This document shows, in pieces, positions 1 through 64,000 of a stretch of 64,000 nt of DNA. Every line of letters starts with the position of its first letter. The first letter of the stretch is position 1. Position numbers and translations under genes: made by a program. Under the pieces are notes generated by a model that was not told where the DNA came from, did not search any database, and worked only from the letters and a program-made list of their open reading frames with translations. The DNA comes from Fructobacillus papyrifericola (lineage in GTDB: Bacteria > Bacillota > Bacilli > Lactobacillales > Lactobacillaceae), in the NCBI RefSeq assembly GCF_018437235.1, contig NZ_JAAMFJ010000001.1, forward strand, positions 496,001 through 560,000. Direction: 5' to 3'.

Positions 1-39
1 GGCGTAGCCCTAGCCACCCTCTACTTATCCTTCACATAA
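1..39 (+). CDS. 3' end of an unidentified gene (partial)
   Basis: Reading frame 1 of the window is open for 12 codons and ends with TAA at 37-39, directly before a strong terminator hairpin. The visible C-terminus is GVALATLYLSFT, hydrophobic as in the last helix of a membrane protein. The gene starts left of the window and converges on the uracil-DNA glycosylase-like gene. Too little is visible to name it. Confidence 0.45.
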   Translation, partial: GVALATLYLSFT

Positions 40-74
40 AAAAAGCAGCGACAAATTGTCGCTGCTTTTTTTAC
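40..74. terminator. Bidirectional terminator
   Basis: A perfect inverted repeat (GCAGCGACAA with TTGTCGCTGC) is flanked by an A run on one side and a T run on the other. It can end transcription both from the partial plus-strand gene and from the minus-strand gene that stops at 79. Confidence 0.85.
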
Positions 75-78
75 AAAG

Positions 79-666
79 TCAATTCCTGGTCTTCTTGGGA
101 CCTAAAATATCGCGGACCCGCTTTTGCAAAGCCGGCACGACTTCTTTTTCGTACCAGGGATTCTTTGCTAACCAAATGTTATTTCGTGGCGATGGGTGGA
201 CAATTGGAAAGTAAGTTGGCCAGTATTCCTCGTAGTTTTTGATGGTATCGGTAATCTTCGCAGAGGACTTGAGATGCAAGTAGTACTTCTGTGCATAGGA
301 GCCAACCAGAATCGTTAACTGCCGGTCGGCCATCCGGTCGAGTAAGCGGGGATGCCACTTTTCGGCAATCCCCTTACGGGGTGGCACATCCCCAGACTTT
401 GCCTTGCCTGGATAATAAAAGTCCATGGGGATCACGCCAATGTCACCGGAATCGTAGAACTCTTCCTTGCTGACTCCCAACCACTCTCGTAAACGATCAC
501 CAGAAGCGTCATTCCACATGATGCCCGATTCCTGGACTTTTAGACCGGGGGCTTGGCCAATAATAACAATCTTGGCAGTCTTTGGTGCAATAAAGATGGG
601 TTCCCAGCCCTTTTCCGTGTAGGCCCTGTTCATTGGGTCTTGCTTGATTTCTTCGTGAATGGTCAT
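79..666 (-). CDS. Uracil-DNA glycosylase family protein
   Basis: A 195-residue protein of the uracil-DNA glycosylase fold, which cuts uracil out of DNA for base-excision repair in the cytoplasm. Visible motifs are GQAPG (about residues 37-41), the water-activating/uracil-binding loop, and HPSPRN (about 157-162), the leucine-loop histidine motif. It belongs to the short, single-domain UDG-like proteins common in Lactobacillales rather than to classical Ung. The ATG at 666 is chosen because AGAAGG lies 8 bases upstream; an in-frame TTG further upstream would place that ribosome site inside the gene. It is followed at once by the shared terminator. The exact UDG subfamily and substrate range cannot be read from sequence. 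Confidence 0.85.
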   Translation of the reverse strand: MTIHEEIKQDPMNRAYTEKGWEPIFIAPKTAKIVIIGQAPGLKVQESGIMWNDASGDRLREWLGVSKEEFYDSGDIGVIPMDFYYPGKAKSGDVPPRKGIAEKWHPRLLDRMADRQLTILVGSYAQKYYLHLKSSAKITDTIKNYEEYWPTYFPIVHPSPRNNIWLAKNPWYEKEVVPALQKRVRDILGPKKTRN

Positions 667-685
667 GCTTTTGCCTTCTTTCAAC

Positions 686-1660
686 TTACCGTGTTAAGGC
701 TGGGTCCGCTGCTTCTGCTGCGGCCTTGACCGCACTTTCTTTGAAGTAGACCCGGTCAGCATTGTTGTACAAAACGTCTTCGAGCTCCTCTTGGTTGAAG
801 AGCTGACTAGCTTCCAACCAATTAGCTAAGTTCTCATAGGAATTAAAGGTGGCCGACCAGGGCGAATCGGTTCCCCAAATCAAACGCTTGGCCCCTAAGA
901 CCTGCTTGGCCAGAGCAACGGCTTCCCGGCACTTTGGATAGGGAAAGTCTGTCTCGCCAATAATGTCTTGAATGGCCGAGAGGTCGGTCCAGATGTTTTG
1001 CTTCGACTTGAAAAGTTCTAATGCCGCCTTTAAGCGGTTTAAATGATCAGCCGACGGGAAGGACAGGTGGCAGACAACAAAGTCCATCTCAGGGTAACGG
1101 GCGGCTAAATTCGCGATGGCCTCTGGCTGATAGGAAATCTGATCCGACGAACCGTAGTCAACCGTCACCGTAAAGCCAGGATAGTCGGCTAAGTAGTGGA
1201 AAATCTGGCCGACTTTGGCATCCGTGTCCAAGCGGAAAGGCTTTTCGGAATGGTAACCGTGCAGGCCGCCTCCTTCTGAAATTTCAAACTTAATGGCGCG
1301 AAAGCCGAGGTCTTCGACATGGCGTTTGACAATCGCCATGGCGTTATCGGCAAAGGGGTCGACGGAAAAGGCCCCGATAAAGTGCTCCGGGTACTTCTTG
1401 ATGGTTTGATAGCTGTAGTAGTTTTGATAACCGTTCAACGAGCCCTGTAGCAAAACAGCCTTTTCGACACCGGCCTTTTTCATCAATTCCATGGCTGCTT
1501 CGGCCGTAAACGAATCATCGCCTGAACCCTTAGGAATTAACTGGATGACCGTCCCGTCATCCCAAATGGCCTTGCCATCTCCAAGCGCATTCAAGCGCCC
1601 CTTACCGTTCAATCCCGCAATGGTCTTCACCAGGTGCAAGTGTCCATCAATCTTTTTCAT
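686..1660 (-). CDS. Amidohydrolase-related metal-dependent hydrolase
   Basis: A 324-residue TIM-barrel protein of the amidohydrolase_2 (ACMSD-like) group. Seen in order: the N-terminal metal-binding HLH at residues 7-9, a central CHLS histidine and a C-terminal GTDSPW carrying the catalytic aspartate. Such enzymes hydrolyse or decarboxylate small organic substrates; this one's substrate is not evident. Start: GGAGG lies six bases before the ATG at 1660, preceded by an alternative TTG. It lies 20 bp upstream of the glycosylase gene, so the two may be co-transcribed. Confidence 0.8.
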   Translation of the reverse strand: MKKIDGHLHLVKTIAGLNGKGRLNALGDGKAIWDDGTVIQLIPKGSGDDSFTAEAAMELMKKAGVEKAVLLQGSLNGYQNYYSYQTIKKYPEHFIGAFSVDPFADNAMAIVKRHVEDLGFRAIKFEISEGGGLHGYHSEKPFRLDTDAKVGQIFHYLADYPGFTVTVDYGSSDQISYQPEAIANLAARYPEMDFVVCHLSFPSADHLNRLKAALELFKSKQNIWTDLSAIQDIIGETDFPYPKCREAVALAKQVLGAKRLIWGTDSPWSATFNSYENLANWLEASQLFNQEELEDVLYNNADRVYFKESAVKAAAEAADPALTR

Positions 1661-1774
1661 CAAATGCCTCCAATCCCTTTTTCACCCCAATTGTACTCTT
1701 TCTAAAATGAAAGGCCCAGCTTCCAAAAGTAATCAAAAAGCCCTCTCCAAAAGGAAAAGACTTGTCTGCTTCAT

Positions 1775-1960
1775 TTACATCAAATAGGCTGCGTTAAAAA
1801 TCAGCAAGACCGCACCGATGGCAAAGATCACCGTTCCCCAAAGGAGCTGTGAAATCACCGAGCGGTCACCGAAGTAGAGGCGCAGCAAGGGCGCCGTGCT
1901 TCCAAAGATCAGCACGATAATTCCCAAGACAACGAGTAACAGTCCAACAATGGCTAACAT
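1775..1960 (-). CDS. Small two-helix membrane protein
   Basis: A 61-residue protein made almost entirely of two hydrophobic segments (about residues 2-20 and 38-58) separated by a short polar loop with RLYFGDRS. AAAGGAG precedes the ATG. No family is recognised. It lies 21 bp downstream of the PEBP-like gene, on the same strand, and may share its transcript. Function unknown. Confidence 0.65.
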   Translation of the reverse strand: MLAIVGLLLVVLGIIVLIFGSTAPLLRLYFGDRSVISQLLWGTVIFAIGAVLLIFNAAYLM

Positions 1961-1981
1961 GGTTTTCTCCTTTTTAACAAT

Positions 1982-2479
1982 TTAGGCCTTGGCTAAAACC
2001 GAAATAGCGGCTTCCGCCAGCACATGCCCCTGCATCGCCTTGAAGAGTTCGTTTAAGTAATAGCCCTCTTGCAAATCCAGCTTCTCATCAAGGGCGTAAA
2101 CCGTCAGGGTGTAGTCATGGTCCTTGTCTGGTGGCATTGGGCCGCCATAGCGGTAGACGATTTCCTTGCCAAAGTCGGGATAGAACTTCGAAGCAAAGCT
2201 GTTGCTGCCCTGACAGAGGCTCTTGTCTTCTCGACTAGCATCTTCTGGGATGCTTGTGACGGCACCAAAGTTAGTGGCCACCCAGTGAATGAACGGAAAG
2301 CCACAAACGGGGATGGCATCGTAATCAATGAAAGTGATGGCTAAGTCCTTTGTGCCAGCAGGCAAATCGCTCAATTCAATCGGCAGCGAGCAAACGGGCA
2401 CCCCGTCCACCTTGTCTTCTGCTCCTGCGGCTTTGCCATACTTATCAGGCAGATAACCTTGAAATGCTTTAATCTTCAT
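1982..2479 (-). CDS. YbhB/YbcL family (PEBP/Raf-kinase-inhibitor-like) protein
   Basis: A 165-residue phosphatidylethanolamine-binding-protein fold. Recognisable features are PIELSDLPAGTKDLAITFIDYD at the N-terminus, the HWVATNF ligand-pocket motif and the C-terminal YGGPMPPDKDHDYTLTVYAL region (the PEBP GPxPP...H motif). Family members are cytosolic or periplasmic and of unclear biological role in bacteria. The start at 2479 is preceded by AAGGAG; the frame stays open upstream without a better ribosome site. Confidence 0.85.
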   Translation of the reverse strand: MKIKAFQGYLPDKYGKAAGAEDKVDGVPVCSLPIELSDLPAGTKDLAITFIDYDAIPVCGFPFIHWVATNFGAVTSIPEDASREDKSLCQGSNSFASKFYPDFGKEIVYRYGGPMPPDKDHDYTLTVYALDEKLDLQEGYYLNELFKAMQGHVLAEAAISVLAKA

Positions 2480-2619
2480 GGAAAGCTCCTTTCCCTTTCT
2501 TCTATTCCATTCTAACAGCTTCAAATCGAAAGTAAAATGCGGACAAAGTCGGCCCTCCCCGAAAAAAAGTGCTATGCTAATCATGAAAGCAGAGAAGAAA
2601 CGTTTGTTAGGAGGCTGTT

Positions 2620-2748
2620 ATGAACAAGGAAGAACGAGAAGAACAAGAGAAGGCAGACCAATTGGCACCCTACAACAAGCCCTGGTTCATCTTCATCGGC
2701 ATCATCGCCGTTCTTTGCCTAGTCGGCTACATTGCCCTCTTAGCCTAA
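2620..2748 (+). CDS. 42-residue single-helix membrane protein
   Basis: A small gene whose product begins MNKEEREEQEKADQLAP, a highly charged N-terminus, followed by one transmembrane helix (about residues 22-42) to the end. TAGGAGG precedes the ATG by seven bases, and a strong terminator follows the stop by three bases, so it is a self-contained transcription unit. It is divergent from the PEBP-like gene. No family is recognised; the shape (charged cytoplasmic tail plus C-terminal helix) fits a tail-anchored regulatory microprotein. Confidence 0.7.
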   Translation: MNKEEREEQEKADQLAPYNKPWFIFIGIIAVLCLVGYIALLA

Positions 2749-2751
2749 AGT

Positions 2752-2784
2752 AAAAACGATTGTTTTTTAACCAATCGTTTTTTT
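2752..2784. terminator. Bidirectional terminator
   Basis: AAAAACGATTG pairs with CAATCGTTTTT across a nine-base loop. It serves the 42-codon plus-strand gene and the minus-strand azlD gene, which converge here. Confidence 0.85.
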
Positions 2785-2788
2785 ATGC

Positions 2789-3112
2789 TTAAAACAGATA
2801 AACAAGCCCCACGTAGGTGGCCGAACCAAACAAAATGGCCAAAAGCATATCGCTCTTCACATAGTAGAGAGCGACCGTCACCAAACCGGCAAAGAAGGCT
2901 AATAGACTGTCAAAGCCAGGATGCAGAATCTGACTTTTATAGCAGTAAATGACCAGGATGCCCAAGATGGCTGGTGGCAGATGCTCACCCAGGTATTTTA
3001 CAAAGCCCGGGGTCTCCTTCTTGCCAGAAAAAATCAAAAAAGGTAAGAAGCGTGTGGCAAAAGTCGCCAAGGACGCAATGGCAATGGTCATGATCTCATT
3101 CGGTACCGTCAT
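2789..3112 (-). CDS. azlD: AzlD family branched-chain amino acid exporter subunit
   Basis: A 107-residue, four-helix membrane protein of the AzlD family, the small partner of AzlC in export of branched-chain amino acids and their analogues. Visible are the family's TRFLPF motif and hydrophobic segments of about 20 residues. Start at 3112: AAGGAGG lies nine bases upstream, and the gene overlaps the end of azlC by 17 bases, the usual coupled arrangement. The upstream methionine would lack this site. Confidence 0.88.
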   Translation of the reverse strand: MTVPNEIMTIAIASLATFATRFLPFLIFSGKKETPGFVKYLGEHLPPAILGILVIYCYKSQILHPGFDSLLAFFAGLVTVALYYVKSDMLLAILFGSATYVGLVYLF

Positions 3113-3791
3113 GGGCCGGCCCCTCCTTTTTGTATTCAAACCAAAACAGTAGAACCATCAATAACATGGCGATGGGCAAAAAGAACTGGCTACCGAAAAT
3201 AAGCAAGCTAACCAGGCCCACGAAAAGCCCCATTAGAGAAGATGACCGCTGGGCCTTGACCATGAATTGACTCATGAACAAAACGATAAAAAGGGCCACC
3301 AAGACAAAGTCAATGCCCTTAATCTGAAAACTGATAAAGGAACCGGCAATGCCCCCAACAAAGGCCCCGAACACCCAGTAGAAATGATTCAGTAAGGTAA
3401 CGTAAAAATAGTACTTTTTCTCTTTAAGGTCGTCAGGTAGAACCGTGGCAAAGTTAATCGAGAAGGTCTCGTCACAGAGACCAAAAATCAAATAAAGTTT
3501 CTTCAGTCCCGTGTTTTTGTACTTCTCGAGCATGGAAAGGCCATAGAAAAAGTGCCTTGAATTAATAATCAGCGTCAAAGTCAGAGTCAACCAGGGATTA
3601 AAGGCTTTGAGCAAGGCGTTAGCAATGACAAATTCAATGGAGCCACCAAAAATAGTCAAAGCCATCAGCGTTGGGTACCAAAAATTAAAGCCCAGCTGGT
3701 GCATGTAAAGGCCGTATGTAATACCCAGAAAAACAAAACCCGTCATGATGGGTAGCGTCTTTATCAAGGCGAAGCGTAACTCTTTGTTCAT
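3096..3791 (-). CDS. azlC: AzlC family branched-chain amino acid exporter large subunit
   Basis: A 231-residue polytopic membrane protein. It shows the AzlC signature: an N-terminal helix with GFVFLGITYGLYM, then FGGSIEFVIANAL and NSRHFFYGLSM, followed by DETFSINF. It forms the export complex with the overlapping azlD product. The ribosome site before the ATG is weak (GAAAGAAAAT). Upstream, 3792-3897 is a short AT-rich gap with possible promoter hexamers but nothing decisive. Confidence 0.9.
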   Translation of the reverse strand: MNKELRFALIKTLPIMTGFVFLGITYGLYMHQLGFNFWYPTLMALTIFGGSIEFVIANALLKAFNPWLTLTLTLIINSRHFFYGLSMLEKYKNTGLKKLYLIFGLCDETFSINFATVLPDDLKEKKYYFYVTLLNHFYWVFGAFVGGIAGSFISFQIKGIDFVLVALFIVLFMSQFMVKAQRSSSLMGLFVGLVSLLIFGSQFFLPIAMLLMVLLFWFEYKKEGPAHDGTE

Positions 3792-3897
3792 GTTCGATTT
3801 TCTTTCATTTGCGTATTATTCAGTGCAATAAAACTTTGCCAAGCAAAATGACAATCAATCAGCTCAAGACTTAATCAGAGCACACATTCATAACAGC

Positions 3898-4579
3898 CTA
3901 TTTTCTCTCCACTGAGCGGACAACGTATTTTTCGAGATCAGAAATATCAATGACCCATGATTCGGTAAAGGAAACCCTGGCCGGTTTGCCCTGCCATTTT
4001 AGTTTTGCCCCCTCTTCGTTGGCAATTAGCTGTTCGTTTTTACTAACGTAATAATCCCGTGCCTTCACCACGTACTCGACCGTTAATAAATCACCCAATC
4101 TCGAAACGGGGTAAAGTCCTCGAACCCTGACATCCGTTGTTCTCGCTTCGATGCCCTTTTCAGCGTAACCGGCTAAGATTTTTTTGATTTTTAGCATAAA
4201 GAAAACCGGTCATCTCATCTTCGATTAGCGAGAGGTCTGCCCTTGTCCAAGCTTTTTGAAAACGAATAAACAAGGCGGTTAAATCACTCCGGTAACACTG
4301 GTCAAACTCGATTTCTTTGGCCAATTGTCGGTTGCCCTGCCGATTCATCCACTTGATGGCTTGCCAGAAAATGAAAAAACTAATCAGACCAATAATGAAA
4401 CTACCGTTTGACTCTTGGCCACCAGTCCCCGTACTACCACCGGTTGGTGAGGTACTCGAACCACCGCCACCTTGTCCTCCGCCGCCGGAACCGCCACCAA
4501 AGCTAGCATAGACAATTTGTGGACTGTTCCAGTATAGGGCCAGGACAAAGGCAAAAAATATTTTCCAGTATTTCTTCAT
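3898..4579 (-). pseudogene. Tim44-like domain membrane protein, split by a frameshift
   Basis: Two overlapping frames read as one protein. The first (4160-4579) has a signal-like hydrophobic start, a glycine-rich stretch (residues about 27-55), a membrane helix (about 61-77) and the opening of a Tim44-like domain (LTALFIRFQKAWTRADLS). The second (3898-4197) supplies the rest of that domain (GYAEKGIEAR through WVIDISDLEKYVVRSVERK). The break is at a run of seven A's (4181-4187 region, T run on the plus strand): removing one A joins them as NQKILAGYAEKG. This may be a real inactivating mutation, an assembly error in a homopolymer, or two coupled genes (the second ATG overlaps). Bacterial Tim44-like membrane proteins have no settled function. 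Confidence 0.7.
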
Positions 4580-4613
4580 TGATTGCCCCTTCCCTTTTCA
4601 ATGATTCATGACC

Positions 4614-4657
4614 AAGAAAAAGAGGATCAGTTCGCTTTTCGGCCAACCAATCCTCTT
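4614..4657 (-). terminator. Terminator, probably the original tRNA-Ser terminator
   Basis: On the minus strand AAGAGGAT and ATCCTCTT pair across a 22-base loop and are followed by TTTCTT. It lies just outside the left attachment repeat (4666). In the ancestral chromosome it would have followed tRNA-Ser directly, so it is likely that gene's own terminator, now 18 kb away and serving the integrase end of the element. Confidence 0.6.
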
Positions 4658-4665
4658 CTAAGATT

Positions 4666-4682
4666 AAGGAGATAGCGGGATT
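4666..4682. repeat. Left attachment site (17-bp core)
   Basis: AAGGAGATAGCGGGATT is identical to 22677-22693. It reproduces the last bases of tRNA-Ser on the minus strand, as expected after site-specific integration into a tRNA 3' end. It lies 58 bp from the integrase stop codon. Confidence 0.88.
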
Positions 4683-4719
4683 CCAAACAAGCCTGTCATA
4701 TCAAAGTTTTACGGGTTTT

Positions 4720-4743
4720 GTGTTAATTTATGTGTTATTTTAT
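4720..4743. repeat. Integrase arm-type direct repeats, left end
   Basis: Two direct copies, TGTGTTAATTTA and TGTGTTATTTTA, lie 12 bp apart between the core site and the integrase, overlapping its stop codon. The same TGTGTTA word recurs near the right end (22492-22583). Pairs of direct repeats flanking a core are the usual binding sites of the N-terminal domain of tyrosine integrases; the role is inferred from position. Confidence 0.6.
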
Positions 4744-5873
4744 TCTAGTTTTGGGACGATACCATCAAGGACGCTTGCTGTTTTTTCGCTGGCCTCTTTG
4801 GTTACTTCGCTATAAATATCTAGCGTAATTGAGGCGTCAGCATGACCTAGATAGGTTTGGGCTTGTTTAACGGTTGCGCCACGTTCAAGGGCAAGCGTTG
4901 CCCATGTATGACGTAAGCCGTGAGGGGTTATCCCTTCAGCCACGTTGTAGCGTTTCTTAACGTCATCCATCCACTTCTTAGGTCTGGTTGGTTGTACAAA
5001 ATGGCCTTCAGTATTAAAAACAAAGTCAGTTGGCTTTTTATAACTACTTTCATCATAGTAGCTGGCTAGTACCCTGACCATGTCGGAAGCTATCTTAATT
5101 GTTCGATAGCTTGCTGACGACTTTGGTTCTTTCAAATACCCTACACCGTGTAGACCACGTCCTATGGCTTGTTCAATCGTTATATAGCCACCATCAAAGT
5201 CTACATGCTTCCACTGTAAGGCTATTAGCTCCTCTGACCTCATACCAGTGAAAGCGGCCAGCCTAAGCAAAACATAAGCCTGCCTGTTAATCTGGCAATA
5301 TTGGCTATCAAGCACCTCAACAAACCGCCTAAACTCTTCAAGGTTCATGGCCTTCTTTTTCTTCTTGGTTCGTCTCTCTCGTGGGAAGACAACTTTGGTA
5401 AAAGGGTCTACTGCTATCATATCCAAACGTACGGCCATATCTACCACCTTACGAAAGTACAGCACCGGCTTTTTATACTTGATAAGTTTGGCCTGCATTG
5501 TGGTAAGATACTTCTGTAAAGCTATAGGTGTGATCTCATCTACTGGAGTATTACCCCATACAGGTAAAATGTGTATATCAAAGTAGCTTAGTACTTTGTT
5601 AAGCGAGCTTTCTTCTACAGTGCTTTGGTAGCCATCTAACCAAAGTTCATAGAGTGCCTTGACCGTTAGAACGGCCGGGCGCTCTTTTTTGTTGTACTCA
5701 CTTTCTCCAGCCTTGAACAATACTGTTTCATTATTAAACCAGTCTCTTGCTACCTTTCGGGATAAGAAACCACGCTTTTTGACTCTTGCTCTCGTACCAT
5801 CAGGATGTTTACCAAGATACCCTATTACCTCCCAAGTCTTCCCATCCTTTGTATTCAATTCTTTTAATTGCAT
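4740..5873 (-). CDS. int: Tyrosine-family site-specific integrase
   Basis: A 377-residue tyrosine recombinase that would catalyse integration and excision at the tRNA-Ser core. The N-terminal 60 residues form an arm-binding-type domain (WEVIGYLGKHPDGTR), then a SAM-like core-binding domain (about 70-165), then the catalytic domain. Catalytic residues seen: Arg212 (TGMRSEE), Lys near 249-251, His318 and Arg321 (HGLRHTW), His344 (LGHADASIT) and Tyr354. Start at 5873 has GGAGG six bases upstream. It is the last gene of the leftward region, behind a terminator-like hairpin at 5917-5962, so it probably has its own promoter or is partly uncoupled from the early operon. Confidence 0.95.
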   Translation of the reverse strand: MQLKELNTKDGKTWEVIGYLGKHPDGTRARVKKRGFLSRKVARDWFNNETVLFKAGESEYNKKERPAVLTVKALYELWLDGYQSTVEESSLNKVLSYFDIHILPVWGNTPVDEITPIALQKYLTTMQAKLIKYKKPVLYFRKVVDMAVRLDMIAVDPFTKVVFPRERRTKKKKKAMNLEEFRRFVEVLDSQYCQINRQAYVLLRLAAFTGMRSEELIALQWKHVDFDGGYITIEQAIGRGLHGVGYLKEPKSSASYRTIKIASDMVRVLASYYDESSYKKPTDFVFNTEGHFVQPTRPKKWMDDVKKRYNVAEGITPHGLRHTWATLALERGATVKQAQTYLGHADASITLDIYSEVTKEASEKTASVLDGIVPKLE

Positions 5874-5884
5874 TGTTTACCTCC

Positions 5885-5902
5885 GATAGCGGGGATGCTA
5901 TC
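5885..5902. promoter_or_regulatory. Hairpin GATAGC-N6-GCTATC upstream of int
   Basis: GATAGCGGGGATGCTATC is a six-bp-arm inverted repeat directly upstream of the integrase ribosome site. Its reverse complement recurs (17 of 18 bases) at 22536-22553, near the other end of the element. Its first half, GATAGCGGG, also matches the attachment core. It could bind integrase or excisionase, or act as an RNA hairpin on int; position is the only evidence. Confidence 0.5.
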
Positions 5903-5916
5903 AAAACAAGCAAAAT

Positions 5917-5962
5917 AAAAGGTGTTGAAAGCTATAGCGTTCTATAGACACTCAACACCTTT
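5917..5962. terminator. Terminator of the leftward early operon
   Basis: AAAGGTGTTGA and TCAACACCTTT form a long stem; on the minus strand it is followed by TTTATTTT. It lies between the small membrane-protein gene and int. The loop holds a 10-bp-spaced doublet, CTATAGCGTT followed by CTATAGACAC (5932-5951). Confidence 0.7.
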
Positions 5963-5997
5963 ATATATTGCCACACCATCCCCCACTAGTACATAGC

Positions 5998-6345
5998 CTA
6001 ATTGCTCATGTTATAAATACGTTCAGCTTCTTCAAGCTCTTCATCCGCAACTTTTAACCGTGCTTTGTGTATTTGCTGACGATCATAGATAGCCCACGCC
6101 TCTGCTTCTGTGAGGCTCTTCTGTGTTTTGTCGCCGTTACTCAATCTGTCCACGTCATAACCTAACTGCGTGAGTAGGTCTCTAAACGACTCGGCCTCTT
6201 CTTCGGCATAGATTGCTTTGTTTTCATGTAGCTTGGCATAGTATCGATAGATAACCGCCCCCTGATAAAACTTGTTCATTTGCCACTTTTGGCAAAAGAT
6301 AAGGCCAGCCATTACCAGTAGTAAAATTGCTATAAAAATGTTCAT
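5998..6345 (-). CDS. Small membrane-anchored protein of unknown function
   Basis: A 115-residue protein with one N-terminal membrane helix (MNIFIAILLLVMAGLIF, residues 1-17) and a charged, probably helical remainder rich in Glu, Lys and Ala. The ATG at 6345 is chosen because AAGAAAGGA precedes it and puts the helix at the N-terminus; longer readings add non-conserved upstream sequence. The coding DNA contains one of the CCA-N4-TGG palindromes (6279-6296). Not a recognised family; it closes the early operon. Confidence 0.6.
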   Translation of the reverse strand: MNIFIAILLLVMAGLIFCQKWQMNKFYQGAVIYRYYAKLHENKAIYAEEEAESFRDLLTQLGYDVDRLSNGDKTQKSLTEAEAWAIYDRQQIHKARLKVADEELEEAERIYNMSN

Positions 6346-6683
6346 CGTATTCCTTTCTTGCTTTGGGTCAAAATGTGCTGTTTTTTGTGTCACTTTAAAA
6401 ATCGCTGTACCCATTGTGGCTCTAAGCTTAAAAGCTATTTGTGTCGTTTTGTGTCGGCTTTTCGCCACTTCTCTCCCCTATATATGTTTCTATTACCTTC
6501 CTCTCTCTTTATTCAATTACCTTTCTATATACTCAAAACCTAACACTTATAACACAAAATATAGTTAAGACTTAGAGTAACAAGGGATTTCAGGTTTCAA
6601 CTTTGGGCACATTCGTGGCACGTTGACGTCTCTTGAGGTCTCTTGACAGTTTGCCTCTGACACGAAAACGTGCACAATCGCTC
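6346..6683. other. Non-coding gap with 10-bp-spaced doublets and decamer triplet
   Basis: No gene is supported here. It holds a doublet TTGTGTCGTT / TTGTGTCGGC (6439-6458), a pyrimidine-rich tract (about 6490-6535), and the triplet at 6623-6652. It sits immediately 3' of the SF3 helicase gene, where satellite islands such as SaPIs keep their replication origin, so an origin is a reasonable guess. Confidence 0.5.
6623..6652. repeat. Three tandem decamers (TTGACGTCTC type)
   Basis: TTGACGTCTC, then TTGAGGTCTC, then TTGACAGTTT stand head to tail with a 10-bp period. A related triplet starting with the identical TTGACGTCTC occurs at 14849-14878. The spacing of one helical turn suits iterons for an initiator protein, but no binding is shown. 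Confidence 0.7.
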
Positions 6684-8111
6684 TTAAACGTACTTTTCGA
6701 GGTCTAAACCTAGCCAGCTAAATTGTGGATTATTTGAGTCTCCCTCTGGATGAAGGCGGGTTCGTGTCTCTAAATACCCATTTTGTGCCACTTTTGTGTC
6801 AAAACTCTTCTTGCTCATTTTCGACTCGATTTTATTATCTCTAAGCCAATCTTCAAACCGTGAAAAAGCGACTCGCTTCGATATTCCACCGGTATATCCT
6901 TCTTCTGTTTCTCGCCGTGCTTCTAGTAAGAAAGAGCTAACCAAGTCTTGACTGTTCGCCCAGTCCTTTGTTGTTTCTTCTATCTCATCGCTAACCGTTA
7001 GCTTCATGTTAGCCTTGGCTGTTTGAAAGGCAGTAATGCACTCAATAGCAAAGCCTCCTAGTTCGTTGATTGCCTCTTTCTCATTCCACAAGGTCGCACG
7101 GTACTTGGCCTCTTTCGGGTTATCTCGTACCTTAGGAGCAACTACTGGCACTATGTGCATGCGCTGGACTAAGGCAGAACTAACCGATAGCTTAGGCTTG
7201 TTATTGCTGGCAAAGATAAGTAAGGCGTATAGCTCCACACTAATTGAGTTTGACCCTTTACCCTCAACTTCCACCAAGTCGCCGCCTGATAAGGTCTTAA
7301 GTGCGTCTGGCATATCAATGCGAGTGTCGGGAATGTCCAAATGGATATTCGCTAACTTGTTAATCAGGTCAACCGTTCCAAAGCGGGCACTCTTACCATT
7401 GCTACCGGTCAGCGTGTCGATGTCTTTGGCTGTAATGTTGGCCTGCCCTATCAAAGGTTTTACAATCTTGTCTACAAAGTAGCTTTTACCACTGCCACCC
7501 GTCTCATCTAACAGAATTGTAATGGTGTTAAAGGTGTGCTGTTCGGGTATAAAAGCATAGCCGATAATCTCCTTCAGATACTGCCAAGAGTTACCGAACA
7601 GATATGCACCCCATGCGTTAATATTGGGGGATGCTTGCCCTGGCTGTGCTTCAATCTGGTGGCCGTTAATCAAGTAGTCTTCTTGTTGGTTGGCCACCAT
7701 TTCGCCATTATTCAGCATGTACGTGCCATTCTTAAAAGCCACTCGGTCAGTCTTTTGTTTTTCAAAGGTGTTATAGATTCTCTGTGCCTGTACTAATATC
7801 GTTTTGGCCGTGTCTTCCATCTTGCGGACGGTATAAAACTGTTCCGCTTTGAGATATTGAAAAGCCACCCGCTTAGCTTGCTCTAGCGCTCTGTTACGCT
7901 TGACCTGCTCCCAGTTAATACCGTTATACAGGTAATAATTCATGTCATCCCCAAAAGGCACAACGGCCATAGGGTTATCTTTTAGGATCGTGTCAGCAAG
8001 TTTTAAATAGTTGACGGCGGTAGGCTTGCCGTCTTCATTGCAAATAAACCAGGCCGGCTTGCCAGTCCGTTCAGCTAAAAAGTTCTGTTCAAGTTGTTCT
8101 GTTTTACCCAT
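6684..8111 (-). CDS. SF3 helicase / P4-family primase-helicase
   Basis: A 475-residue protein of the phage/plasmid P4-type (D5-like) superfamily-3 helicases that unwind an element's own origin. The Walker A motif GGSGKS is at residues 205-210, Walker B and motif C follow in the LIFASNNKPKLS region, and an arginine-bearing FAIEC..F segment and a C-terminal winged-helix-like tail come after. The ATG at 8111 lies inside the last codons of the PrimPol gene (8-bp overlap) with GGGAGG upstream, so the two are translationally coupled. Together they form a replication module typical of satellites and integrated plasmids. Confidence 0.9.
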   Translation of the reverse strand: MGKTEQLEQNFLAERTGKPAWFICNEDGKPTAVNYLKLADTILKDNPMAVVPFGDDMNYYLYNGINWEQVKRNRALEQAKRVAFQYLKAEQFYTVRKMEDTAKTILVQAQRIYNTFEKQKTDRVAFKNGTYMLNNGEMVANQQEDYLINGHQIEAQPGQASPNINAWGAYLFGNSWQYLKEIIGYAFIPEQHTFNTITILLDETGGSGKSYFVDKIVKPLIGQANITAKDIDTLTGSNGKSARFGTVDLINKLANIHLDIPDTRIDMPDALKTLSGGDLVEVEGKGSNSISVELYALLIFASNNKPKLSVSSALVQRMHIVPVVAPKVRDNPKEAKYRATLWNEKEAINELGGFAIECITAFQTAKANMKLTVSDEIEETTKDWANSQDLVSSFLLEARRETEEGYTGGISKRVAFSRFEDWLRDNKIESKMSKKSFDTKVAQNGYLETRTRLHPEGDSNNPQFSWLGLDLEKYV

Positions 8112-8928
8112 GAAGCGCCTCCCTCTTTCGTTTTGCCTTAGCAATTTCACGCTTTAAAACGCTTGTATAGACCTTTTCTAGTTCATTAGAGTCAAGAGGT
8201 TGTGGGCTTTGATTATTGGCCACCTTGGCCACTTCTAGGGCTGTCCTTGGAGGGATAGCATAAGATAGTACCCAACCAATGAGGCTAGTGGCCTGGTCAT
8301 TGCGTTGTCCTGTATCAAAACCATTAGCAATCATCCCCCAGCGCTCTGCCACACTATAGCGGGCATGTCGTTGGCTGTTTTGCTCCTTGTTGTTGGTTTT
8401 ATCTTGGCCTAATTCATCCACCCACTGCGGTTTGTCTTGTATAGTTTCTAGTCCAGTAGTGGCTTTGTACTCGTTACCATCAATCACAGACGGGGCAACA
8501 ATCACACCACCACTATTTAACAGGTCTAGGCCTTCCATGGCGCTTATTAGTCGTTGCTTAGTCTCTTTATCTTCACACTTATAAAAAACGTGCCAGCCAC
8601 CTCCTGCGGTGTTTTCTAGGTAGGTGTCTGATATGGTGGCAGAGTCAACTCCTTGACGGTTCAAAAAGTCCTTTAAACTATGCAGGCCGTCTTTTCCATG
8701 TTGGTCAACGTCCACCACCACAAGAGGCGAACGATCGAGGTCAATGCCCACATTACCGCCCTTGTATTGGGGATGCTCTGCTAACCATTCGGCCAAGGCT
8801 TCCCAGTGATTAAAGCTATTCTTATAGCCACCGTCTTCACTGTTGTACTTAGTATTAGGTAAAGCCATGAACACGTAAGCACCTAGTGCCATGTAGGACT
8901 TAATCGCTTCTACTTTGTTATCATTCAT
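8104..8928 (-). CDS. Bifunctional DNA primase/polymerase (PrimPol) domain protein
   Basis: A 274-residue protein whose N-terminal 190 residues are a prim-pol domain. Metal-binding DVDQH is at about residues 73-77, and the GGGWHVFY strand is at about 109-116; APSVIDG follows. The C-terminal 80 residues resemble the helical primase C-terminal region that links to a helicase. It would synthesise primers for element replication with the downstream SF3 helicase. ATGA overlap with the upstream winged-helix gene indicates coupled translation. Confidence 0.9.
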   Translation of the reverse strand: MNDNKVEAIKSYMALGAYVFMALPNTKYNSEDGGYKNSFNHWEALAEWLAEHPQYKGGNVGIDLDRSPLVVVDVDQHGKDGLHSLKDFLNRQGVDSATISDTYLENTAGGGWHVFYKCEDKETKQRLISAMEGLDLLNSGGVIVAPSVIDGNEYKATTGLETIQDKPQWVDELGQDKTNNKEQNSQRHARYSVAERWGMIANGFDTGQRNDQATSLIGWVLSYAIPPRTALEVAKVANNQSPQPLDSNELEKVYTSVLKREIAKAKRKREALHG

Positions 8929-9248
8929 TCAAAGCGCCCCCGGTGTTGTTCAAGTCCTGCTACACGTTTCTGGTAACTCTTGACGTTATTCTTCATCATG
9001 TTCAGCGTATAAAAATATTCATCACTGTTTACAATCTTGTACACGCCACCTTTTGCGTTTCGCAAACTGCCAACCAAATAACCTTGGTCTGCTAAGTGGC
9101 TTAGGATCGTATACAACCGCCTTTCTGGTATTCCTACCCTCTTGGCCAATACCGGGACTTTAATAGCGTTCTCTTGTCCTTGAGGAAGTGCCATATAAAC
9201 TGCCTTCTCTCGTGCTGTTAGTTGGTCTTTATGTCGTACATTCGTCAT
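8925..9248 (-). CDS. Winged-helix DNA-binding protein
   Basis: A 107-residue protein with a winged helix-turn-helix over residues about 8-65 (LTAREKAVYMALPQGQ, LAKRVGIPERRLYTILSHLADQGYLV). The C-terminus is a charged helix. It lies directly before the PrimPol gene (4-bp overlap), so it may be an origin-binding or replication-regulating factor. Similar small phage proteins are annotated only as hypothetical or as replisome organisers; no exact family is claimed. Confidence 0.65.
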   Translation of the reverse strand: MTNVRHKDQLTAREKAVYMALPQGQENAIKVPVLAKRVGIPERRLYTILSHLADQGYLVGSLRNAKGGVYKIVNSDEYFYTLNMMKNNVKSYQKRVAGLEQHRGRFE

Positions 9249-9251
9249 ATA

Positions 9252-9527
9252 TCAGACCTCCTCAATGTCTGCCGTCAAGTTGGCAATCTGCATATCAACC
9301 ATATAAAAAGCCTTGGTGTCTGGCTCTAGCGTGCTGATAAGACGCTTTAAAAAGATAAGGTGGTTGCGTAAATAGTTCACTGGGCTATACTGTCGCTCCT
9401 CAACTTTCGCCACTTCTGGCGAATAGAAACCGTTAAAGTTTACTGTTTGTGTGTTTTTCATGTTAAAATATAGCCAAATAGCCGTATTAAAAGGCATTGT
9501 AGTCAAGTCATCCCCTCTAGTCGCCAA
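9252..9527 (-). CDS. Hypothetical protein of the early operon
   Basis: Up to 91 residues, no recognised domain; the C-terminal part is helical and acidic. The start is unclear: a TTG at 9527 lies two bases after the stop of a ten-codon reading frame and could be reached by re-initiation; an internal TTG has AGAGGGG upstream; an internal ATG lacks a good ribosome site. It contains a GCCA-N4-TGGC palindrome (9406-9423). Three bases separate it from the next gene. Confidence 0.55.
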   Translation of the reverse strand: MATRGDDLTTMPFNTAIWLYFNMKNTQTVNFNGFYSPEVAKVEERQYSPVNYLRNHLIFLKRLISTLEPDTKAFYMVDMQIANLTADIEEV

Positions 9528-9529
9528 AC

Positions 9530-9562
9530 TTAACGGGATGTCTTTTTTTGTGCCTTTTTCAT
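9530..9562 (-). CDS. Ten-residue leader-like reading frame
   Basis: MKKAQKKTSR followed by TAA, preceded by a strong AAAGGAG nine bases before the ATG. It lies between the Rha-like gene and the 91-codon gene, whose possible TTG start begins two bases after this stop. It may couple translation or be a short leader peptide; it could also be the true 5' end of the next gene if a frameshift is present. Confidence 0.4.
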   Translation of the reverse strand: MKKAQKKTSR

Positions 9563-9580
9563 GCTTTTGGCTCTCCTTTC

Positions 9581-10168
9581 TTAAATATCAGCCAGTAGCT
9601 TATTCTTGATGTCTTGGTAGTCGTTTCCGTCTAGAAGATATAAGGCAATGTGTTGCTTAGCTCGTTCTAGCCGTTCTTTTTGGTCGTTATCTAGCGCCTC
9701 TTCTGGCTTGTCCACACCTTTAGCCTTCTTAAGTTGCTTGGGTGTCATCCCCGTGGCGCACTTATAGGCTAGTTGGTGGTAATTGCTGTAAGCGTACTTA
9801 TCGTCTGGAAGTTCTTTCTTAATCGTTTCAGCCAAATCAATGTTCGCCCGCTTGTTAAGCTCTCGACTTAGCTTTGCTTGGTCTAGTTCCTGCTTAGCTG
9901 TATAGAAAGCACGGACTAAATCAACCTTAAACTGTACAACCTTAGGAGCATTGCCTAATAAACTAATAAGCAAAGTCGCTTGCTGTTCGTTGAGCTTCCA
10001 AATCTTTTCAGGTCGTCCCGTTTTAGGAGTTTTTCCATTCTCATGCAAAACAACTCCAAACATTTGTAACTTATCCTTGTATATATAAAACTTATTTCGC
10101 ACCGCTTCAAAGTTAATATCTAACCTGTCAGCAATGATATTTAATGTTGTGTAAGGTTCATCTTTCAA
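9581..10168 (-). CDS. Rha-like phage regulatory protein
   Basis: About 195 residues. The N-terminal half contains LTLNIIADRL-type helix-turn-helix sequence (TTLNIIADRLDINFEAVRNK) and then the segment LNEQQATLLISLLGNAPKVV with QFKVDLVRAF, typical of the Rha regulatory family of phages and islands. The C-terminal half is helical and charged. Start is uncertain: the only standard start is TTG at 10168, one base after AAGGG. The frame continues upstream to a GAAAGGA sequence placed for an ATA codon at 10192 and would add ERIELVYYKG-like residues. Role: probably a transcription regulator in the early operon. Confidence 0.7.
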   Translation of the reverse strand: MKDEPYTTLNIIADRLDINFEAVRNKFYIYKDKLQMFGVVLHENGKTPKTGRPEKIWKLNEQQATLLISLLGNAPKVVQFKVDLVRAFYTAKQELDQAKLSRELNKRANIDLAETIKKELPDDKYAYSNYHQLAYKCATGMTPKQLKKAKGVDKPEEALDNDQKERLERAKQHIALYLLDGNDYQDIKNKLLADI

Positions 10169-10222
10169 ACCCTTGTAATAAACTAATTCTATTCGTTCTT
10201 TTCCTTTCTAGGTTTTGCATTT

Positions 10223-10498
10223 TCAAAATGCAATACTTACATTTTTATGCGAAAGTATTCGTCTTTCACGGTGGAGCTGGTCTTTTGTCGTATCTTCCAA
10301 AGTGGCCAAGTCAGCTAAAACATTGCTAATCTTCGTTTGAGCTAGTCGCATAGATAGGATTAGTTCCTTATGGCTTGGTTCAAGTCCCGGCATTTTAGAT
10401 CCGCCTAGGATAGTTTCAGCCTTGTGTAGTTCGTCTTGGTAATAACCAATAGAGCTAAGCACGTCCTTGGTGTAGTCTCTGTTATCCATGCTCTTCAT
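10223..10498 (-). CDS. Hypothetical helical protein
   Basis: A 91-residue, mostly helical, charged protein of unknown family. Its ATG overlaps the stop of the preceding 43-codon gene (ATGA), which supports coupled translation from 10498; a second ATG three codons later is an alternative. Position in the early operon suggests an element-specific function, which cannot be named. Confidence 0.55.
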   Translation of the reverse strand: MKSMDNRDYTKDVLSSIGYYQDELHKAETILGGSKMPGLEPSHKELILSMRLAQTKISNVLADLATLEDTTKDQLHRERRILSHKNVSIAF

Positions 10499-10626
10499 TT
10501 CCTCTTAAGCGTTTTCTTATGTGATTGCTTGGCTTCCATGTCTCGCACGGTGTAACCCGCTACATAGCCAACTACTCCAATACATGTCACTGTTACCAGC
10601 GTTGTTACAATATTCCAAAGTTCCAT
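10495..10626 (-). CDS. 43-residue single-helix membrane protein
   Basis: A short gene with one membrane helix (about residues 5-26, TTLVTVTCIGVVGYVAGY) and a basic C-terminus (HKKTLKRK). GGAGGGG lies six bases before the ATG, and the stop overlaps the next start as ATGA. Found between the excisionase-like gene and a hypothetical gene in the early operon. Similar short membrane proteins are common in phage early operons; function unknown. Confidence 0.65.
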   Translation of the reverse strand: MELWNIVTTLVTVTCIGVVGYVAGYTVRDMEAKQSHKKTLKRK

Positions 10627-10637
10627 GCCATCCCCTC

Positions 10638-10835
10638 CTAATACCAGTTCTCAATCGCTTGGTCGATTTCTTCCCTGTCGTATCGCTTACCAAAGTCTGT
10701 GACCTTTGCATGCACTCGCCCAGTGTCAATGAGGTGGCGCTTAAAAGTCCCTTGCGCTACGTTGCAATACTTGGCCGCCTGCTTCCAATTCATCCACCTT
10801 GGCCACTCTGTGACTGTCTGCGTTGTTTGTTCCAT
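10638..10835 (-). CDS. Excisionase/AlpA-like helix-turn-helix protein
   Basis: A 65-residue protein with a MerR/excisionase-type winged helix-turn-helix: WMNWKQAAKYCNVAQGTFKR, then a wing and KRYDREEIDQAIENW. Proteins of this size beside a Cro-like gene are usually recombination directionality factors or AlpA-type regulators. It is preceded by GGAGG, three bases after the Cro-like gene. Assigning Xis rather than a transcription regulator is inference. Confidence 0.7.
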   Translation of the reverse strand: MEQTTQTVTEWPRWMNWKQAAKYCNVAQGTFKRHLIDTGRVHAKVTDFGKRYDREEIDQAIENWY

Positions 10836-10837
10836 TG

Positions 10838-11032
10838 CTATACCTCCTCCAGTAACCAGTCGTTCAACTTGTCGAACGTTCGCTCTTGTGCTGTATCTAC
10901 CTTGCGATTGATAATTCGTGAGATAGTCACGCTATTAACTCCTGTCTTTTCTGCTAATTGCCCATAGTTTAGGCGCTCTCGTGCCTGCTTAATCGTTAAG
11001 GCATCAACAAAGTTATTCGTTAAAACTTTCAT
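10838..11032 (-). CDS. Cro-like XRE family regulator
   Basis: A 64-residue helix-turn-helix protein (LTIKQARERLNYGQLAEKTG, then VNSVTISRIINRK). First gene of the leftward operon and divergent from the CI-like repressor, as in lambdoid switches. The ATG at 11032 has AAGGAGG five bases upstream; the frame runs farther upstream into the operator region and is not used. Expected to bind the three operators at 11045-11134 and commit to replication and excision. Confidence 0.85.
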   Translation of the reverse strand: MKVLTNNFVDALTIKQARERLNYGQLAEKTGVNSVTISRIINRKVDTAQERTFDKLNDWLLEEV

Positions 11033-11044
11033 CCGTTCCTCCTT

Positions 11045-11134
11045 TTTACGTTTTATGTAAATCAACAAAACTAATGTTACTTTACGTTTTTTGTAAAGTC
11101 AATATTTTTAATATTTATTTTCGTTTTTCGTAAA
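11045..11134. promoter_or_regulatory. Three operators and two divergent promoters of the switch
   Basis: Three 17-bp near-palindromes: TTTACGTTTTATGTAAA (11045-11061), TTTACGTTTTTTGTAAA (11081-11097) and TTTTCGTTTTTCGTAAA (11118-11134), spaced 36-37 bp. A leftward promoter fits TTGACT (complement of 11097-11102), 17-bp spacer, TAACAT (complement of 11074-11079), with the middle operator filling the spacer. A rightward promoter fits a weak -35 at 11118-11123 and TATTAT at 11141-11146, under the third operator. The operators and their arrangement are seen; binding by the flanking regulators is inferred. Confidence 0.8.
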
Positions 11135-11176
11135 TAATGTTATTATTCTTGTATACACACAGTAGGAGTTATTACA

Positions 11177-11863
11177 TTGGAAAAAAATAGAATCAGAGAA
11201 TTAAGAGAAGAAGAGGGACTAACACTTAAACAATTGTCCGAAAAATTAGGTGTTACATATGCCACCCTTTCTAGATATGAAACTGGAGTAGTTAAAACTG
11301 GTAAGCATGAAGTATGGCAAAAACTAGCTGACTTTTTCAATGTAGATGTTGATTATTTGCAGGGGTTAGAAGTTTCAGAGCCAACTCAAAATGAAGAACT
11401 TAGAAAGACTTTAAAAAGCATAATTTCTTCAGTTACTCCTACTATTCCTGCTTTTCCTGCTATTCAACTATCAAAAACTATAGAAAATACAACTAAAACC
11501 TTGAATAAAATTATTTATGAGGCTACAGAAAAACAGAACATTCAATATAACAGTGACGTACACAAGCTAACAAAAAAACTAGTCCATACCATCAACAATG
11601 AACACCTATCATTACCTCAAAACCGCTACCTAGCAACCGTTTTAGAGACCTTTTTCAAAGCTGATGAAAGCCCTTTAAACAACTTAGCTTTTATCAATGA
11701 GTACCTTGGTCTAGCTATAAATGATTCTTCTATTTTTGAAGATGAAACGTTTAGACCTGAGATGATTAAATATTTTAATGAGTTACTAGATGAGTTAGAC
11801 CCATCTATCCCTAATAGTCAGAAAGATACTTCTGATACAGGGGATGAACAGCAAGACAAATAA
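11177..11863 (+). CDS. CI-like XRE family repressor
   Basis: A 228-residue protein with an N-terminal helix-turn-helix (residues about 5-60, TLKQLSEKLGVTYATLSRYE) and a helical C-terminal region that is not a LexA/CI peptidase: no Ser-Lys protease motif is seen. Control may therefore depend on an anti-repressor or helper-phage protein, as in phage satellites. Start is TTG at 11177 with AGGAG eight bases upstream. Its base composition is clearly AT-rich. Divergent from the Cro-like gene across the operator region. Confidence 0.85.
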   Translation: MEKNRIRELREEEGLTLKQLSEKLGVTYATLSRYETGVVKTGKHEVWQKLADFFNVDVDYLQGLEVSEPTQNEELRKTLKSIISSVTPTIPAFPAIQLSKTIENTTKTLNKIIYEATEKQNIQYNSDVHKLTKKLVHTINNEHLSLPQNRYLATVLETFFKADESPLNNLAFINEYLGLAINDSSIFEDETFRPEMIKYFNELLDELDPSIPNSQKDTSDTGDEQQDK

Positions 11864-11955
11864 AAAAGCCCGCTTGGGGCTTACATGATATAAAGCGCCT
11901 ATATTAGTGACGCATGTTCTCCCCTTATTGGGGATGAAAGGATATTTTTAAAATA

Positions 11956-12690
11956 ATGATTAAACAGCTAAAGAAAAAAGGCCTCGATGCACCTTTAGTA
12001 CCATTCTTATATATTTTAGGGGGCATTCTTGCAATGGCCTACGGCATTGGCTTTCATAAATACTACGATGGTTACATGTGGACAATTTTATACGGCGTTC
12101 TGATGATTTTTGCAGGCGCTATCTTTATAAACACCTCCATTAGAGGCAAGCACAAGATATGGAATAGTATTTTATCCAAAATAACAATTGATCCTAATTC
12201 AAAGGTTCTTGACTTAGGTACTGGTCATGGAATGGTCTTGCTAATGTTCGCTAAACTTTTATCAGGTAATGGTCACGCTACAGGTATTGACTTGTGGCGC
12301 AACTCTGACCAGTCTGACAATAGCCTTCACAATACTCAAAATATTATTAAGCAACAGCACTTAACCCATATTGCTGACGTCAAAACGGCGAACATGATCA
12401 GCCTTCCTTTTGCAGATAAAAAGTATGACTATGTCGTATCAAGTTTAGCCTTCCACAACATAAAGCCGGCTTCCGAAAGAGTACATGCACTAGAAGAAGC
12501 TGTACGTGTTCTTACTGACAATGGTTCTCTAATCATTGTAGACACTGGCCATCACAAAAAAGAGTACATAGACGTGCTCACTAGCTCGGGTCTTGAAGTC
12601 ATAGAAGCTAAAACATACGGTGTATCTGGCTGGTGGACAGGTCCATGGATGCCCACCTATTCCATCATCGCAAAACGAGACCATTCATAA
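11956..12690 (+). CDS. Membrane-anchored class I SAM-dependent methyltransferase
   Basis: A 244-residue protein with two N-terminal membrane helices (about residues 14-33 and 42-60) followed by a Rossmann methyltransferase domain: motif I LDLGTGHG at 85-92, acidic GIDLW at about 109, post-motif ADKKYDYVVSSLAFHNI and a C-terminal TGPWMPTY segment. Small-molecule methyltransferase rather than DNA methylase: no NPPY or DPPY. The same layout occurs in chromosomal lactic-acid-bacterial proteins of unknown substrate. It follows the repressor with a short gap and is probably cargo expressed in the lysogenic state. Confidence 0.8.
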   Translation: MIKQLKKKGLDAPLVPFLYILGGILAMAYGIGFHKYYDGYMWTILYGVLMIFAGAIFINTSIRGKHKIWNSILSKITIDPNSKVLDLGTGHGMVLLMFAKLLSGNGHATGIDLWRNSDQSDNSLHNTQNIIKQQHLTHIADVKTANMISLPFADKKYDYVVSSLAFHNIKPASERVHALEEAVRVLTDNGSLIIVDTGHHKKEYIDVLTSSGLEVIEAKTYGVSGWWTGPWMPTYSIIAKRDHS

Positions 12691-12701
12691 ACTATGTAAT
12701 T

Positions 12702-12728
12702 AGCCTACTCAGACAAGTAGGCTTTTTA
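12702..12728 (+). terminator. Terminator after the methyltransferase
   Basis: AGCCTACT and AGTAGGCT pair across six bases, followed by TTTTT. The 3' arm and T run are duplicated in tandem immediately after (to about 12745), which leaves a second AGTAGGCTTTTTATA copy without its own 5' arm. Confidence 0.75.
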
Positions 12729-12834
12729 TACAAGTAGGCTTTTTATATTGGAGATGTACACAATCACTAAAAAATACTATAAACCACTACCCTTTTCTGG
12801 GGATGTGGTTTGTGACTTTTTAGGTGTGACCTTG

Positions 12835-13425
12835 TTAATCTTTTTCATATACCTTTTTACCATGTACTCTTATTGCTTCCGACCATTGCGCTTTAATGGC
12901 CTTGTCATGCGCTTCTCTTCTCTGCTGGTAGAGTTCGTATATATCAGCTAACTGCATACTTATACGGTCAATCTGCTCTAGCTTCCTAGCGTATGTAGCC
13001 CAGTGCATCCCTTTCGGCCGTTTTGGTGTATTGTACAATCTATAAGCTAGATCACAGGCTAATAGATGGCCTAAGCCCATATAACTGTTGTACAAACCTG
13101 GATCTAGGTTGTTAATAAGATTTAGCTGTTTCTCGTGTAATGCCATAATTTTAGTGAAAGTGTGCCGTCTGGCTTTATTATCTTGCCCAGCGTAATACAA
13201 CCCCGCACACACTCGGCATATTACTGCCCGACCTACTTGATACAATGCGCCTTTTCGTTTCTCACAGTAAGGACAAACAAACCAATACCGTACACCGCCA
13301 TAATTAGGTTTAGTAGTTGCTAAAGCTATCTTGTGACCTTGCCATTTAACAAGATGAGCACGGGGATGTTTGCTAAAGTCTATTTCCTTGATATTTAGTT
13401 TTGGATAGCTTGTAACCTTTTGCAT
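12835..13425 (-). CDS. Zinc-ribbon protein of unknown function
   Basis: A 196-residue protein. The central region has two CxxC pairs (Cys51/Cys54 in CPYC and Cys70/Cys73 in CRVC) in the context GGVRYWFVCPYC ... ALY ... ICRVCAGLYYAGQ. I recall this layout from uncharacterised plasmid and prophage proteins, without a known function. The C-terminal half is helical, basic and rich in Tyr and Arg. AAGGG precedes the ATG. Its 5' side faces the 10-bp doublet array (13464-13936), so binding to that array or initiation there is a testable idea. A weak hairpin lies downstream (12780-12811). Confidence 0.65.
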   Translation of the reverse strand: MQKVTSYPKLNIKEIDFSKHPRAHLVKWQGHKIALATTKPNYGGVRYWFVCPYCEKRKGALYQVGRAVICRVCAGLYYAGQDNKARRHTFTKIMALHEKQLNLINNLDPGLYNSYMGLGHLLACDLAYRLYNTPKRPKGMHWATYARKLEQIDRISMQLADIYELYQQRREAHDKAIKAQWSEAIRVHGKKVYEKD

Positions 13426-13463
13426 TGCAACCCTTAATTTATGTCTAAATCAATAAGAAAATT

Positions 13464-13936
13464 TTGCAACATTGTTGCACACTTTTTAAAGTTTTTTAGT
13501 CTACTATCGTTATTATATCAACGTTTATAAGCCTGTAACCATGTAACTTTTAGGGTGCAACCTTTTGCAACCATCAGCCAAAAATGTTGCAACACTTTTT
13601 GCAACGTTGCAACGCTATTTAAGTGCGTGATCAACCGTATAGGCGTTGCTATATAAGACTTTAAACACTGCAAAATACTGCAATAGAATGCTAGGATTTG
13701 CTAGATTTATGTTAAGAATTGTTAAGGTAGATTGTTGGAAAATGTTGGAGTAAAATGCTAGAAAATGCTGGAGTAAATGCTAACATTTGCTAACCTAAAT
13801 GAACGCTTTTTAATGACAGGTTTTGACAGGTTTTCATGTTAGGTTTTGTTAGGTTTTTAGTAAAAAATAACTGAGGTTTTCTGAGGTTTAGGCATAGGTT
13901 TTAATAGGTTTTTAAGGCAGGTTTTAGCAAGTTCAT
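13464..13936. repeat. Array of 10-bp-period doublets
   Basis: A 470-bp non-coding stretch of paired 10-mers. Members of a pair match closely at a 10-bp offset, but pairs differ from each other: first copies begin at 13556 (TGCAACC), 13667 (ACTGCAA), 13689 (TGCTAGG), 13710 (TGTTAAG), 13733 (TGTTGGA), 13756 (TGCTAGA), 13778 (TGCTAAC), 13814 (TGACAGG), 13837 (TGTTAGG), 13871 (CTGAGG), 13894 (ATAGG) and 13917 (GCAGG). Looser TTGCAAC and TGTAAC repeats lie at 13464-13613. It is not a CRISPR: no constant repeat and no spacers of uniform length. Confidence 0.85.
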
Positions 13937-13942
13937 AGGCAC

Positions 13943-13976
13943 AAAAATAGCCCCACTCGTTTGAGTAAGGCTTTTC
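13943..13976. terminator. Terminator of the GNAT/antitoxin-like pair
   Basis: On the minus strand AGCC..ACTC-type arms pair with GAGT..GGCT, followed by ATTTTTG. It directly follows the GNAT stop codon and isolates the doublet array from that operon; the plus strand also has TTTTCTT after the stem. Confidence 0.65.
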
Positions 13977-14546
13977 TTATTCATACACTTTAAACATGTC
14001 ATCGTAACTAATGGCTAGCGTATATGTCTTTTTGTTTGGGGCATCCTCTTCGTGCTTATCAATAAAATAAAATCCGTTGCTTATATAAAAGTCAACTGGA
14101 TCGGGTAAGCTCTCCACCATAACACCAGCAAAAGCTATCCCGTATTGTGCGCCTACATCCAGTAACATCTTAAAAATATACTTCAGAATAGCTGTCCCAA
14201 GATGTAGCCCATCTAACCCATTACCAAATTGAAAGGGCTTGTTAACAGATAGATGGTCTATGTTGATCATTGGCAACGACTTCATCCCACTAGCATCCCC
14301 AAATATTTTTTCACGATTTGCATCAGCAAAGGAGGCAGAGCTACTTGAGGTTGATAGGGCAAACATTCCAACTAACACATCATCAAGATAAACAGCGTTT
14401 AGGCTGGTTATATGTTTCCTCTCTAAGTCTTGGTAGTCATACTTAATAAACTCATCAAGCCCGGCAACTCCACAACTATAATTATCTAGTTGTTTTGTAT
14501 CAATCAAGCCAGAAACAGAACATACTTTAAATCCTAATTGTTCCAT
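13977..14546 (-). CDS. GNAT-family acetyltransferase, possible toxin
   Basis: A 189-residue acetyltransferase-like protein. The N-terminal part (NYSCGVAGLDEFIKYDYQDL) and the following core (LDDVLVGMFALS, INIDHLSVNK, GLHLGTAILKYIFKML) match the layout of GNAT toxins that acetylate charged tRNA or other targets. The acetyl-CoA P-loop is represented by the LHLGTAIL region. The gene overlaps its small upstream partner by 20 bp, a typical toxin-antitoxin arrangement, and is followed by its own terminator. Toxicity is inferred from size, motif and context; a plain acetyltransferase is the alternative. Confidence 0.65.
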   Translation of the reverse strand: MEQLGFKVCSVSGLIDTKQLDNYSCGVAGLDEFIKYDYQDLERKHITSLNAVYLDDVLVGMFALSTSSSSASFADANREKIFGDASGMKSLPMINIDHLSVNKPFQFGNGLDGLHLGTAILKYIFKMLLDVGAQYGIAFAGVMVESLPDPVDFYISNGFYFIDKHEEDAPNKKTYTLAISYDDMFKVYE

Positions 14547-14721
14547 TTTCTACCAATTCTTTAAAGCGCTTTACACCCTCATCAGATTTAGCAAAGCTAG
14601 CCTTAATCTTAGCTACATTTTTTTCTTGTTCAACCTGTGTAGGGTGGAAAATCTTACGGTACTGTTCAGCTTGTGCCCTGTTATCTAAATCAAAAACAAC
14701 ATGCTTGTTATCAATAATCAT
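14527..14721 (-). CDS. Small protein upstream of GNAT, possible antitoxin
   Basis: A 64-residue charged protein (VVFDLDNRAQAEQYRKIF and a helical KASFAKSDEGVKRF tail). AAGGGG precedes the ATG by seven bases. It overlaps the 5' end of the GNAT gene, so translation is probably coupled. The N-terminal strand-like segment followed by helices could form a DNA-binding antitoxin, but no ribbon-helix-helix motif is clear. Named as a candidate antitoxin from context only. Confidence 0.5.
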   Translation of the reverse strand: MIIDNKHVVFDLDNRAQAEQYRKIFHPTQVEQEKNVAKIKASFAKSDEGVKRFKELVENGTIRI

Positions 14722-14848
14722 AGCAACCCCTTATACGTTACTGTTGCCAGAAACAAAGTAAAGGCATAAAAAACATCGTTCCTACACCTATCTATAAATA
14801 AATAATACAAGGAAGTCATACAAAATGTAAAGCTATTTTTTAATTGTT

Positions 14849-14878
14849 TTGACGTCTCTTGACGTTCAGTGACATCCA
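14849..14878. repeat. Three tandem decamers, second cluster
   Basis: TTGACGTCTC, TTGACGTTCA and GTGACATCCA follow one another with a 10-bp period. The first decamer is identical to that at 6623. The two clusters bracket the switch and the replication operon. Confidence 0.65.
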
Positions 14879-14981
14879 AATAAGCGTAAAGAATAAATTG
14901 GTATAGTCGCTATAAGGTTAATCATTTCCCGCTATACAAGGTGTACCCATCCCCGTTACACATGCTAGTCACTTTGTAACG

Positions 14982-15223
14982 TTGCCATTTCTGGCAATGT
15001 TTCCCCACTGATGGGGAACGGTCTAGGTTCAACTTAGGGCGTCGCGTTTTGCTACTCCCCTATTTCGGTCTAGGTTTAATCTAGGGCGTTAAGGTGCCCA
15101 GCCTTCTGCCACTTCTGGCAGAAGGCTGGGGTAACGTTTTGTTATGGCAGGGTGTGGATGTATCCACGGTTGTCAAAGGGGTGTCTATTTTGGACACTCC
15201 TTTTTGTTTTCGCCACTTTTGGC
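14982..15223. repeat. Cluster of CCA-N4-TGG hairpins
   Basis: Four members of a dispersed hairpin family: 14982-14997 (TTGCCA arms), 15001-15018 (TTCCCCA arms), 15097-15130 (15-bp perfect arms ending CTGCCA) and 15212-15223 (GCCA arms). All share the centre CCA, four bases (CTTT, CTTC, TTTC or CTGA), TGG. Other members are at 6279-6296, 9406-9423, 22349-22366 and 22385-22402. Outer arm bases differ between copies but stay complementary. Confidence 0.75.
15178..15207 (+). terminator. Terminator-like hairpin, plus strand
   Basis: GGGGTGTC and GACACTCC pair (one G-U) across TATTTTG, followed by TTTTTGTTTT. There is no plus-strand gene upstream, so if it works it ends a non-coding transcript from the hairpin cluster. 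Confidence 0.5.
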
Positions 15224-15644
15224 AAAGGAGTCGGCAAATCACCGCCCCCCCCTATCTTGATTATTTAATAAAGCGCACATATATCGTCGCCTTATATCAC
15301 ACACCAATTTTCAAAAGTTTTTTTCTGGGGTTGTTATGAAGCCCTAATAGTTGCTGTGTAGCCATTCCTATTTTTAAAAAGCACCCCATAAATCTACCCT
15401 AAAAACCCGGACAAAATAGCTCTATATTTTTATCAAATGCCTGTTTAATAGGCTTTTCTTAGATATACCCCCCTACCTAAAAATTTCAAAAATTGAACTT
15501 TCACACAAGATGACGATATGTGAGCGCTCTCTTCGTCAGGCGGACAGGGGCGGGGGTATCCAACCTTTTATATCTTCATTCGTACAAATACACCATTACA
15601 AAATAAAAACGATTAAATCGTCTTATATAGCTTATTTATACAAT

Positions 15645-15672
15645 CAAATAAAAAAGCCCTTTCGGACTTTAG
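15645..15672 (-). terminator. Terminator of the hsd operon
   Basis: On the minus strand AAGTCC, GAAA loop, GGGCTT, then TTTTT, seven bases beyond the hsdS stop codon. Confidence 0.8.
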
Positions 15673-15678
15673 TGGCTA

Positions 15679-16896
15679 TTATACAAACATTTTCTGCAAG
15701 AAGCCTTTTTTCTGTTCTTTCAATAAATCTAACTTACGTTGATGAAGGGTGATAAGGTTGTTAAATATTTCAAAAAATGCACCAATCTTTTGTTGTTCAT
15801 CTTTTTTTGTTAGACCATAACTAATTAATGATAACGATTTAGCATTTATATGTTTAACTGTTGTCCCAGTGACGTAAGGTAAAATTTTAACGCTATTTGC
15901 ATTAACATTATATGACATAAAAATCGGGCTGATATGATCTTGTAGCGTAGCAATTAGAACATCCCCTCCAATTTTAACCCCACGCTGTGCGATATAAGTA
16001 GTTCTAGCTAATCCGGTTAGCGTAACATCCGACATTGGAAATAAAATAGAATTATCAGGCAAATCGACTCCTTCTGTTGACTGAGTCCAGTGATTTATTT
16101 CATTTTTAACTGCATTAAATTGATATAAATCGGCATAATGAACTGCAGGTTTTCCTAATCCTAAATTATTCAGCTTATTCTTTGATATTCCTTTCCCTCT
16201 AAGCCAATCGGTAATTTCACCCAGCTTACGCTGTTCCCAATCGTCAGTAAATCCTTCAAATCGCAATTCAGGAACTTTTGCCCCATTTTTAGGAAACATT
16301 TTTTGCAAGTAGCCTTTTTTCTGTTCCTTGAGTAAATCCAACTTACGTTGATGAAGAGCGATAGTGTTATCTACCATTTTGAAGAACGAACCGATTTTTT
16401 GTTGTTCTGAAAGTTCAGGTACCATAATCGACATTTTCGACATTTGCTTACCTGAAACCTCAACAAATGTAGATCCTGCACCGGTGACTTCTCCATATCG
16501 CTTGAGCTCATTAGTTTTTGAAAAAATAAAATAACTATCAAGTTTATTTTGATCAGGAACAATTGATTGGAACCCTTGATTAGTTGTAGCTTCTTTGGCT
16601 AATATAGCAGTGTTTCCGATACCAGCACGAGAAGTAAATAAGACGGTTCCTACTGGTAAAATTCGAGCTGAACTCTTCTTTAGACCTAGTTCAGTAATAG
16701 TCTTTTTACTTTTACTAACATAACTTTGTTCTCCAATTTCAGCTGGAGCATACCAATCAATATCACCGTCCCAGTATTCAGAGTTCGATGTACTTGGTGT
16801 TCCACCACCCACAATATTAGATAATTCTCCCAACTTACGCTCTTCCCAATCGTCAGTAAATCCTTGAAATCGAATTTGAGGCCCATTATTACTCAT
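15679..16896 (-). CDS. hsdS: Type I restriction-modification specificity subunit
   Basis: A 405-residue S subunit that sets the DNA target of the HsdRMS complex. Two target-recognition domains (about residues 1-195 and 208-390) are each introduced by a near-identical motif, GFTDDWEERKLGEL and GFTDDWEQRKLGEI, and each followed by the conserved spacer helix (HQRKLDLLKEQKKGYLQKMF and HQRKLDLLKEQKKGFLQKMF). The internal repeats are the known sites for domain shuffling. It overlaps hsdM by 8 bp and lies last in the operon. A truncated copy of its 5' end lies upstream of hsdR. Confidence 0.95.
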   Translation of the reverse strand: MSNNGPQIRFQGFTDDWEERKLGELSNIVGGGTPSTSNSEYWDGDIDWYAPAEIGEQSYVSKSKKTITELGLKKSSARILPVGTVLFTSRAGIGNTAILAKEATTNQGFQSIVPDQNKLDSYFIFSKTNELKRYGEVTGAGSTFVEVSGKQMSKMSIMVPELSEQQKIGSFFKMVDNTIALHQRKLDLLKEQKKGYLQKMFPKNGAKVPELRFEGFTDDWEQRKLGEITDWLRGKGISKNKLNNLGLGKPAVHYADLYQFNAVKNEINHWTQSTEGVDLPDNSILFPMSDVTLTGLARTTYIAQRGVKIGGDVLIATLQDHISPIFMSYNVNANSVKILPYVTGTTVKHINAKSLSLISYGLTKKDEQQKIGAFFEIFNNLITLHQRKLDLLKEQKKGFLQKMFV

Positions 16897-18481
16897 GATT
16901 GCCTCCTAATAGTTGCTTAGCTGATTCGATAATCGGCTGACTATCGTCTGTGACCGCTAAATCACCAATCATTGCTAATAAGTCAGCCTCACTTTGCGCA
17001 ATGTCACGATTAACATCACCTAGTTCATGGCTAACCGCTACCAAATCAACTGGATCTTCTTCTTCGAAGGTGTCCACATAACGGGGAATATTGAGGTTGA
17101 AATCGTTCTCCTTAATCTCTTCAAAGCTGGCAACGTGCGCATACTTCTCAACATCTTCACGCTTTAAGAACGTCTCCACAATTAAGTCAACGTCTTCTTG
17201 ACGCAACTTGTTATTATTCTTCTGCTTTTCAAAGCCCTTTGAGGCATCAATAAAGAGCACATCATCAGTGGTACGGTTCTTTTCCAGGATCATAATAATG
17301 GTTGGAATACCCGTATTCGTAAAGATCTTTTCGGGCAAACCAATCACCGCTGAAATGTGACGGTTTTCTAGTAATTCTTGGCGAATACGACCTTCGGCGG
17401 CACCGCGGAACAAGACCCCGTGTGGCAAAACAATCGCCATGCGGCCATCTTGCTTCAAGTGGTACAAACCATGTTGTAAGAACGCAAAATCAGCCTTTGA
17501 CTTAGGGGCGATCCCTGACTTAAATCGAGGATCATCTTCTCGGTTCGTGTTATCCCACTTCAATGAGTAAGGGGGGTTCGCCATAACGGCATCAAACATA
17601 CGAGGGCTATCAACCCCACTTCGAACCCCGTCAGGCCAGTCTGAACTTAAAGTATCTGCATTATGGATATTGATATCGTTATACTCAACCCCGTGCATCA
17701 TCAAGTTAATCCGGCCTAAGTTATAGGTTGTCGTGATAACTTCTTGCCCGTAGTACTTAATGGCTCCACGTACGCCAGCATTCTTCATGTATGAGGCAGT
17801 CGTCAAAAGCAATGAACCTGAGCCCATGGCTGGGTCATAGAGACTGTATGTTGGCAGCTCTTCACGCCCAGCCGTTAAAATACGCGCCATAATATCTGAC
17901 ACTTGGTGTGGCGTATAGAACTCGCCGGCCTTCGTACCAGAATTAGCCGCAAACATCCCAATCAAGTATTCATATAGATCACCGAGCACGTCGGCATCTT
18001 CATCCAATTCGATTTGGTCAATCAAACTAATCCAATCCATCAAGGTCTTCGTACGCGTTTGCGTATTACTCCCAAGACGGTTTGAAGCCAAGTCCATGTC
18101 GTCAAAGATTCCTTCAAAAGTTGCCTTAGCGCCTTGTTGAATCTCTTGGTTAAAATGAACCAGCGCATCCGCCACGTTCGTAATGTTGAATTGATCCACA
18201 TTAATGGCCGCGTGCCAGTCGCTAAAGAACTCGCCCGGTTGGATGACATATCCTAACTTTGTTTGCATAAAAGCAGCCGCTTTTTCTGGGTTTTGTTTCC
18301 AAACTGATGCCCAAGTTTCACCACGTAATTGGCTATCCAGCCATGTTTGGGCCTTTTCAGATAAGAACTTATAGAACATTAAACCAAAAATGTAGTTCTT
18401 ATATTCAGAAGGTTCAATCTTACCGCGGGTCTCGTTCAATGTTTTCCAAATTAATGCTTGTTTATCTGCTGTTAATGCCAT
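16889..18481 (-). CDS. hsdM: Type I restriction-modification methylase subunit
   Basis: A 530-residue N6-adenine DNA methyltransferase. The N-terminal HsdM_N helical domain (KQALIWKTLNETRGKIEPSE) is followed by the SAM-binding motif DPAMGSGS at 216-223 and the catalytic NPPY at 302-305. A helical C-terminal region contacts HsdS. The sequence resembles type IC (EcoR124I-like) HsdM. Order hsdR-hsdM-hsdS on the minus strand, with 27 bp between hsdR and hsdM. Confidence 0.96.
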   Translation of the reverse strand: MALTADKQALIWKTLNETRGKIEPSEYKNYIFGLMFYKFLSEKAQTWLDSQLRGETWASVWKQNPEKAAAFMQTKLGYVIQPGEFFSDWHAAINVDQFNITNVADALVHFNQEIQQGAKATFEGIFDDMDLASNRLGSNTQTRTKTLMDWISLIDQIELDEDADVLGDLYEYLIGMFAANSGTKAGEFYTPHQVSDIMARILTAGREELPTYSLYDPAMGSGSLLLTTASYMKNAGVRGAIKYYGQEVITTTYNLGRINLMMHGVEYNDINIHNADTLSSDWPDGVRSGVDSPRMFDAVMANPPYSLKWDNTNREDDPRFKSGIAPKSKADFAFLQHGLYHLKQDGRMAIVLPHGVLFRGAAEGRIRQELLENRHISAVIGLPEKIFTNTGIPTIIMILEKNRTTDDVLFIDASKGFEKQKNNNKLRQEDVDLIVETFLKREDVEKYAHVASFEEIKENDFNLNIPRYVDTFEEEDPVDLVAVSHELGDVNRDIAQSEADLLAMIGDLAVTDDSQPIIESAKQLLGGNHE

Positions 18482-18508
18482 GTTTAGCCCTTTTCTATAA
18501 TAAATAAT

Positions 18509-21481
18509 TTATTTTTTGGTGATTTTAGCGAAATAATTCAGTAGTGCCTCTTCAAAGTCAGCTCTATCAAAAAATCCAATGTCTAACCGACTCTCTAATT
18601 CTTGTAAATATTGATTAAGCGCCGTGTTATCAACTAATTCTATGCCGGGACGGTATAGCTCGTAAGCTGCTAGAATATCGTTGCCATTGTAATCATGGTC
18701 GGCTGCCCACTTATACAGTTGAAGATCTTGTTTGGCAGTACGAATGACCTTCCGGACTGACTTCAGTGTCTCCGTCGTAAAATGCTCCGTATACTCGCCC
18801 TGTTCAATGCCATTTAAGACCTGACCAATCTCTTCACGATTATCTTGATCTAAGGGCTGTACATGCTCTTCAACAACGGCACGGTTGGCAATACTGGTTT
18901 CATCCATATACGCATTCAATAAATTGACTAGTTTGTCGTAGTCGATAATTTCATTCGCGAATGATTGCAAGGCCACTTTGATATTTGTTAAATCAACTTG
19001 CTTGTCGGGTGGTAATACTTCATTCACATCGTTCATGCGTGCTTGCAGTGAGCTGAGCTGCGTGGCACTCTCAATGCCTAATGTAATAGATCCTTGCGGT
19101 CCTTCAACCGAGTTACCCAAGACATAACCTTGTTGCACCAATTGTTGGACTTGCGAGTTAACTTGTGCTGCCGTCACCGCAAACTCAACTTGTTCTTTTT
19201 CAGAACGCGGCATTTGTGAAAAATCATCGCCTGCTAACTGCTGCAAACGCTTGATTTGGGGGTTTAGGTCGATAATCTTATCGGCTGCCTTGGGCGCCAA
19301 AATTCCTTCATCAAACAACTCTTTTTGTTCCTGATTATCCGGGGTATTACCCGCATCCGCTAAGGTATCATTGCCCCCTTTGGTATAGATAACCAACGCA
19401 TCCTTGACTTTTTCTTCCATCACCGCACCTTGACGATAAAAACGCACTTTCCCATGCGGTTTAGCTGTCTTATCAATCGTCCGGTTAGTTCGTGACATTG
19501 CTTGAATCAGGGGACCTTCACCCAAAATCTTATCCATGTAAATGATATTAACGAATTTTGAATCAAAGCCCGTTAATAATTGATCTGACACAATAATCAA
19601 GTCCAATCGATCGGCATCATTACCCTTGTTATAAGGTTTCTTACGGGCAATGCGCTTGGTCATATCATTGAGGTACGCCCGTTGTGGGTCCTTGTCCTCT
19701 AAGAAATTGCGGGTTTGGTAGCGAGCCATATAGTCTTGCATCGCTTGCTTTAAAGCAGCTTGTAGGTCTGATGCGCCTGTCCCATTGGCTTCATCACGCG
19801 AATAGGTCATAGCAACACGTAACTCAGGGGCTAGTTGCTTGAAAAGGCTATAATAAGCAGCAACGGCTTGCTTACCTGATACGGCTAACATACCTTGGAA
19901 TTGATTCGGCTCACGGACCCCCATGTTAATCGGTCCGCTAGCATTCGTAGCCCAATTACGCTGAATATCTGCCACAACAGCTTGTCGGAATGGCAGGCTG
20001 GCATACACTTCTTTTTCCAGTTCCTTTTCCGTTAAATCACTATCCAGATCGTGTTCAAAATCAGTCTCATAATAGGTCACATCAAACCCGAGTACATTCC
20101 CGTCACCAATAGCGTCCTTAATCGTATAACGATGTAAACGTGGGCCAAAAATATCATAAGTGGAAACATCTTTAGATGTTTTCACGTCATGAACTTCATC
20201 GCTATAAAAATTAGGGGTCCCTGTAAAGCCAAACCACGTTGTTTTCGGTAAGGCTTGTTTAATCCGGCTGACAGCATCACCACTGGCTGATCGGTGGGCC
20301 TCATCCATTAAAATGACCATTCGCTTATGAGAAACGAGACCTGATTTAATCGCCTTATCTAATCCTTGTACCGTAATCAAATAAATATGGGCCGTATTGT
20401 TGTGCTTAAGGGCCCGCTTCAGTTCGCTCCCATTTACCACTTGAATCCGATTTTCAAAGGTCTTATAGGCAAAGGACTTAAAATTCTCATAGGTCTGATT
20501 GACTAAGTCAACCCGATCCACAATAAACAAAACATTTTCAACCCTAGGTCGTGAAGCCAATAGTTGCGCCACTTTAAATGATGTGACCGTTTTACCAGAA
20601 CCAGTGGTGTGCCAGACATAGCCACCTTCTTTTTCAACTAAGTCATTTTGATCCATTTCACGCATACGATCTAAAATTTGACGGGTTGCTTGAATTTGAT
20701 ATGAGCGCATGACCATTAAATTATCGTTCGCTGCATCCGGAATCATATTCACGGTTACTAAGCGGTGTAAAGCTGGAATACCCATCACCTCATGAATAAA
20801 GGTCATTGTATTCGTGACATCCTGACCCGCATCATCACGCCAGCCAAAGGCAAAATCACGGTTGTAAAAGTCACTATTCTTTGGTCTTGCAAAATAGTGC
20901 GCTGAATTTTGTGATAGAACAAACTGGACTTGCACAAAAGAAAAGAGTCTCGTGTACATACCGTCACCGTCATACTTTTGGAACTGTTCAAACGCATTCC
21001 ATTGGTTTTGCAAGGACTCATCTTTTTCTTCAATATGAGCAACCGGTAGCCCATTAATCAGCAACATAATATCAATCCGGCGCTTCGAGCTTAGACTCGT
21101 TGCTAAATCTGTGAACGTAATTTGGTTAACGACTTCATAACGTGAATGTCCACCAGCAACTTCATCACCATAGAAAATCTCGAGTTCCAGCTGTGTGCCA
21201 TCATCACGATTCAATGGGACGGTTCCAACACCACCCGCACCCGCCAACATGAGTTGTGCATCATAGGGCGTTTTATTTTTTGCCAGTTCCAACTTCACTT
21301 GTTCAAACTCATTATCAGATAATGGAGTGTCTTCTAGTCGTTTACAATTGTTGGCATTTAGAATATCTCGCCAGTGGTCATATAGTCGATCAGCCGGCAC
21401 ACCAGAATATTCTTTCAAATATTCCCAGCCTTCACTCTGTAGTTTTTCAATTACAGCTTGTTCAAATTTGTCTTCCGCCAT
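18509..21481 (-). CDS. hsdR: Type I restriction endonuclease motor subunit
   Basis: A 990-residue R subunit that translocates and cuts unmethylated DNA. The N-terminal nuclease domain has Asp137 and E151-x-K153 in RRIDIMLL...HIEEKDE. The SF2 motor has Walker A TGSGKT at 293-298, DEAH at 393-396, GFTGTP and a motif VI QAMSRTNR. The C-terminal helical domain binds the methylase core. All catalytic motifs seem intact. It opens the hsd operon; the ribosome site (AAGAAGAG) is modest. Confidence 0.96.
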   Translation of the reverse strand: MAEDKFEQAVIEKLQSEGWEYLKEYSGVPADRLYDHWRDILNANNCKRLEDTPLSDNEFEQVKLELAKNKTPYDAQLMLAGAGGVGTVPLNRDDGTQLELEIFYGDEVAGGHSRYEVVNQITFTDLATSLSSKRRIDIMLLINGLPVAHIEEKDESLQNQWNAFEQFQKYDGDGMYTRLFSFVQVQFVLSQNSAHYFARPKNSDFYNRDFAFGWRDDAGQDVTNTMTFIHEVMGIPALHRLVTVNMIPDAANDNLMVMRSYQIQATRQILDRMREMDQNDLVEKEGGYVWHTTGSGKTVTSFKVAQLLASRPRVENVLFIVDRVDLVNQTYENFKSFAYKTFENRIQVVNGSELKRALKHNNTAHIYLITVQGLDKAIKSGLVSHKRMVILMDEAHRSASGDAVSRIKQALPKTTWFGFTGTPNFYSDEVHDVKTSKDVSTYDIFGPRLHRYTIKDAIGDGNVLGFDVTYYETDFEHDLDSDLTEKELEKEVYASLPFRQAVVADIQRNWATNASGPINMGVREPNQFQGMLAVSGKQAVAAYYSLFKQLAPELRVAMTYSRDEANGTGASDLQAALKQAMQDYMARYQTRNFLEDKDPQRAYLNDMTKRIARKKPYNKGNDADRLDLIIVSDQLLTGFDSKFVNIIYMDKILGEGPLIQAMSRTNRTIDKTAKPHGKVRFYRQGAVMEEKVKDALVIYTKGGNDTLADAGNTPDNQEQKELFDEGILAPKAADKIIDLNPQIKRLQQLAGDDFSQMPRSEKEQVEFAVTAAQVNSQVQQLVQQGYVLGNSVEGPQGSITLGIESATQLSSLQARMNDVNEVLPPDKQVDLTNIKVALQSFANEIIDYDKLVNLLNAYMDETSIANRAVVEEHVQPLDQDNREEIGQVLNGIEQGEYTEHFTTETLKSVRKVIRTAKQDLQLYKWAADHDYNGNDILAAYELYRPGIELVDNTALNQYLQELESRLDIGFFDRADFEEALLNYFAKITKK

Positions 21482-21598
21482 TTATCTGCTCTTCTTTTCT
21501 TTTTTATTTGAAACGATTTACCAAAACGCCACCATTTTTAGGTTTTGAATCCACCTAACTAGTTTCTGATTCAGGTTGCTTTTTCCGCAACCTCTTTT

Positions 21599-21664
21599 TC
21601 ACCATAATCCTAATTGCAAATCGTCAGTAAATCCTTTAAATTTTATTGCTGGTGTATTGTTCAT
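21599..21664 (-). pseudogene. Truncated hsdS 5' remnant
   Basis: A 21-codon frame with AGGAG eight bases before the ATG encodes MNNTPAIKFKGFTDDLQLGL and then Trp and a stop. It matches the hsdS start (MSNNGPQIRFQGFTDDWEER) up to the GFTDD motif. It is the leftover 5' end of a second specificity gene broken just after the shuffling motif. A hairpin (21573-21593) follows. Confidence 0.7.
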
Positions 21665-21848
21665 TTGTTATACTCCTAGCTTCCTGTTACCTTAGCTAAT
21701 CGTATAGTTTTCAGAATATCAAAGCAATAGAATTTTGTTAATCTTAATAAATAAAACACCTACTGACTAATCCTTTTCATAGCGTATATATTTACGCGCT
21801 ATTACAGATTTTTTTAACTATTTACGTCCGACTATGCAAGAATAAATT

Positions 21849-21870
21849 AAAAAGCCTCTATGGGCTTTAT
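21849..21870 (-). terminator. Terminator of the 118-residue gene
   Basis: On the minus strand AAAGCCC and GGCTTTTT pair across CATAGA with a trailing T run, 30 bp beyond the stop at 21900. Confidence 0.65.
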
Positions 21871-21899
21871 ATGGCGTATTTATTTAAGGTTTATTGACT

Positions 21900-22256
21900 C
21901 TAATACTGCTTCATCATAATTAATTTACTGCCCTTGGCTCTTTTTGATAACTTGATTGACTTGGCCAACCTGTTCAGATCGTTGTTGACCTCTTGTATCA
22001 CGGCAGTAGGCGCTACTATGTTGTAATACTCGCCAAATGGTTTACGGTGTTTGTAGTGGTCATGTTGCATTTGTACGATTTCAGGCGGCAAGGTGGCCAC
22101 ATACGGATCAAGTGTCCAATGTATTTCTTCCCACAAGTTACAGTTTTCTTCTGCAAAACGATTATTAAAGCCTGCCCGTTTTAATTGTTCGATGTTTTCC
22201 AACGTCCAGCCATTGCAACCGGTAAAGTATTCTCGGAGTATTTCCCTTTTGTTCAT
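21900..22256 (-). CDS. Hypothetical protein near the right end of the element
   Basis: A 118-residue charged, helical protein without a recognised domain (WTLENIEQLKRAGFNNRFAE near the start; a basic C-terminus KLSKRAKGSKLIMMKQY). The ATG at 22256 follows GGGGG by five bases; an in-frame GTG four codons upstream is an alternative. A TATAAT-like -10 lies upstream at 22285-22290. It is a single-gene unit between the hsd operon and the attachment region; an accessory or stability role is possible but unproved. Confidence 0.55.
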   Translation of the reverse strand: MNKREILREYFTGCNGWTLENIEQLKRAGFNNRFAEENCNLWEEIHWTLDPYVATLPPEIVQMQHDHYKHRKPFGEYYNIVAPTAVIQEVNNDLNRLAKSIKLSKRAKGSKLIMMKQY

Positions 22257-22284
22257 GTTATCCCCCACAAATGCTTTTAAAGCA

Positions 22285-22290
22285 ATTATA
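22285..22290 (-). promoter_or_regulatory. Candidate -10 box of the 118-residue gene
   Basis: TATAAT on the minus strand preceded by TG, about 30 bases before the ATG. The -35 is weak, so this is a -10 match only. Confidence 0.4.
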
Positions 22291-22348
22291 CAGGAAGACT
22301 TGACGCACTAAGCCAGTGTGCTAGCATGCTTGCAAACACGGTTGCTAG

Positions 22349-22402
22349 TTGTCCACTACTGGACAATTTGGGGATGATTCCTTTTCTGCCACAACTGGCA
22401 GA
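22349..22402. repeat. Two CCA-N4-TGG hairpins near the right end
   Basis: TTGTCCA-CTAC-TGGACAA (22349-22366) and TCTGCCA-CAAC-TGGCAGA (22385-22402), each with perfect 7-bp arms and a four-base loop. They share the CCA-C-N3-TGG centre of the family clustered at 14982-15223 but have different outer arms. Confidence 0.75.
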
Positions 22403-22491
22403 CTTTCTTGATTGTCTTTGTTAGATACTAAAGTACCAAATCAGTATCGCAGATACAGGTTCAACTCAAATTCGGCGTATTTGTGCTAAAA

Positions 22492-22583
22492 ATGTGTTAT
22501 TTTGCAAAATAAAAGACGGCACAAAGGCCGTCCTCGATAGCATCCCCGCTATAAAAAAATGTGTTAAAAATGTGTTATTTTGC
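22492..22583. repeat. Integrase arm-type direct repeats, right end
   Basis: ATGTGTTATTTTGCA at 22492-22506, ATGTGTTA at 22559-22566 and ATGTGTTATTTTGC at 22570-22583; the last two are 11 bp apart. The word matches the pair at 4720-4743. Between them lie a GACGGC/GCCGTC stem and the inverted copy of the int-proximal hairpin (22536-22553). A CTATAGCAAT / TCATAGCAAC doublet follows at 22591-22610. Confidence 0.6.
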
Positions 22584-22676
22584 TTGCAATCTATAGCAAT
22601 TCATAGCAACCCTAAAAAACAAAAAGAGTTCAAGACCAGGCTTTTTGAGCCCTCTCGACCTCTCTTGAAATGTCTC

Positions 22677-22693
22677 AAGGAGATAGCGGGATT
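22677..22693. repeat. Right attachment site (17-bp core)
   Basis: AAGGAGATAGCGGGATT, identical to 4666-4682, overlapping the 3' end of tRNA-Ser on the minus strand. Confidence 0.88.
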
Positions 22694-22767
22694 TGAACCC
22701 GCACACCGCCATACGACGGCTCGACGGATTTCGAGTCCGCTGCAGTACCAGATTGTGCCATATCTCC
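22679..22767 (-). tRNA. tRNA-Ser (anticodon CGA)
   Basis: An 89-base class II tRNA. Acceptor arms GGAGATA and TATCTCC pair fully; the anticodon loop CTCGAAA gives CGA (codon UCG); there is a long variable arm and a T arm with TTCAAAT between GCGGG and CCCGC. CCA is not encoded, and the base in the discriminator position is T rather than the G usual for serine tRNAs. It is the integration target of the element and is regenerated intact at this end. Confidence 0.93.
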
Positions 22768-22824
22768 ATTAGTCTGCCCAAATAGTTTACCATAGGTAAT
22801 TTCGGGCAGGCAATTTAAATTTAA

Positions 22825-24666
22825 TTACTTGTTCTTGCGCTTGGCGGCCTTTTCACGCTCACCAGTGTTCAAGATTTCCTTACGGATACGAACGTTTTCA
22901 GGCGTTACTTCAACGTATTCGTCATCGTTCAAGAATTCAAGCGATGCTTCCAAGTTCATGTCGCGTGGCGTCTTGATTGAAGCCGTTTGGTCCTTGTTCG
23001 ATGAACGAACGTTTGACTGTGGCTTCATCTTTGTCACGTTAACGGAGATATCGTTGTCACGGGCGTTCATACCCACAACCATTCCTTCATAAACGTCAAC
23101 ACCAGCACCAACGAACATTTGACCACGGTCTTCAACACCCATGATGGCGTAGTTGGTCGTTTGTCCCTGGTTGATTGAGACCAAGGCACCGTTACGACGA
23201 CCTGGGGCCCAGTTCTTAACCATTGGACGGTATTCTGCATAGGTGTGGTTGTAGATTCCATAACCGTGCGTTGCCGTCATGAATTCCGTTGAGTAACCAA
23301 TCAAACCACGTGATGGGGCCATGTAAGTCAAACGAGTCTGGCCGTTTCCAACTGACTCCATGTTTTGCATTTCACCCTTACGTTGGTTCAATGAGTCGAT
23401 AACGGCTGATGAGTATTCGTCAGGCGTATCGATTTGAACGGATTCGTATGGTTCAGACTTGACACCGTCGATGTCTCGGAAGATAACCTGTGGACGTGAA
23501 GCTTGCAATTCGAAGCCTTCACGACGCATGTTTTCAATCAAGATTGACAAGTGCAATTCACCACGACCAGAAACAAGCCATGCACCGGCTTGGTCCGTGT
23601 CTTCAACACGGAGAGAAACGTCCGTGTGCAATTCGCGGTGCAAACGGTCTTCAATTTGACGGGCCGTCACGAACTTTCCTTCACGACCAGCAAAGGGGCT
23701 GTCGTTTTGACGGAAAGTCATTTGCAAAGTAGGTTCATCGATACGAAGCAATGGCAATGCTTCAGGATGTTCTGGATCAACAACCGTTTCACCAACGTTG
23801 ATGTCTTCCATACCTGAAACGGCAATCAAATCACCGGCCTTGGCTTCCTTGATGTCAACTTGGTCCAAACCAATGAAACCAGCCAACTTCGTAACACGGA
23901 AGTCTTGGGTAGAACCGTCCAACTTCATCACGCGCACGTTGTCACCGACTTTGATTGTTCCACGCTTAACACGACCGATACCGATACGACCAACGAAGTC
24001 GTTATAGTCCAACATGGCAACTTGGAACTGCAATGGTTCGTCTGAGTTGTCCACTGGGGCAGGAATCGTTTCGAAGACCGTGTCAAAGATTGGCTTCATC
24101 GTGTGTTCTTGCGTGTCAACTTCAGGATCCAATGACGTGGTTCCGTTCATGGCTGAAGCGAAGATCACTGGGAAGTCCAAGTCATCTTCGTCGGCACCCA
24201 ATTCGATGAACAAGTCCAAGACTTCGTCGACAACTTCTGCCGGACGGGCACCAGGACGGTCCACCTTGTTCACGATAACGATTGGGGTCAAGTGTTGTTC
24301 GAAGGCCTTCTTCAAAACGAAACGAGTCTGTGGCATCGTTCCTTCAAAGGCGTCGACAACCAAGAGAACACCGTCAACCATTCCCATGATACGTTCAACT
24401 TCTCCACCGAAATCGGCGTGACCTGGGGTGTCCAGGATGTTGATTTGCTTGTCACCAACACGAACGGCCGTGTTCTTTGAAAGGATCGTGATTCCACGTT
24501 CCTTTTCAATGTCGTTGGTGTCCATGGCACGGTCGCCCAAAGCGGCTTCCTTACGGGCGTCCATTGTGTCGGACTGCTTAAGCAATTCGTTCACCAACGT
24601 TGTCTTTCCGTGATCGACGTGGGCGATGATTGCAATGTTACGAATATCTTCGCGAAGATTTGCCAA
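22825..24666 (-). CDS. typA: Ribosome-associated translational GTPase TypA/BipA
   Basis: A 613-residue member of the EF-G-like GTPases acting in ribosome assembly and stress adaptation. G1 is AHVDHGKT (about residues 15-22), G3 is DTPGHADFGGE, G4 is NKVDR and G5 lies in the SAMNG segment; EF-G-like domains II, III and V and the TypA-specific C-terminal domain (LIGYSTEFMTATHG) follow. Normal length. AAAAGGAG precedes the ATG. It is the last chromosomal gene before tRNA-Ser. Confidence 0.97.
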   Translation of the reverse strand: MANLREDIRNIAIIAHVDHGKTTLVNELLKQSDTMDARKEAALGDRAMDTNDIEKERGITILSKNTAVRVGDKQINILDTPGHADFGGEVERIMGMVDGVLLVVDAFEGTMPQTRFVLKKAFEQHLTPIVIVNKVDRPGARPAEVVDEVLDLFIELGADEDDLDFPVIFASAMNGTTSLDPEVDTQEHTMKPIFDTVFETIPAPVDNSDEPLQFQVAMLDYNDFVGRIGIGRVKRGTIKVGDNVRVMKLDGSTQDFRVTKLAGFIGLDQVDIKEAKAGDLIAVSGMEDINVGETVVDPEHPEALPLLRIDEPTLQMTFRQNDSPFAGREGKFVTARQIEDRLHRELHTDVSLRVEDTDQAGAWLVSGRGELHLSILIENMRREGFELQASRPQVIFRDIDGVKSEPYESVQIDTPDEYSSAVIDSLNQRKGEMQNMESVGNGQTRLTYMAPSRGLIGYSTEFMTATHGYGIYNHTYAEYRPMVKNWAPGRRNGALVSINQGQTTNYAIMGVEDRGQMFVGAGVDVYEGMVVGMNARDNDISVNVTKMKPQSNVRSSNKDQTASIKTPRDMNLEASLEFLNDDEYVEVTPENVRIRKEILNTGEREKAAKRKNK

Positions 24667-24699
24667 TGTTATGTGCTCCTTTTACTTAGCTACTCACAA

Positions 24700-24730
24700 G
24701 AAAGACTAGGAGGAATTCCCCTAGTCTTTT
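24700..24730 (-). terminator. Terminator overlapping the phosphatase stop codon
   Basis: AAAGACTAGG and CCTAGTCTTT pair across about nine bases, followed by CTTG on the minus strand; the stop codon of the phosphatase gene is within the stem. Confidence 0.7.
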
Positions 24731-25518
24731 GCCATCTTGCTTATCTCGCGATGAATCTCGTTTGTAGCGATTAATACTGTGTTTGATAGTAGCATATCCG
24801 GACTGCTTCCGTCAAGGTTTTTTACTTGATAGGAAAGCCCCTCAGCAAGCGCTCTGCCGGCCGCTAAATCCCAGGGCGATAACTTGGATAAATAGGCCGA
24901 AGCAGAACCCGTCAATAAGCGAGTAAATGATATTCCCGCAGAGCCCAATACACGGAAAGCCCGGGCCCTTTCGGCAAAGGCAGCATAGGGCTTTTCACCA
25001 GTTACCAAGCGCCGTCCGGAAACCAAAACCACGGTATCTTCCAAGCCTAAATCAGCTACTGCTGCAAGCTTTTGGTCATCCAAATAGACACCCGTCTGCT
25101 TTCCCCCGTGAAAAAGTCGTCCCTCCGGGACATCACAGATAAAGCCAAGGATGGGCTTCCCGTCTTCATACAAAGCCACCATGATGGCATAATCCCGGTC
25201 TTCTAGAACAAAGTTCAGCGTGCCGTCGATTGGGTCGACAAACCAGACTTGGCCAGCCATGCTTTTTGCCTTAGCCTCACCCGCTTCCTCACAGACAAAG
25301 CGGGCCTCTGCATCCAAAGACTGAATCTTTTCAATCAGAACGCGCTGGTTTTCGCGGTCCAAATCGGTCACCAAGTTGCGCTTATCCCCTTTCTTACAGG
25401 AGACGGCTAAATGGTGGTGGGCCCGAAGGGTTTTGGTTTCCCTTGCCAAATCCAAAACCCAGCGGGAAACTTGTTCATCAACCGCTTTAATTTTCTCAGT
25501 CGTTGAAAGATCAAGCAC
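24721..25518 (-). CDS. Inositol monophosphatase family protein
   Basis: A 265-residue Mg-dependent sugar-phosphate phosphatase. Motif 1 is DPIDGTLNF (about residues 98-106), the upstream glutamate is in CEEAGEA, and motif 2 is WDLAAGRAL near the C-terminus. Family members remove phosphate from inositol-1-phosphate, fructose-1,6-bisphosphate or PAP; the substrate here is not evident. It overlaps the UPF0223 gene by 8 bp, a common pairing in Lactobacillales. Confidence 0.9.
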   Translation of the reverse strand: MLDLSTTEKIKAVDEQVSRWVLDLARETKTLRAHHHLAVSCKKGDKRNLVTDLDRENQRVLIEKIQSLDAEARFVCEEAGEAKAKSMAGQVWFVDPIDGTLNFVLEDRDYAIMVALYEDGKPILGFICDVPEGRLFHGGKQTGVYLDDQKLAAVADLGLEDTVVLVSGRRLVTGEKPYAAFAERARAFRVLGSAGISFTRLLTGSASAYLSKLSPWDLAAGRALAEGLSYQVKNLDGSSPDMLLSNTVLIATNEIHREISKMAKD

Positions 25519-25786
25519 CCTTAATCACCTTCTTCTCCGATTGCTTGGCCAACTGAATGGTCTTATAGATGGAACGGCCCGTCTGTTCTTCAAAGTCACG
25601 GTCGAAGCGTTTTTGTTCGGACTTGGCCGGCATCACTTGAAGAAAGTCATGGTAAGCGTCTAGCAGCTGCTCTTTATCACAGCCGTTTTCATAGACCTGC
25701 AAAACGGCGTCCACCAATTGCGAGACCGCAATCATGTCTTTTGTATCCCAGTTACCGTCAATTGGTAGTTGATAGTTATCCGCCAT
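25511..25786 (-). CDS. UPF0223 family protein (YktA-like)
   Basis: A 91-residue protein matching UPF0223: YQLPIDGNWDTKDMIAVSQL, the YENGCDKEQLLDAYHDFLQV segment and FEEQTGRSIYKTI. Function is unknown, although structures of family members exist. First gene of a two-gene unit with the phosphatase. Confidence 0.85.
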   Translation of the reverse strand: MADNYQLPIDGNWDTKDMIAVSQLVDAVLQVYENGCDKEQLLDAYHDFLQVMPAKSEQKRFDRDFEEQTGRSIYKTIQLAKQSEKKVIKGA

Positions 25787-25951
25787 TTTCTTGCCTCGTT
25801 TCTTTCTGCTTAAGTCCAGTTTATCAAGAATCAGACGGCTTTTCTACTTGCCTGGCATTAATAAGCGCACTTACATGACTTTTCTTTAGTTTACAAGAGA
25901 GAGAACTTTTTAGGAAAGCCCCTTCTCTTGCCCCTTTTGCCTGCTTTTTTG

Positions 25952-25957
25952 CTATAC
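25952..25957 (+). promoter_or_regulatory. Candidate -10 box for def
   Basis: TATACT preceded by TGC, about 33 bases before the def ATG; no convincing -35 at 17 bp. Listed as a -10 match only. Confidence 0.4.
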
Positions 25958-25989
25958 TAGAAAGGACGAAAAGAAAGGTGGCGTGAACC

Positions 25990-26565
25990 ATGACCATTCG
26001 ATTTACCATGGACAAGATTACAAAGGACGGCGATCCCGTCTTGCGCAAGCAGGCAGAACCCGTTCCATTTCCGCTTTCAGACGAACACCGTCAGTTAGCC
26101 GAAGACATGATGACCTACTTGGTCGTCTCCCAAGATCCCGAAGCAAACGAACCTTACGGCTTGCGACCAGGTGTCGGCTTAGCTGCCAACCAGGTTGGTG
26201 AGTCCTTGCAGATGGCTGCCATTTTGATTCCTTCAGAAGACCCGGCCGAAGAAGACGAAGAACCCTATTTCAAGGGCGTTATCTTCAACCCGGTCATCAT
26301 TTCTGAAACGGTGGGTCGGACGGCTCTTGAAACTGGTGAGGGCTGCCTCTCGGTTGACCAAGACGTGCCCGGCTTCGTTCCCCGCTCTAAAAAAATCAAG
26401 GTTCGCTACCAAGATGAAAAGGGCGATACCTACGAAAAGACTTTGCGCAACTACCCCGCCATCGTCTTCCAACACGAAATCGATCACCTGCACGGCAAGC
26501 TCTACTACGACCACATCGACAAAGCCGAACCCTGGCACGTGGATGACAGCACAAAATATGTTTAA
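25990..26565 (+). CDS. def: Peptide deformylase
   Basis: A 191-residue metalloenzyme that removes the N-formyl group from nascent proteins. All three motifs are present: GVGLAANQ (motif 1, about residues 58-65), EGCLSV (motif 2) and HEIDHLHG (motif 3, metal-binding HExxH form). The insertion before motif 2 is typical of Gram-positive type 2 deformylases. GAAAGG precedes the ATG. One of few plus-strand genes in this part of the window. Confidence 0.97.
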   Translation: MTIRFTMDKITKDGDPVLRKQAEPVPFPLSDEHRQLAEDMMTYLVVSQDPEANEPYGLRPGVGLAANQVGESLQMAAILIPSEDPAEEDEEPYFKGVIFNPVIISETVGRTALETGEGCLSVDQDVPGFVPRSKKIKVRYQDEKGDTYEKTLRNYPAIVFQHEIDHLHGKLYYDHIDKAEPWHVDDSTKYV

Positions 26566-26576
26566 ACTCAATTAAC

Positions 26577-26610
26577 AAAAAGGATGCGAAGCAAATTTCG
26601 CATCCTTTTT
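26577..26610 (+). terminator. Terminator of def
   Basis: AAAAGGATGCGAA pairs with TTCGCATCCTTTT, with T run. Confidence 0.88.
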
Positions 26611-26619
26611 AAATCCTAC

Positions 26620-26652
26620 AAAAAAGTCGTTCGGTCAACCGAACGACTTTTT
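26620..26652 (-). terminator. Terminator of dnaJ
   Basis: AAAAAGTCGTTCGGT and ACCGAACGACTTTTT pair across two bases and end the minus-strand dnaJ transcript. Confidence 0.88.
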
Positions 26653-26656
26653 ACTT

Positions 26657-27559
26657 TCACTTAAACATACCCTTTTTAGTCTTAGCAGAAGCGGCGGCAA
26701 AGGCCTGCAAGGCTGCCTTCTGCTCCTTGTTCAGCTTGGTTGGCACCGTGACGTTGATAATCACGTACTCGTTACCAAAGCCAGCGCCGCGAAGGCGTGG
26801 AGCCCCCTTGCCGGCTAAGCGGAAGCGGCGGCCGTTTTGTGTACCAGCCGGCACCTTCAACTTCACGTCACCGTGAACCGTCTTAACGGGGATTTCAGCA
26901 CCCATGGCCGCCGTGATGAAGTCGATATCCTGTTGGACGTAGATATCCGCTCCGTCACGCTCGAAGCCTTCCTTTGAAGCACCAACGGTGAAAACCACGA
27001 AGAGGTCCCCGTGAGGGCCGCCGTTTACACCGGCTTCACCTTGACCTGCCAGGCGCATCTGCTGACCGGTTTCAACACCGGCTGGCACCTTGACTTTGAC
27101 CTCGTGTTGCTTGGCATCGCCCTGAGACTGGGTGTACTTGACGTGCTTTTCGGTTCCAAAGATGGCCTCTTCAAAAGTCAACTGCATCCGGTACTGCAAG
27201 TCCCGTCCCTTACGTGGGGCGTTTGGATCCTGCTGGAAGCCGCCACCAAACATTTGCGAGAAGATGTCGCCCAAGTCGGAGAAGTCACCAAAGCCTTGCG
27301 CTCCGCCACCACCGAAGCCGCCAAAGCCACCTTGGCCGTTAGCACCAGCTGAACCAAATTGGTCGTATTGCTGACGCTTTTGTGGGTCACCTAAGGTTTC
27401 CCAGGCTTCTTGGACTTCCTTATACTTATCCTCTGCCCCCGGTTCGTGGTTCAAATCGGGGTGGTACTTCTTGGATAATTTCCGGTAGGCCTTTTTGATT
27501 TCGTCTTGGCTGGCGTCCTTTGAAACGCCGAGTCGATCATAAAATTCCGTATTATTCAC
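26657..27559 (-). CDS. DnaJ-type co-chaperone without zinc finger
   Basis: A 300-residue Hsp40. The J domain is at residues 1-70 with HPD at 33-35, a Gly/Phe-rich segment runs to about 115, and two DnaJ C-terminal peptide-binding domains follow. The four CxxCxGxG repeats of canonical (type I) DnaJ are absent: no Cys is visible in the protein. It is therefore type II (CbpA/DjlB-like), yet it sits in the usual dnaJ place directly downstream of dnaK. It would deliver clients to DnaK and stimulate its ATPase. GGAGC precedes the ATG. Confidence 0.88.
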
Positions 27560-27587
27560 AAGCAGCTCCTTTATTTCTTAGTATGTA

Positions 27588-27617
27588 CAACAGGCTAGGT
27601 TCCCCTAGCCTGTTTTT
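27588..27617. terminator. Hairpin between dnaK and dnaJ
   Basis: AACAGGCTAGG pairs with CTAGCCTGTT. The T run follows the stem on the plus strand, not on the minus strand where dnaK is transcribed. So it may be a weak or processing hairpin within the dnaK-dnaJ transcript instead of a full terminator. Confidence 0.55.
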
Positions 27618-27646
27618 GTATTGAAAAGCTGGACTAAAAAGTCGAA

Positions 27647-29509
27647 TTACTTCTTGTCGTCATCGTTGACTTCTTCGAAGTCACCGTCGACCGTGTTGTC
27701 GTCCTTTGCTTGTCCTTGACCAGTTTGACCCTGTGCACCATCAGCGGCACCCTGTGCCTGTTGTGCTTGCTGGTAAAGCTTTGTTGCCAATTCAGAAGCA
27801 ACCTTAGACAAGGCGTCAGACTTGTCCTTCAAGTCAGTCAAGTCGGCATCTTCAGCAGCTGCCTCTTCCTTGGCCTTCTTCAAGGCTTCCAAAGCATCCT
27901 TGGTTGGCTTTACGTCGTCTTCTGACAACTTGTCACCAACTTCTTCCAAAGTCTTTTCCGTCTGGAAGATCAATTGATCGGCGTTGTTGCGCGTTTCAAC
28001 GGCTTCCTTCTTCTTGTTGTCGGCTTCTTCGTTTGCCTTGGCGTCGTTCATCATCTTTTCGATTTCGTCATCTGACAAACCACCGGCAGCTTGAATGGTA
28101 ATCTTTTGTTCCTTCTGCGTACCAAGGTCCTTAGCGGAAACGTTCACGATTCCGTTACGGTCGATATCGAAGGTAACTTCGATTTGTGGGACACCACGTG
28201 GGGCTGCCGGAATGTCAGCCAATTGGAAGCGACCCAATGTCTTGTTATCGGCAGCCATTGAACGCTCACCTTGCAAGACGTGGATATCAACGGCTGGTTG
28301 GTTATCAGCGGCCGTTGAGAAGACCTGTGACTTTGACGTAGGAATGGTCGTGTTACGTTCGATCAACTTCGTGAACACACCACCCATCGTTTCGATACCA
28401 AGTGACAAAGGCGTCACGTCCAAGAGGACAACGTCCTTGACGTCACCCGTGATCACACCACCTTGAACAGCGGCACCAAGGGCAACGGCTTCATCAGGGT
28501 TGATGGAGTGGTTAGGTTCCTTACCCGTCAACTTCTTAACGGATTCTTGGACGGCTGGGATACGCGTTGAACCACCGTTCAAGATGACTTCGTCGATGTC
28601 ATCAAATGACAAGCCGGCATCCTTCAAGGCGTTCAAAACAGGTTGTTCGGCCTTCTTAACCAAGTCGGCCGTCAACTCGTTGAACTTTGCACGGGTCAAT
28701 GACGTTTGCAAGTGCAAAGGTCCCTGGTCACCAGAGGCGATAAATGGCAAGTCGATTTGTGCTTCAGTAGCTGAAGACAAGGTCTTCTTTGCCTGTTCTG
28801 CGGCATCCTTCAAACGTTGCAAGGCCAACTTGTCTTGCTTCAAATCAATGCCGTTTTCCTTCTTGAATTCATCGGCCAAGTAGTCGATGATCTTTTCATC
28901 AAAGTTGTCACCACCAAGGTGCGTGTCACCGTTTGTTGACAAAACTTCGAAGACACCGTCACCCAATTCGAGGACGGAAACATCAAAGGTTCCACCACCC
29001 AAATCGTAAACGAGAATCTTTTCGTCCTTGTCCAACTTGTCCAAACCATAAGCCAAGGCTGCGGCCGTTGGTTCGTTAATGATACGTTCAACCTTCAAAC
29101 CGGCAATCTTACCAGCATCCTTGGTTGCTTGACGTTGGGCATCGTTAAAGTAGGCAGGAACCGTGATAACGGCCTGGTCGACTTTTTCACCCAAGTAGTC
29201 TTCGGCATAACCCTTGATGTACTGCAAGATCATGGCTGAGATTTCTTGTGGCGTGTATTCCTTATCGCCAACCTTTACCTTGTAACCGGCTTCTCCCATG
29301 TGTGACTTGATTGATGAAATCGTGTCGGGGTTCGTGATGGCCTGGCGCTTTGCCACGTCACCAACTTGGCTTTCGCCGTTCTTAAATGAGACAACAGAAG
29401 GTGTTGTCCGGCCACCGTCAGGGTTGGTGATAATCTTTGGCTTACCACCTTCCAAGACAGCAACTGCAGAGTTCGTCGTTCCTAAATCAATACCAATAAT
29501 CTTTGACAT
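27647..29509 (-). CDS. dnaK: Hsp70 chaperone DnaK
   Basis: A 620-residue chaperone. The N-terminal ATPase domain starts GIDLGTTNS and has [17 protein letters not shown], the [12 protein letters not shown] phosphate loop and the [11 protein letters not shown] segment; the linker [13 protein letters not shown] leads into the substrate-binding domain, and a lid with a Gln/Gly-rich acidic tail ends the protein. It lacks the 24-residue insertion of Gram-negative DnaK, as in other Gram-positives. Part of the HrcA-controlled cluster. Confidence 0.98.
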
Positions 29510-29608
29510 ATTCGATACTCCTTTGATTTTTTAATCAACATTTTTAGCTTTTTTCGGTGTGGTGCGTTGGACGCTGAATCACCATATCGCAATATTATGT
29601 AAGTTCAC

Positions 29609-30187
29609 TTATTGAGCAACTGCAACCATGGCCGGGCGGATTACCCGATCATGAAGCATGTAGCCCTTTTGCAAAACAGAAGCCACTTGGTCAGCCTTGA
29701 GCTTTCCTTCGGCTGGCACCGTTTGCACACCCTGCATCGTCTGTGGGTCAAAGTCGTCACCGACCTGCCCAACTTCGACAATGCCGTTTTGCGTCAGAGC
29801 TGACTTCAAGGTCTTCAGGGTGATTTCAACACCCTTGTGAATCTGGGCAACTTGCTCGTCGCCGTCAACTTCAACCGCCAAGGCCCGCTCCAAGTTATCG
29901 ACAACGGGCAAGATGGCTTCGGCCAACTTCTGACCATCATACTTACGGATATTGGCCATTTCGCGGGCGTTACGGGTCTGAATGTTTTGAATCTCGGCCT
30001 GGGCCCGAAGCAGGTCGTCTTCCTTATCGGCCAACTGCTGCTTCATGTCAGCGACTGGATCCTTTTCGACTGACTCTTCTTTTTCTGGCTTCACTCCTTC
30101 TGGATTTTCACCAGCAAAGTCCTGGGCCTCTTCTTCGGCTTGGATTTCTTCTTCTTGAACTTGTTCTTCTTGATTTTCCTTGGCCAC
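29609..30187 (-). CDS. grpE: Nucleotide exchange factor GrpE
   Basis: A 192-residue homodimeric factor that releases ADP from DnaK. A long acidic, glutamate-rich N-terminus (about 50 residues) precedes the coiled-coil (AQAEIQNIQTRNAREM) and the compact beta domain with the VGDDFDPQTMQGVQTV and KGYMLHDRVIRPAMVAV segments. It starts 11 bp after hrcA ends, in the heat-shock operon. Confidence 0.97.
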   Translation of the reverse strand: MAKENQEEQVQEEEIQAEEEAQDFAGENPEGVKPEKEESVEKDPVADMKQQLADKEDDLLRAQAEIQNIQTRNAREMANIRKYDGQKLAEAILPVVDNLERALAVEVDGDEQVAQIHKGVEITLKTLKSALTQNGIVEVGQVGDDFDPQTMQGVQTVPAEGKLKADQVASVLQKGYMLHDRVIRPAMVAVAQ

Positions 30188-30198
30188 GGGAGCCTCCT

Positions 30199-31242
30199 TT
30201 ATCTAACGTATTCGATGAGTTTTGCATCCAGTGCCTGAGCAAAGGCGGATAGCAGTTTGGACAGTTCGGCGTAGGGCAGGCGCATCGGTCCAACCAAGGC
30301 AATCACCCCGCTGTCGTCTTGACCGACCGTAAAGGCCGTCGACAACATGGCAAAGTCTTGCAAGACCGGTGTATGTAGCTCCTCACCCAGGCGGATGTTA
30401 ATCGTCCCCTTCTTGGCCTTGGCCAAGTGGCGAACCGCATCCGGTGAATCGAAGAGCTCTAAGACCTTGCGGGCGGCTTTGACGTCTAGGTAGGCATCGT
30501 CTGCCACTTCCAGCAGGTTCAGCCGTCCCCCCAAGTGAACGGTTTCAGCAACCGATCTGGCGAGCACATCGCCGAAGAGTTGGAGAAAGGCGGTCGGACT
30601 TTCGATATTTCTCGAAAGCAAGACTGGCAACTGGTCAGAAGTCATCAGTGAGAGGACTTCGTGAACCGGTCGGCCAACCATCTGGGCGTTGATGTAAGCC
30701 ACCATGCCAGACAAAGAGTCCAAAGGCAATTCCTTTGGCAATCGGAAGGTTTGTGACGTGACTTTGCCATCCGAGGTGGCCAGCACGGCAATCACCTGCC
30801 GGTTTTCCATTGGAATCAACTGAAAGGACGAGATCTTCAGGTTGATTGGCTTGGGCTTCAAGACCAGGGCGGTCAAGCCGGTTTCCTTTGCCAAAAGCTT
30901 GGCCGTTTGATCCAGAAGTTCATCCAACTCGTGGAAGTTGCCCCGAATCTGTTTGGCCACCGTGGCAATCTCTTCGTTGGAGACCCCGGCCTGACCCATT
31001 AAATGGTCCAGGTAGTAACGGTATCCCTCAAGAGAAGGCACGCGACCAGCAGAGGTGTGCAGCTTCTTAATCAAGTCGGCTGCTTCCAAGCTCGACATCT
31101 CGTTTCGAATCGTTGCCGGCGAAACGTCCAAGTCAAGCTGGTCATGCAAGGTCTTTGACCCAACCGCGTGGGCCGTTTGCGTGTACTGGTAAATAATCGC
31201 GGCTAGAATCCGCTTTTGTCTTTCCGTTAACACGACAAGCAA
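30199..31242 (-). CDS. hrcA: Heat-inducible transcription repressor HrcA
   Basis: A 347-residue repressor that binds CIRCE and needs GroEL for activity. The N-terminal winged helix (LTERQKRILAAIIYQYTQT, VSPATIRNEMSSLE) is followed by the GAF-like and dimerisation domains, including the conserved GPMRLPY near the C-terminus. First gene of the operon, behind two CIRCE elements, so it is autoregulated. Confidence 0.97.
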   Translation of the reverse strand: MLVVLTERQKRILAAIIYQYTQTAHAVGSKTLHDQLDLDVSPATIRNEMSSLEAADLIKKLHTSAGRVPSLEGYRYYLDHLMGQAGVSNEEIATVAKQIRGNFHELDELLDQTAKLLAKETGLTALVLKPKPINLKISSFQLIPMENRQVIAVLATSDGKVTSQTFRLPKELPLDSLSGMVAYINAQMVGRPVHEVLSLMTSDQLPVLLSRNIESPTAFLQLFGDVLARSVAETVHLGGRLNLLEVADDAYLDVKAARKVLELFDSPDAVRHLAKAKKGTINIRLGEELHTPVLQDFAMLSTAFTVGQDDSGVIALVGPMRLPYAELSKLLSAFAQALDAKLIEYVR

Positions 31243-31257
31243 CCCACCTTTCTGTGA

Positions 31258-31284
31258 TTAGCACTCGATTAACTCAACTGCTAA
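31258..31284. promoter_or_regulatory. CIRCE element, degenerate copy
   Basis: TTAGCACTC, nine bases, then AACTGCTAA; the consensus right arm is GAGTGCTAA. It lies downstream of the hrcA -10, over the transcript start region. Confidence 0.75.
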
Positions 31285-31289
31285 TTCTT

Positions 31290-31317
31290 ATTATACGGAA
31301 TCTTTAACAGAATGCAA
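31290..31317 (-). promoter_or_regulatory. hrcA promoter
   Basis: On the minus strand TTGCAT (31312-31317), a 16-bp spacer, and TATAAT (31290-31295). It is flanked on both sides by CIRCE elements. Confidence 0.75.
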
Positions 31318-31323
31318 CCCTTT

Positions 31324-31350
31324 TTAGCACTCTTTTTATCAGAGTGCTAA
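31324..31350. promoter_or_regulatory. CIRCE element, perfect copy
   Basis: TTAGCACTC, nine bases, GAGTGCTAA: exact match to the consensus inverted repeat. It lies just upstream of the -35 of the hrcA promoter. Confidence 0.95.
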
Positions 31351-31401
31351 ATGAAGATTAAAAAGGGCTTTACAAAAGGATTTTGAAAGCAAGACAAAAT
31401 A

Positions 31402-31427
31402 AAAGAACTAGGCTTTCCCCTAGTTCT
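31402..31427 (-). terminator. Terminator of ribF
   Basis: On the minus strand AGAACTAGG and CCTAGTTCT pair, followed by TTTATTTT. The stem overlaps the ribF stop codon. Confidence 0.8.
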
Positions 31428-32370
31428 CTTCAAAGTATTTCAGACTGTCTTCTCGATCTTTTTTCAATTGTTCGACTAAGGCCTCTGCTCCAGAGAAGGC
31501 CACTTCGCCACGCAGGTAGTGCAGCCAATCGACTTTGACAAATTCGCCGTAGACCTCTTTTGAAAAGTCAAAGAGATTAATTTCCACCGTCACTGGCCGG
31601 CCCTTTTCAAAGGTCACGTTCCGGCCAATCGAGGCCATCCCCAAGACCCTTTTACCAGCAATTTCAACCGAAACAACGTAAACGCCAATGCCCGGCAGGC
31701 TTTCTTCCTCACTTGTCCAGATGTTAATCGTTGGAAAGCCCAGTGTGCGACCACGGGCATCCCCGTGAACAACGTAACCCGAAGTCTGGTGCGGCCGACC
31801 AAGACTTTCCTTAACAAAGTCAGCATCCCCTTCGGCCAGCTTTTGTCGGATGTTCCGCGAGGCGACTTTGACATCCTGATTGACAAGCGTCGTCTTCGAA
31901 ACGGCTTCGACAATGAAGCGCCCCTTGGCGTATTCGGCCAAATGAGCCATGTCCGCCTGCTCCTCCCGCCGACCATAGAGGTGATCAAAGCCAGCCACCA
32001 CCGCCTTGGCCTGTAGTGGCATGAGCACTTGGTCAACGAATTGTTCCGGCGACAAAGCCGCCAGGGCCGAAGTCAGGTTCAAGACGTAGACCCGGTCAAC
32101 GCCCAGTTCTTCCAGCAGTTCGACTTTTTGCTTGAGCGGTGTCAGCGCCCGCCAAGGCAAGGCCTGCTTTTCAAAAACCAGGCCAGGATAAGGCGTGTAG
32201 GTCAAAACAGCCAGCGGCAGACCCAATCGGTCGGCCTGCTCTTTGGCTGCTTGAATGACCGCCTGGTGGCCCAAGTGGACCCCGTCAAAAAATCCCATGG
32301 CCAAAACCTGCGGTCTGGCCTGCAATGAATTGTTATCCAATGGATAGTGAATTTGGTAAAGTTCTGTCAT
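31420..32370 (-). CDS. ribF: Bifunctional riboflavin kinase / FAD synthetase
   Basis: A 316-residue enzyme making FMN and FAD. The N-terminal adenylyltransferase domain has GFFDGVHLGHQAVI (about residues 27-40) and the nucleotidyltransferase SRNIRQKLAEGD motif; the C-terminal flavokinase domain has GRTLGFPTINIW and FDFSKEVYGEFVKVDW. In related genomes it usually lies directly after truB; here the surface-protein gene separates them. Confidence 0.97.
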   Translation of the reverse strand: MTELYQIHYPLDNNSLQARPQVLAMGFFDGVHLGHQAVIQAAKEQADRLGLPLAVLTYTPYPGLVFEKQALPWRALTPLKQKVELLEELGVDRVYVLNLTSALAALSPEQFVDQVLMPLQAKAVVAGFDHLYGRREEQADMAHLAEYAKGRFIVEAVSKTTLVNQDVKVASRNIRQKLAEGDADFVKESLGRPHQTSGYVVHGDARGRTLGFPTINIWTSEEESLPGIGVYVVSVEIAGKRVLGMASIGRNVTFEKGRPVTVEINLFDFSKEVYGEFVKVDWLHYLRGEVAFSGAEALVEQLKKDREDSLKYFEEN

Positions 32371-32416
32371 ACCTTCTATTATAACCTGTTTTGTCTAATT
32401 TGACTTTGGCTAAGAA

Positions 32417-32446
32417 AAAAAGCGGGCACAAATCGTGCTCGCTTTC
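32417..32446 (-). terminator. Terminator of the surface-protein gene
   Basis: On the minus strand AAAGCGAGCAC and GTGCCCGCTTT pair (with one G-U pair) across about five bases, followed by TTTTCTT. Confidence 0.8.
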
Positions 32447-32491
32447 ACTCTTAAAAACCGCTAAAAGAGTCAGAATCGCTGCTTCTTCCGC

Positions 32492-35400
32492 TTACTGCTT
32501 TCCCTTCAAAAGGAAGTAGGCAATGGCCGTCACCGGCAAAACCGTGGCGGCTGTCAGGGAGAGCGTCTGCTTGAGACTTGCCCCTTCACCAGTCTTGTTC
32601 GATTGACTGCCTTGCTTAGCCCGTTTTGAAGCAGACTGATGCTTGGTATGGTTGGTCTTCTTGCCGGCCCTTTCTTCATGGTCCTTCTTTGAAGAATCCT
32701 TTTCAGACCGAGCTGCGGCATCTTGCTTGGCATTTGCTTCTGCCTGTGCTTTTTCGATTTCAGCTTGAGCAGTGGCTTCGGCCGCTTCCCTGCTTGCTTC
32801 AGCCTTTGTTACAGCAACATCGTCCTCGCCAGCCGCAGGATTTCCTGCAACGGGAGCAATCGGTTGATCATTTGGTGTCACGTCCTGTCCCTTGCTTGGT
32901 TGGTTATCCGGGTTGTTTCCATTGCCGCCATCGCCCTTATCATCCGGCGCCTTCTTCACGTAGTCCAGGCGCTGGTCAATGGTCCGACCCTGTTCGGTAT
33001 CGGTCGCTGATGGCGTGATTGCTGCCGTTTCACTTTCACCGGTCAGCTGGTAACCGTCAGCAGACAAATCCGGTGCCTTCAGTCCTGGAATGGTTGCTTG
33101 TTCGCCAGCCATCAGCTGCCAGTCACTCGTTTTAACAAAGTCACCCGTCACCGCATCGACATAACCGCTTCGCTCATAAGTCAAGCTGGCCGTTCGGTCA
33201 GCCAGGTGGGCCTGATCGATTTCTTGTCCCGACTGTTGATCGTAGAGATGGACAATACGGGTAACCGTCCGCTTCAGCTGGTCATCCGAGGCAGTTCGAT
33301 GGGCATGGTGATAATCGACGGTCACGTTTTCAACAGAACCGTTGGCGACGTTTTCAGCATCAGGACTTTCCTTGGAAACTGATTGGCTAGCCAAAGTATA
33401 GCGGCCATCGGCAAGCGTATCTGCTGGCTGGTAGAAGGCAAAACTACCATTGGAAGCATCATCAGCCAGCCAAGGCGTATAGCCATCGACATGGTTCGTG
33501 GCCAGGTTGTAAACGGCCTTTCGACTATAAGTAATCGTCTGGGTCACCTGACCGAGTTCCTTGGCATTGGCATCGTCTGCGTCCTTAAAGTGAATGACTC
33601 GACTGACGGTCTTGGTCAAATCGGCAACGTTGACACCGGCTGGCAGGTTATCATCCTTTGGACCAAAGTCCTGGGCCTTTTCCGTATACAGAACCGTCTG
33701 TTCGAAGCTCTTTCCTTGCTTGATGTCGTCTTGGCTCAAATCAATGGCTGCTACATCTGCTGGGTCCGGGTTCTCATAGCCAGATTGGCTCAAGTCCGGT
33801 GCGGCCACTTGGCCAAAGTCTTCTTGATCAGCATCCTTTACCCAGTCACTTTGAGCAACAAAGTCACCGGTAACCGCATCGACATAGCCGGTCCGGTGAA
33901 AGTGAATCGTGCTGACCAGGTCATCGCCAGCCTTCGCACCAGTTTCCTTCACCCTCAAGTGAATGGTCCGCGTAACCGTCCGCTTTAATTGGTCATCTGA
34001 AGCCGTCAGGTGGGCGTGTTCGTATAGGATCGTTACGTCTTCGTTTTGACCATCCGTGACCTGAACGGCATTCAGGCTCTCCGCAGCCGTTTGCTTGGCT
34101 GCATCGGCGGTCAAGACGTACTTACCGTCTCCCTGGCTTTCTGGCCAATTGTAGGCGGCAAAGGCCCCCTTCGATTGCTCATCGGCCTGCCAGTTACCAT
34201 AGCTGGCCTGCTTGGTGACCTCATTATACTGAGCCGTCCGCGTAAAGGTGACGGTCTGACTGTACTGACCAAAGTCCTGCTTGCCGTCCGCCGACTTGAA
34301 ATGGAAGGTCCGAGTAGCGGTCTTTTTCAAGTTCGCCTTGGTTACACCAGTCGGTAGTGACGCTGAATCGGCATTCACCGTGTCGACTTTTTCCTGGTAG
34401 TCAACCCACTGGTCAAAGACTTTGTTTTCATCAATTTCATCATCTGTTGGCGTCAGCGCAGCGGTTTGACTGGGCGCAGGGCTGTCATAGCCCGCCTTGC
34501 TCATATCAGGGGCGGTGAAGCCTGCCAAAGTCGTCATGTTTTGATCGGCTTGCCAGCCCGACGTTGCCAAAAAGGCACCCGTGACTTGATCCACGGTACC
34601 AGTGCGAGTGTATTTGACGGTTACCGTCCGACTCGACAGGTTGTCAGAATCGATTTCCTTCTGCGTGTTCGCATCCCTTAAGTGAGCAATCCGCTTGACC
34701 GTTCGGGTTGTGTCCTTGGCATCCGTTGTTGCGTCAACCGGTTGTTGCACGTGGACATAGTGGAGAACAACCGTGGCTGGATTGCGGCCATTGCTGATAT
34801 CATCTTGACTTGGCGTATCAGCCGCTAGGCTGCCTTCTTGATTCGTCGCCCTTTGGTACTTTCCATCTTGAATGGTTGCCGATACATCTTCTTTTGCAAA
34901 GCCCGGTTGGTTGGCATCAACCGGCTGCCAGTCGGTGTAGCCCGTTACTGTGTTCGTTGCGTAATCGTAAATCGCCTGACGCTGATAGGTCACCTCTTCC
35001 GTTTTGGAACTGATTTCCTTCTGATTCTCATCATCGTCGACCGATTGAACCGTTCGGGACAGGGTCTTTTTTAGCTGACTCTTATCCACAGCGTTTGGCA
35101 GGTTGGCGTCCTCTGGCCCAAAGTTCTGCACGTTATCTTCATAAACAACAGTATAGTTGCTGTCGGTCGAATTCTCGTCAAAGTTGCTTTGGGCGGGGAT
35201 GGTATCAGAGTTCAAAACATTACCCTGACCATCCACAATCTTTTGGACTTTATACTTCTTGTCGGCTGTGACCGAATCAATTGGTAGGGCCTCCCAGGAG
35301 CCAGTGGTGCTGACTTCATCAGGGCCAACTTGCTTTTGGTCAAAGTCCGAAATTTGCTTGGTGATTGTCCGGGTAACTTCTTGGACCTTATCCGGGAAAC

Positions 35401-36313
35401 CAGCCAACGGCTTGCCAGCGGCGTCTTGGTAGTGGATCGTGCGTTTCAGTGTCGATGGAACAGATTCCGCCTTCGTTTTAGACTTCAGATTCAAGGTCAA
35501 CACCACGGAATGGTTATTGGGATCATCGGCCTGATAGGTCCGGCCATCCCCCGTTGCCAGGCGGAGGTTCCCGGTACTTTCGTTCTTTTCAGACTTCGTA
35601 TTGTAGATGCCAAAGAGCTTGTCGTTTTGGTGTGCCGTGTAATTATCGAGCGTCTGGCCATCTTCCGTCGCGTTAAAGGAATCAAAGGAAAGCTTATCAC
35701 TCGTCAAATCCGGCAGTCGTGTGACTACCGGATAAGTGGCATCGTCTGAAGGATAGTTAACGGATGAGGCAAAGAACTGAATGGCCGTATCAGTGGTTCC
35801 TGCCCAGCCGGCGTGGTGGCCATAGACCTGGCCAGAACCCTCTGATTTATCGGGCTGGTCAAAGGTCCAGGAAGCCTGACCATCCTTGACGGTTAGCTTT
35901 CGTGTGATGGTGGCTTGGGTGTATAGGGTTTTATAATTCTGCCCATCCACGTTAATCTTAACCGTCTGGCTCATCGTTAAGGTAAAGAGACTTTTATCCA
36001 ATCCCTGGGGATTACGATAAGTATAGGTCCCATTATTCAAACCACTAGGCAAGTCAATCTTGGTTTTGCTTGCCACTTGATCCGGTAGGTCATTGGGCGC
36101 GTCATTACCGGACGTATCGTTGGAATTGACGGTTGAATTTGTTTCGTTGCTATCCGCATTGGCCGGGCTGTTCAAATTCGTATTCGACACCGCTGCCTGG
36201 GCACCAGAAAGCAGGACAAAGGAGGCCAGCGACGTGACCACCCACTGCTTCTTGACCTTTTTCAACTTCATTCTCTTGCTTTCCAGCAGCAAGTTCTTTT
36301 GATTATATTGCAT
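32492..36313 (-). CDS. Large secreted repeat protein (MucBP-like repeats)
   Basis: A 1273-residue cell-surface-type protein. The N-terminus has a long signal peptide of KxYKxGKxW-like form (KLKKVKKQWVVTSLASFVLL, about residues 16-38). A unique region to about 285 is followed by one MucBP-like unit and then three tandem A-B pairs of about 245 residues. Each A unit starts around LPxGVxxxxLxKT and each B unit around LKRTVTR followed by TGYVDAVTGDFV. The C-terminus is a charged linker rich in Ala, Lys and Glu, then SNKTGEG and a hydrophobic anchor (ATVLPVTAIAYFLL) with KGKQ. No LPxTG is found; SNKTGE stands where LPxTGE is expected. Role in adhesion is inferred from repeats. Confidence 0.85.
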   Translation of the reverse strand: MQYNQKNLLLESKRMKLKKVKKQWVVTSLASFVLLSGAQAAVSNTNLNSPANADSNETNSTVNSNDTSGNDAPNDLPDQVASKTKIDLPSGLNNGTYTYRNPQGLDKSLFTLTMSQTVKINVDGQNYKTLYTQATITRKLTVKDGQASWTFDQPDKSEGSGQVYGHHAGWAGTTDTAIQFFASSVNYPSDDATYPVVTRLPDLTSDKLSFDSFNATEDGQTLDNYTAHQNDKLFGIYNTKSEKNESTGNLRLATGDGRTYQADDPNNHSVVLTLNLKSKTKAESVPSTLKRTIHYQDAAGKPLAGFPDKVQEVTRTITKQISDFDQKQVGPDEVSTTGSWEALPIDSVTADKKYKVQKIVDGQGNVLNSDTIPAQSNFDENSTDSNYTVVYEDNVQNFGPEDANLPNAVDKSQLKKTLSRTVQSVDDDENQKEISSKTEEVTYQRQAIYDYATNTVTGYTDWQPVDANQPGFAKEDVSATIQDGKYQRATNQEGSLAADTPSQDDISNGRNPATVVLHYVHVQQPVDATTDAKDTTRTVKRIAHLRDANTQKEIDSDNLSSRTVTVKYTRTGTVDQVTGAFLATSGWQADQNMTTLAGFTAPDMSKAGYDSPAPSQTAALTPTDDEIDENKVFDQWVDYQEKVDTVNADSASLPTGVTKANLKKTATRTFHFKSADGKQDFGQYSQTVTFTRTAQYNEVTKQASYGNWQADEQSKGAFAAYNWPESQGDGKYVLTADAAKQTAAESLNAVQVTDGQNEDVTILYEHAHLTASDDQLKRTVTRTIHLRVKETGAKAGDDLVSTIHFHRTGYVDAVTGDFVAQSDWVKDADQEDFGQVAAPDLSQSGYENPDPADVAAIDLSQDDIKQGKSFEQTVLYTEKAQDFGPKDDNLPAGVNVADLTKTVSRVIHFKDADDANAKELGQVTQTITYSRKAVYNLATNHVDGYTPWLADDASNGSFAFYQPADTLADGRYTLASQSVSKESPDAENVANGSVENVTVDYHHAHRTASDDQLKRTVTRIVHLYDQQSGQEIDQAHLADRTASLTYERSGYVDAVTGDFVKTSDWQLMAGEQATIPGLKAPDLSADGYQLTGESETAAITPSATDTEQGRTIDQRLDYVKKAPDDKGDGGNGNNPDNQPSKGQDVTPNDQPIAPVAGNPAAGEDDVAVTKAEASREAAEATAQAEIEKAQAEANAKQDAAARSEKDSSKKDHEERAGKKTNHTKHQSASKRAKQGSQSNKTGEGASLKQTLSLTAATVLPVTAIAYFLLKGKQ

Positions 36314-36417
36314 ACACTCCCCCCGTAACGGTTCATCTAAAATAAATTAGAACACATGACAAGTGTAACGCAGCACCTTTCCTTTTTTCAAATCGCCTTA
36401 GTTATTTAAAATATACA

Positions 36418-36455
36418 AAAAAGCAGCAGAAGTATTGAAACTTCCACTGCTTTTA
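36418..36455 (-). terminator. Terminator of truB
   Basis: On the minus strand AAGCAG-type arms with inner GGAAGTTTC/CTTC pairing and a T run. It separates truB from the surface-protein gene. Confidence 0.75.
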
Positions 36456-36470
36456 CCAAAATAAAACAAA

Positions 36471-37385
36471 CTAGGCAAAGAAATAACGCGAACGCCACAG
36501 GCTTTCTTCTTCCGAATAGGCATAAACGGCAATCAACTGATCGTGATAATAAAGTTGGTAAAAACCATCTTGATTTTTTGGCCATTGGCTAATTTTTTGT
36601 CCGTTTTTAACGGCAAAGTACTCATCATCGCTTAAGTCCTTGCGCTCGTATGTCAAAACGGCGGCAATCGGCTTGACCCGCTTGGCCAAATCCTCTTCAG
36701 ATAGAGCCATCAACTCGTCTAAATCGGTGGCCTCGTCAATATCAAAGCCTGAACCGGACGTTCGAGTCAAGCTAGACATCGTGGCTGGCAGTCCCAGACT
36801 TTTACCGAGGTCGTAGGCCAGCGTACGAATGTAGGTTCCCTTGGACACCGTCGCTTCAAAGTCAACCGACTGGTAGGGCTTACCCGCTTCCCAGCGTAAA
36901 GTCGAAGTCGGCCGAAAACGATAAATGGTCGCTTCCCGCTTAGGCAGTTCCACACTTTCGCCGGCCCGGGCGTATTCGTATAAGCGCTTGCCCTTGACTT
37001 TAACGGCCGAATAAATGGGTGGAATTTGGATGATATCCCCCTCTAAGGCTGAAAAGGCGGCGCGCAACTTCTCTTCATCCAAAGGCTCGGTCAGTGCTTT
37101 TTCTTCCACGACTGCCCCATCGGCATCCTGGCTCTCGGTTGCAAAGCCAAAAGTCACCGTGCCGCGATAGGTCTTTGGCCGGGTCTGCAACAAGTCAATC
37201 AACTTGGTTGCCTTCCCTAAGGCGACCACCAAGACCCCGTCCACGTTTGGATCCAAGGTTCCGGCATGGCCGATCTTTTTCTGTCCAGATACACGGCGGA
37301 GACGGGCCACCACCCCAAAGGAAGTCATTTCCCTTGGCTTATTCACCACTAACAATCCGGATAAAGTACTCGCTTCTTTGGCCAT
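36471..37385 (-). CDS. truB: tRNA pseudouridine-55 synthase
   Basis: A 304-residue enzyme forming pseudouridine 55 in the T loop of tRNAs. Motif I is KKIGHAGTLDPNVDGVLVVA with catalytic Asp in TLDP; YRGTVTFGFATESQDADG and STGYIRTLAYDLG-type motif (SKGTYIRTLAYDLGKSLG) follow; the C-terminal part is a PUA-like domain. Start at 37385 (MAKEAST) has GGAG seven bases upstream; longer readings begin inside a terminator hairpin. Confidence 0.96.
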   Translation of the reverse strand: MAKEASTLSGLLVVNKPREMTSFGVVARLRRVSGQKKIGHAGTLDPNVDGVLVVALGKATKLIDLLQTRPKTYRGTVTFGFATESQDADGAVVEEKALTEPLDEEKLRAAFSALEGDIIQIPPIYSAVKVKGKRLYEYARAGESVELPKREATIYRFRPTSTLRWEAGKPYQSVDFEATVSKGTYIRTLAYDLGKSLGLPATMSSLTRTSGSGFDIDEATDLDELMALSEEDLAKRVKPIAAVLTYERKDLSDDEYFAVKNGQKISQWPKNQDGFYQLYYHDQLIAVYAYSEEESLWRSRYFFA

Positions 37386-37405
37386 GCCATTCTCCATCCC
37401 AGCAA

Positions 37406-37441
37406 AAAAGCCGGTCATTCAAAGTGAAATCGTCGGCTTTT
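37406..37441 (-). terminator. Terminator of the downstream aminotransferase gene
   Basis: On the minus strand AAAAGCCG and CGGCTTTT pair across about 20 bases and are followed by TTG. It lies three bases after the stop at 37445 and just upstream of truB. Confidence 0.65.
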
Positions 37442-37444
37442 ATT

Positions 37445-38632
37445 TTACCGGTTTGCCCGGCGCTTTTCAATGTAGGCTTTCAAACGCTTCAGTCCTTCTT
37501 CCAATTGAGCCGTTTCCCCTGCATAGGACAGGCGAACGTAATCCTTAGCCCCGTCAAACTGGGAGAAGGCTTCACCAGGAATCACGCCGACTTTCCCTTC
37601 CTTGGCCAACTTTTCTGCAAAAGTCCAGCCGTCTTCTTCAATGTCCTTTGGTAATTTAGCAAAAATGTAGAAGGCCCCATCGGGTGAAAGCAGGTCGAAG
37701 CCGAGTTCCTTCAAAACGGCAACGGCCATGTCCCGGCGTTCTTGATAAGTATCAATCATTGGCTGCAGCGCCGCCTTTGGCATCCTCAAAGCCGCCAAGG
37801 CCCCGTCGTAGACAAAAGTCGGAATGGAATAGACCAAATTACCGTGCACCTTTTGAATTTGCTTGGCAACGGCTGTCGGTGCCAAGACAAAACCGACCCG
37901 GTAGCCGGTCATTGCATGGGACTTGGACAGTCCGTTGACGACAATGGCCTGGTCAGGCAGATAGGAAGCGATGGACCGGTGAACACGACCATAGGTCAAT
38001 TCCGAATAGATTTCATCGGAAATTACCCAAACCCCGGCCTCTTTAAAGGCTTCGGCCAAGGCCTTCAATTCCGCCTCATCGTAGGTTACCCCGGTTGGGT
38101 TGCTTGGGTAATTGAAGAGCACGGCTTTGACGGGCACATCAGCGCTTTCAATCGCTTCTTTAACCATCGCTGGAGTCAGCTTAAAGCCGCTTTTGGAGGT
38201 ATCAACGGAAATGGCTTGGCCTCCCGCTAGAGCAATGGATGAAAAGTAGGAGCCAAAGGCTGGATCCGGAACCAAAATACCGTCACCGGCAGATAACAGG
38301 ACTTTGAAAACGGCGTAGATGGCCTCGGTGACACCGGCGGTCATAACCACTTGATCAATGGCAAAGCCCCGCAAGTCGTAGCGGTCTTCCATGTAATCCA
38401 AAACAGCCTGACGAAGTTCCGGATTTCCCTGGGAATTACCATAGTGGGAGTGGTTTTCTTGAATACCCTTGACCGTGGCTTCCTTGACCTCTTTTGGTGT
38501 GTCAAAGCCCGGCTCACCAAAGGTCAAGAAGACCAAATCATCGACGCCCTGGATACTGGCCTGAAAGCTCAGAATCTTGTCAGCGGGAATGGCCGTAATG
38601 GCCGGATTTAATTTTGGTAGGGATTGATTCAT
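37445..38632 (-). CDS. Class I/II aminotransferase (paralogue 1)
   Basis: A 395-residue PLP-dependent fold-type I aminotransferase. The PLP-binding lysine lies in NGLSKSHAMTGYRVG; NYPSNPTG and SDEIYSELTY are the cofactor-contact motifs, and RLSYAG carries the carboxylate-binding arginine. Similar proteins in lactic acid bacteria act on aromatic or branched-chain amino acids (AraT/PatA group). It is the second of two tandem paralogues that are alike over their whole length. Confidence 0.92.
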   Translation of the reverse strand: MNQSLPKLNPAITAIPADKILSFQASIQGVDDLVFLTFGEPGFDTPKEVKEATVKGIQENHSHYGNSQGNPELRQAVLDYMEDRYDLRGFAIDQVVMTAGVTEAIYAVFKVLLSAGDGILVPDPAFGSYFSSIALAGGQAISVDTSKSGFKLTPAMVKEAIESADVPVKAVLFNYPSNPTGVTYDEAELKALAEAFKEAGVWVISDEIYSELTYGRVHRSIASYLPDQAIVVNGLSKSHAMTGYRVGFVLAPTAVAKQIQKVHGNLVYSIPTFVYDGALAALRMPKAALQPMIDTYQERRDMAVAVLKELGFDLLSPDGAFYIFAKLPKDIEEDGWTFAEKLAKEGKVGVIPGEAFSQFDGAKDYVRLSYAGETAQLEEGLKRLKAYIEKRRANR

Positions 38633-38711
38633 GAGAACACCTCGTCACTTTGAATTGATTGTTCTTAGTGTAGCTTATTTTATCAAAGATTAAAAGGCTT
38701 TTATGAAAGAA

Positions 38712-38745
38712 AAATGAGTAAACGGAAGGATCGTTTACTCATTAA
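38712..38745 (-). terminator. Terminator between the two aminotransferases
   Basis: AATGAGTAAACG and CGTTTACTCATT pair on the minus strand, followed by TTTCTTTC. So the two paralogues are probably separate transcription units. Confidence 0.85.
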
Positions 38746-38751
38746 AACACG

Positions 38752-39918
38752 TTATTTATCATTCAGATAGGCTTTCAAGCGTGCCAATCCGGCCTTTAAG
38801 GTTGCCATATCGGCCGCATAGGAGAGGCGGACGTAGCGCTTGGCTTCGTCAAACATGGAAAAGGCCGTTCCTGGAATCAGCGCAACACCCCCGTTCTTCG
38901 CCAAATCCATGGCAAAGTCAGCCGAATCCATTTGAATTGAATCCGGCAACTTGGCAAAGAGGTAAAAGGCCCCCTTTGGTGCCACGAGTTCAAAGCCCAA
39001 GGCACGCAGCTCATCTGCTACGTAATCCCGGCGTTCCTGGTATGACTCACGCATGTAATCCAAGTCATCCCGGCTCATTTGAAAGGCCGCGACCGCTCCA
39101 TCCTGGACAAAGGTTGGCAGGGAAAAGACCGAGGAGCCGTGAACCTTTTGAATTTCTTGAATAATTTCACTAGGACCAGCGATTAATCCCAGGCGGTAGC
39201 CGGTCATGGCGTGGGACTTGGACAGGCCATTGACGACAATTGTTCGCTCTGGCAGAAGCTTTCCTAGAGAATGGTGCTGACCCTGATAGGTCAATTCGGC
39301 ATAGATTTCATCGGAAATCACCCAGAGATCGTGTCGTTCAAAGCAGGCCGCCAGGGCCTTCAACTCTTCTAAGTCATAGCTCACCCCGGTTGGGTTATTG
39401 GGGTAGTTAAACAAGACGGCGCGAACCGGCACCTTGGCCGATGCCATCGCCTCATCGACCAGTTCAGGCGTCAACTTGAAGTTAGCCTTGGCGGTGTTGA
39501 TTGGCAGCACCACCCCACCGGCCAGTGACAGGGCCGCGAAGTAGGAACCATAGGCAGGGTCTGGAATTAACAAGCCGTCCCCTTCTTGAAGCAAGGTCTT
39601 AAAGATGGCTTGGATACCCTCCGTGACCCCAGCCGTCATGATCAGGTTATCAATGCTTGGGTAGCTTAATTGATAACGGTCCGCCAGGTAGGCTAAGGCT
39701 GCTTCCCGCAAGGCCGGTTCCCCCTGGGAGTTCCCGTAGTGAGAACGGTCCGCATCAATGGCCGCCTTCGTGGCTGCCTTTACCGGTTCCGGCGTGGCAA
39801 AGCCTGGTTCGCCAAAGGTCAGGTAGACCAAATCCGAAAATTGGCTGAGCGACTTTTGAAAAGTCAGAATGCGATCGGGCTCAAGATTTTGAACTAAGGG
39901 GTTAATCGGCTGCGTCAT
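38752..39918 (-). CDS. Class I/II aminotransferase (paralogue 2)
   Basis: A 388-residue PLP-dependent aminotransferase parallel to the next gene: LTFGEPGFATPEPVKAAT, NYPNNPTG, SDEIYAELTY, the lysine in NGLSKSHAMTGYRLG, and RLSYAA. It is most likely the product of a tandem duplication. Differences in the substrate-side loops (LPINTAK versus SVDTSK) suggest different amino-donor preference, which cannot be assigned from sequence. Confidence 0.92.
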   Translation of the reverse strand: MTQPINPLVQNLEPDRILTFQKSLSQFSDLVYLTFGEPGFATPEPVKAATKAAIDADRSHYGNSQGEPALREAALAYLADRYQLSYPSIDNLIMTAGVTEGIQAIFKTLLQEGDGLLIPDPAYGSYFAALSLAGGVVLPINTAKANFKLTPELVDEAMASAKVPVRAVLFNYPNNPTGVSYDLEELKALAACFERHDLWVISDEIYAELTYQGQHHSLGKLLPERTIVVNGLSKSHAMTGYRLGLIAGPSEIIQEIQKVHGSSVFSLPTFVQDGAVAAFQMSRDDLDYMRESYQERRDYVADELRALGFELVAPKGAFYLFAKLPDSIQMDSADFAMDLAKNGGVALIPGTAFSMFDEAKRYVRLSYAADMATLKAGLARLKAYLNDK

Positions 39919-40038
39919 GGGCTTTCCTTTCTGGATTAAAGGTTTTTCGTTAAACTCAGTCTACGCCAGTCCTTTGAAAAATTAAAGGTGAAAAAGATGA
40001 AAGTAATGACGGTTTAGTTGAATGAAATTCATTGTACA

Positions 40039-40070
40039 AAAAAAGAACAGCGAAAACGCTGTTCCTTCAA
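40039..40070 (-). terminator. Terminator of the nusA-infB-rbfA operon
   Basis: GAACAGCG, AAAA loop, CGCTGTTC; on the minus strand followed by TTTTTTTG. It lies just after the rbfA stop. Confidence 0.88.
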
Positions 40071-40078
40071 TTAATTGC

Positions 40079-40438
40079 TTACTTTCCCTCTTTACGGTGG
40101 AGGTCACGAATCAAGGATTCGATGTGGTCACCGTACTGGATTGAATTATCCAAAACGAAGTGGATTTCAGGAATCTTATAAACGGTCAAACGAGAACCGA
40201 GCTCGCGCCGGATTAATCCAGACGCGGCTTCAAGACCCGCTTGTGCTTTTTTCCGGTCGGAAGCAAGATCCGACAGGATGGAATAGTAGATGGTGGCGAT
40301 TTGCAGGTCACCGGAAACGTCAACGGAAGTAACCGTTACGTCTTGGACACGTGGGTCGTTGACCCGCTTCAAAAGCAAATCAGACACATCTTTTTGAATT
40401 TCCTGGGCCAAGCGCCCAGCGCGTTGTGCATTTGCCAT
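40079..40438 (-). CDS. rbfA: 30S ribosome-binding factor A
   Basis: A 119-residue KH-fold protein that helps 16S rRNA 5'-end maturation and cold adaptation. Family features: the AQRAGRLAQEIQKDVSDLLLKRVNDPRV N-terminus, VTSVDVSGDLQIATIYYSIL core and RELGSRLTVYKIPEIHFVLD near the end. It follows infB by 17 bp, last gene of the operon. Confidence 0.97.
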   Translation of the reverse strand: MANAQRAGRLAQEIQKDVSDLLLKRVNDPRVQDVTVTSVDVSGDLQIATIYYSILSDLASDRKKAQAGLEAASGLIRRELGSRLTVYKIPEIHFVLDNSIQYGDHIESLIRDLHRKEGK

Positions 40439-40455
40439 CGCTACCTCCTCAAAAA

Positions 40456-42894
40456 TTACTTTGGCTTAACTTCTTCCATGACGTAGGCTTCAACCTCATC
40501 GCCAGGCTTAATGTCGTTAAACTTGTTGACCGTGAATCCAAAGTCGTAACCGAACTTGACTTCGTTAACGGCATCCTTACCACGCTGCAAGGAAGCTAAT
40601 TCACCATCGTAGATCACCGTACCATCGCGAACGATGCGGACCTTTGAATCCTTAGTAATCTTACCTTCTTCAACCGTGGCACCGGCAATCGTTCCAACCT
40701 TCGAGAACTTAAAGAGTTCCTTAACAACGATTTGTCCGATTACGCGTTCTTCGTAAACTGGTTCAAGCTGACCCTTCATGGCTGCCGTCACGTCATCAAT
40801 GGCGTCATAGATAACGGAGTAGAAGCGCATGTCGATGTGGTCGGCTGTTGCCTGGTTCTTTGCAAATGGCGTTGGGCGAACGTTGAAGCCGATGATCAAG
40901 GCACCGGAAGCTTCTGCAAGAGAAACGTCGGATTCGTTGATGGCACCAACGGCGGCGTGAACAACGTCCACACGAACACCGTCGACTTCGATCTTCTTCA
41001 ATGAACCAACCAGGGCTTCAACAGAACCCTGCACGTCGGCCTTCACAACAACTGGGACCGTCTTCATGGCCTTTTCAGCCATGGTGTTAAAGAGCGTATC
41101 CAAGGTCACAACTGACGATGAATTGCGGACTTCTTCGCGGGCCCGCTTTTCACGTTCTTCACCAGCGGCACGGGCCGACTTTTCATCAGCCATGACCACA
41201 AAGCGGTCACCGGCAGCTGGCACGGCGTTCAAACCAGTGATTTGAACAGGCGTTGCGGGCTTTGCTTCATCCAAGTCCTGGCCGTTTTCGTTTTGCATGG
41301 TACGGATACGTCCGTAGGTGTTTCCAACAACGACCGGATCACCAACACGGAGCGTTCCCTGTTGTACCAAGACCGTTGAAACTGGTCCACGCCCCTTGTC
41401 CAAACGGGCTTCGATAACGGAACCACGGGCTGGCACCTTAGGGTCAGCCTTCAATTCCAAGACGTCGGCTTCAAGCAAGATCATTTCAAGCAATTGGTCA
41501 ACGTGTTGACCCAACTTGGCAGAAATCTTAACGAAGATAGTTGAACCACCGTATTCTTCAGGAACGAGGTCGTAGGCCATCAACTGGTTCATGACTTGGT
41601 CAGGGTTGGCCCCTTCCTTATCAATCTTGTTCACGGCAACGATGACTGGCGTACCAGCAGCCTTGGCGTGGTTAATGGCTTCGATTGTCTGTGGTTGAAC
41701 ACCATCATCAGCAGCCACCACCAAAACGGTGATGTCGGTGATGTTTGCTCCACGGGCACGCATTTCCGTAAAGGCCGCGTGACCAGGAGTATCCAAGAAG
41801 GTAATCAAGCGACCATCCAAACGTGCCTGGTAGGCACCGATGTGCTGGGTGATACCACCGGCTTCGCCTTCGGTCACGTTGGTCTTACGCAAGTAATCCA
41901 ACAAAGTCGTCTTACCGTGGTCAACGTGTCCCATGATGGTCACAACTGGTGCACGAGGCTCCAAGTCTTCTTCGTTAACCGTTTCTTCATCGAAGAAGCG
42001 GTCGATGTCGGCCAAGTCTTCTTCTTCCTTTTGCTTAGCGTCGATACCGTAATCAGCCGCCAGGATTTCGATTGTATCTTCATCCAGTGACTGGTTTTGG
42101 TTCGTGACGATACCAAGCAAGAAGAGCTTCTTAATGATTTCAGCCGTGTCACGGTGCAAGAGCTTTGACAGGTCCTGCACGTTCATGCCAACCTTGTACT
42201 CCAAGACTTCTGGCAACGGCTGTTCCTTACGAACCGTTGGTGCCTTCTTAGGTGCTTGCTTAGCCGCAATACGACGGGCCTTCTTTGAGCCGTGTGGCTT
42301 ATCGTTACGACGTGGCGTTTGCTGACCAGTACCGTTCGTGTTGCGCTTGCGCGTGTTGTTACGAGCGGAGTTGTTGCCTGAGGCCAGTGAACCACCAAAG
42401 CGACCGGCACCGTTTCCAGCAGGCTTGGCAGCATTCGAGCTAGCTGCACTAGTTGCAGCAGGCTTCTTAGCAACTGGCTTAGCCGCCTTCTTTTCAGCAG
42501 CCTTCCGAGCCTCTTGCTTGGCCTTGTTGTTCTGTGCAACGTATTCCTTCAAGGAATCATCCTTTTGCGCCGAATAGTTGACTTGGCCTTCACGAGGCTT
42601 GGTTGACCATGACTTCTTTTCACGAATCATTGGCCGACCAGTCGTGTTGTTTGACCGGTTATTTGGACGGCGTGAGCCACCTTGACCTGGACGTGCAGAA
42701 GTTGACGGACGGCCCCCTTCGTTGCGTGGGCCGTTTGCCTTTGGCCGTGGACGACTAGGTCCTGCTGGCTTTGCTGCCCCGTCTGATAACTTGGCTGCGT
42801 GCCGGCGCTGGGAAGCTGGAAGCTCCTTACGTTCTGGCGTAGGCATCTTGCGGGTCTTTCGGTTTGAGCCGGAGAATTTCTTTTCTTCTGCCAT
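40456..42894 (-). CDS. infB: Translation initiation factor IF-2
   Basis: An 812-residue GTPase that recruits fMet-tRNA to the 30S subunit. A long Ala/Lys/Pro/Asn-rich N-terminal region (about residues 1-225) precedes the IF2-N module, then the G domain: [19 protein letters not shown] (G1, about 322-340), DTPGHAAF (G3) and NKIDK (G4), followed by domains II, III and IV. TAATG overlap with ylxQ. Confidence 0.98.
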
Positions 42895-43211
42895 TAATTC
42901 CGCTCCTTTTCTTCAAGTAATTGTTTGATTTTTTTAGCAAAGCCAGCGTCTGAAACCGCCAAAACCGACCGGTTCATTCCGATCGCCTGACTGATTTCAT
43001 CCTTGGTCAAACCGTCGACAAAGACGGAACCATAAAACTGACTTTTGTCCGAAAATTTCTTGTGCTGACTGGCCCCACCGTCTTTTGGAAAGAAGACGAC
43101 TTTGGCCGTTTCGTTTTGAATCGCTTTCAAAGTCGGACCGGACCCTAAGACGAGCTTGTTGGCTCGTCGGGCCAGCCCCAAGACCTGAATGATTTCCTTA
43201 GTCTTGTTCAT
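42894..43211 (-). CDS. YlxQ-related L7Ae-family RNA-binding protein
   Basis: A 105-residue protein of the L7Ae/L30e/S12e/Gadd45 family, which binds kink-turn RNAs. [20 protein letters not shown] is the family signature. The ATG at 43211 overlaps the end of the preceding gene by 14 bp; the longer open frame upstream is shadow of that gene. Located in the conserved nusA-infB operon between the rnpM/ylxR gene and infB. Confidence 0.9.
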
Positions 43212-43500
43212 TTTCGAAAAGCTCTTTTCGGGCTTGCTGGTGGTCGACGTAAGCGTAGAGTTCCTCGTAAAAAGCCGGATCAATAGCCTGGGAAAAGGCC
43301 TTTTCAAAGACCCGCTTTTCCTGGGCTTGCTTAGCAATGTCACGGTCTAAGGCGATGTAAGCCCCACGGCCGTTTTGCTTCCCGGTTGGGTCAAGGAAGA
43401 CTTCGCCTTCCTTGTTTTTCACCACTCGAACCAGTTCTTTTTTCGGGTACATTTCACCCGAGACGATGTCTTTACGCATCGGAATCTTACGAGTTTTCAT
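43198..43500 (-). CDS. rnpM: YlxR/RnpM family nucleic-acid-binding protein
   Basis: A 100-residue DUF448 protein. The signature is KIPMRKDIVSGEMYPKKELV (cysteine-free version of RKCVGC) followed by the GRGAYI motif (QNGRGAYIALD). Work on the B. subtilis homologue describes it as an RNase P modulator. The second half after about residue 80 is an acidic helical tail. Located between nusA and ylxQ. Confidence 0.92.
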   Translation of the reverse strand: MKTRKIPMRKDIVSGEMYPKKELVRVVKNKEGEVFLDPTGKQNGRGAYIALDRDIAKQAQEKRVFEKAFSQAIDPAFYEELYAYVDHQQARKELFENEQD

Positions 43501-43517
43501 GAGGAACCTCCAAGAAA

Positions 43518-44693
43518 TTAAATTTCAGGGTTTTCGCTATCAGCATCGACCATGGCGTCAACGCTGTCGTCAACATCCGTGTCTGCGGCTTCGTTTGCCG
43601 CATCGTCGAAGGCATCGTCAGACGCTTCATCCATGGAAACGGCCAAGTCGGCGGCTTCGGATTCTGGCTTGATGTCAATCTTGACACCGGTCAAGCGAGC
43701 AGCCAAGCGGGCGTTTTGCCCCTTCTTACCAATGGCCAAAGACAATTGATCGTCTGGCACGATAACCGTGACAGCCTGATCGTTTTCAGGATCGAAAATC
43801 ACGTCCGTTACTTCGGCTGGGTTCAAAGCATTGGCGATGTACTGTGCCTCGTCTTCCACCCATTCCACGATATCCATGTGCTCGCCACCCAATTCCGTTA
43901 CAACGGCTTGGACACGGGCACCACGTTGCCCAACCAAGGCCCCAACGGGATCCAAGTCGGCATCGTGCGTGTAAACGGCGATCTTTGAACGATCACCGGC
44001 TTCACGGGCAACGGAAACGATTTCCACCGTTCCATCGTAAACTTCGGGCACTTCCTGTTCAAACAAACGCTTGACCAAGTCGGGTGCCGTACGTGATACA
44101 AAGATTTGTGGGCCCTTCAAGGAATCATCCACCTTTGAAACCAAAACCTTGATGCGGTCGCGCATGCGGTAGTGTTCCGTTGGCATCTGGTCGCCGGCTG
44201 TCATGACGGCCTCTTGCTTACCAGGCAGCATGACGTACAAGAAACGGTTATCCTGCCGTTCCACTTCTCCAGTGATGATTTCACCTTCGTAGTCCTTGTA
44301 GCGGTTATAGACGGCTTGGCGAGTCGCCTCACGCATTTTTTGGACGATAACCTGCTTGGCCGTCTGGGCGGCCATACGACCAAAGTCCTTTGGTGTTACG
44401 TCAAAGCGGATTTCATCACCCGGTTCGTAGGCCTTGTTGATGGCCGTGGCATCCGTCAAGGAGATTTCCGTATCGGGGTCTTCCAAGTCGTCATCTAAGA
44501 CGACCGTCTTGACCTGCTTGATGGTCATCTTACCCTTCTTGTCATCGAAGGTTGCTTCGACGTTTTGGTTAGCGTTGTACTGCTTCTTGTAAGCAGCCTT
44601 GAGCGCGTCTTCCAAGGCTTCAACAACAATCGTGCGGTCAATCCCACGTTCTTGTTCCAAGGCATCTAAGGCCTGTACTAGTTCTTTACTCAT
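43518..44693 (-). CDS. nusA: Transcription termination/antitermination factor NusA
   Basis: A 391-residue RNA polymerase-associated factor affecting pausing, termination and antitermination. NusA N-terminal domain, S1 domain (YEGEIITGEVERQDNRFLYV), then two KH domains (DPVGALVGQRGARVQAVVTE; LAIGKKGQNARLAARLTG). The C-terminus is an Asp/Ala-rich acidic tail of about 50 residues instead of the AR repeats of E. coli. It may act on the hairpin in its own operon leader (45219-45257). Confidence 0.97.
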   Translation of the reverse strand: MSKELVQALDALEQERGIDRTIVVEALEDALKAAYKKQYNANQNVEATFDDKKGKMTIKQVKTVVLDDDLEDPDTEISLTDATAINKAYEPGDEIRFDVTPKDFGRMAAQTAKQVIVQKMREATRQAVYNRYKDYEGEIITGEVERQDNRFLYVMLPGKQEAVMTAGDQMPTEHYRMRDRIKVLVSKVDDSLKGPQIFVSRTAPDLVKRLFEQEVPEVYDGTVEIVSVAREAGDRSKIAVYTHDADLDPVGALVGQRGARVQAVVTELGGEHMDIVEWVEDEAQYIANALNPAEVTDVIFDPENDQAVTVIVPDDQLSLAIGKKGQNARLAARLTGVKIDIKPESEAADLAVSMDEASDDAFDDAANEAADTDVDDSVDAMVDADSENPEI

Positions 44694-44712
44694 GTACTTA
44701 CTCCACTGTTAA

Positions 44713-45192
44713 CTAATCAAATTGGACAGAGACAACGGCTTTGGCAATTTCGTCAAAGGAGAAGCTTTTTTCTTCTCCATCAACTTGCAAAGTCAACCCG
44801 GCATCGTCCTGCTGAACAATGCGACCAGTCCACTTCTTCTGGCCATCCTTTGCCGCAAAGAGCGCCACCGTAATTGGCTCACCCTCTTCTTTTGCCCAAG
44901 TGTAATGCCAGTCTTCACTGAGCGCACGGTCTAATCCCGGTGAGGCGATGTCTAACATGTATTCGCCGGGTACCGGATCGACTGGGGCTTCATCCAAAGC
45001 CTCATTGACGGCCCGGGTAAATTCCGTAATTTGTGCCATCGAAATCTTTTCGTGGTCTGGTAGGTCAACTAAGAGTTCGACCGTCTTTTGACCACCGACT
45101 TTTTTGACTGACAAATCCCACAAAAGCAGGCCCTGTTCGTCAATAATTGGCTGAATCAGGTCCAGTAATGCTTGGTTCTTTGCTTGCGCCAT
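44713..45192 (-). CDS. rimP: Ribosome maturation factor RimP
   Basis: A 159-residue 30S maturation factor. Key features: LWDLSVKKVGGQKTVELLVD, the DPVPGEYMLDIASPGLDRAL motif typical of RimP, and a C-terminal SH3-like domain (WTGRIVQQDDAGLTLQV). Start at 45192 (MAQAKNQ) with AAAGGA upstream; the extra N-terminal frame upstream overlaps the leader hairpin and is not used. First gene of the operon. Confidence 0.95.
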   Translation of the reverse strand: MAQAKNQALLDLIQPIIDEQGLLLWDLSVKKVGGQKTVELLVDLPDHEKISMAQITEFTRAVNEALDEAPVDPVPGEYMLDIASPGLDRALSEDWHYTWAKEEGEPITVALFAAKDGQKKWTGRIVQQDDAGLTLQVDGEEKSFSFDEIAKAVVSVQFD

Positions 45193-45218
45193 TGTCCCGT
45201 CCTTTCCTATTCTTTGCC

Positions 45219-45257
45219 ATAAAAAATGAGCCGGTCTGTAGCTCGACCCGCTCATTT
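45219..45257 (-). promoter_or_regulatory. Attenuator-like hairpin in the rimP-nusA leader
   Basis: On the minus strand AAATGAGC and GCTCATTT enclose a second stem (GGTC/GACC), with a T run right after, and only about 30 bases before the rimP ATG but downstream of the promoter. This is the shape of an intrinsic terminator within the leader. NusA-dependent autoregulation of the operon would be a natural reading, inferred from position. Confidence 0.65.
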
Positions 45258-45281
45258 ACGACTGTAAATTAACTTACCTTT

Positions 45282-45310
45282 ATAATAGTTGATTTACGGC
45301 CGAAAAGCAA
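45282..45310 (-). promoter_or_regulatory. Promoter of the rimP-nusA-infB operon
   Basis: TTGCTT (complement of 45305-45310), exact 17-bp spacer, TATTAT (complement of 45282-45287). It is placed just upstream of the leader hairpin. Confidence 0.75.
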
Positions 45311-45323
45311 GAAGGTAAAGAAA

Positions 45324-45350
45324 AAACCACAGCAAGGCTGTGGTTTTGAT
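45324..45350 (-). terminator. Terminator of rpmG-rpsN
   Basis: AAACCACAGC and GCTGTGGTTT pair across three bases with a T run on the minus strand. Confidence 0.85.
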
Positions 45351-45355
45351 TCAAA

Positions 45356-45625
45356 TTACCAAGAAGCCTTGCGGACACCAGGAATCTGACCCTTGTGTGC
45401 TAATTGGCGGAAGTTCAAACGTGACAAACCGAATTCACGCATGTAACCGTGTGGACGGCCGTCGATGCGGTCACGGTTGTGGACACGGACAGGTGATGAA
45501 TCCTTTGGCAACTTAGCCAAACCGATGTAGTCACCAGCAGCCTTCAAGGCAGCACGCTTGTCAGCGTACTTTGCAACCAAGGCTTCACGTTGCTTTGCTT
45601 TTGCAATCTTTGATTTCTTAGCCAT
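45356..45625 (-). CDS. rpsN: 30S ribosomal protein S14 (zinc-independent form)
   Basis: An 89-residue S14 of the long, cysteine-free type ([20 protein letters not shown] near the C-terminus and [11 protein letters not shown] in place of the CxxC pairs). Zinc-free S14 paralogues often replace zinc-binding S14 under zinc limitation in Firmicutes. It overlaps the rpmG stop (TAATG), forming a two-gene unit with a zinc-free L33. Confidence 0.96.
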
Positions 45626-45774
45626 TACTTGATCTCCTTAAACGTTACAACTTTACGAAGTTTTGGTGAGTACTTCTTCAACTCCAAACGGTCAGGCGTG
45701 TTACGACGGTTCTTTGACGTCAAGTAAATACGCTCTCCAGTTTCATCATTGCCTAATACGACATGAATACGCAT
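45625..45774 (-). CDS. rpmG: 50S ribosomal protein L33 (cysteine-free)
   Basis: A 49-residue L33: [20 protein letters not shown], then [15 protein letters not shown] and [14 protein letters not shown]. The CxxC pairs of zinc-binding L33 are absent (GNDET in place of the first pair). First of the two-gene unit; its stop overlaps the rpsN start. Confidence 0.95.
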
Positions 45775-45838
45775 AGTCCAGCTCCTCAGATTTAGAATTT
45801 TTTGATAAAAATTTATTTGCTTGTCAATACAAAATAGT

Positions 45839-45867
45839 ATTATACATGCTTGTTTACACGCTGTAAA
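45839..45867 (-). promoter_or_regulatory. Promoter of rpmG-rpsN
   Basis: TTTACA (complement of 45862-45867), exact 17-bp spacer, TATAAT (complement of 45839-45844). The leader of about 60 bases is AT-rich. No clear Zur-type operator was recognised by eye. Confidence 0.75.
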
Positions 45868-45915
45868 GGGGTCTCTTTAACTTTTTCTTAAAAAGTTTTT
45901 CGCCCTTCCACTAGC

Positions 45916-46821
45916 TTAGAATTGCTTTTGCAAAGGTGGCACCACTTGCTTCTTACGAGAAACAACGCCTGGCAAGTCAATCACGTTGTTTTCAAGCTTA
46001 GCGCCGAAGGCCTTTTCAATGGCAGCGGCTGCATCGCCCAAGTAAATGGCCTTTGAATTGGAGTTCAAGATGTCGGTAATGACCAACAAGAAGTCTTCGT
46101 AACCAGAAGCCTTCATGGCCTTTTCCAAGTCAGCTTGACGCTTCAAGACGTCATCGATATCAACCGTGTTAACTTGCCCAATGCGGAAGTCGTGTGAACC
46201 CATGGTAAAGGACTTGGCATCCCCTTCCAACAAGTCTTCATCGGACTTCTTTGACAGGTCCGTGCCGGCTTTTAGCATGGCCAAGCCGTAGGCTTCGATG
46301 TCGTCGATGCCAGCAATCTTAGCCAATTCTGGCAGAGCTTCTCGATCGACATCGGTCGTCGTTGGGCTCTTCAACAAAAGCGTGTCAGAGATCAAACCAG
46401 ATGCCAGCAAACCAGCAATCTTTGCTGGAATGGCCAAGCCGGCTTGCTTGTATTCAAAGTACAAGATGGTTGAAACGGAACCCCAAGGCTTAGCCGTAAT
46501 GTAAAGGGGCGTGCCGTTTTGGAAGTTAAACTTGTGGTGGTCGTAGATACCGTAAACCGTAACGTCGGCCAAGTTATCAACGGATTGGGCCGCTTCGTTG
46601 TGATCAACCAAGACAACTTCTTCCGTCGTAGCCTTTTCAATGATTGGCAAGGCCTGCAAACCAAAGTGGTCCAAGGCGAATTGCGTTTCAGCGTTTGGCT
46701 TTCCTTGCGCAACCGCTTCCGTATCCAATCCCTGTTGCTTCAACAAGTCAGCAGCAGCAATGGCGGAGGCTACCGTATCCATATCCGGACTCTTGTGTCC
46801 AAAAACTTGAATTTTTGCCAT
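45916..46821 (-). CDS. ppaC: Manganese-dependent inorganic pyrophosphatase
   Basis: A 301-residue family II pyrophosphatase (DHH superfamily) that removes pyrophosphate made in biosynthesis. Metal and substrate motifs: GHKSPDMD (about residues 8-15), VDHNE, DHH (YDHHKF) and the C-terminal SRKKQVVPPL. Normal length, single-gene unit. Confidence 0.97.
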   Translation of the reverse strand: MAKIQVFGHKSPDMDTVASAIAAADLLKQQGLDTEAVAQGKPNAETQFALDHFGLQALPIIEKATTEEVVLVDHNEAAQSVDNLADVTVYGIYDHHKFNFQNGTPLYITAKPWGSVSTILYFEYKQAGLAIPAKIAGLLASGLISDTLLLKSPTTTDVDREALPELAKIAGIDDIEAYGLAMLKAGTDLSKKSDEDLLEGDAKSFTMGSHDFRIGQVNTVDIDDVLKRQADLEKAMKASGYEDFLLVITDILNSNSKAIYLGDAAAAIEKAFGAKLENNVIDLPGVVSRKKQVVPPLQKQF

Positions 46822-46892
46822 GTTCTCTTTCTCCTCAGTGCGGTAATCCGCTTGAATTCATCCCTATTGTATCAGGTCCAAAGACCTTTTTC

Positions 46893-49325
46893 CTAGTCCT
46901 CTTCAGACAAATCAAGGGCCTGGATGCTCTTGGCTTGTCCATCGGAAGCTGGCGTCAGCAAGGCCGATCCGTTAGCCGTCCGGTTGGACAGGCCGTGGTC
47001 CTGCAATTGAATGTCAAAAGTCTTGAAACGGTCGGTTTCGATGCGCAAAGCGCCTTCATCTTCAGGGATCACCGCCACTGCGGCAACGGCGTAGTGGACC
47101 GTCTTTCGTGGTGACAAGACCTGCATTCCCTTATTGGCCCGGTGCGATTCGGAAATCTCATCCAGGCGGGAATACTTGAAGGTTCCCTGGTTGGTAACCA
47201 AGGCCAGGTAAAGCATTTGCTTGTTAACAACCAAGGCGTTAACCACTTGGTCGCCCTCTGACAACTTCATGGCTTTGACACCGGCCGTCCGGGCGCCAAC
47301 AACGGGCACTTCTTCAGCAGCAAAGCGCAATGCCAAGCCGTTTTCAGAAACGGTCATGACTTCGTCTTCTGCGTTAACGGGCGCCACGGTAATCAAACGA
47401 GCCTGGTCAGATTTGAGCTTCATGACGGTGGCCGACTTTTTCTTGTAAGACTTCGGCACCAGGTCTTTGACGAGCGACTGCTTGATGTAGCCGTCGTTTG
47501 AAGCCAGGAGCAAAGCCTGCTTTGAGGCTGGGTCATCAATGACCACGGCGGAAAGAATCGCTTCGTCTGGATTCCAGTTCGAAAGTGATTGGGAGAAGTG
47601 CTCCCCTGGTTCCTTCCACTTGAAATCGGCGATTTCATAGATTGGTCGGTAAATCAGGTTTCCTAAGTTCGTAAAGGCCAGCAGGTGCTGCGTCGTATTC
47701 ACCGTTTGATTCAAGATGATTGGATCATCTTCGGCCAGACCGTTATCGTCGGCAGAGGCCTTGAAGGAACGCATTGACGAACGCTTCACGTAGCCGTTTG
47801 TTGAAAGCAGCAAGCGGACGTTTTCATCCGGTACCGTTACAGCCGTGTCGATGACCAAGGACTCGATTTCCTCTTCAATGACCGTTTGACGGGCCGTGGC
47901 GTATTCCTTTGAAATCGCCTTCAACTCATCGCGAATAACGGCGTGCAAGGCGGCCGTTTCGTTCAAAATCTTTTCAAGTTCGGCAATCTTCTTGGCCAGG
48001 GCGTCGTGCTCGTCTTGCAGCTGGGTCACGTCGGTGTTAGTCAAACGGTAGAGCTGCAGGGTCACGATGGCTTCGGCCTGTGGCTTGGTAAAGTCGTAGG
48101 CTTCAATCAGGTTTTGCGTGGCGTCCTTACGGTTCTTAGAAGAGCGGATGGTTTGCACCACTTCGTCCAAGATGGACAGCATCCGAATCAGCCCTTCAAC
48201 GATGTGCTGACGGGCCTGGGCCTTCTTCAAGTCGTAGGCCGAACGCTTCAAGACAACGCTCTTTCGGAAGTCTAAGAAGGCCGTCAGACCGTTTTGCAAG
48301 GTAACCAAAACAGGCCGTTGGTCGTGAATGGCGACCATGTTGAAGTTGTAGGAAACCTGCAGGTCGGTCTTCTTAAAGAGGTAGGTCAAGATACCATCGG
48401 CCGAGGCATCCTTGGCCAATTCGATGACAATCGACATCCCGTTACGGTCCGATTCATCGCGGACTTCAGAAATTCCGGCGACTTCTTTATTCAAGCGAAT
48501 CGCATCAATCTTGGCCACCAAAGTGGACTTGACCACTTCGTATGGAATTTCCGTGATTTCAATCTTCTGCTTACCACCCTTGAGCGGCGTCACTTCGGTC
48601 TTGGCACGAACAACGACGCGACCACGGCCGGTCTCATAGGCCTGCTTAATCCCGTCTAATCCCTGAATAATGCCCCCCGTTGGGAAATCCGGTCCCTTGA
48701 CGAATTTCATCAAATCCGCCAAAGACGCTTCCGGATGATCCAACAGGTAGATCAAGGCATCGTTGATTTCCTTTAAGTTGTGTGGGGGAATATCCGTAGC
48801 ATAACCGGCAGATATCCCCGTTGCCCCGTTTACAAAGAGGTTTGGAATTCGTGAAGGCAAAACGGTTGGTTCATAGGTCGTATCATCGAAGTTCAAGACC
48901 ATTTCCACCGTGTCTTGGGCCAAATCCTTTAGGATTTCGCCCGAGACTTTGGCCAAACGAGACTCCGTGTATCGCATAGCGGCGGCCGGATCGTTATCGA
49001 CCGAACCGTTGTTTCCGTTCATGTCAATCAGTGGTTCGCGGACCTTCCAGTCCTGTGACAAGCGAACCATAGCCTCGTAAATGGAGGAATCCCCGTGGGG
49101 GTGAAAGTTACCCATGATGTTTCCGACAGCCTTTGCAGACTTACGGTACGGGTGATCGTAGGTGTTGGAGTCCTGCTCCATGGCATACAAAATACGCCGT
49201 TGAACAGGCTTTAGTCCATCACGAATGTCGGGCAGGGCGCGTTCTTGAATAATGTACTTCGAATAACGTCCGAAGCGCTCGCCCATGACGGCTTCTAATG
49301 AAAGCTCGGTAATGCGGTCTGCCAT
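46893..49325 (-). CDS. parC: DNA topoisomerase IV subunit A
   Basis: An 810-residue type IIA topoisomerase subunit that decatenates daughter chromosomes. The N-terminal winged helix and catalytic tyrosine region are represented by the DSSIYEAMVRLSQDWKVREP segment and RYTESRLAKV; the quinolone-resistance region is GDSSIYE. The C-terminal beta-pinwheel repeats end in an acidic tail. Divergence from GyrA: the C-terminal GyrA box is not seen. It lies 33 bp downstream of parE. Confidence 0.96.
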   Translation of the reverse strand: MADRITELSLEAVMGERFGRYSKYIIQERALPDIRDGLKPVQRRILYAMEQDSNTYDHPYRKSAKAVGNIMGNFHPHGDSSIYEAMVRLSQDWKVREPLIDMNGNNGSVDNDPAAAMRYTESRLAKVSGEILKDLAQDTVEMVLNFDDTTYEPTVLPSRIPNLFVNGATGISAGYATDIPPHNLKEINDALIYLLDHPEASLADLMKFVKGPDFPTGGIIQGLDGIKQAYETGRGRVVVRAKTEVTPLKGGKQKIEITEIPYEVVKSTLVAKIDAIRLNKEVAGISEVRDESDRNGMSIVIELAKDASADGILTYLFKKTDLQVSYNFNMVAIHDQRPVLVTLQNGLTAFLDFRKSVVLKRSAYDLKKAQARQHIVEGLIRMLSILDEVVQTIRSSKNRKDATQNLIEAYDFTKPQAEAIVTLQLYRLTNTDVTQLQDEHDALAKKIAELEKILNETAALHAVIRDELKAISKEYATARQTVIEEEIESLVIDTAVTVPDENVRLLLSTNGYVKRSSMRSFKASADDNGLAEDDPIILNQTVNTTQHLLAFTNLGNLIYRPIYEIADFKWKEPGEHFSQSLSNWNPDEAILSAVVIDDPASKQALLLASNDGYIKQSLVKDLVPKSYKKKSATVMKLKSDQARLITVAPVNAEDEVMTVSENGLALRFAAEEVPVVGARTAGVKAMKLSEGDQVVNALVVNKQMLYLALVTNQGTFKYSRLDEISESHRANKGMQVLSPRKTVHYAVAAVAVIPEDEGALRIETDRFKTFDIQLQDHGLSNRTANGSALLTPASDGQAKSIQALDLSEED

Positions 49326-49358
49326 TTGAGCAATCCCCTATCCTTTCGTAATCAGTGT

Positions 49359-51641
49359 TTAAAAGAGGTCCAGGTTTTCGAAGTTTTCTGGATTCTTCTT
49401 TTCAGCAGCTTCTTCTGCTGATTTGGCCTTAGCGGCTGGCTTTTTTTCTTTGTCGGCCGGAGCGCTGGCTGCTTGCGCCGCCTTTTTTTCGGTTGCCTCG
49501 TCAGCTTTCTTTGTTGACTCAGCCTTTTTCAAAGCCGCTTTTTCCGCAGCAATCCGCTTGGCCTCGGCCCGTTCGGCCTTGGCTGCCGGGCTGTTTTCAG
49601 CGACGTCGGCGACTTCTTCGGCTTCTGATTCACCGTGTGGGTCCTGGCCGGCCATCACCTGGTCAAAGACCTGGCTGGAATCAGAACCACCGGCCACGTT
49701 ATCAAGAATCGATCCCTCTTCTTCGAGAGTGAACTGCACGTTCTTTTCAATCCATTGACGACGGGGGTCGACTTTGTCACCCATCAGCGTTGTCACGCGC
49801 TTTTCAGCTAACATGGCATCGTCGATCTTCACGCGAATCAAAGTCCGGGACTCGGGATCCATGGTTGTTTCCCAAAGCAGGGTCGCGTTCATTTCACCAA
49901 GTCCCTTAAAGCGGGTCAGCTCGTACTTGACCTTGGCTTCGGAAGTAATCTGCGCCAATTCGTCGTTGGTCCAGGCAAAGGAGTCGTCCTTCTTTCCCCG
50001 GTACTTAACGCGGTAGAGCGGTGGCAGGGCGATGTAGACCTTACCGGCCTCAATCAGCGGCCGCATATACTTATAGAAGAAAGTCAGCAGCAGGGTTTGA
50101 ATGTGGGCCCCGTCGTCATCGGCATCGGTCATGATAATGACCTTGTCAAAGGCGGCGTTCTTAATGTTAAAGTCTGGTCCAACACCCGCCCCAATGGCGT
50201 AAATCAAAGTCGAGATTTCCTCGTTCTTCAAAATGTCGGCCAACTTGGCCTTCTGGGTGTTCAAGACTTTTCCACGGAGGGGCAAGATGGCCTGGAACTT
50301 ACGGTCACGGCCTTGCTTGGCCGAACCACCGGCCGAATCACCCTCGACCAAGAAAAGTTCGTTCTTGTCGGCGTTTTTCGACTGGGCAGGCGCCAGCTTA
50401 CCAGAAAGGAGACGTTCCTTCTTCCCCTTGGACTTGCCGGTTCTTGACTCTTCACGGGCCTTCCGGGCCGCTTCACGGGCCTCACTGGCACGCAGAGCCT
50501 TGCGGACAATCTTTTGACCAAAGTCCCCGTTTTCAAGCAGGAAGCGGGCCAGGGTTTCGTTCACAACGGAATCAACGGCCCCACGGGCTTCCGTAGTTCC
50601 CAGCTTATCCTTGGTCTGCCCTTCGAACTGCAGAATTTCTTCTGGCACCCGGAGGGAAATAACCGCGGACAAGCCTTCACGGACGTCAGACCCTTCCAGG
50701 TTCTTGTCCTTTTCCTTTAAGAGATTAACCCGGCGGGCATACTCGTTAAAGGCCTTGGTCCAGGCGGAGCGGAAGCCCATTTCATGGGTTCCCCCGTCCT
50801 GTGTCCGGACGTTGTTAACAAAGGAAAGCAGGGTTTCGGAATAGCCGTCGTTGTATTGCGCCGCAACGTCCACGACAATCCCGTCTTCCTTGCCTTCAAA
50901 AGTCATGACTGGTCCAAGGCCTTCCTTTTCCTCGTTCAAAAAGTCAACGAAGGACTGAAGACCATGCTCGTAGTGGTAGACTTCTTCACGGGCTGGTGAC
51001 ACGCGCTTATCGGTCAGGGTAAACTTCACGCCAGACATCAAAAAGGCCGCTTCACGCAAGCGTTCGGCTAGGGTATCAAACTTAAAGACCGTTGTTGAAA
51101 AAATGGAAGCGTCCGGCTTAAAGGTCACCGTCGTTCCCGTGTGGTCCTTGGTTGGACCCAAGTCGATCAAAGTGCCAACCGGCTTTCCACCCTTTTCAAA
51201 GGTTTCCTCAAAGCGGTGGCCATCACGAACGATGGTCACCTTTAAGGATTCTGACAGGGCGTTAACAACCGATGAGCCAACCCCGTGCAAGCCACCGGAA
51301 GTAGCGTAACCACCCTGACCAAACTTTCCTCCGGCGTGAAGGACCGTCAGGATAACTTCGGGTGTTGGTTTTCCTGAGGCGTGCATGCCGACCGGCATTC
51401 CACGACCCTGATCGGAAACCGTGATGGCGTTGTTTTCTTCGATTGTGACTTCAATGTCGTCGCCATAGCCACCCAAGGCTTCGTCGACGGCGTTGTCCAC
51501 AATTTCATAAACCAGGTGGTGGAGGCCACGACCGTCAGTCGACCCGATGTACATACCGGGACGCTTCCGAACGGCTTCCAAACCTTCCAGGATTTTAATC
51601 GAATCTGCATCGTAATGTCTTTGCTCTGTCACAGTGATCAT
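49359..51641 (-). CDS. parE: DNA topoisomerase IV subunit B
   Basis: A 760-residue ATPase subunit. GHKL motifs: IVDNAVDEAL, DQGRGMPVG and GLHGVGSSVVNAL; the toprim domain has LVEGDSAGGSAKQGRDR and DADDDGAHI. The C-terminus continues about 100 residues past the usual end with an Ala/Lys/Glu-rich low-complexity tail. Upstream of parC in the usual order; the divergent gene is plsY. Confidence 0.96.
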   Translation of the reverse strand: MITVTEQRHYDADSIKILEGLEAVRKRPGMYIGSTDGRGLHHLVYEIVDNAVDEALGGYGDDIEVTIEENNAITVSDQGRGMPVGMHASGKPTPEVILTVLHAGGKFGQGGYATSGGLHGVGSSVVNALSESLKVTIVRDGHRFEETFEKGGKPVGTLIDLGPTKDHTGTTVTFKPDASIFSTTVFKFDTLAERLREAAFLMSGVKFTLTDKRVSPAREEVYHYEHGLQSFVDFLNEEKEGLGPVMTFEGKEDGIVVDVAAQYNDGYSETLLSFVNNVRTQDGGTHEMGFRSAWTKAFNEYARRVNLLKEKDKNLEGSDVREGLSAVISLRVPEEILQFEGQTKDKLGTTEARGAVDSVVNETLARFLLENGDFGQKIVRKALRASEAREAARKAREESRTGKSKGKKERLLSGKLAPAQSKNADKNELFLVEGDSAGGSAKQGRDRKFQAILPLRGKVLNTQKAKLADILKNEEISTLIYAIGAGVGPDFNIKNAAFDKVIIMTDADDDGAHIQTLLLTFFYKYMRPLIEAGKVYIALPPLYRVKYRGKKDDSFAWTNDELAQITSEAKVKYELTRFKGLGEMNATLLWETTMDPESRTLIRVKIDDAMLAEKRVTTLMGDKVDPRRQWIEKNVQFTLEEEGSILDNVAGGSDSSQVFDQVMAGQDPHGESEAEEVADVAENSPAAKAERAEAKRIAAEKAALKKAESTKKADEATEKKAAQAASAPADKEKKPAAKAKSAEEAAEKKNPENFENLDLF

Positions 51642-51871
51642 CCTTTATCTTCGTTTTCAAAAGCGGGACGCAGCCCCTACTTTTGGCAATCTACCTTATC
51701 ATAGATTAAAAATTAAAAACTGACAACAAAAAAATTGGGCGACTTTTTAAAAAAGATTCCTTAATGGAAGCCGTAAAAAGTCGGTCAACTTAAAAAGAAT
51801 TGCTTAGAATCAACCAAAAGCGCTCGTCTGTGGTAAAATATTAGCTGCTTTTAAAAAAGGAGTTTTTACAA

Positions 51872-52483
51872 ATGGAAAAAACAATCATGGTTTTTGTACT
51901 GGCCTACTTCATTGGGTCCCTAGTGCCTGGTTACTGGATTGGAAAGATTTTCTTCCATAAAGATATTCGAAACGAAGGATCGGGAAACATCGGAACAACC
52001 AACGCCTTCCGCATCCTCGGTCCCGTGGCCGGCTGCTTCGTTCTGGCCTTTGACATCTTAAAGGGGGCTTTTGCGGCCTTGCTACCTAGCTTCTTTGGCC
52101 TAGACATCAACGTCATGTTGGTTGGCCTCTTCGCCATCATTGGTCACACCTACTCCGTCTGGATTGGTTTCAAGGGTGGTAAGGCCGTGGCAACCTCGGC
52201 CGGAGTTCTGTCCGTTTATAACGGTCCCCTCTTCTGGATGGTCTGCGCAGTCTTTGTTTCCTGCCTGATTCTCTTCTCCATGGTTTCGGTAGCCTCAATG
52301 GTTGGCTTCTCTTTTGCCTCCGTCATGTCGGTTTTCTACTACCATGACTTGGTGCTTTCCATCATCGCCATTGTCTTGACCGGCTTTGTCTTCTACCGCC
52401 ATCGTCAAAACATCGGCCGAATCCTCTCTGGAAATGAATCAACCATCCCCTTTGGCCTGGTCTACTGGCTGAAGAAATCTTAA
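51872..52483 (+). CDS. plsY: Glycerol-3-phosphate acyltransferase PlsY
   Basis: A 203-residue integral membrane enzyme using acyl-phosphate to make lysophosphatidate, the first step of membrane phospholipid synthesis. Motifs: GSLVPGYWIGK (motif 1), GSGNIGTTNAFRILG with GRGGKAVAT-type motif 2 (FKGGKAVATSAG) and HTYSVW. AAAAGGAG precedes the ATG. Divergent from parE, as in many Firmicutes. Confidence 0.96.
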   Translation: MEKTIMVFVLAYFIGSLVPGYWIGKIFFHKDIRNEGSGNIGTTNAFRILGPVAGCFVLAFDILKGAFAALLPSFFGLDINVMLVGLFAIIGHTYSVWIGFKGGKAVATSAGVLSVYNGPLFWMVCAVFVSCLILFSMVSVASMVGFSFASVMSVFYYHDLVLSIIAIVLTGFVFYRHRQNIGRILSGNESTIPFGLVYWLKKS

Positions 52484-52491
52484 TTAACATG

Positions 52492-52526
52492 AAAAAGTCG
52501 TCTAGCAAGAGCTAGACGACTTTTTC
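52492..52526. terminator. Bidirectional terminator
   Basis: AAAAAGTCGTCTAGC and GCTAGACGACTTTTT pair across four bases, between convergent plsY and the following membrane-protein gene. Confidence 0.88.
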
Positions 52527-52528
52527 AT

Positions 52529-53104
52529 TTACTTCAATTTTCGTGCCGGTAACTTTAACCGTTGCCAAACATCCGGCTGCAAGCGGCGCAAGAAGAGCGT
52601 GCCGTGCAAAGTCAGCAGGACGGCGTCGACCAAGTTCATCTTGACGATGTAGAGAATCAAGAAGAGCAAAGTCGTCGGTGGCAAGAGCAGCAAGACAAAG
52701 ATAATCCAGGCCCGTTCAAAGCCCCACTTTCCCTTTAAATACTTCTTTTGCAAAGCACTTGGCTGAAAAGGCTGTAAGTCTTCTTCTACAACTGGCTGTT
52801 TTTTTGTTTCTCGGTATGCCCTCCACCAAAAGTAGGCCGGTAAAATGGTCGTGATGAAGAGACCCAGCCACCAGGCAAGTGGATTTGTCAGAGTAATTTT
52901 AGGCAGGGGAAAGAAAAATTTTCCAAGCCAGAGAATCGTGCCAATAATGGCCGAAATCAAAAAAACAATGAAGAGGGCTAAATCATAGCCGCTCTTCTTT
53001 TTTAGCGCCACTTTGGCATAGGCCTCTGTTGAAGGGGTGTAATAAATGGTCTGATCCTGCTCACCATCCTTCAGTGGCACCAGGCGGATTGGGGTGTTGG
53101 ACAC
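52529..53104 (-). CDS. Hypothetical multi-pass membrane protein
   Basis: A 191-residue protein with about four hydrophobic segments (residues near 44-63, 78-96, 131-152 and perhaps 155-172) and basic connecting loops. No family is recognised. It starts 27 bp after rel ends and probably shares its transcript. GGAGG precedes the ATG. Confidence 0.7.
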   Translation of the reverse strand: MSNTPIRLVPLKDGEQDQTIYYTPSTEAYAKVALKKKSGYDLALFIVFLISAIIGTILWLGKFFFPLPKITLTNPLAWWLGLFITTILPAYFWWRAYRETKKQPVVEEDLQPFQPSALQKKYLKGKWGFERAWIIFVLLLLPPTTLLFLILYIVKMNLVDAVLLTLHGTLFLRRLQPDVWQRLKLPARKLK

Positions 53105-53131
53105 GGAGTCCTCCTCACTTTCTCTTTTTAA

Positions 53132-55369
53132 TTAGTGGATGGTCCGTTTAACATCGTAAACGGAGTGCTGGGCAGCCAGTGAATCAATGATGCCGTTCAG
53201 CTGGGCCAGGTTGGCAACACCAAGGGAGGCTTGCACCTGGACCATGCCACCACGGGTCACGTGCCCGTTGATTTCTTTGATGAAGCGGGTCTTGGCGTTC
53301 AATGACTTAAGCAGCGTGTTCAAGATGCCCGGTTCGTTTTCGGCATGGATGGTCAAATCGGCCGTGTAATCAGGTCGCTGACCGTTTGGATCGGCCCAGA
53401 TAACATCAACCAAGCGCTCACCAGCCTTTTGTGCTGCGTGAATGTTTGGACAGTCAAAGCGGTGAACGGCGACCCCACGCCCCTGCGTGATGTAGCCTGT
53501 CACGTTGTCACCCGGAACCGGCGTGCAGCACTTGGCCAGGTGAACAAGCAGGCTATCGATACCGGCAATGACAACATCGGACTCAGAACCCTGCTGCTTG
53601 ACTTTGGGCTGCTGGGCCTCCTTCTTTAAAGCGCCCCCCTCTTCGAGCAAACGCTTTTGCAATTCTTCAGCTTCCTTGGCCTCCCGGGCTTCACGATCGG
53701 CTCTGGTCAGTTCGCGAACCACGGCCAGGCGGGTCAAATCACCATAGCCAACCGCAGCCAGCAAATCGTCCTTGGTGCCGGATTGGAAGGTATCGGCGAC
53801 TTCCTGGAGCTTCTCGTCCGTGATAAAGTCGTTGACGTCATAGCCCTTATCAAAGAGTTCCTTCGAAATGGCATCCAGACCCGACTGAATGTTGTCAGCC
53901 CGGTCCAGTTTCTTCAACGATGACTTAATCTTATGACGGGCCTTGCGGGTCTTGACCAAGTCCAGCCAGTCACGAGATGGCTGGGCGTTTGGGCTGGTCA
54001 GGATCTCCATGATGTCCCCGTTTTGGATTTGGTAGTCCAGTGGGACAATGCGGCCGTTGGCCTTGGCACCCGTCGTGTGGGCCCCGACGTTTGAATGGAT
54101 GGCAAAGGCCATGTCCAAAGGACCGGCCCCCTGGGCGAGTTCGTAAACATCCCCGGCCGGTGAAAAGGCGTAAACCCGGTCCACAAAGAGATCCGTTTGA
54201 ACGGAGTCCATGAAATCCTGGGCATCTTCTGCCGATTCCTGGAATTCCAAGATTCCCTGAATCATGTTGAGCACTTGTTCGGACTGATCGGTCACGTTGG
54301 CCTGCTGATCCGAGCCCTTGTTCTTCTTGTAGGCCCAGTGCGCCGCCACACCAAACTCGGCCACCTGGTGCATCTTGTATGTACGGATTTGCACCTCGAG
54401 GGGACGGCCACCCGGTCCAATGACCGTGGTGTGCAGTGACTGATAGCCGTTTGGCTTTGGCAGGGCAATGTAGTCCTTGAAACGGCCGGGCAAAGGCTTC
54501 CAATGGGCGTGAATGGCCCCCAAGACGGCGTAGGTATCGGTCAGGTTTTCCGTCAGTACACGAATGGCTGACAGGTCATAAATTTCGTCAAAAGACTTGT
54601 GCTTGTCGACCAGCTTCCGGTAAATGGAATAAATGTGCTTGGGACGGCCGTAGACGGACACATCTTCAATGTGCAGTTCATCAATGCTCTGCTCAATTTG
54701 GTCAATGGCCTCTTGAATGACGGCCAAGCGTTCGTCACGCTTCATCGACATCATGCTGGCAATCTTGTGGTAGGCATCCGGCTCCAAATAGGAAAGGGAC
54801 AAATCTTCCAGCTCCCACTTGATGGCCGAAATACCGAGTCGGTCGGCCAGTGGCGCATAGATGGACAGGGTTTCCTGCGAAATTCGCCGCTGCTTTTCCG
54901 GACGCAGAGCATCCAGGGTCCGCATGTTGTGCAGGCGATCGGCCAGCTTAACGATGATCACCCGGATGTCTTTGGCCATGGCCAAGAGAAGCTTCCGATG
55001 GTTTTCGGCCAGCTGGACTTTGGAATCCTGGTACTTGATTTTCGAAATCTTCGTCACGCCATCGACAATGCGCCCGACAACGGGGCCAAAGCGGTCGACC
55101 ACGTCCTCCAAAGTCACCGGCGTGTCTTCCACGATGTCGTGCAAAAAGCCGGCCACAATCGTTGGGCCATCCATCTTCAGTTCGGCCAGAATGCCAGCCA
55201 CTTGAATGGGGTGGGCAATGTAGGGAATGCCTGACTGGCGCTTTTGTTCCTTATGCAGGTCACGGGCCCATTCATAGGCGTCCGTCACCGCTTTCAGCTG
55301 CTCTTCTGGTAGGTAATCGGCCACCATGGTTAACACATCATTGGCTTGATATTCCTTGTGTTTCGTCAT
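53132..55369 (-). CDS. rel: Bifunctional (p)ppGpp synthetase/hydrolase
   Basis: A 745-residue long RSH protein controlling the stringent response. HD hydrolase domain: HPIQVAGILAELKMDGPTIV and HDIVEDT, both present, so hydrolysis is expected to be active; synthetase: YGRPKHIYSIYRK, DLSAIRVL and EVQIRTYKMH. TGS domain (VYAFSPAGDVYELAQGAGPLDM), zinc-finger-like CCTPVPGD and the C-terminal ACT domain follow. Normal length. Confidence 0.96.
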   Translation of the reverse strand: MTKHKEYQANDVLTMVADYLPEEQLKAVTDAYEWARDLHKEQKRQSGIPYIAHPIQVAGILAELKMDGPTIVAGFLHDIVEDTPVTLEDVVDRFGPVVGRIVDGVTKISKIKYQDSKVQLAENHRKLLLAMAKDIRVIIVKLADRLHNMRTLDALRPEKQRRISQETLSIYAPLADRLGISAIKWELEDLSLSYLEPDAYHKIASMMSMKRDERLAVIQEAIDQIEQSIDELHIEDVSVYGRPKHIYSIYRKLVDKHKSFDEIYDLSAIRVLTENLTDTYAVLGAIHAHWKPLPGRFKDYIALPKPNGYQSLHTTVIGPGGRPLEVQIRTYKMHQVAEFGVAAHWAYKKNKGSDQQANVTDQSEQVLNMIQGILEFQESAEDAQDFMDSVQTDLFVDRVYAFSPAGDVYELAQGAGPLDMAFAIHSNVGAHTTGAKANGRIVPLDYQIQNGDIMEILTSPNAQPSRDWLDLVKTRKARHKIKSSLKKLDRADNIQSGLDAISKELFDKGYDVNDFITDEKLQEVADTFQSGTKDDLLAAVGYGDLTRLAVVRELTRADREAREAKEAEELQKRLLEEGGALKKEAQQPKVKQQGSESDVVIAGIDSLLVHLAKCCTPVPGDNVTGYITQGRGVAVHRFDCPNIHAAQKAGERLVDVIWADPNGQRPDYTADLTIHAENEPGILNTLLKSLNAKTRFIKEINGHVTRGGMVQVQASLGVANLAQLNGIIDSLAAQHSVYDVKRTIH

Positions 55370-55603
55370 GGAACCCCCCTTTCACGACACATTGGTCAAT
55401 TGCTTATAGATAAGTTTCATTATAAGGGAAGCATAGGAGAGACACAAGAAAGGATTTGTCCCCCCTTTCCCTTTTGCTATGGGCATTCCACTCTCTTTTG
55501 TTTAATTAGAAAGTTCGGTCGAATTTAGCCCAAAATCCTCCTGAAAATCTTTCAAAAAAAGAGTAAGATATTTTCATAGTCAACACGTTTTTAAGGAGGG
55601 GTC

Positions 55604-56818
55604 ATGACCCAACAAGAACACCCAATCGATTGGAAGCGAAACATGTGGATCATCTGGCTAGCCGTCATGATGTCCGGTGTCGCCTTTTCCGAAATCATTC
55701 CTTTTCTTTCCCTCTACATTGAAACCATGGGAAACTTTACAAAGGACCAGCTCAACTTTTATTCAGGTGCCGCCTTTGCTGTCACCTTCTTAGTTTCTGC
55801 CATTGTCTCGCCACTCTGGGGAAAGCTAGCCGATAAAAAGGGGCGCAAACTAATGATGATGCGTGCCGCTTTGGGGCTGGCCATTGTGATGGCCTTGACC
55901 GGCTTTAGCCAAAACGTCTGGCAACTTATTTTCTTGCGAGGTCTGCAGGGGGCGCTTGGTGGTTTTGTTTCGAACTCCAACGCACTGATTGCCACCCAAA
56001 CGCCAAAGGAACAAGTTGGCCGTGCCCTTGGCATCGTTGTCACTGGCTTTACTGGTGGTACCTTAATTGGCCCCTTGATCGGTGGTTCGTTAGCCGCCTT
56101 TCTCTCCTACCGGCAAATTTTTTTGATTACGGCATCGATTTTCCTTGTCATCTTTATCTTCATTTGGCTGCTGGTCGAAGAAAAGGTGCCAGAAAAGGAA
56201 CCGGAAGAAAACAAGGCAAAGCCAACTGTTCGTTTGCGTGACCTAAGTAACTGGCGGGTATTGGTTGCCCTTTTCGTGACGACCATGTTAGTTCAAATCG
56301 TCAACAATGCCATCAACCCCATCGTTGCTCTCTTTGTTCGCGAAGTGCTGGCTGGCCACGCCAACATTACTTTCATCACGGGTGTTGTCGCTGCCATGCC
56401 GGGTTGTGCCACTTTCATTTTCGCCTCCTGGTTTGGCCGCTTAGGCGACCGAATTGGAACCAAGTTTATGCTGCAGATGGGCTTTGTCTTGGCCGTTATC
56501 GCCTTTATCCCAACGGCCTTTGTCACGACGATTTTCTGGCTGCTCTTCTTCCGCTTTGCTGTTGGAATTGCGGATGCGACCCTGCTGCCTGCCATTCAAA
56601 CACTCCTGTCGAGAAACAGTCCCGACGAGATGATTTCAAGGGTCTTCTCCTACAACCAATCCTTTCAATCAATTGGGTCGGTTCTTGGTCCGCTCTGTGG
56701 TACAGCCATTGCCTCTTTCTTTGATTACCGGGCAATCTTCCTCTTCACAGCTGCCGTTATGGCCCTAAACGGCCTACTCTTCTTCTTTAATATTTTCCGT
56801 AATAAAACAGTTCACTAA
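55604..56818 (+). CDS. Major facilitator superfamily drug-efflux-type transporter
   Basis: A 404-residue 12-helix MFS protein. Motif A is GKLADKKGRK (between helices 2 and 3); motif C-like GGTLIGPLIGGSLA in helix 5 indicates an antiporter of the DHA1 type. AAGGAGG precedes the ATG. Closest in form to PmrA/NorA-like multidrug exporters, but the substrate is not deducible. Single-gene unit with a strong terminator. Confidence 0.9.
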   Translation: MTQQEHPIDWKRNMWIIWLAVMMSGVAFSEIIPFLSLYIETMGNFTKDQLNFYSGAAFAVTFLVSAIVSPLWGKLADKKGRKLMMMRAALGLAIVMALTGFSQNVWQLIFLRGLQGALGGFVSNSNALIATQTPKEQVGRALGIVVTGFTGGTLIGPLIGGSLAAFLSYRQIFLITASIFLVIFIFIWLLVEEKVPEKEPEENKAKPTVRLRDLSNWRVLVALFVTTMLVQIVNNAINPIVALFVREVLAGHANITFITGVVAAMPGCATFIFASWFGRLGDRIGTKFMLQMGFVLAVIAFIPTAFVTTIFWLLFFRFAVGIADATLLPAIQTLLSRNSPDEMISRVFSYNQSFQSIGSVLGPLCGTAIASFFDYRAIFLFTAAVMALNGLLFFFNIFRNKTVH

Positions 56819-56827
56819 GTTCAACTA

Positions 56828-56862
56828 AAAAGTCCTCCGAGCGCGCTCGGAGGACTTTTTCA
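56828..56862. terminator. Bidirectional terminator
   Basis: AAAAAGTCCTCCGAGCG pairs with CGCTCGGAGGACTTTTT, between the convergent MFS and glnA genes. Confidence 0.9.
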
Positions 56863-56870
56863 ATGGCTTT

Positions 56871-58220
56871 TTAATAGTTCATAAAGTAGTTATCGAGTTC
56901 CCACTTGGAAATAAATTGACGATAAGACGTGTATTCGATTCGCTTGGCTTCGATGAACTTATCGATGATGTGCGTACCGATGGCGTCGATGACCACTTCG
57001 TCTTCTTCCAATTCTTCCAAGGCGTCTAAGAGCGTGTCAGGCAGGTTTTGAATACCAGCCTTCTTCCGTTCGTTTTCGTCCATCAAGTAGATGTTCTTAT
57101 CAACGGAAGCCGTTGGCTCCATTCGCTGTTCGATTCCGTCCAATCCAGAAGAAAGGATAGCGGCCAAACAAGTGTAGGGGTTGGTCGTTGGATCAACCGT
57201 GCGCAGTTCCAGGCGGGTTGCCAAACCACGTGAGGCTGGCACACGAACCATTGGCGAACGGTTAGAAGCTGACCAAGCAATGTAAACCGGCGCTTCAAAA
57301 CCGGGCGTCAAGCGCTTGTAGGAGTTAACCGTTGGGTTGGCAATGGCCGTCAAAGCCGGCGCGTGCTTCAAAACACCTCCCAAGAAGTGCAAAGCCGTGT
57401 CCGACAAGCCCAAGTAGTCATCATCTTTTCCAGTAAAGGCGTTGCCCTCTTCGTTAAAGAGCGACATGTTCACGTGCATACCGGAACCGTTGATGCCGGC
57501 CACCGGCTTTGGCATGAAGGTAGCGTAGTAGCCGTTTTTGCGCGCAATCGTCTTCACCACCAACTTGAAGGTCTGAATCTTATCAGCCGCGTCCAAGGCA
57601 TCGTCGTAACGGAAGTCGACTTCGTGTTGACCGGCGGCGACTTCGTGATGGGCGGCTTCGACTTCAAAGCCCATCTCTTCTAGCGTCAAGACGATTTCAC
57701 GACGGACGTCTTCACCACTGTCCAGAGGGGCCAAGTCAAAGTAGGAACCATGGTCGTTTAATTCCATGGTTGGCTTTCCCTGTTCATCCAACTTAAAGAG
57801 GAAGAATTCGGGTTCGGGGCCGATGTTGAATTCCGTGAAGCCTTGATCCTTGGCGCGCTTAACAGCCTTCTTCAAGGCAATCCGAGGATCGCCCGCAAAG
57901 GGTGTCCGGTCCTTGTTGTAGACGTCGGCAATCAAGCGGGCGACTTTCCCACCGTGTGCATCGGTTGCCCAAGGAAAAATCATGAAAGTCGATAGATCAG
58001 GATAGAGGTACATGTCCGATTCGTTGATGCGAACAAAGCCCTCAATCGATGAACCGTCAAACATCAAATCGTTGTTTAACACCTTGTCCAACTGTGAGGC
58101 CGGTACTTCGACGTTTTTAATCGTCCCCAGCACGTCGGTAAAGGTCACCCGAATGAATTCGACCTTTTCTTCGGCAACCTTGGCCTTGATTTCTTCTTTT
58201 GTCATGAACTGTTGTGTCAT
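56871..58220 (-). CDS. glnA: Glutamine synthetase type I
   Basis: A 449-residue enzyme condensing glutamate and ammonia. N-terminal beta-grasp [10 protein letters not shown] motif, the metal and ATP site [11 protein letters not shown], the [15 protein letters not shown] region and [14 protein letters not shown]-terminal signature are intact. GGGGGGA precedes the ATG. It follows glnR, with which it forms the usual GlnR-regulated operon. Confidence 0.97.
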
Positions 58221-58262
58221 CTTATCCCCCCGTATGATGATTCATTGGTCTGAATGGCTTTC

Positions 58263-58604
58263 TTAAGGTTGATTAAAGCGGGCAATTTGCGCAAATTCGT
58301 CCTGCAAAGAACGGCGAAGGGACGAATTGACATCCTCTTCCCTGGCCTTTTGCAAGCGCTCGGCCTTATCAAAGAGCTCCTTAATGTCCTTGGTGGAGTC
58401 ACCAGCGTCCAAGTGGTCTTTAATTCGCAAGAGTTGATCGATGTCGTTCAAGGAAAAGCGGCGCTGGCCACCCTTTCCACGTTCTGGTTTCACCAGGCCG
58501 TGTTCCTCGTAGTAGCGAATCTGACGGTCCGTTAGCAAGGTCAGTTCACGAACAACCGACATTGGCAGGACCGCTTTATTTCGTTGTAATTCAGAACTTT
58601 TCAC
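58263..58604 (-). CDS. glnR: MerR-family nitrogen regulator GlnR
   Basis: A 113-residue dimeric repressor controlling glutamine synthetase expression. MerR-type helix-turn-helix: MSVVRELTLLTDRQIRYYEE, then KPERGKGGQRRFSLNDIDQL. Start is GTG at 58604 with GGGGGAGG upstream. A sequence at 58749-58765 matches the GlnR box TGTnA-N7-TnACA only partly, so the operator is uncertain. Confidence 0.92.
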   Translation of the reverse strand: MKSSELQRNKAVLPMSVVRELTLLTDRQIRYYEEHGLVKPERGKGGQRRFSLNDIDQLLRIKDHLDAGDSTKDIKELFDKAERLQKAREEDVNSSLRRSLQDEFAQIARFNQP

Positions 58605-58780
58605 GATACATCCTCCCCCTTGCTAATGATAATAGCTGAAAGAACCAAGACTGTCTTGAAATTGGTCAGCTTTCTTAACCTCGCCCACCGAATTGGTATG
58701 GGAATTGGTCTAGTTAAAAGTGCCGCCAATCCCCCAACAAAAGTCCGCTGTTACCCATAGTATAACCTTTTTTCTAGCAA

Positions 58781-58809
58781 AAAAGAGCCGAATTGGTCGA
58801 CTCTTTTCA
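58781..58809 (-). terminator. Terminator of polA
   Basis: AAAGAGTCG-type stem (with G-U pair) and T run on the minus strand, six bases past the polA stop. Confidence 0.7.
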
Positions 58810-58814
58810 ATCAC

Positions 58815-61508
58815 TTACTTTGCTTCGTACCAAGTTGGTCCAGCGTGGGATTCCACCTTGAGCGGAATGGCCAGCTTAACCGCCTGGTCCATTACCGTTG
58901 TCACGGTTTCACGCAGCTGATCAAGTTCTTCTGTTGGACACTCGAAGACCAATTCATCGTGAACCTGCACGAGCATCCGGGCCTGCAGGCCCTTTTCTTG
59001 GATGGCCCGGTCGACTTTGATCATGGCGATCTTGATGATGTCGGCGGCCGATCCTTGAATTGGTGAGTTCATGGCCGTCCGTTCGGCAAAGGAGCGGGTA
59101 TTAAAGTTCTTGGCGTTGATGTCAGGCAAGTAGCGGCGACGGTGTTCAATCGTTTCGACAAAGCCGTCCTTGTGGGCCTTTTCCTTAATGGCATCCATCC
59201 ACTGGTGGATCTTTGGGAACTCCTGGAAATAGGTCTCAATGAAGGACTTGGCGTCCTTTCTGGCAATGTTGAGGTTCTTTGACAGGCCAAAGTCCGAAAT
59301 CCCATAGACGATTCCGAAGTTCACCGCCTTGGCCGTCCGCCGTTGGTCGGCATCAACCGGCGCATCGTCTGCTAAGCCGAAGACTTTGCGGGCCGTTTCG
59401 GCGTGGATGTCCTCGTCTTCCACAAAGGCGTGCTCCATGGCCGGGTCCCCGGTAATCGAGGCCAACACGCGGAGCTCAATCTGTGAGTAATCAGCACCGA
59501 AGATTAACCAATCGGGCTTTGAAGGGACAAAGGCGTGGCGAATCTTCCGCCCCTCTTCCGTGCGCATTGGAATGTTTTGCAGGTTGGGATCAACCGATGA
59601 CAATCGACCGGTCTGCGTCAACGTCTGCAAGAAGCGGGTGTGGACTTTCTGGTCCGCCTGGTCGACAACGGCCAAAAGACCGTCCACGTAGGTTGACTTC
59701 AGCTTGGCCAACTGTCGGTAGGCCAGAATGTGTTCAACAATTGGCGCCTGTGGGGCCAGCTTTTCTAAGACTTCAACGGCCGTGGAATAGCCGGTCTTTG
59801 TCTTCTTAATGACTGGGAGGCCCATTTTATCAAAAAGCAGGGTTCCCAACTGCTTGGTGGAGTTAATGTTAAACTCTTCGCCCGCCATTTGGAAAATTTC
59901 TTCCTTCAAAGAAGCAATTTTTTCATCCATTTCCTGGCCCATTTTGGCCAAGCGGTCCTGGTTGACTTTGAAGCCGCGGGCTTCCATCTTGGCTAAGACA
60001 AAGGAAAGTGGTAATTCAATGTCTGAATAGAGGTGGCCCTGTTCGTGTTCATCGAGGTCCGAAAAGGCCTGGTCACGCAAGTCAAAGACCGTTTGGGCCT
60101 TGTGGCCGACGTGGTCTTCAACCACCTCAGCCTCTTCTGGGACGGCAAACTTGGCCCCCTTGCCGTAAATTTCCTCGTCTGTGGCCAAATAGCGGCCAAA
60201 ACGGCCAGCCAGCGTCGACAAGACGTTATCGTTACCAACCGTATCCAAGAGATAGGCCACTAACAAAAAGTCAAAGTCGACACCGTGAAGCGTTAATCCC
60301 AGACGGTGCAAAAGCACCCAGTGGGCCTTGGCGTTAAAAAGTCGGAGCTGAATGCGGTCACTTTCGATAATGGTCCGCAAGTCGTCATGATCAAAGAGGG
60401 TGAAGTCGCGACTGGCAAAGTAGCCAACCTTGTCGTTTCCCAAGGCAAAGGCAATCATGTCGGCCTGGTGGTAGTTCTCCCCCGTCGTGTCGATATGGAA
60501 GGCCAATTGGTCTTCTTCGACCAATTTTTTTAGGGATGCCTCCGTCAATGTTGAAACCTTGGCGAAGTCCCCCTGCTTTTGCTCGGAGGCATCGGCGGCT
60601 TCCCCGAGGTCATCACCCAAGAGCGATTGGGAACGGAGCTTGTTTAATGCCTGGCGGAAATGGAGCTTTTCAAAAAGTTCGACCAAGCCCTTTTCCTTGG
60701 GGCCGTTGTAGGCGATGTCAGACAGGCCGATTTCCAGCTTCGCATCGGTAATGATGGTGGCCAGCTTGCGAGCCCGATAGGCGACATCCTTATCGTTAAT
60801 CAGGTTTTCCTTCATCTTGGAAGGCTTCATCTCATCAACATGGGCGTAGAGGTTATCCAGATCGTGATATTCCTTCAAGAGCTTCAGCGCCGTCTTTTCG
60901 CCGACTTTGGTAACGCCCGGATAGTTATCCGAGGTATCGCCAGTCAAGGCCTTTTTATCAATAATCTGTTCGGGCGTAATGCCAAACTTTTCCATGATAA
61001 AGTCGGGCGTGTAAACTTCGACCTGGGTGACCCCCTTTTTCGTCAACTTCACCGTCACATCATCGGTTACCAGCTGGGTCAAGTCTTGGTCACCAGTAAT
61101 GATGATGACTTGGTCACCGGCCTTTTGACCAACCCGGGACAAAGTTCCGATAATGTCGTCAGCCTCTAAGCCCATCTGCTCGTAGTTGTGCAAGCCGTGG
61201 GCTTCCACCATCTCACGCAGGTATGGGAACTGCTCCTTGAATTCGGCCGGGGCCTTGTCACGTCCGGCCTTATAGTCGGCGTACAAATCACCTCGGAAAG
61301 TCTCCCGTCCGGAGCGAGCATCCCAGGCCACTAAGCCCATGTCTGGTTGCATGGGCAAAACAATGGACTCTAAGAAGTTGTTGAAGGCGACCAGCGCGTT
61401 CGTGTGCAAGCCCTCTGGTGTCACCATCCGGTCCAGCTGCTGATACATGGCGTAAAAGGCACGGAAGGCCAGTGAATTACCGTCGATTAAAAGAATCTTT
61501 TTACTCAT
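58815..61508 (-). CDS. polA: DNA polymerase I
   Basis: An 897-residue family A polymerase used in repair and Okazaki fragment processing. The 5'-3' exonuclease (FEN) domain occupies about residues 1-290. The 3'-5' exonuclease domain is present but its first metal motif reads DTT rather than DxE, so proofreading is probably absent, as in other Gram-positive PolA. Polymerase motifs: DYSQIELRVLA (A), RRTAKAVNFGIVYG (B) and VHDELVFE (C). The ATG at 61508 is used because AAGGGG is upstream. Confidence 0.97.
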   Translation of the reverse strand: MSKKILLIDGNSLAFRAFYAMYQQLDRMVTPEGLHTNALVAFNNFLESIVLPMQPDMGLVAWDARSGRETFRGDLYADYKAGRDKAPAEFKEQFPYLREMVEAHGLHNYEQMGLEADDIIGTLSRVGQKAGDQVIIITGDQDLTQLVTDDVTVKLTKKGVTQVEVYTPDFIMEKFGITPEQIIDKKALTGDTSDNYPGVTKVGEKTALKLLKEYHDLDNLYAHVDEMKPSKMKENLINDKDVAYRARKLATIITDAKLEIGLSDIAYNGPKEKGLVELFEKLHFRQALNKLRSQSLLGDDLGEAADASEQKQGDFAKVSTLTEASLKKLVEEDQLAFHIDTTGENYHQADMIAFALGNDKVGYFASRDFTLFDHDDLRTIIESDRIQLRLFNAKAHWVLLHRLGLTLHGVDFDFLLVAYLLDTVGNDNVLSTLAGRFGRYLATDEEIYGKGAKFAVPEEAEVVEDHVGHKAQTVFDLRDQAFSDLDEHEQGHLYSDIELPLSFVLAKMEARGFKVNQDRLAKMGQEMDEKIASLKEEIFQMAGEEFNINSTKQLGTLLFDKMGLPVIKKTKTGYSTAVEVLEKLAPQAPIVEHILAYRQLAKLKSTYVDGLLAVVDQADQKVHTRFLQTLTQTGRLSSVDPNLQNIPMRTEEGRKIRHAFVPSKPDWLIFGADYSQIELRVLASITGDPAMEHAFVEDEDIHAETARKVFGLADDAPVDADQRRTAKAVNFGIVYGISDFGLSKNLNIARKDAKSFIETYFQEFPKIHQWMDAIKEKAHKDGFVETIEHRRRYLPDINAKNFNTRSFAERTAMNSPIQGSAADIIKIAMIKVDRAIQEKGLQARMLVQVHDELVFECPTEELDQLRETVTTVMDQAVKLAIPLKVESHAGPTWYEAK

Positions 61509-61545
61509 TAAGTACCCCTTGTTTATCTCCTTCGATTTTAGCATA

Positions 61546-61574
61546 AAAAAACACTCGCCGAAGCGAGTGTTTTA
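61546..61574 (-). terminator. Terminator of the Bax-inhibitor-1 family gene
   Basis: AAAACACTCGC and GCGAGTGTTTT pair across four bases with a T run on the minus strand; located between the gene's stop (61581) and polA. Confidence 0.85.
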
Positions 61575-61580
61575 CTTGCC

Positions 61581-62306
61581 TTAGTTACGGTTATCACCAA
61601 ACAACTGAAGCAAGGAATAGAAGATGTTGATAAAGTCCAAGTAGAGCATCAAAGCCCCTACAACGGCAACACCGGTCAACTGACTTTCACCAGCGCCTGA
61701 ACCGGCCATTTGCACGTAGGCCTGACGCAACATGTTGTTATCGTAAGCCGTGTACAGAGCAAAGATCACAACAGAAGCGATGGAAACCAAGAATTGCAAG
61801 CCGCTTGAAGCCAAGAAGATGTTAATCAATGAAGCAACAATCAAGCCAATCAGCAGGCCAAAGAGAATTGAGCCCATGCCGGCCAGTGACTTCTTCGTGA
61901 AGAAGCCGTAGGCTGCCATACCACCAAACAAAGCGGCCGTTGAGGCAAAGGCTGCCAAAACGGAAGCGCCCGTGTAGTAGGCCAAGAGAATGCCTAGGGT
62001 CAAGCCCTGCGCAACCGCAAAAGTCATCAGCAGGCCAAAGGCCTTGGCCGGGTTATTCTTGAACGAAGCCCCACGAATCATTCCCACCAGAACCAATTCA
62101 ATGGCCACGATGGCAATGGTACCGACCCATGAGCCGGCAAAGAGCGACAGTACCTGTGGTAGGAAGAAAGTCTGGACGATGTAGCCCGAAACGGCCGTCA
62201 CCGCCAAGGCAATGGCCATGTAGCCGTAAACCTTTTGGAAGAAAAGCTTCATTCCCGTATCAGCACCCGTCACGTCGCGACGGTCGTTGAAATCAAAATT
62301 ATTCAT
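61581..62306 (-). CDS. Bax inhibitor-1/YccA family membrane protein
   Basis: A 241-residue polytopic membrane protein with about seven hydrophobic segments, an N-terminal cytoplasmic part (NNFDFNDRRDVTGADTG) and the family region AYDNNMLRQAY (acidic residue in helix 6-7) near the C-terminus, ending LFGDNRN. Related proteins are calcium-leak channels or protease regulators; the role here is unknown. Confidence 0.9.
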   Translation of the reverse strand: MNNFDFNDRRDVTGADTGMKLFFQKVYGYMAIALAVTAVSGYIVQTFFLPQVLSLFAGSWVGTIAIVAIELVLVGMIRGASFKNNPAKAFGLLMTFAVAQGLTLGILLAYYTGASVLAAFASTAALFGGMAAYGFFTKKSLAGMGSILFGLLIGLIVASLINIFLASSGLQFLVSIASVVIFALYTAYDNNMLRQAYVQMAGSGAGESQLTGVAVVGALMLYLDFINIFYSLLQLFGDNRN

Positions 62307-62378
62307 TCGTTGCCTCCTCTAAAAATCTAAATTACTTGAAAATATTCTATTAAATCCAACTTAAACCAAGATTAAAGA

Positions 62379-63713
62379 TTAAGTTCGGTCGGATTGGATT
62401 TGGCCGAGCAGCTTTTCGAAAGTAAATTCATACTTTTCGATGTCGCCGGCCCCCATGAAGACCAAGACCCCGTCTTCGTGTTCGAGTAATGGCGACAGGT
62501 TATCCTCTGTGATAATCGTTGCCCCACCCGGAATTTCCTTGGCAATGTCTTCTGCTGAAACGGTACCAGAGGCCTCTCGGGCCGAGCCAAAGATTGGCGT
62601 CAAATAGACCGTATCGGCCTTGGACAAAGCCTTGGCGAATTCATCCTTGTAGGCGATCACCCGGGTAAAGGTGTGCGGCTGGAAGACCGCCACAATTTCC
62701 TTGTCCGGGTGCTCCTGGCGCGCGGCATCAAGGGTTGCCTTAATTTCGGTTGGGTGGTGGGCGTAGTCATCAATGATGGTCACGCCACCAACCTGCTTTT
62801 CAGAAAAGCGTCGCTTAACACCGGGATAGGTCTTCAAGTGTTCGCGGACACCGGCCAAATCCAGGCCTTCCAGATAAGCCACAGCAATCACCGCCGTCGC
62901 GTTAAAGATGTTGTGCTGACCAAAGATTGGAATGAAGAAGGAGCCCAAGTCTTTGCCACGGAAGGAAACGGAGAAGGTTGACCCATTGGTCTCCTTGTCC
63001 ACCTTTTCAATTAAGAAGTCATCACGACCGGCAACGTCCCCGTAGTAGTAGAGCGGCACGTCGACGTCTAGCTTCTGCAAGGAGGGATCGTCCCCCCAGG
63101 CAACGATGCCCTTCTTCACACCCTTGGCAAAGTCTTCAAAGGCAGAGAAAACATCATCCAAGTTCTTGTAGTAGTCCGGGTGATCGAAGTCAATGTTGGT
63201 TAAGATGGCGTAGTCCGGGTGGTAGGGCTTGAAGTGCCGGCGGTACTCATCAGCCTCCAAGACGAAGAATTCAGAATCTTCAACCCCGTGTCCGGTCCCG
63301 TCTCCAATCAAGTAGGAAGTCCGGGCCACGTTCTTCATCACGTGGGCCAGCATACCAGTTGTTGACGTTTTCCCGTGGGCACCGGCAACGGCAATCGTCG
63401 TTGCTTGGGCAATTTGCTCCGCCACCGCCTCTGGGAAGGAAATCATTTCGACCCCTTCCTTCAAGGCCGCTGCCACTTCGACTTGGTCGTCTTCGAAGGC
63501 GTTTCCGCGAACAAAGATAAAGTCCTTGTGGGCAGCCACGTTCTTTTCATCAAATGGCAAGATCTGAATGCCCGCCTTTTCCAATGGAGCCTGCGTGTAG
63601 GTGAATTGTTCAATGTCGGAACCAACGACCTCGTTTCCTTGGTCATGCAGGATTTGAGCCAGTGGGCCCATTCCAGTCCCCTTAATTCCGATGAAATAGT
63701 ATTTCTTTGGCAT
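62379..63713 (-). CDS. murC: UDP-N-acetylmuramate--L-alanine ligase
   Basis: A 444-residue ATP-dependent ligase that adds the first residue of the peptidoglycan stem peptide. The N-terminal UDP-binding GIKGTGMG (about residues 8-15), the ATP P-loop GAHGKTSTTGM, the Mur-ligase centre (NIDFDHPDYYKN) and the C-terminal DDYAHHPTEI motif are present. It lies 11 bp after the ytpR-type gene ends. Confidence 0.96.
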   Translation of the reverse strand: MPKKYYFIGIKGTGMGPLAQILHDQGNEVVGSDIEQFTYTQAPLEKAGIQILPFDEKNVAAHKDFIFVRGNAFEDDQVEVAAALKEGVEMISFPEAVAEQIAQATTIAVAGAHGKTSTTGMLAHVMKNVARTSYLIGDGTGHGVEDSEFFVLEADEYRRHFKPYHPDYAILTNIDFDHPDYYKNLDDVFSAFEDFAKGVKKGIVAWGDDPSLQKLDVDVPLYYYGDVAGRDDFLIEKVDKETNGSTFSVSFRGKDLGSFFIPIFGQHNIFNATAVIAVAYLEGLDLAGVREHLKTYPGVKRRFSEKQVGGVTIIDDYAHHPTEIKATLDAARQEHPDKEIVAVFQPHTFTRVIAYKDEFAKALSKADTVYLTPIFGSAREASGTVSAEDIAKEIPGGATIITEDNLSPLLEHEDGVLVFMGAGDIEKYEFTFEKLLGQIQSDRT

Positions 63714-63724
63714 ACTGCCCTCTT

Positions 63725-64000
63725 TTAGTAATTCGTATCAATGCGGCCATCTTTGTACAGATTTTGTGCCTTTTCAAAGGAGAAGACCTCCCCAACTTGG
63801 CCAAAGTCATCCGGCAGGACCAGAGCCCCCGGCTTATCCGGTGCCCCTGGCAATTTCAATTCGCGACCGGACGAAATCATACCGGCTGACGGAACACCAC
63901 GCAGGGCACCGGGCCAGATGATTTCACCAGAAGGCATCATCGCCCCTGGCTTAGCAACGACGACTTTGATACCCGTCGTCATGTTCGGTGAGCCCGAAAC
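63725..64000 (-). CDS. YtpR-type tRNA-binding domain protein (5' end outside window)
   Basis: C-terminal part of a protein with an EMAP/OB-fold tRNA-binding domain: VSGSPNMTTGIKVVVAKPGA, GALRGVPSAGM and the KLPGAPDK region. This matches the free-standing YtpR proteins of Firmicutes (also found at the N-terminus of PheRS beta). The gene continues past the right edge in the same frame. It ends just upstream of murC and probably shares its transcript. Confidence 0.8.
   Translation of the reverse strand, partial: VSGSPNMTTGIKVVVAKPGAMMPSGEIIWPGALRGVPSAGMISSGRELKLPGAPDKPGALVLPDDFGQVGEVFSFEKAQNLYKDGRIDTNY

Follow-up and report, generated by a model that had tools for sequence, protein, structure and literature searches.

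Doublets of equal half-sites on a satellite island of Fructobacillus papyrifericola: a probable key ring of phage terminase recognition sites

How can a stretch of non-coding DNA preserve the pairing of its short elements when the elements themselves change from one pair to the next? The question is raised by positions 13464-13936 of a 64,000-nucleotide stretch of Fructobacillus papyrifericola DNA (hereafter the window; contig NZ_JAAMFJ010000001.1, positions 496,001 to 560,000). A preliminary description had listed at least 12 pairs of nearly identical 10-mers here, each pair at an offset of 10 bp, and had offered three readings: docking sites for a protein family that occupies two equal sites along one helix face, an origin, or the footprint of a slippage process. 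Here we argue that the array quite probably brings together sites recognized by small terminase subunits (TerS) from many phages. The satellite that carries it, in which we found no terminase gene, would use it as a packaging 'key ring'.

The array and its host island

At a lag of 10 bp, the bases of 13464-13936 agree with an identity of 0.434, compared with 0.28 in 500 dinucleotide shuffles (z 7.3), and there are 12 runs of at least 5 matching bases where 0.73 are expected and the shuffles reach a maximum of 5. Lag 10 gives the top score among lags 1-40; the second-highest lags, 22-23 (z 5.0 and 5.6), are the step from doublet to doublet. The pairs first described are thus borne out, with a signal far above that of shuffled sequence. 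Two of the 12 runs need separate mention: the one at 13483 (TTTTTA) is trivial and the one at 13556 (TGCAACC) stands apart. The compact array consists of ten doublets at 13667-13912 and a degenerate eleventh at about 13917-13934, with run starts spaced 19-36 bp apart.

Within this array the members of a pair agree and adjacent doublets are unlike, so that the sequence changes from pair to pair and the pairing is what is conserved, just as had been proposed. The same holds for two further claims: the array is not a CRISPR, since the paired unit itself changes and there is no constant repeat, and it is not an ordinary iteron set, since the doublets are unlike, have no one consensus and match terS genes. 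In many pairs the equality is confined to 6-7 bp and the intervening 3-4 bp differ, a pattern that suggests a pair of protein half-sites rather than a recent duplication of 10 bp. A search of the array against plasmids gave no match at E<=0.01.

The array lies in an integrated island of about 18.0 kb (4666..22693), which is bounded by a 17-bp direct repeat, AAGGAGATAGCGGGATT, with one copy at 4666 beside int and the other at 22677 at the 3' end of a tRNA-Ser. The integrase is a tyrosine integrase (4740..5873, minus strand; PF00589, E 4e-24; phrog_1 integrase) and has flanking att repeats at a specific site. It is followed by a replication module on the minus strand (6684..8928; PHROG primase families) made up of a D5/DUF5906 helicase (6684-8150) and a prim-pol (8104-8928), and by a divergent regulator region (9581..11863) with a Rha-like protein (9581-10168, minus), small HTH proteins (10638-11068, minus) and a CI-like repressor (11177-11863, plus). 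Beyond the array, all on the minus strand, lie two blocks of cargo: a GNAT-type acetyltransferase (13977-14546; phrog_1758 acetyltransferase, E 5e-19) with a small partner ORF (14527-14721), and a type I restriction-modification set of hsdS, hsdM and hsdR (15679..21481; PADLOC matches). Among the island proteins scanned, which are those of ORFs from about 64 aa upward and include several that matched nothing, there is no phage structural or terminase family. A TerS of Terminase_2 type was likewise looked for in the window and in 11 satellite records, and none turned up. Judged by these genes, the island has the gene plan of a phage satellite of the PICI kind.

Doublets in terminase genes

What do the doublets match? 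When 13640-13940 is compared with annotated phages by blastn, the 24 records found comprise 15 annotated as 'terminase small subunit' (three phages being counted twice, in GenBank and in RefSeq), 4 satellites, 1 unannotated record and 4 others. Exact scans of IMG/VR with three minus-strand doublets sharpen this result. The doublet formed by two copies of TGTTAGGTTT (13837..13857) was scanned as the 21-mer TGTTAGGTTTTGTTAGGTTTT and occurs in 66 stretches, 58 times in Terminase_2-like terS genes recognized by profile search, where its complement codes for E-N-L-T-K-P-N-I, and 8 times in arrays of other doublets. The 19-mer CTGAGGTTTTCTGAGGTTT, from the doublet CTGAGGTTTT/CTGAGGTTT (13871..13889), occurs in 26 stretches (23 terS genes, 2 arrays and 1 tandem repeat), and all seven stretches with the 21-mer TGACAGGTTTTGACAGGTTTT, from the two copies of TGACAGGTTT (reverse complement AAAACCTGTCA; 13814..13834), have it in terS. 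Arrays thus make up 10 of the 11 matches of these three doublets outside terS. For a streptococcal doublet, two copies of AAATCATAG, none of six IMG/VR matches lies in terS; by rule, three of these are in arrays, two have one further doublet nearby and one has none. One invented doublet of the same build gave no IMG/VR match.

We also compare each of the window's 11 doublets with a reference of 139 terS sites (described below) and four phage sites, using shuffles that keep the doublet form. One doublet matches exactly, seven have one mismatch, one has two and two have three; the eight doublets within one mismatch all have p<=0.01, and in this respect the array copies behave as pac sites do. 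On the plus strand, the exact match is that of TGTTGGA/TGTTGGA (13733..13749) to a terS gene of the same genus (L140), and similar terS sites occur in Streptococcus, Staphylococcus, Lactobacillus and Brochothrix phages. A single mismatch separates TGTTAAG/TGTTAAG (13710..13726) from L255, where it lies in the spacer (p 0.006), TGCTAGA/TGCTGGA (13756..13772) from the same-genus L146 (p 0.002), and TGCTAAC/TGCTAAC (13778..13794) from the other strand of L176 (p 0.006), the last also having the same-genus L147 at two mismatches, in the spacer. The two doublets at three mismatches from any terS site are ACTGCAA/ACTGCAA (13667..13683; p 0.07) and TGCTAG/TGCTAG (13689..13705; p 0.13), the half-site of the latter being that of the same-genus L142. 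On the minus strand, CATAGGTTTT/AATAGGTTTT (13893..13912) has L169 at one mismatch (p 0.01), and the degenerate doublet GCAGGTTTTA/GCAAGTTC (13917..13934) has L185 at one mismatch (p 0.002), with halves that are unequal in the same way. The doublet at 13837, so frequent in IMG/VR, has its best match in this reference at two mismatches (p 0.04). The genome's own terS (L141) has TGCTAAG, which is unrepresented in the array; the array has TGTTAAG.

For a wider sample, we pool the distinct array runs, 62 in all, of the window, of L002-L004, L010, L011 and L036 and of the Streptococcus loci, and find that 47 share a 6-mer with a terS doublet, compared with a mean of 11.25 and a maximum of 24 in 1000 letter shuffles; the AGGTTT core found throughout one class inflates the figure of 47, as does counting both orientations and related islands apart. 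Among chance doublets elsewhere, 16 of 123 share such a 6-mer. This comparison bears on the suggestion that the array is a functionless footprint of slippage or duplication. Some copies are indeed perfect 10-bp tandem duplicates, one doublet is tripled in a related island (L010), and one contig (L301) ends in a pure tandem in which a single terS-type unit, CTGAGGTTTT, is present six times. However, slippage leaves unexplained both the half-sites shared with terS and the many pairs whose equality stops at 6-7 bp with a differing spacer of 3-4 bp, and we regard it as very improbable.

The terS matches also weigh on two readings in which the element's own proteins would bind the doublets. The island has a primase-helicase module, and its non-coding repeats could be iterons of a replication origin for the satellite's own initiator; however, iterons of one initiator share their sequence, and these doublets do not and match terS genes of other phages instead, so that an origin, the second of the readings offered at the outset, seems most unlikely and is dispensable for explaining the array. 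Arm sites for the integrase, or excisionase sites, are harder still to credit. In related genomes, lag-10 repeats of CTAAGA beside a tRNA-like end (L037:18724, L039:1566, L040:7074) are perhaps such arm sites, but one integrase should have one arm sequence and here there are about ten, and int and the two att repeats are all some 8-9 kb away; we set this reading aside because of that diversity and distance, and it too would leave the terS matches without explanation.

Turning to the terS genes themselves, PF03592 genes are present in 9 of 13 genomes of the genus and 124 of 301 of the family, and our sample consists of 143 loci among the matches listed, 139 of them non-identical (Lactobacillaceae). 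In 90 of the 139 genes, a lag-10 run of at least 6 lies at one aligned place directly after the helix-turn-helix (HTH), with almost none elsewhere in the domain; the other 49 have no run of this length. Shuffling of synonymous codons (200 shuffles) gives a mean of 6.9 and a maximum of 15 genes with such a run, and at lags 6-9 and 11-15 between 0 and 3 of the 139 genes have one. A fixed place within terS is therefore under constraint at the level of nucleotides, as for a pac site (90 of 139 genes vs 6.9).

Translation of the doublet uses two frames, giving R-L-L-x-N-[AV]-x in one and E-N-L-x-K-P-x in the other, and the TGTTGGAAAATGTTGG-type doublet codes for L-L-[EG]-N-V-[GS] in five terS genes that we read (three from the blastn search with the window's array and two from a like search with the array of satellite Javan285). 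Because 10 is not a multiple of 3, one DNA word is translated in two different frames, and so the amino acids of the two halves often co-vary in pairs, such as (T,N), (R,K), (E,G), (V,S) and (Q,A), among others.

If each TerS recognizes its own doublet, one might look for a link between half-site and protein. In one class of 59 genes, half-site base 7 tracks the residue at -5 from the motif with z 10.8 (R with C in 12 genes, M with G in 9, K with A in 7 and N with T in 6), and base 3 tracks the residue at -3 with z 9.7 (N with C in 27), both by permutations that ignore relatedness. For this same reason other offsets reach z 4-6.5, and the two pairs named stand clear of them. Whole domains do not separate in this way, since half-site distance correlates almost equally with HTH distance (0.24) and with C-terminal distance (0.25). 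A search of solved structures with the L141 TerS gave no match at E<=1, and so the co-varying residues are those of a presumed recognition helix; that half-site bases track them is the more weakly supported part of the argument.

A second terminase family seems to follow a related rule. Several arrays contain TTTTTAGGG followed by a doublet with 9-bp spacing, and 15 IMG/VR stretches contain one such string. In three of the 13 stretches that were translated (L319, L321, L325), it lies in a gene just after an HTH; in the remaining ten the string is in no such HTH gene. L319 matches phrog_309, a terminase small subunit, and L321 and L325 are taken as alike from their sequences. In a small sample, 11 genes picked without regard to the pattern, lag-9 runs average 4.82 compared with 3.32 in shuffles, none of 500 of which reaches the observed value; a first lag-9 analysis had included three pattern-chosen genes, and 5 of 16 loci were dropped when a motif filter found no gene. 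The string CCCTAAA follows in 7 of 14 genes, the three pattern-chosen ones included, and L322 and L329 have several different copies of TTTAGGG plus doublet in a row. TTTAGGG with 9-bp-spaced doublets is also seen in L082, L289 and L020, often as several different ones close together. In the window, a candidate site of this second type is TTTAGGG + TGCAACCTTTTGCAACC (13549..13572, plus strand), which resembles the TTTAGGG plus short doublet of phrog_309-type terS genes and of other arrays; its spacing is 10 bp, compared with 9 bp in the phrog_309-type genes.

Arrays in other satellites and the zinc-ribbon neighbour

A blastn search with the array matched the Streptococcus satellite Javan285, whose interval between int and repressor holds another array of doublets. 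We used annotation to delimit 12 streptococcal non-coding intervals. In nine of them the number of lag-10 runs of at least 6 is between 3 and 8, which none of 300 shuffles reaches; the weaker ones are Javan652 with three runs (reached by 2 of 300 shuffles) and Javan70 and Javan219 with one each (18 and 30 of 300). The signal is local, since lag-10 runs do not in general outnumber lag-9 runs when satellite records are counted in full. One pair of elements shows the link to terS within a single strain: S. infantarius CJ18 is the recorded source of both the satellite Javan265 and the prophage Javan264, and the 20-mer TTGTTGGAAAATGTGAGTGT is common to the arrays of Javan285 and Javan265 and to Javan264, where it ends at the annotated terS start in an open frame reading V-K-L-L-E-N-V-S-V-K.

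Some arrays are accompanied by cos-like strings. Javan613 (S. thermophilus SMQ-301) has four lag-10 runs at 10402-10726 around the cos-like CCACAACAAGGTG at 10641, a string reported, along with one other, as a putative cos site of StCI-301 (PMC13376191); from the common strain name and this string, Javan613 is probably StCI-301. That satellite is induced by the pac-type phage 2972 (PMC13376191), in whose terS we find an imperfect doublet only. In Javan652, three doublets are followed about 150 bp further on by CCACTACAAGGTG, and SA-TP1 has one clear doublet with CCACGACAAGGTG about 750 bp away. Ten IMG/VR records with arrays or the TTTAGGG string, any of which may be fragments, include an integrase in seven cases, a Terminase_2 gene in two and a large terminase in two. 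In G441, prim-pol and helicase genes share a segment with the array, whose neighbour is an unrelated membrane-protein gene; a second integrase lies at a distance. G444 (L361; features at 12009-12530 and 14033-14190) is a satellite-like element that has a terS gene of its own with an embedded doublet, AACCTGAA, plus further doublets, one of them just behind the gene.

In the window, the gene next to the array is that of a zinc-ribbon protein (12835..13425, minus strand) which, as the preliminary description had it, starts beside the region; the protein has no Pfam, PHROG or PADLOC match. We considered it as the array's binder and rejected it, since arrays and zinc-ribbon genes occur without each other. 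Homologues are found in 13 of 397 family genomes and also on plasmids, eight small ones from Psychrobacter and one from Proteus, and the only phage records that match are two streptococcal ones of satellite type. The closest named relatives of the gene are in Fructobacillus records. The lag-10 array is absent at the distant zinc-ribbon loci L006, L007, L008, L019 and L020, and arrays are present in satellites in which no zinc-ribbon relative was found (Javan285 and its kin). The array is thus tied to satellites and not to the zinc-ribbon gene, whose product is probably just a neighbour and not the array's partner. Two of the Psychrobacter plasmids (L015, L016), of 4.7-5.4 kb, have their distant zinc-ribbon relatives near RepM and 'inovirus-type Gp2' genes.

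Close copies of the locus differ in how much of the array they retain. It is present in L001, L003, L004, L010 and L011, short in L002 and reduced to remnants in L009; the close copy L005 and the fragment L013 are without it. Doublets have been kept, lost, added or, as in L010, tripled. In G056 (L012/L036), a zinc-ribbon remnant adjoins nine further doublets of eight kinds, mostly unlike those of the window and yet paired at 10 bp, with 10 runs of at least 6 at lag 10 compared with 0.24 in shuffles. This comparison of homologous islands, which the preliminary description had named as a check, agrees with its view that the pairing persists through changes of sequence.

Packaging or titration

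The exact matches, the fixed place in terS, the constraint at the nucleotide level and the recurrence in satellites all argue for TerS-type recognition sites, with the residue co-variation adding weaker support, and the link of the array doublets to terS is well supported computationally. In the mechanism that we propose, the pac site of such a phage would be a 10-bp-spaced doublet embedded in terS itself, just after the HTH codons. In a TerS ring, two adjacent subunits would take one half-site apiece from the same side of the DNA, which would account for halves that are equal and lie one helical turn from each other; half-sites would differ between phages because each TerS has its own specificity. 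Binding by TerS, the assignment of the residues to a recognition helix and the geometry of the ring are all parts of this that we infer. Of the reading in terms of docking sites, the form therefore stands, with two equal sites on one face of the helix; the protein family, which the preliminary description had not named, would be phage TerS. By keeping non-coding copies of many doublets, a satellite could let any induced helper phage start headful packaging on satellite DNA.

Packaging, and not the titration of terminase, would be the simplest use of the sites, given an island in which we found no terminase gene and the cos-like strings that go with some arrays. As an alternative, the array could be a decoy, a sponge that titrates the TerS of incoming phages and blocks their packaging, the satellite's own packaging being secondary or absent. 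The same terS matches would fit such a sponge, the island carries restriction-modification cargo, and G444 has foreign TerS-type sites even though it has a TerS of its own. Against this, one or two copies per site would titrate little, the sites being diversified and not multiplied, and the cos-like strings in or near the arrays of Javan613, Javan652 and SA-TP1 are better explained by a collection of packaging signals. We therefore judge the decoy unlikely, if clearly less so than an origin or slippage.

Returning to packaging, parts of the proposed scheme have precedents. Satellites such as the cos-type SaPIs carry a copy of the helper's packaging sequence, and the helper terminase packages the satellite (PMC5052747, PMC11389934); there, one helper packaging site is present, whereas the array in the window has about ten different ones, apparently for different phages. 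In phage SPP1, pac overlaps the part of gene 1 that encodes the DNA-binding domain of TerS (PMC6316719), which fits a doublet embedded in terS, SPP1 being compared here by its published description. What the 139 genes appear to add is the 10-bp doublet rule, the coding in two frames and the variation between phages. StCI-301 (probably Javan613) is the same kind of satellite; its published description does not use the term 'pac site' (PMC13376191), and its doublets were found here. Mobilizable plasmids offer another likeness, since several oriTs on one hitchhiker widen its helper range (PMC11389934); these are likewise several transfer signals on one element, but for conjugation and not for packaging. 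In the open-access full-text literature, a scope outside which preprints and most subscription papers fall, we found no description of such arrays.

More generally, packaging key rings made of 10-bp Terminase_2 doublets and 9-bp TTTAGGG phrog_309 doublets, sometimes with cos-like strings, are probably carried by satellites in two or more lineages of Gram-positive bacteria, Lactobacillaceae and Streptococcus among them. If TerS genes do carry their own target in two reading frames, one stretch of DNA codes both for part of a protein and for that protein's binding site, and the recognition code and the helper range would for this reason be readable: a pac site could be found from its terS gene by the lag-10 doublet, and the list of a satellite's helpers could be read off its array from sequence alone. 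TerS binding to pac is hard to measure (PMC9611059), and the natural pairs of terS gene and target offer a recognition code for testing.

Other non-coding parts of the island also contain short repeated elements. Lag-10 repeats of the type TTGACGTCTC/TTGACGTTCA occur far apart, at 6620-6650 and 14845-14880. Between the acetyltransferase module and the restriction genes, 14940-15250 is a string of short hairpins with changing stems (TTGCCATTTCTGGCAA, TTCCCCACTGATGGGGAA, CTAGGTTTAATCTAG and others), and similar sequence lies beyond the array in the related islands L002, L004, L009 and L010. Finally, TACTATCGTTATTATATCAACG at 13502-13539 is common to the window and to a non-coding region of the Enterococcus phages G01 (76-111 of the record), Ef6.4 and EFRM31. 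The similarity (loci L035, L061 and L062) extends over 36-38 bp and is real. TGTAAC boxes flank the copy in EFRM31, and the region is perhaps a cos-type or TerS-type site.
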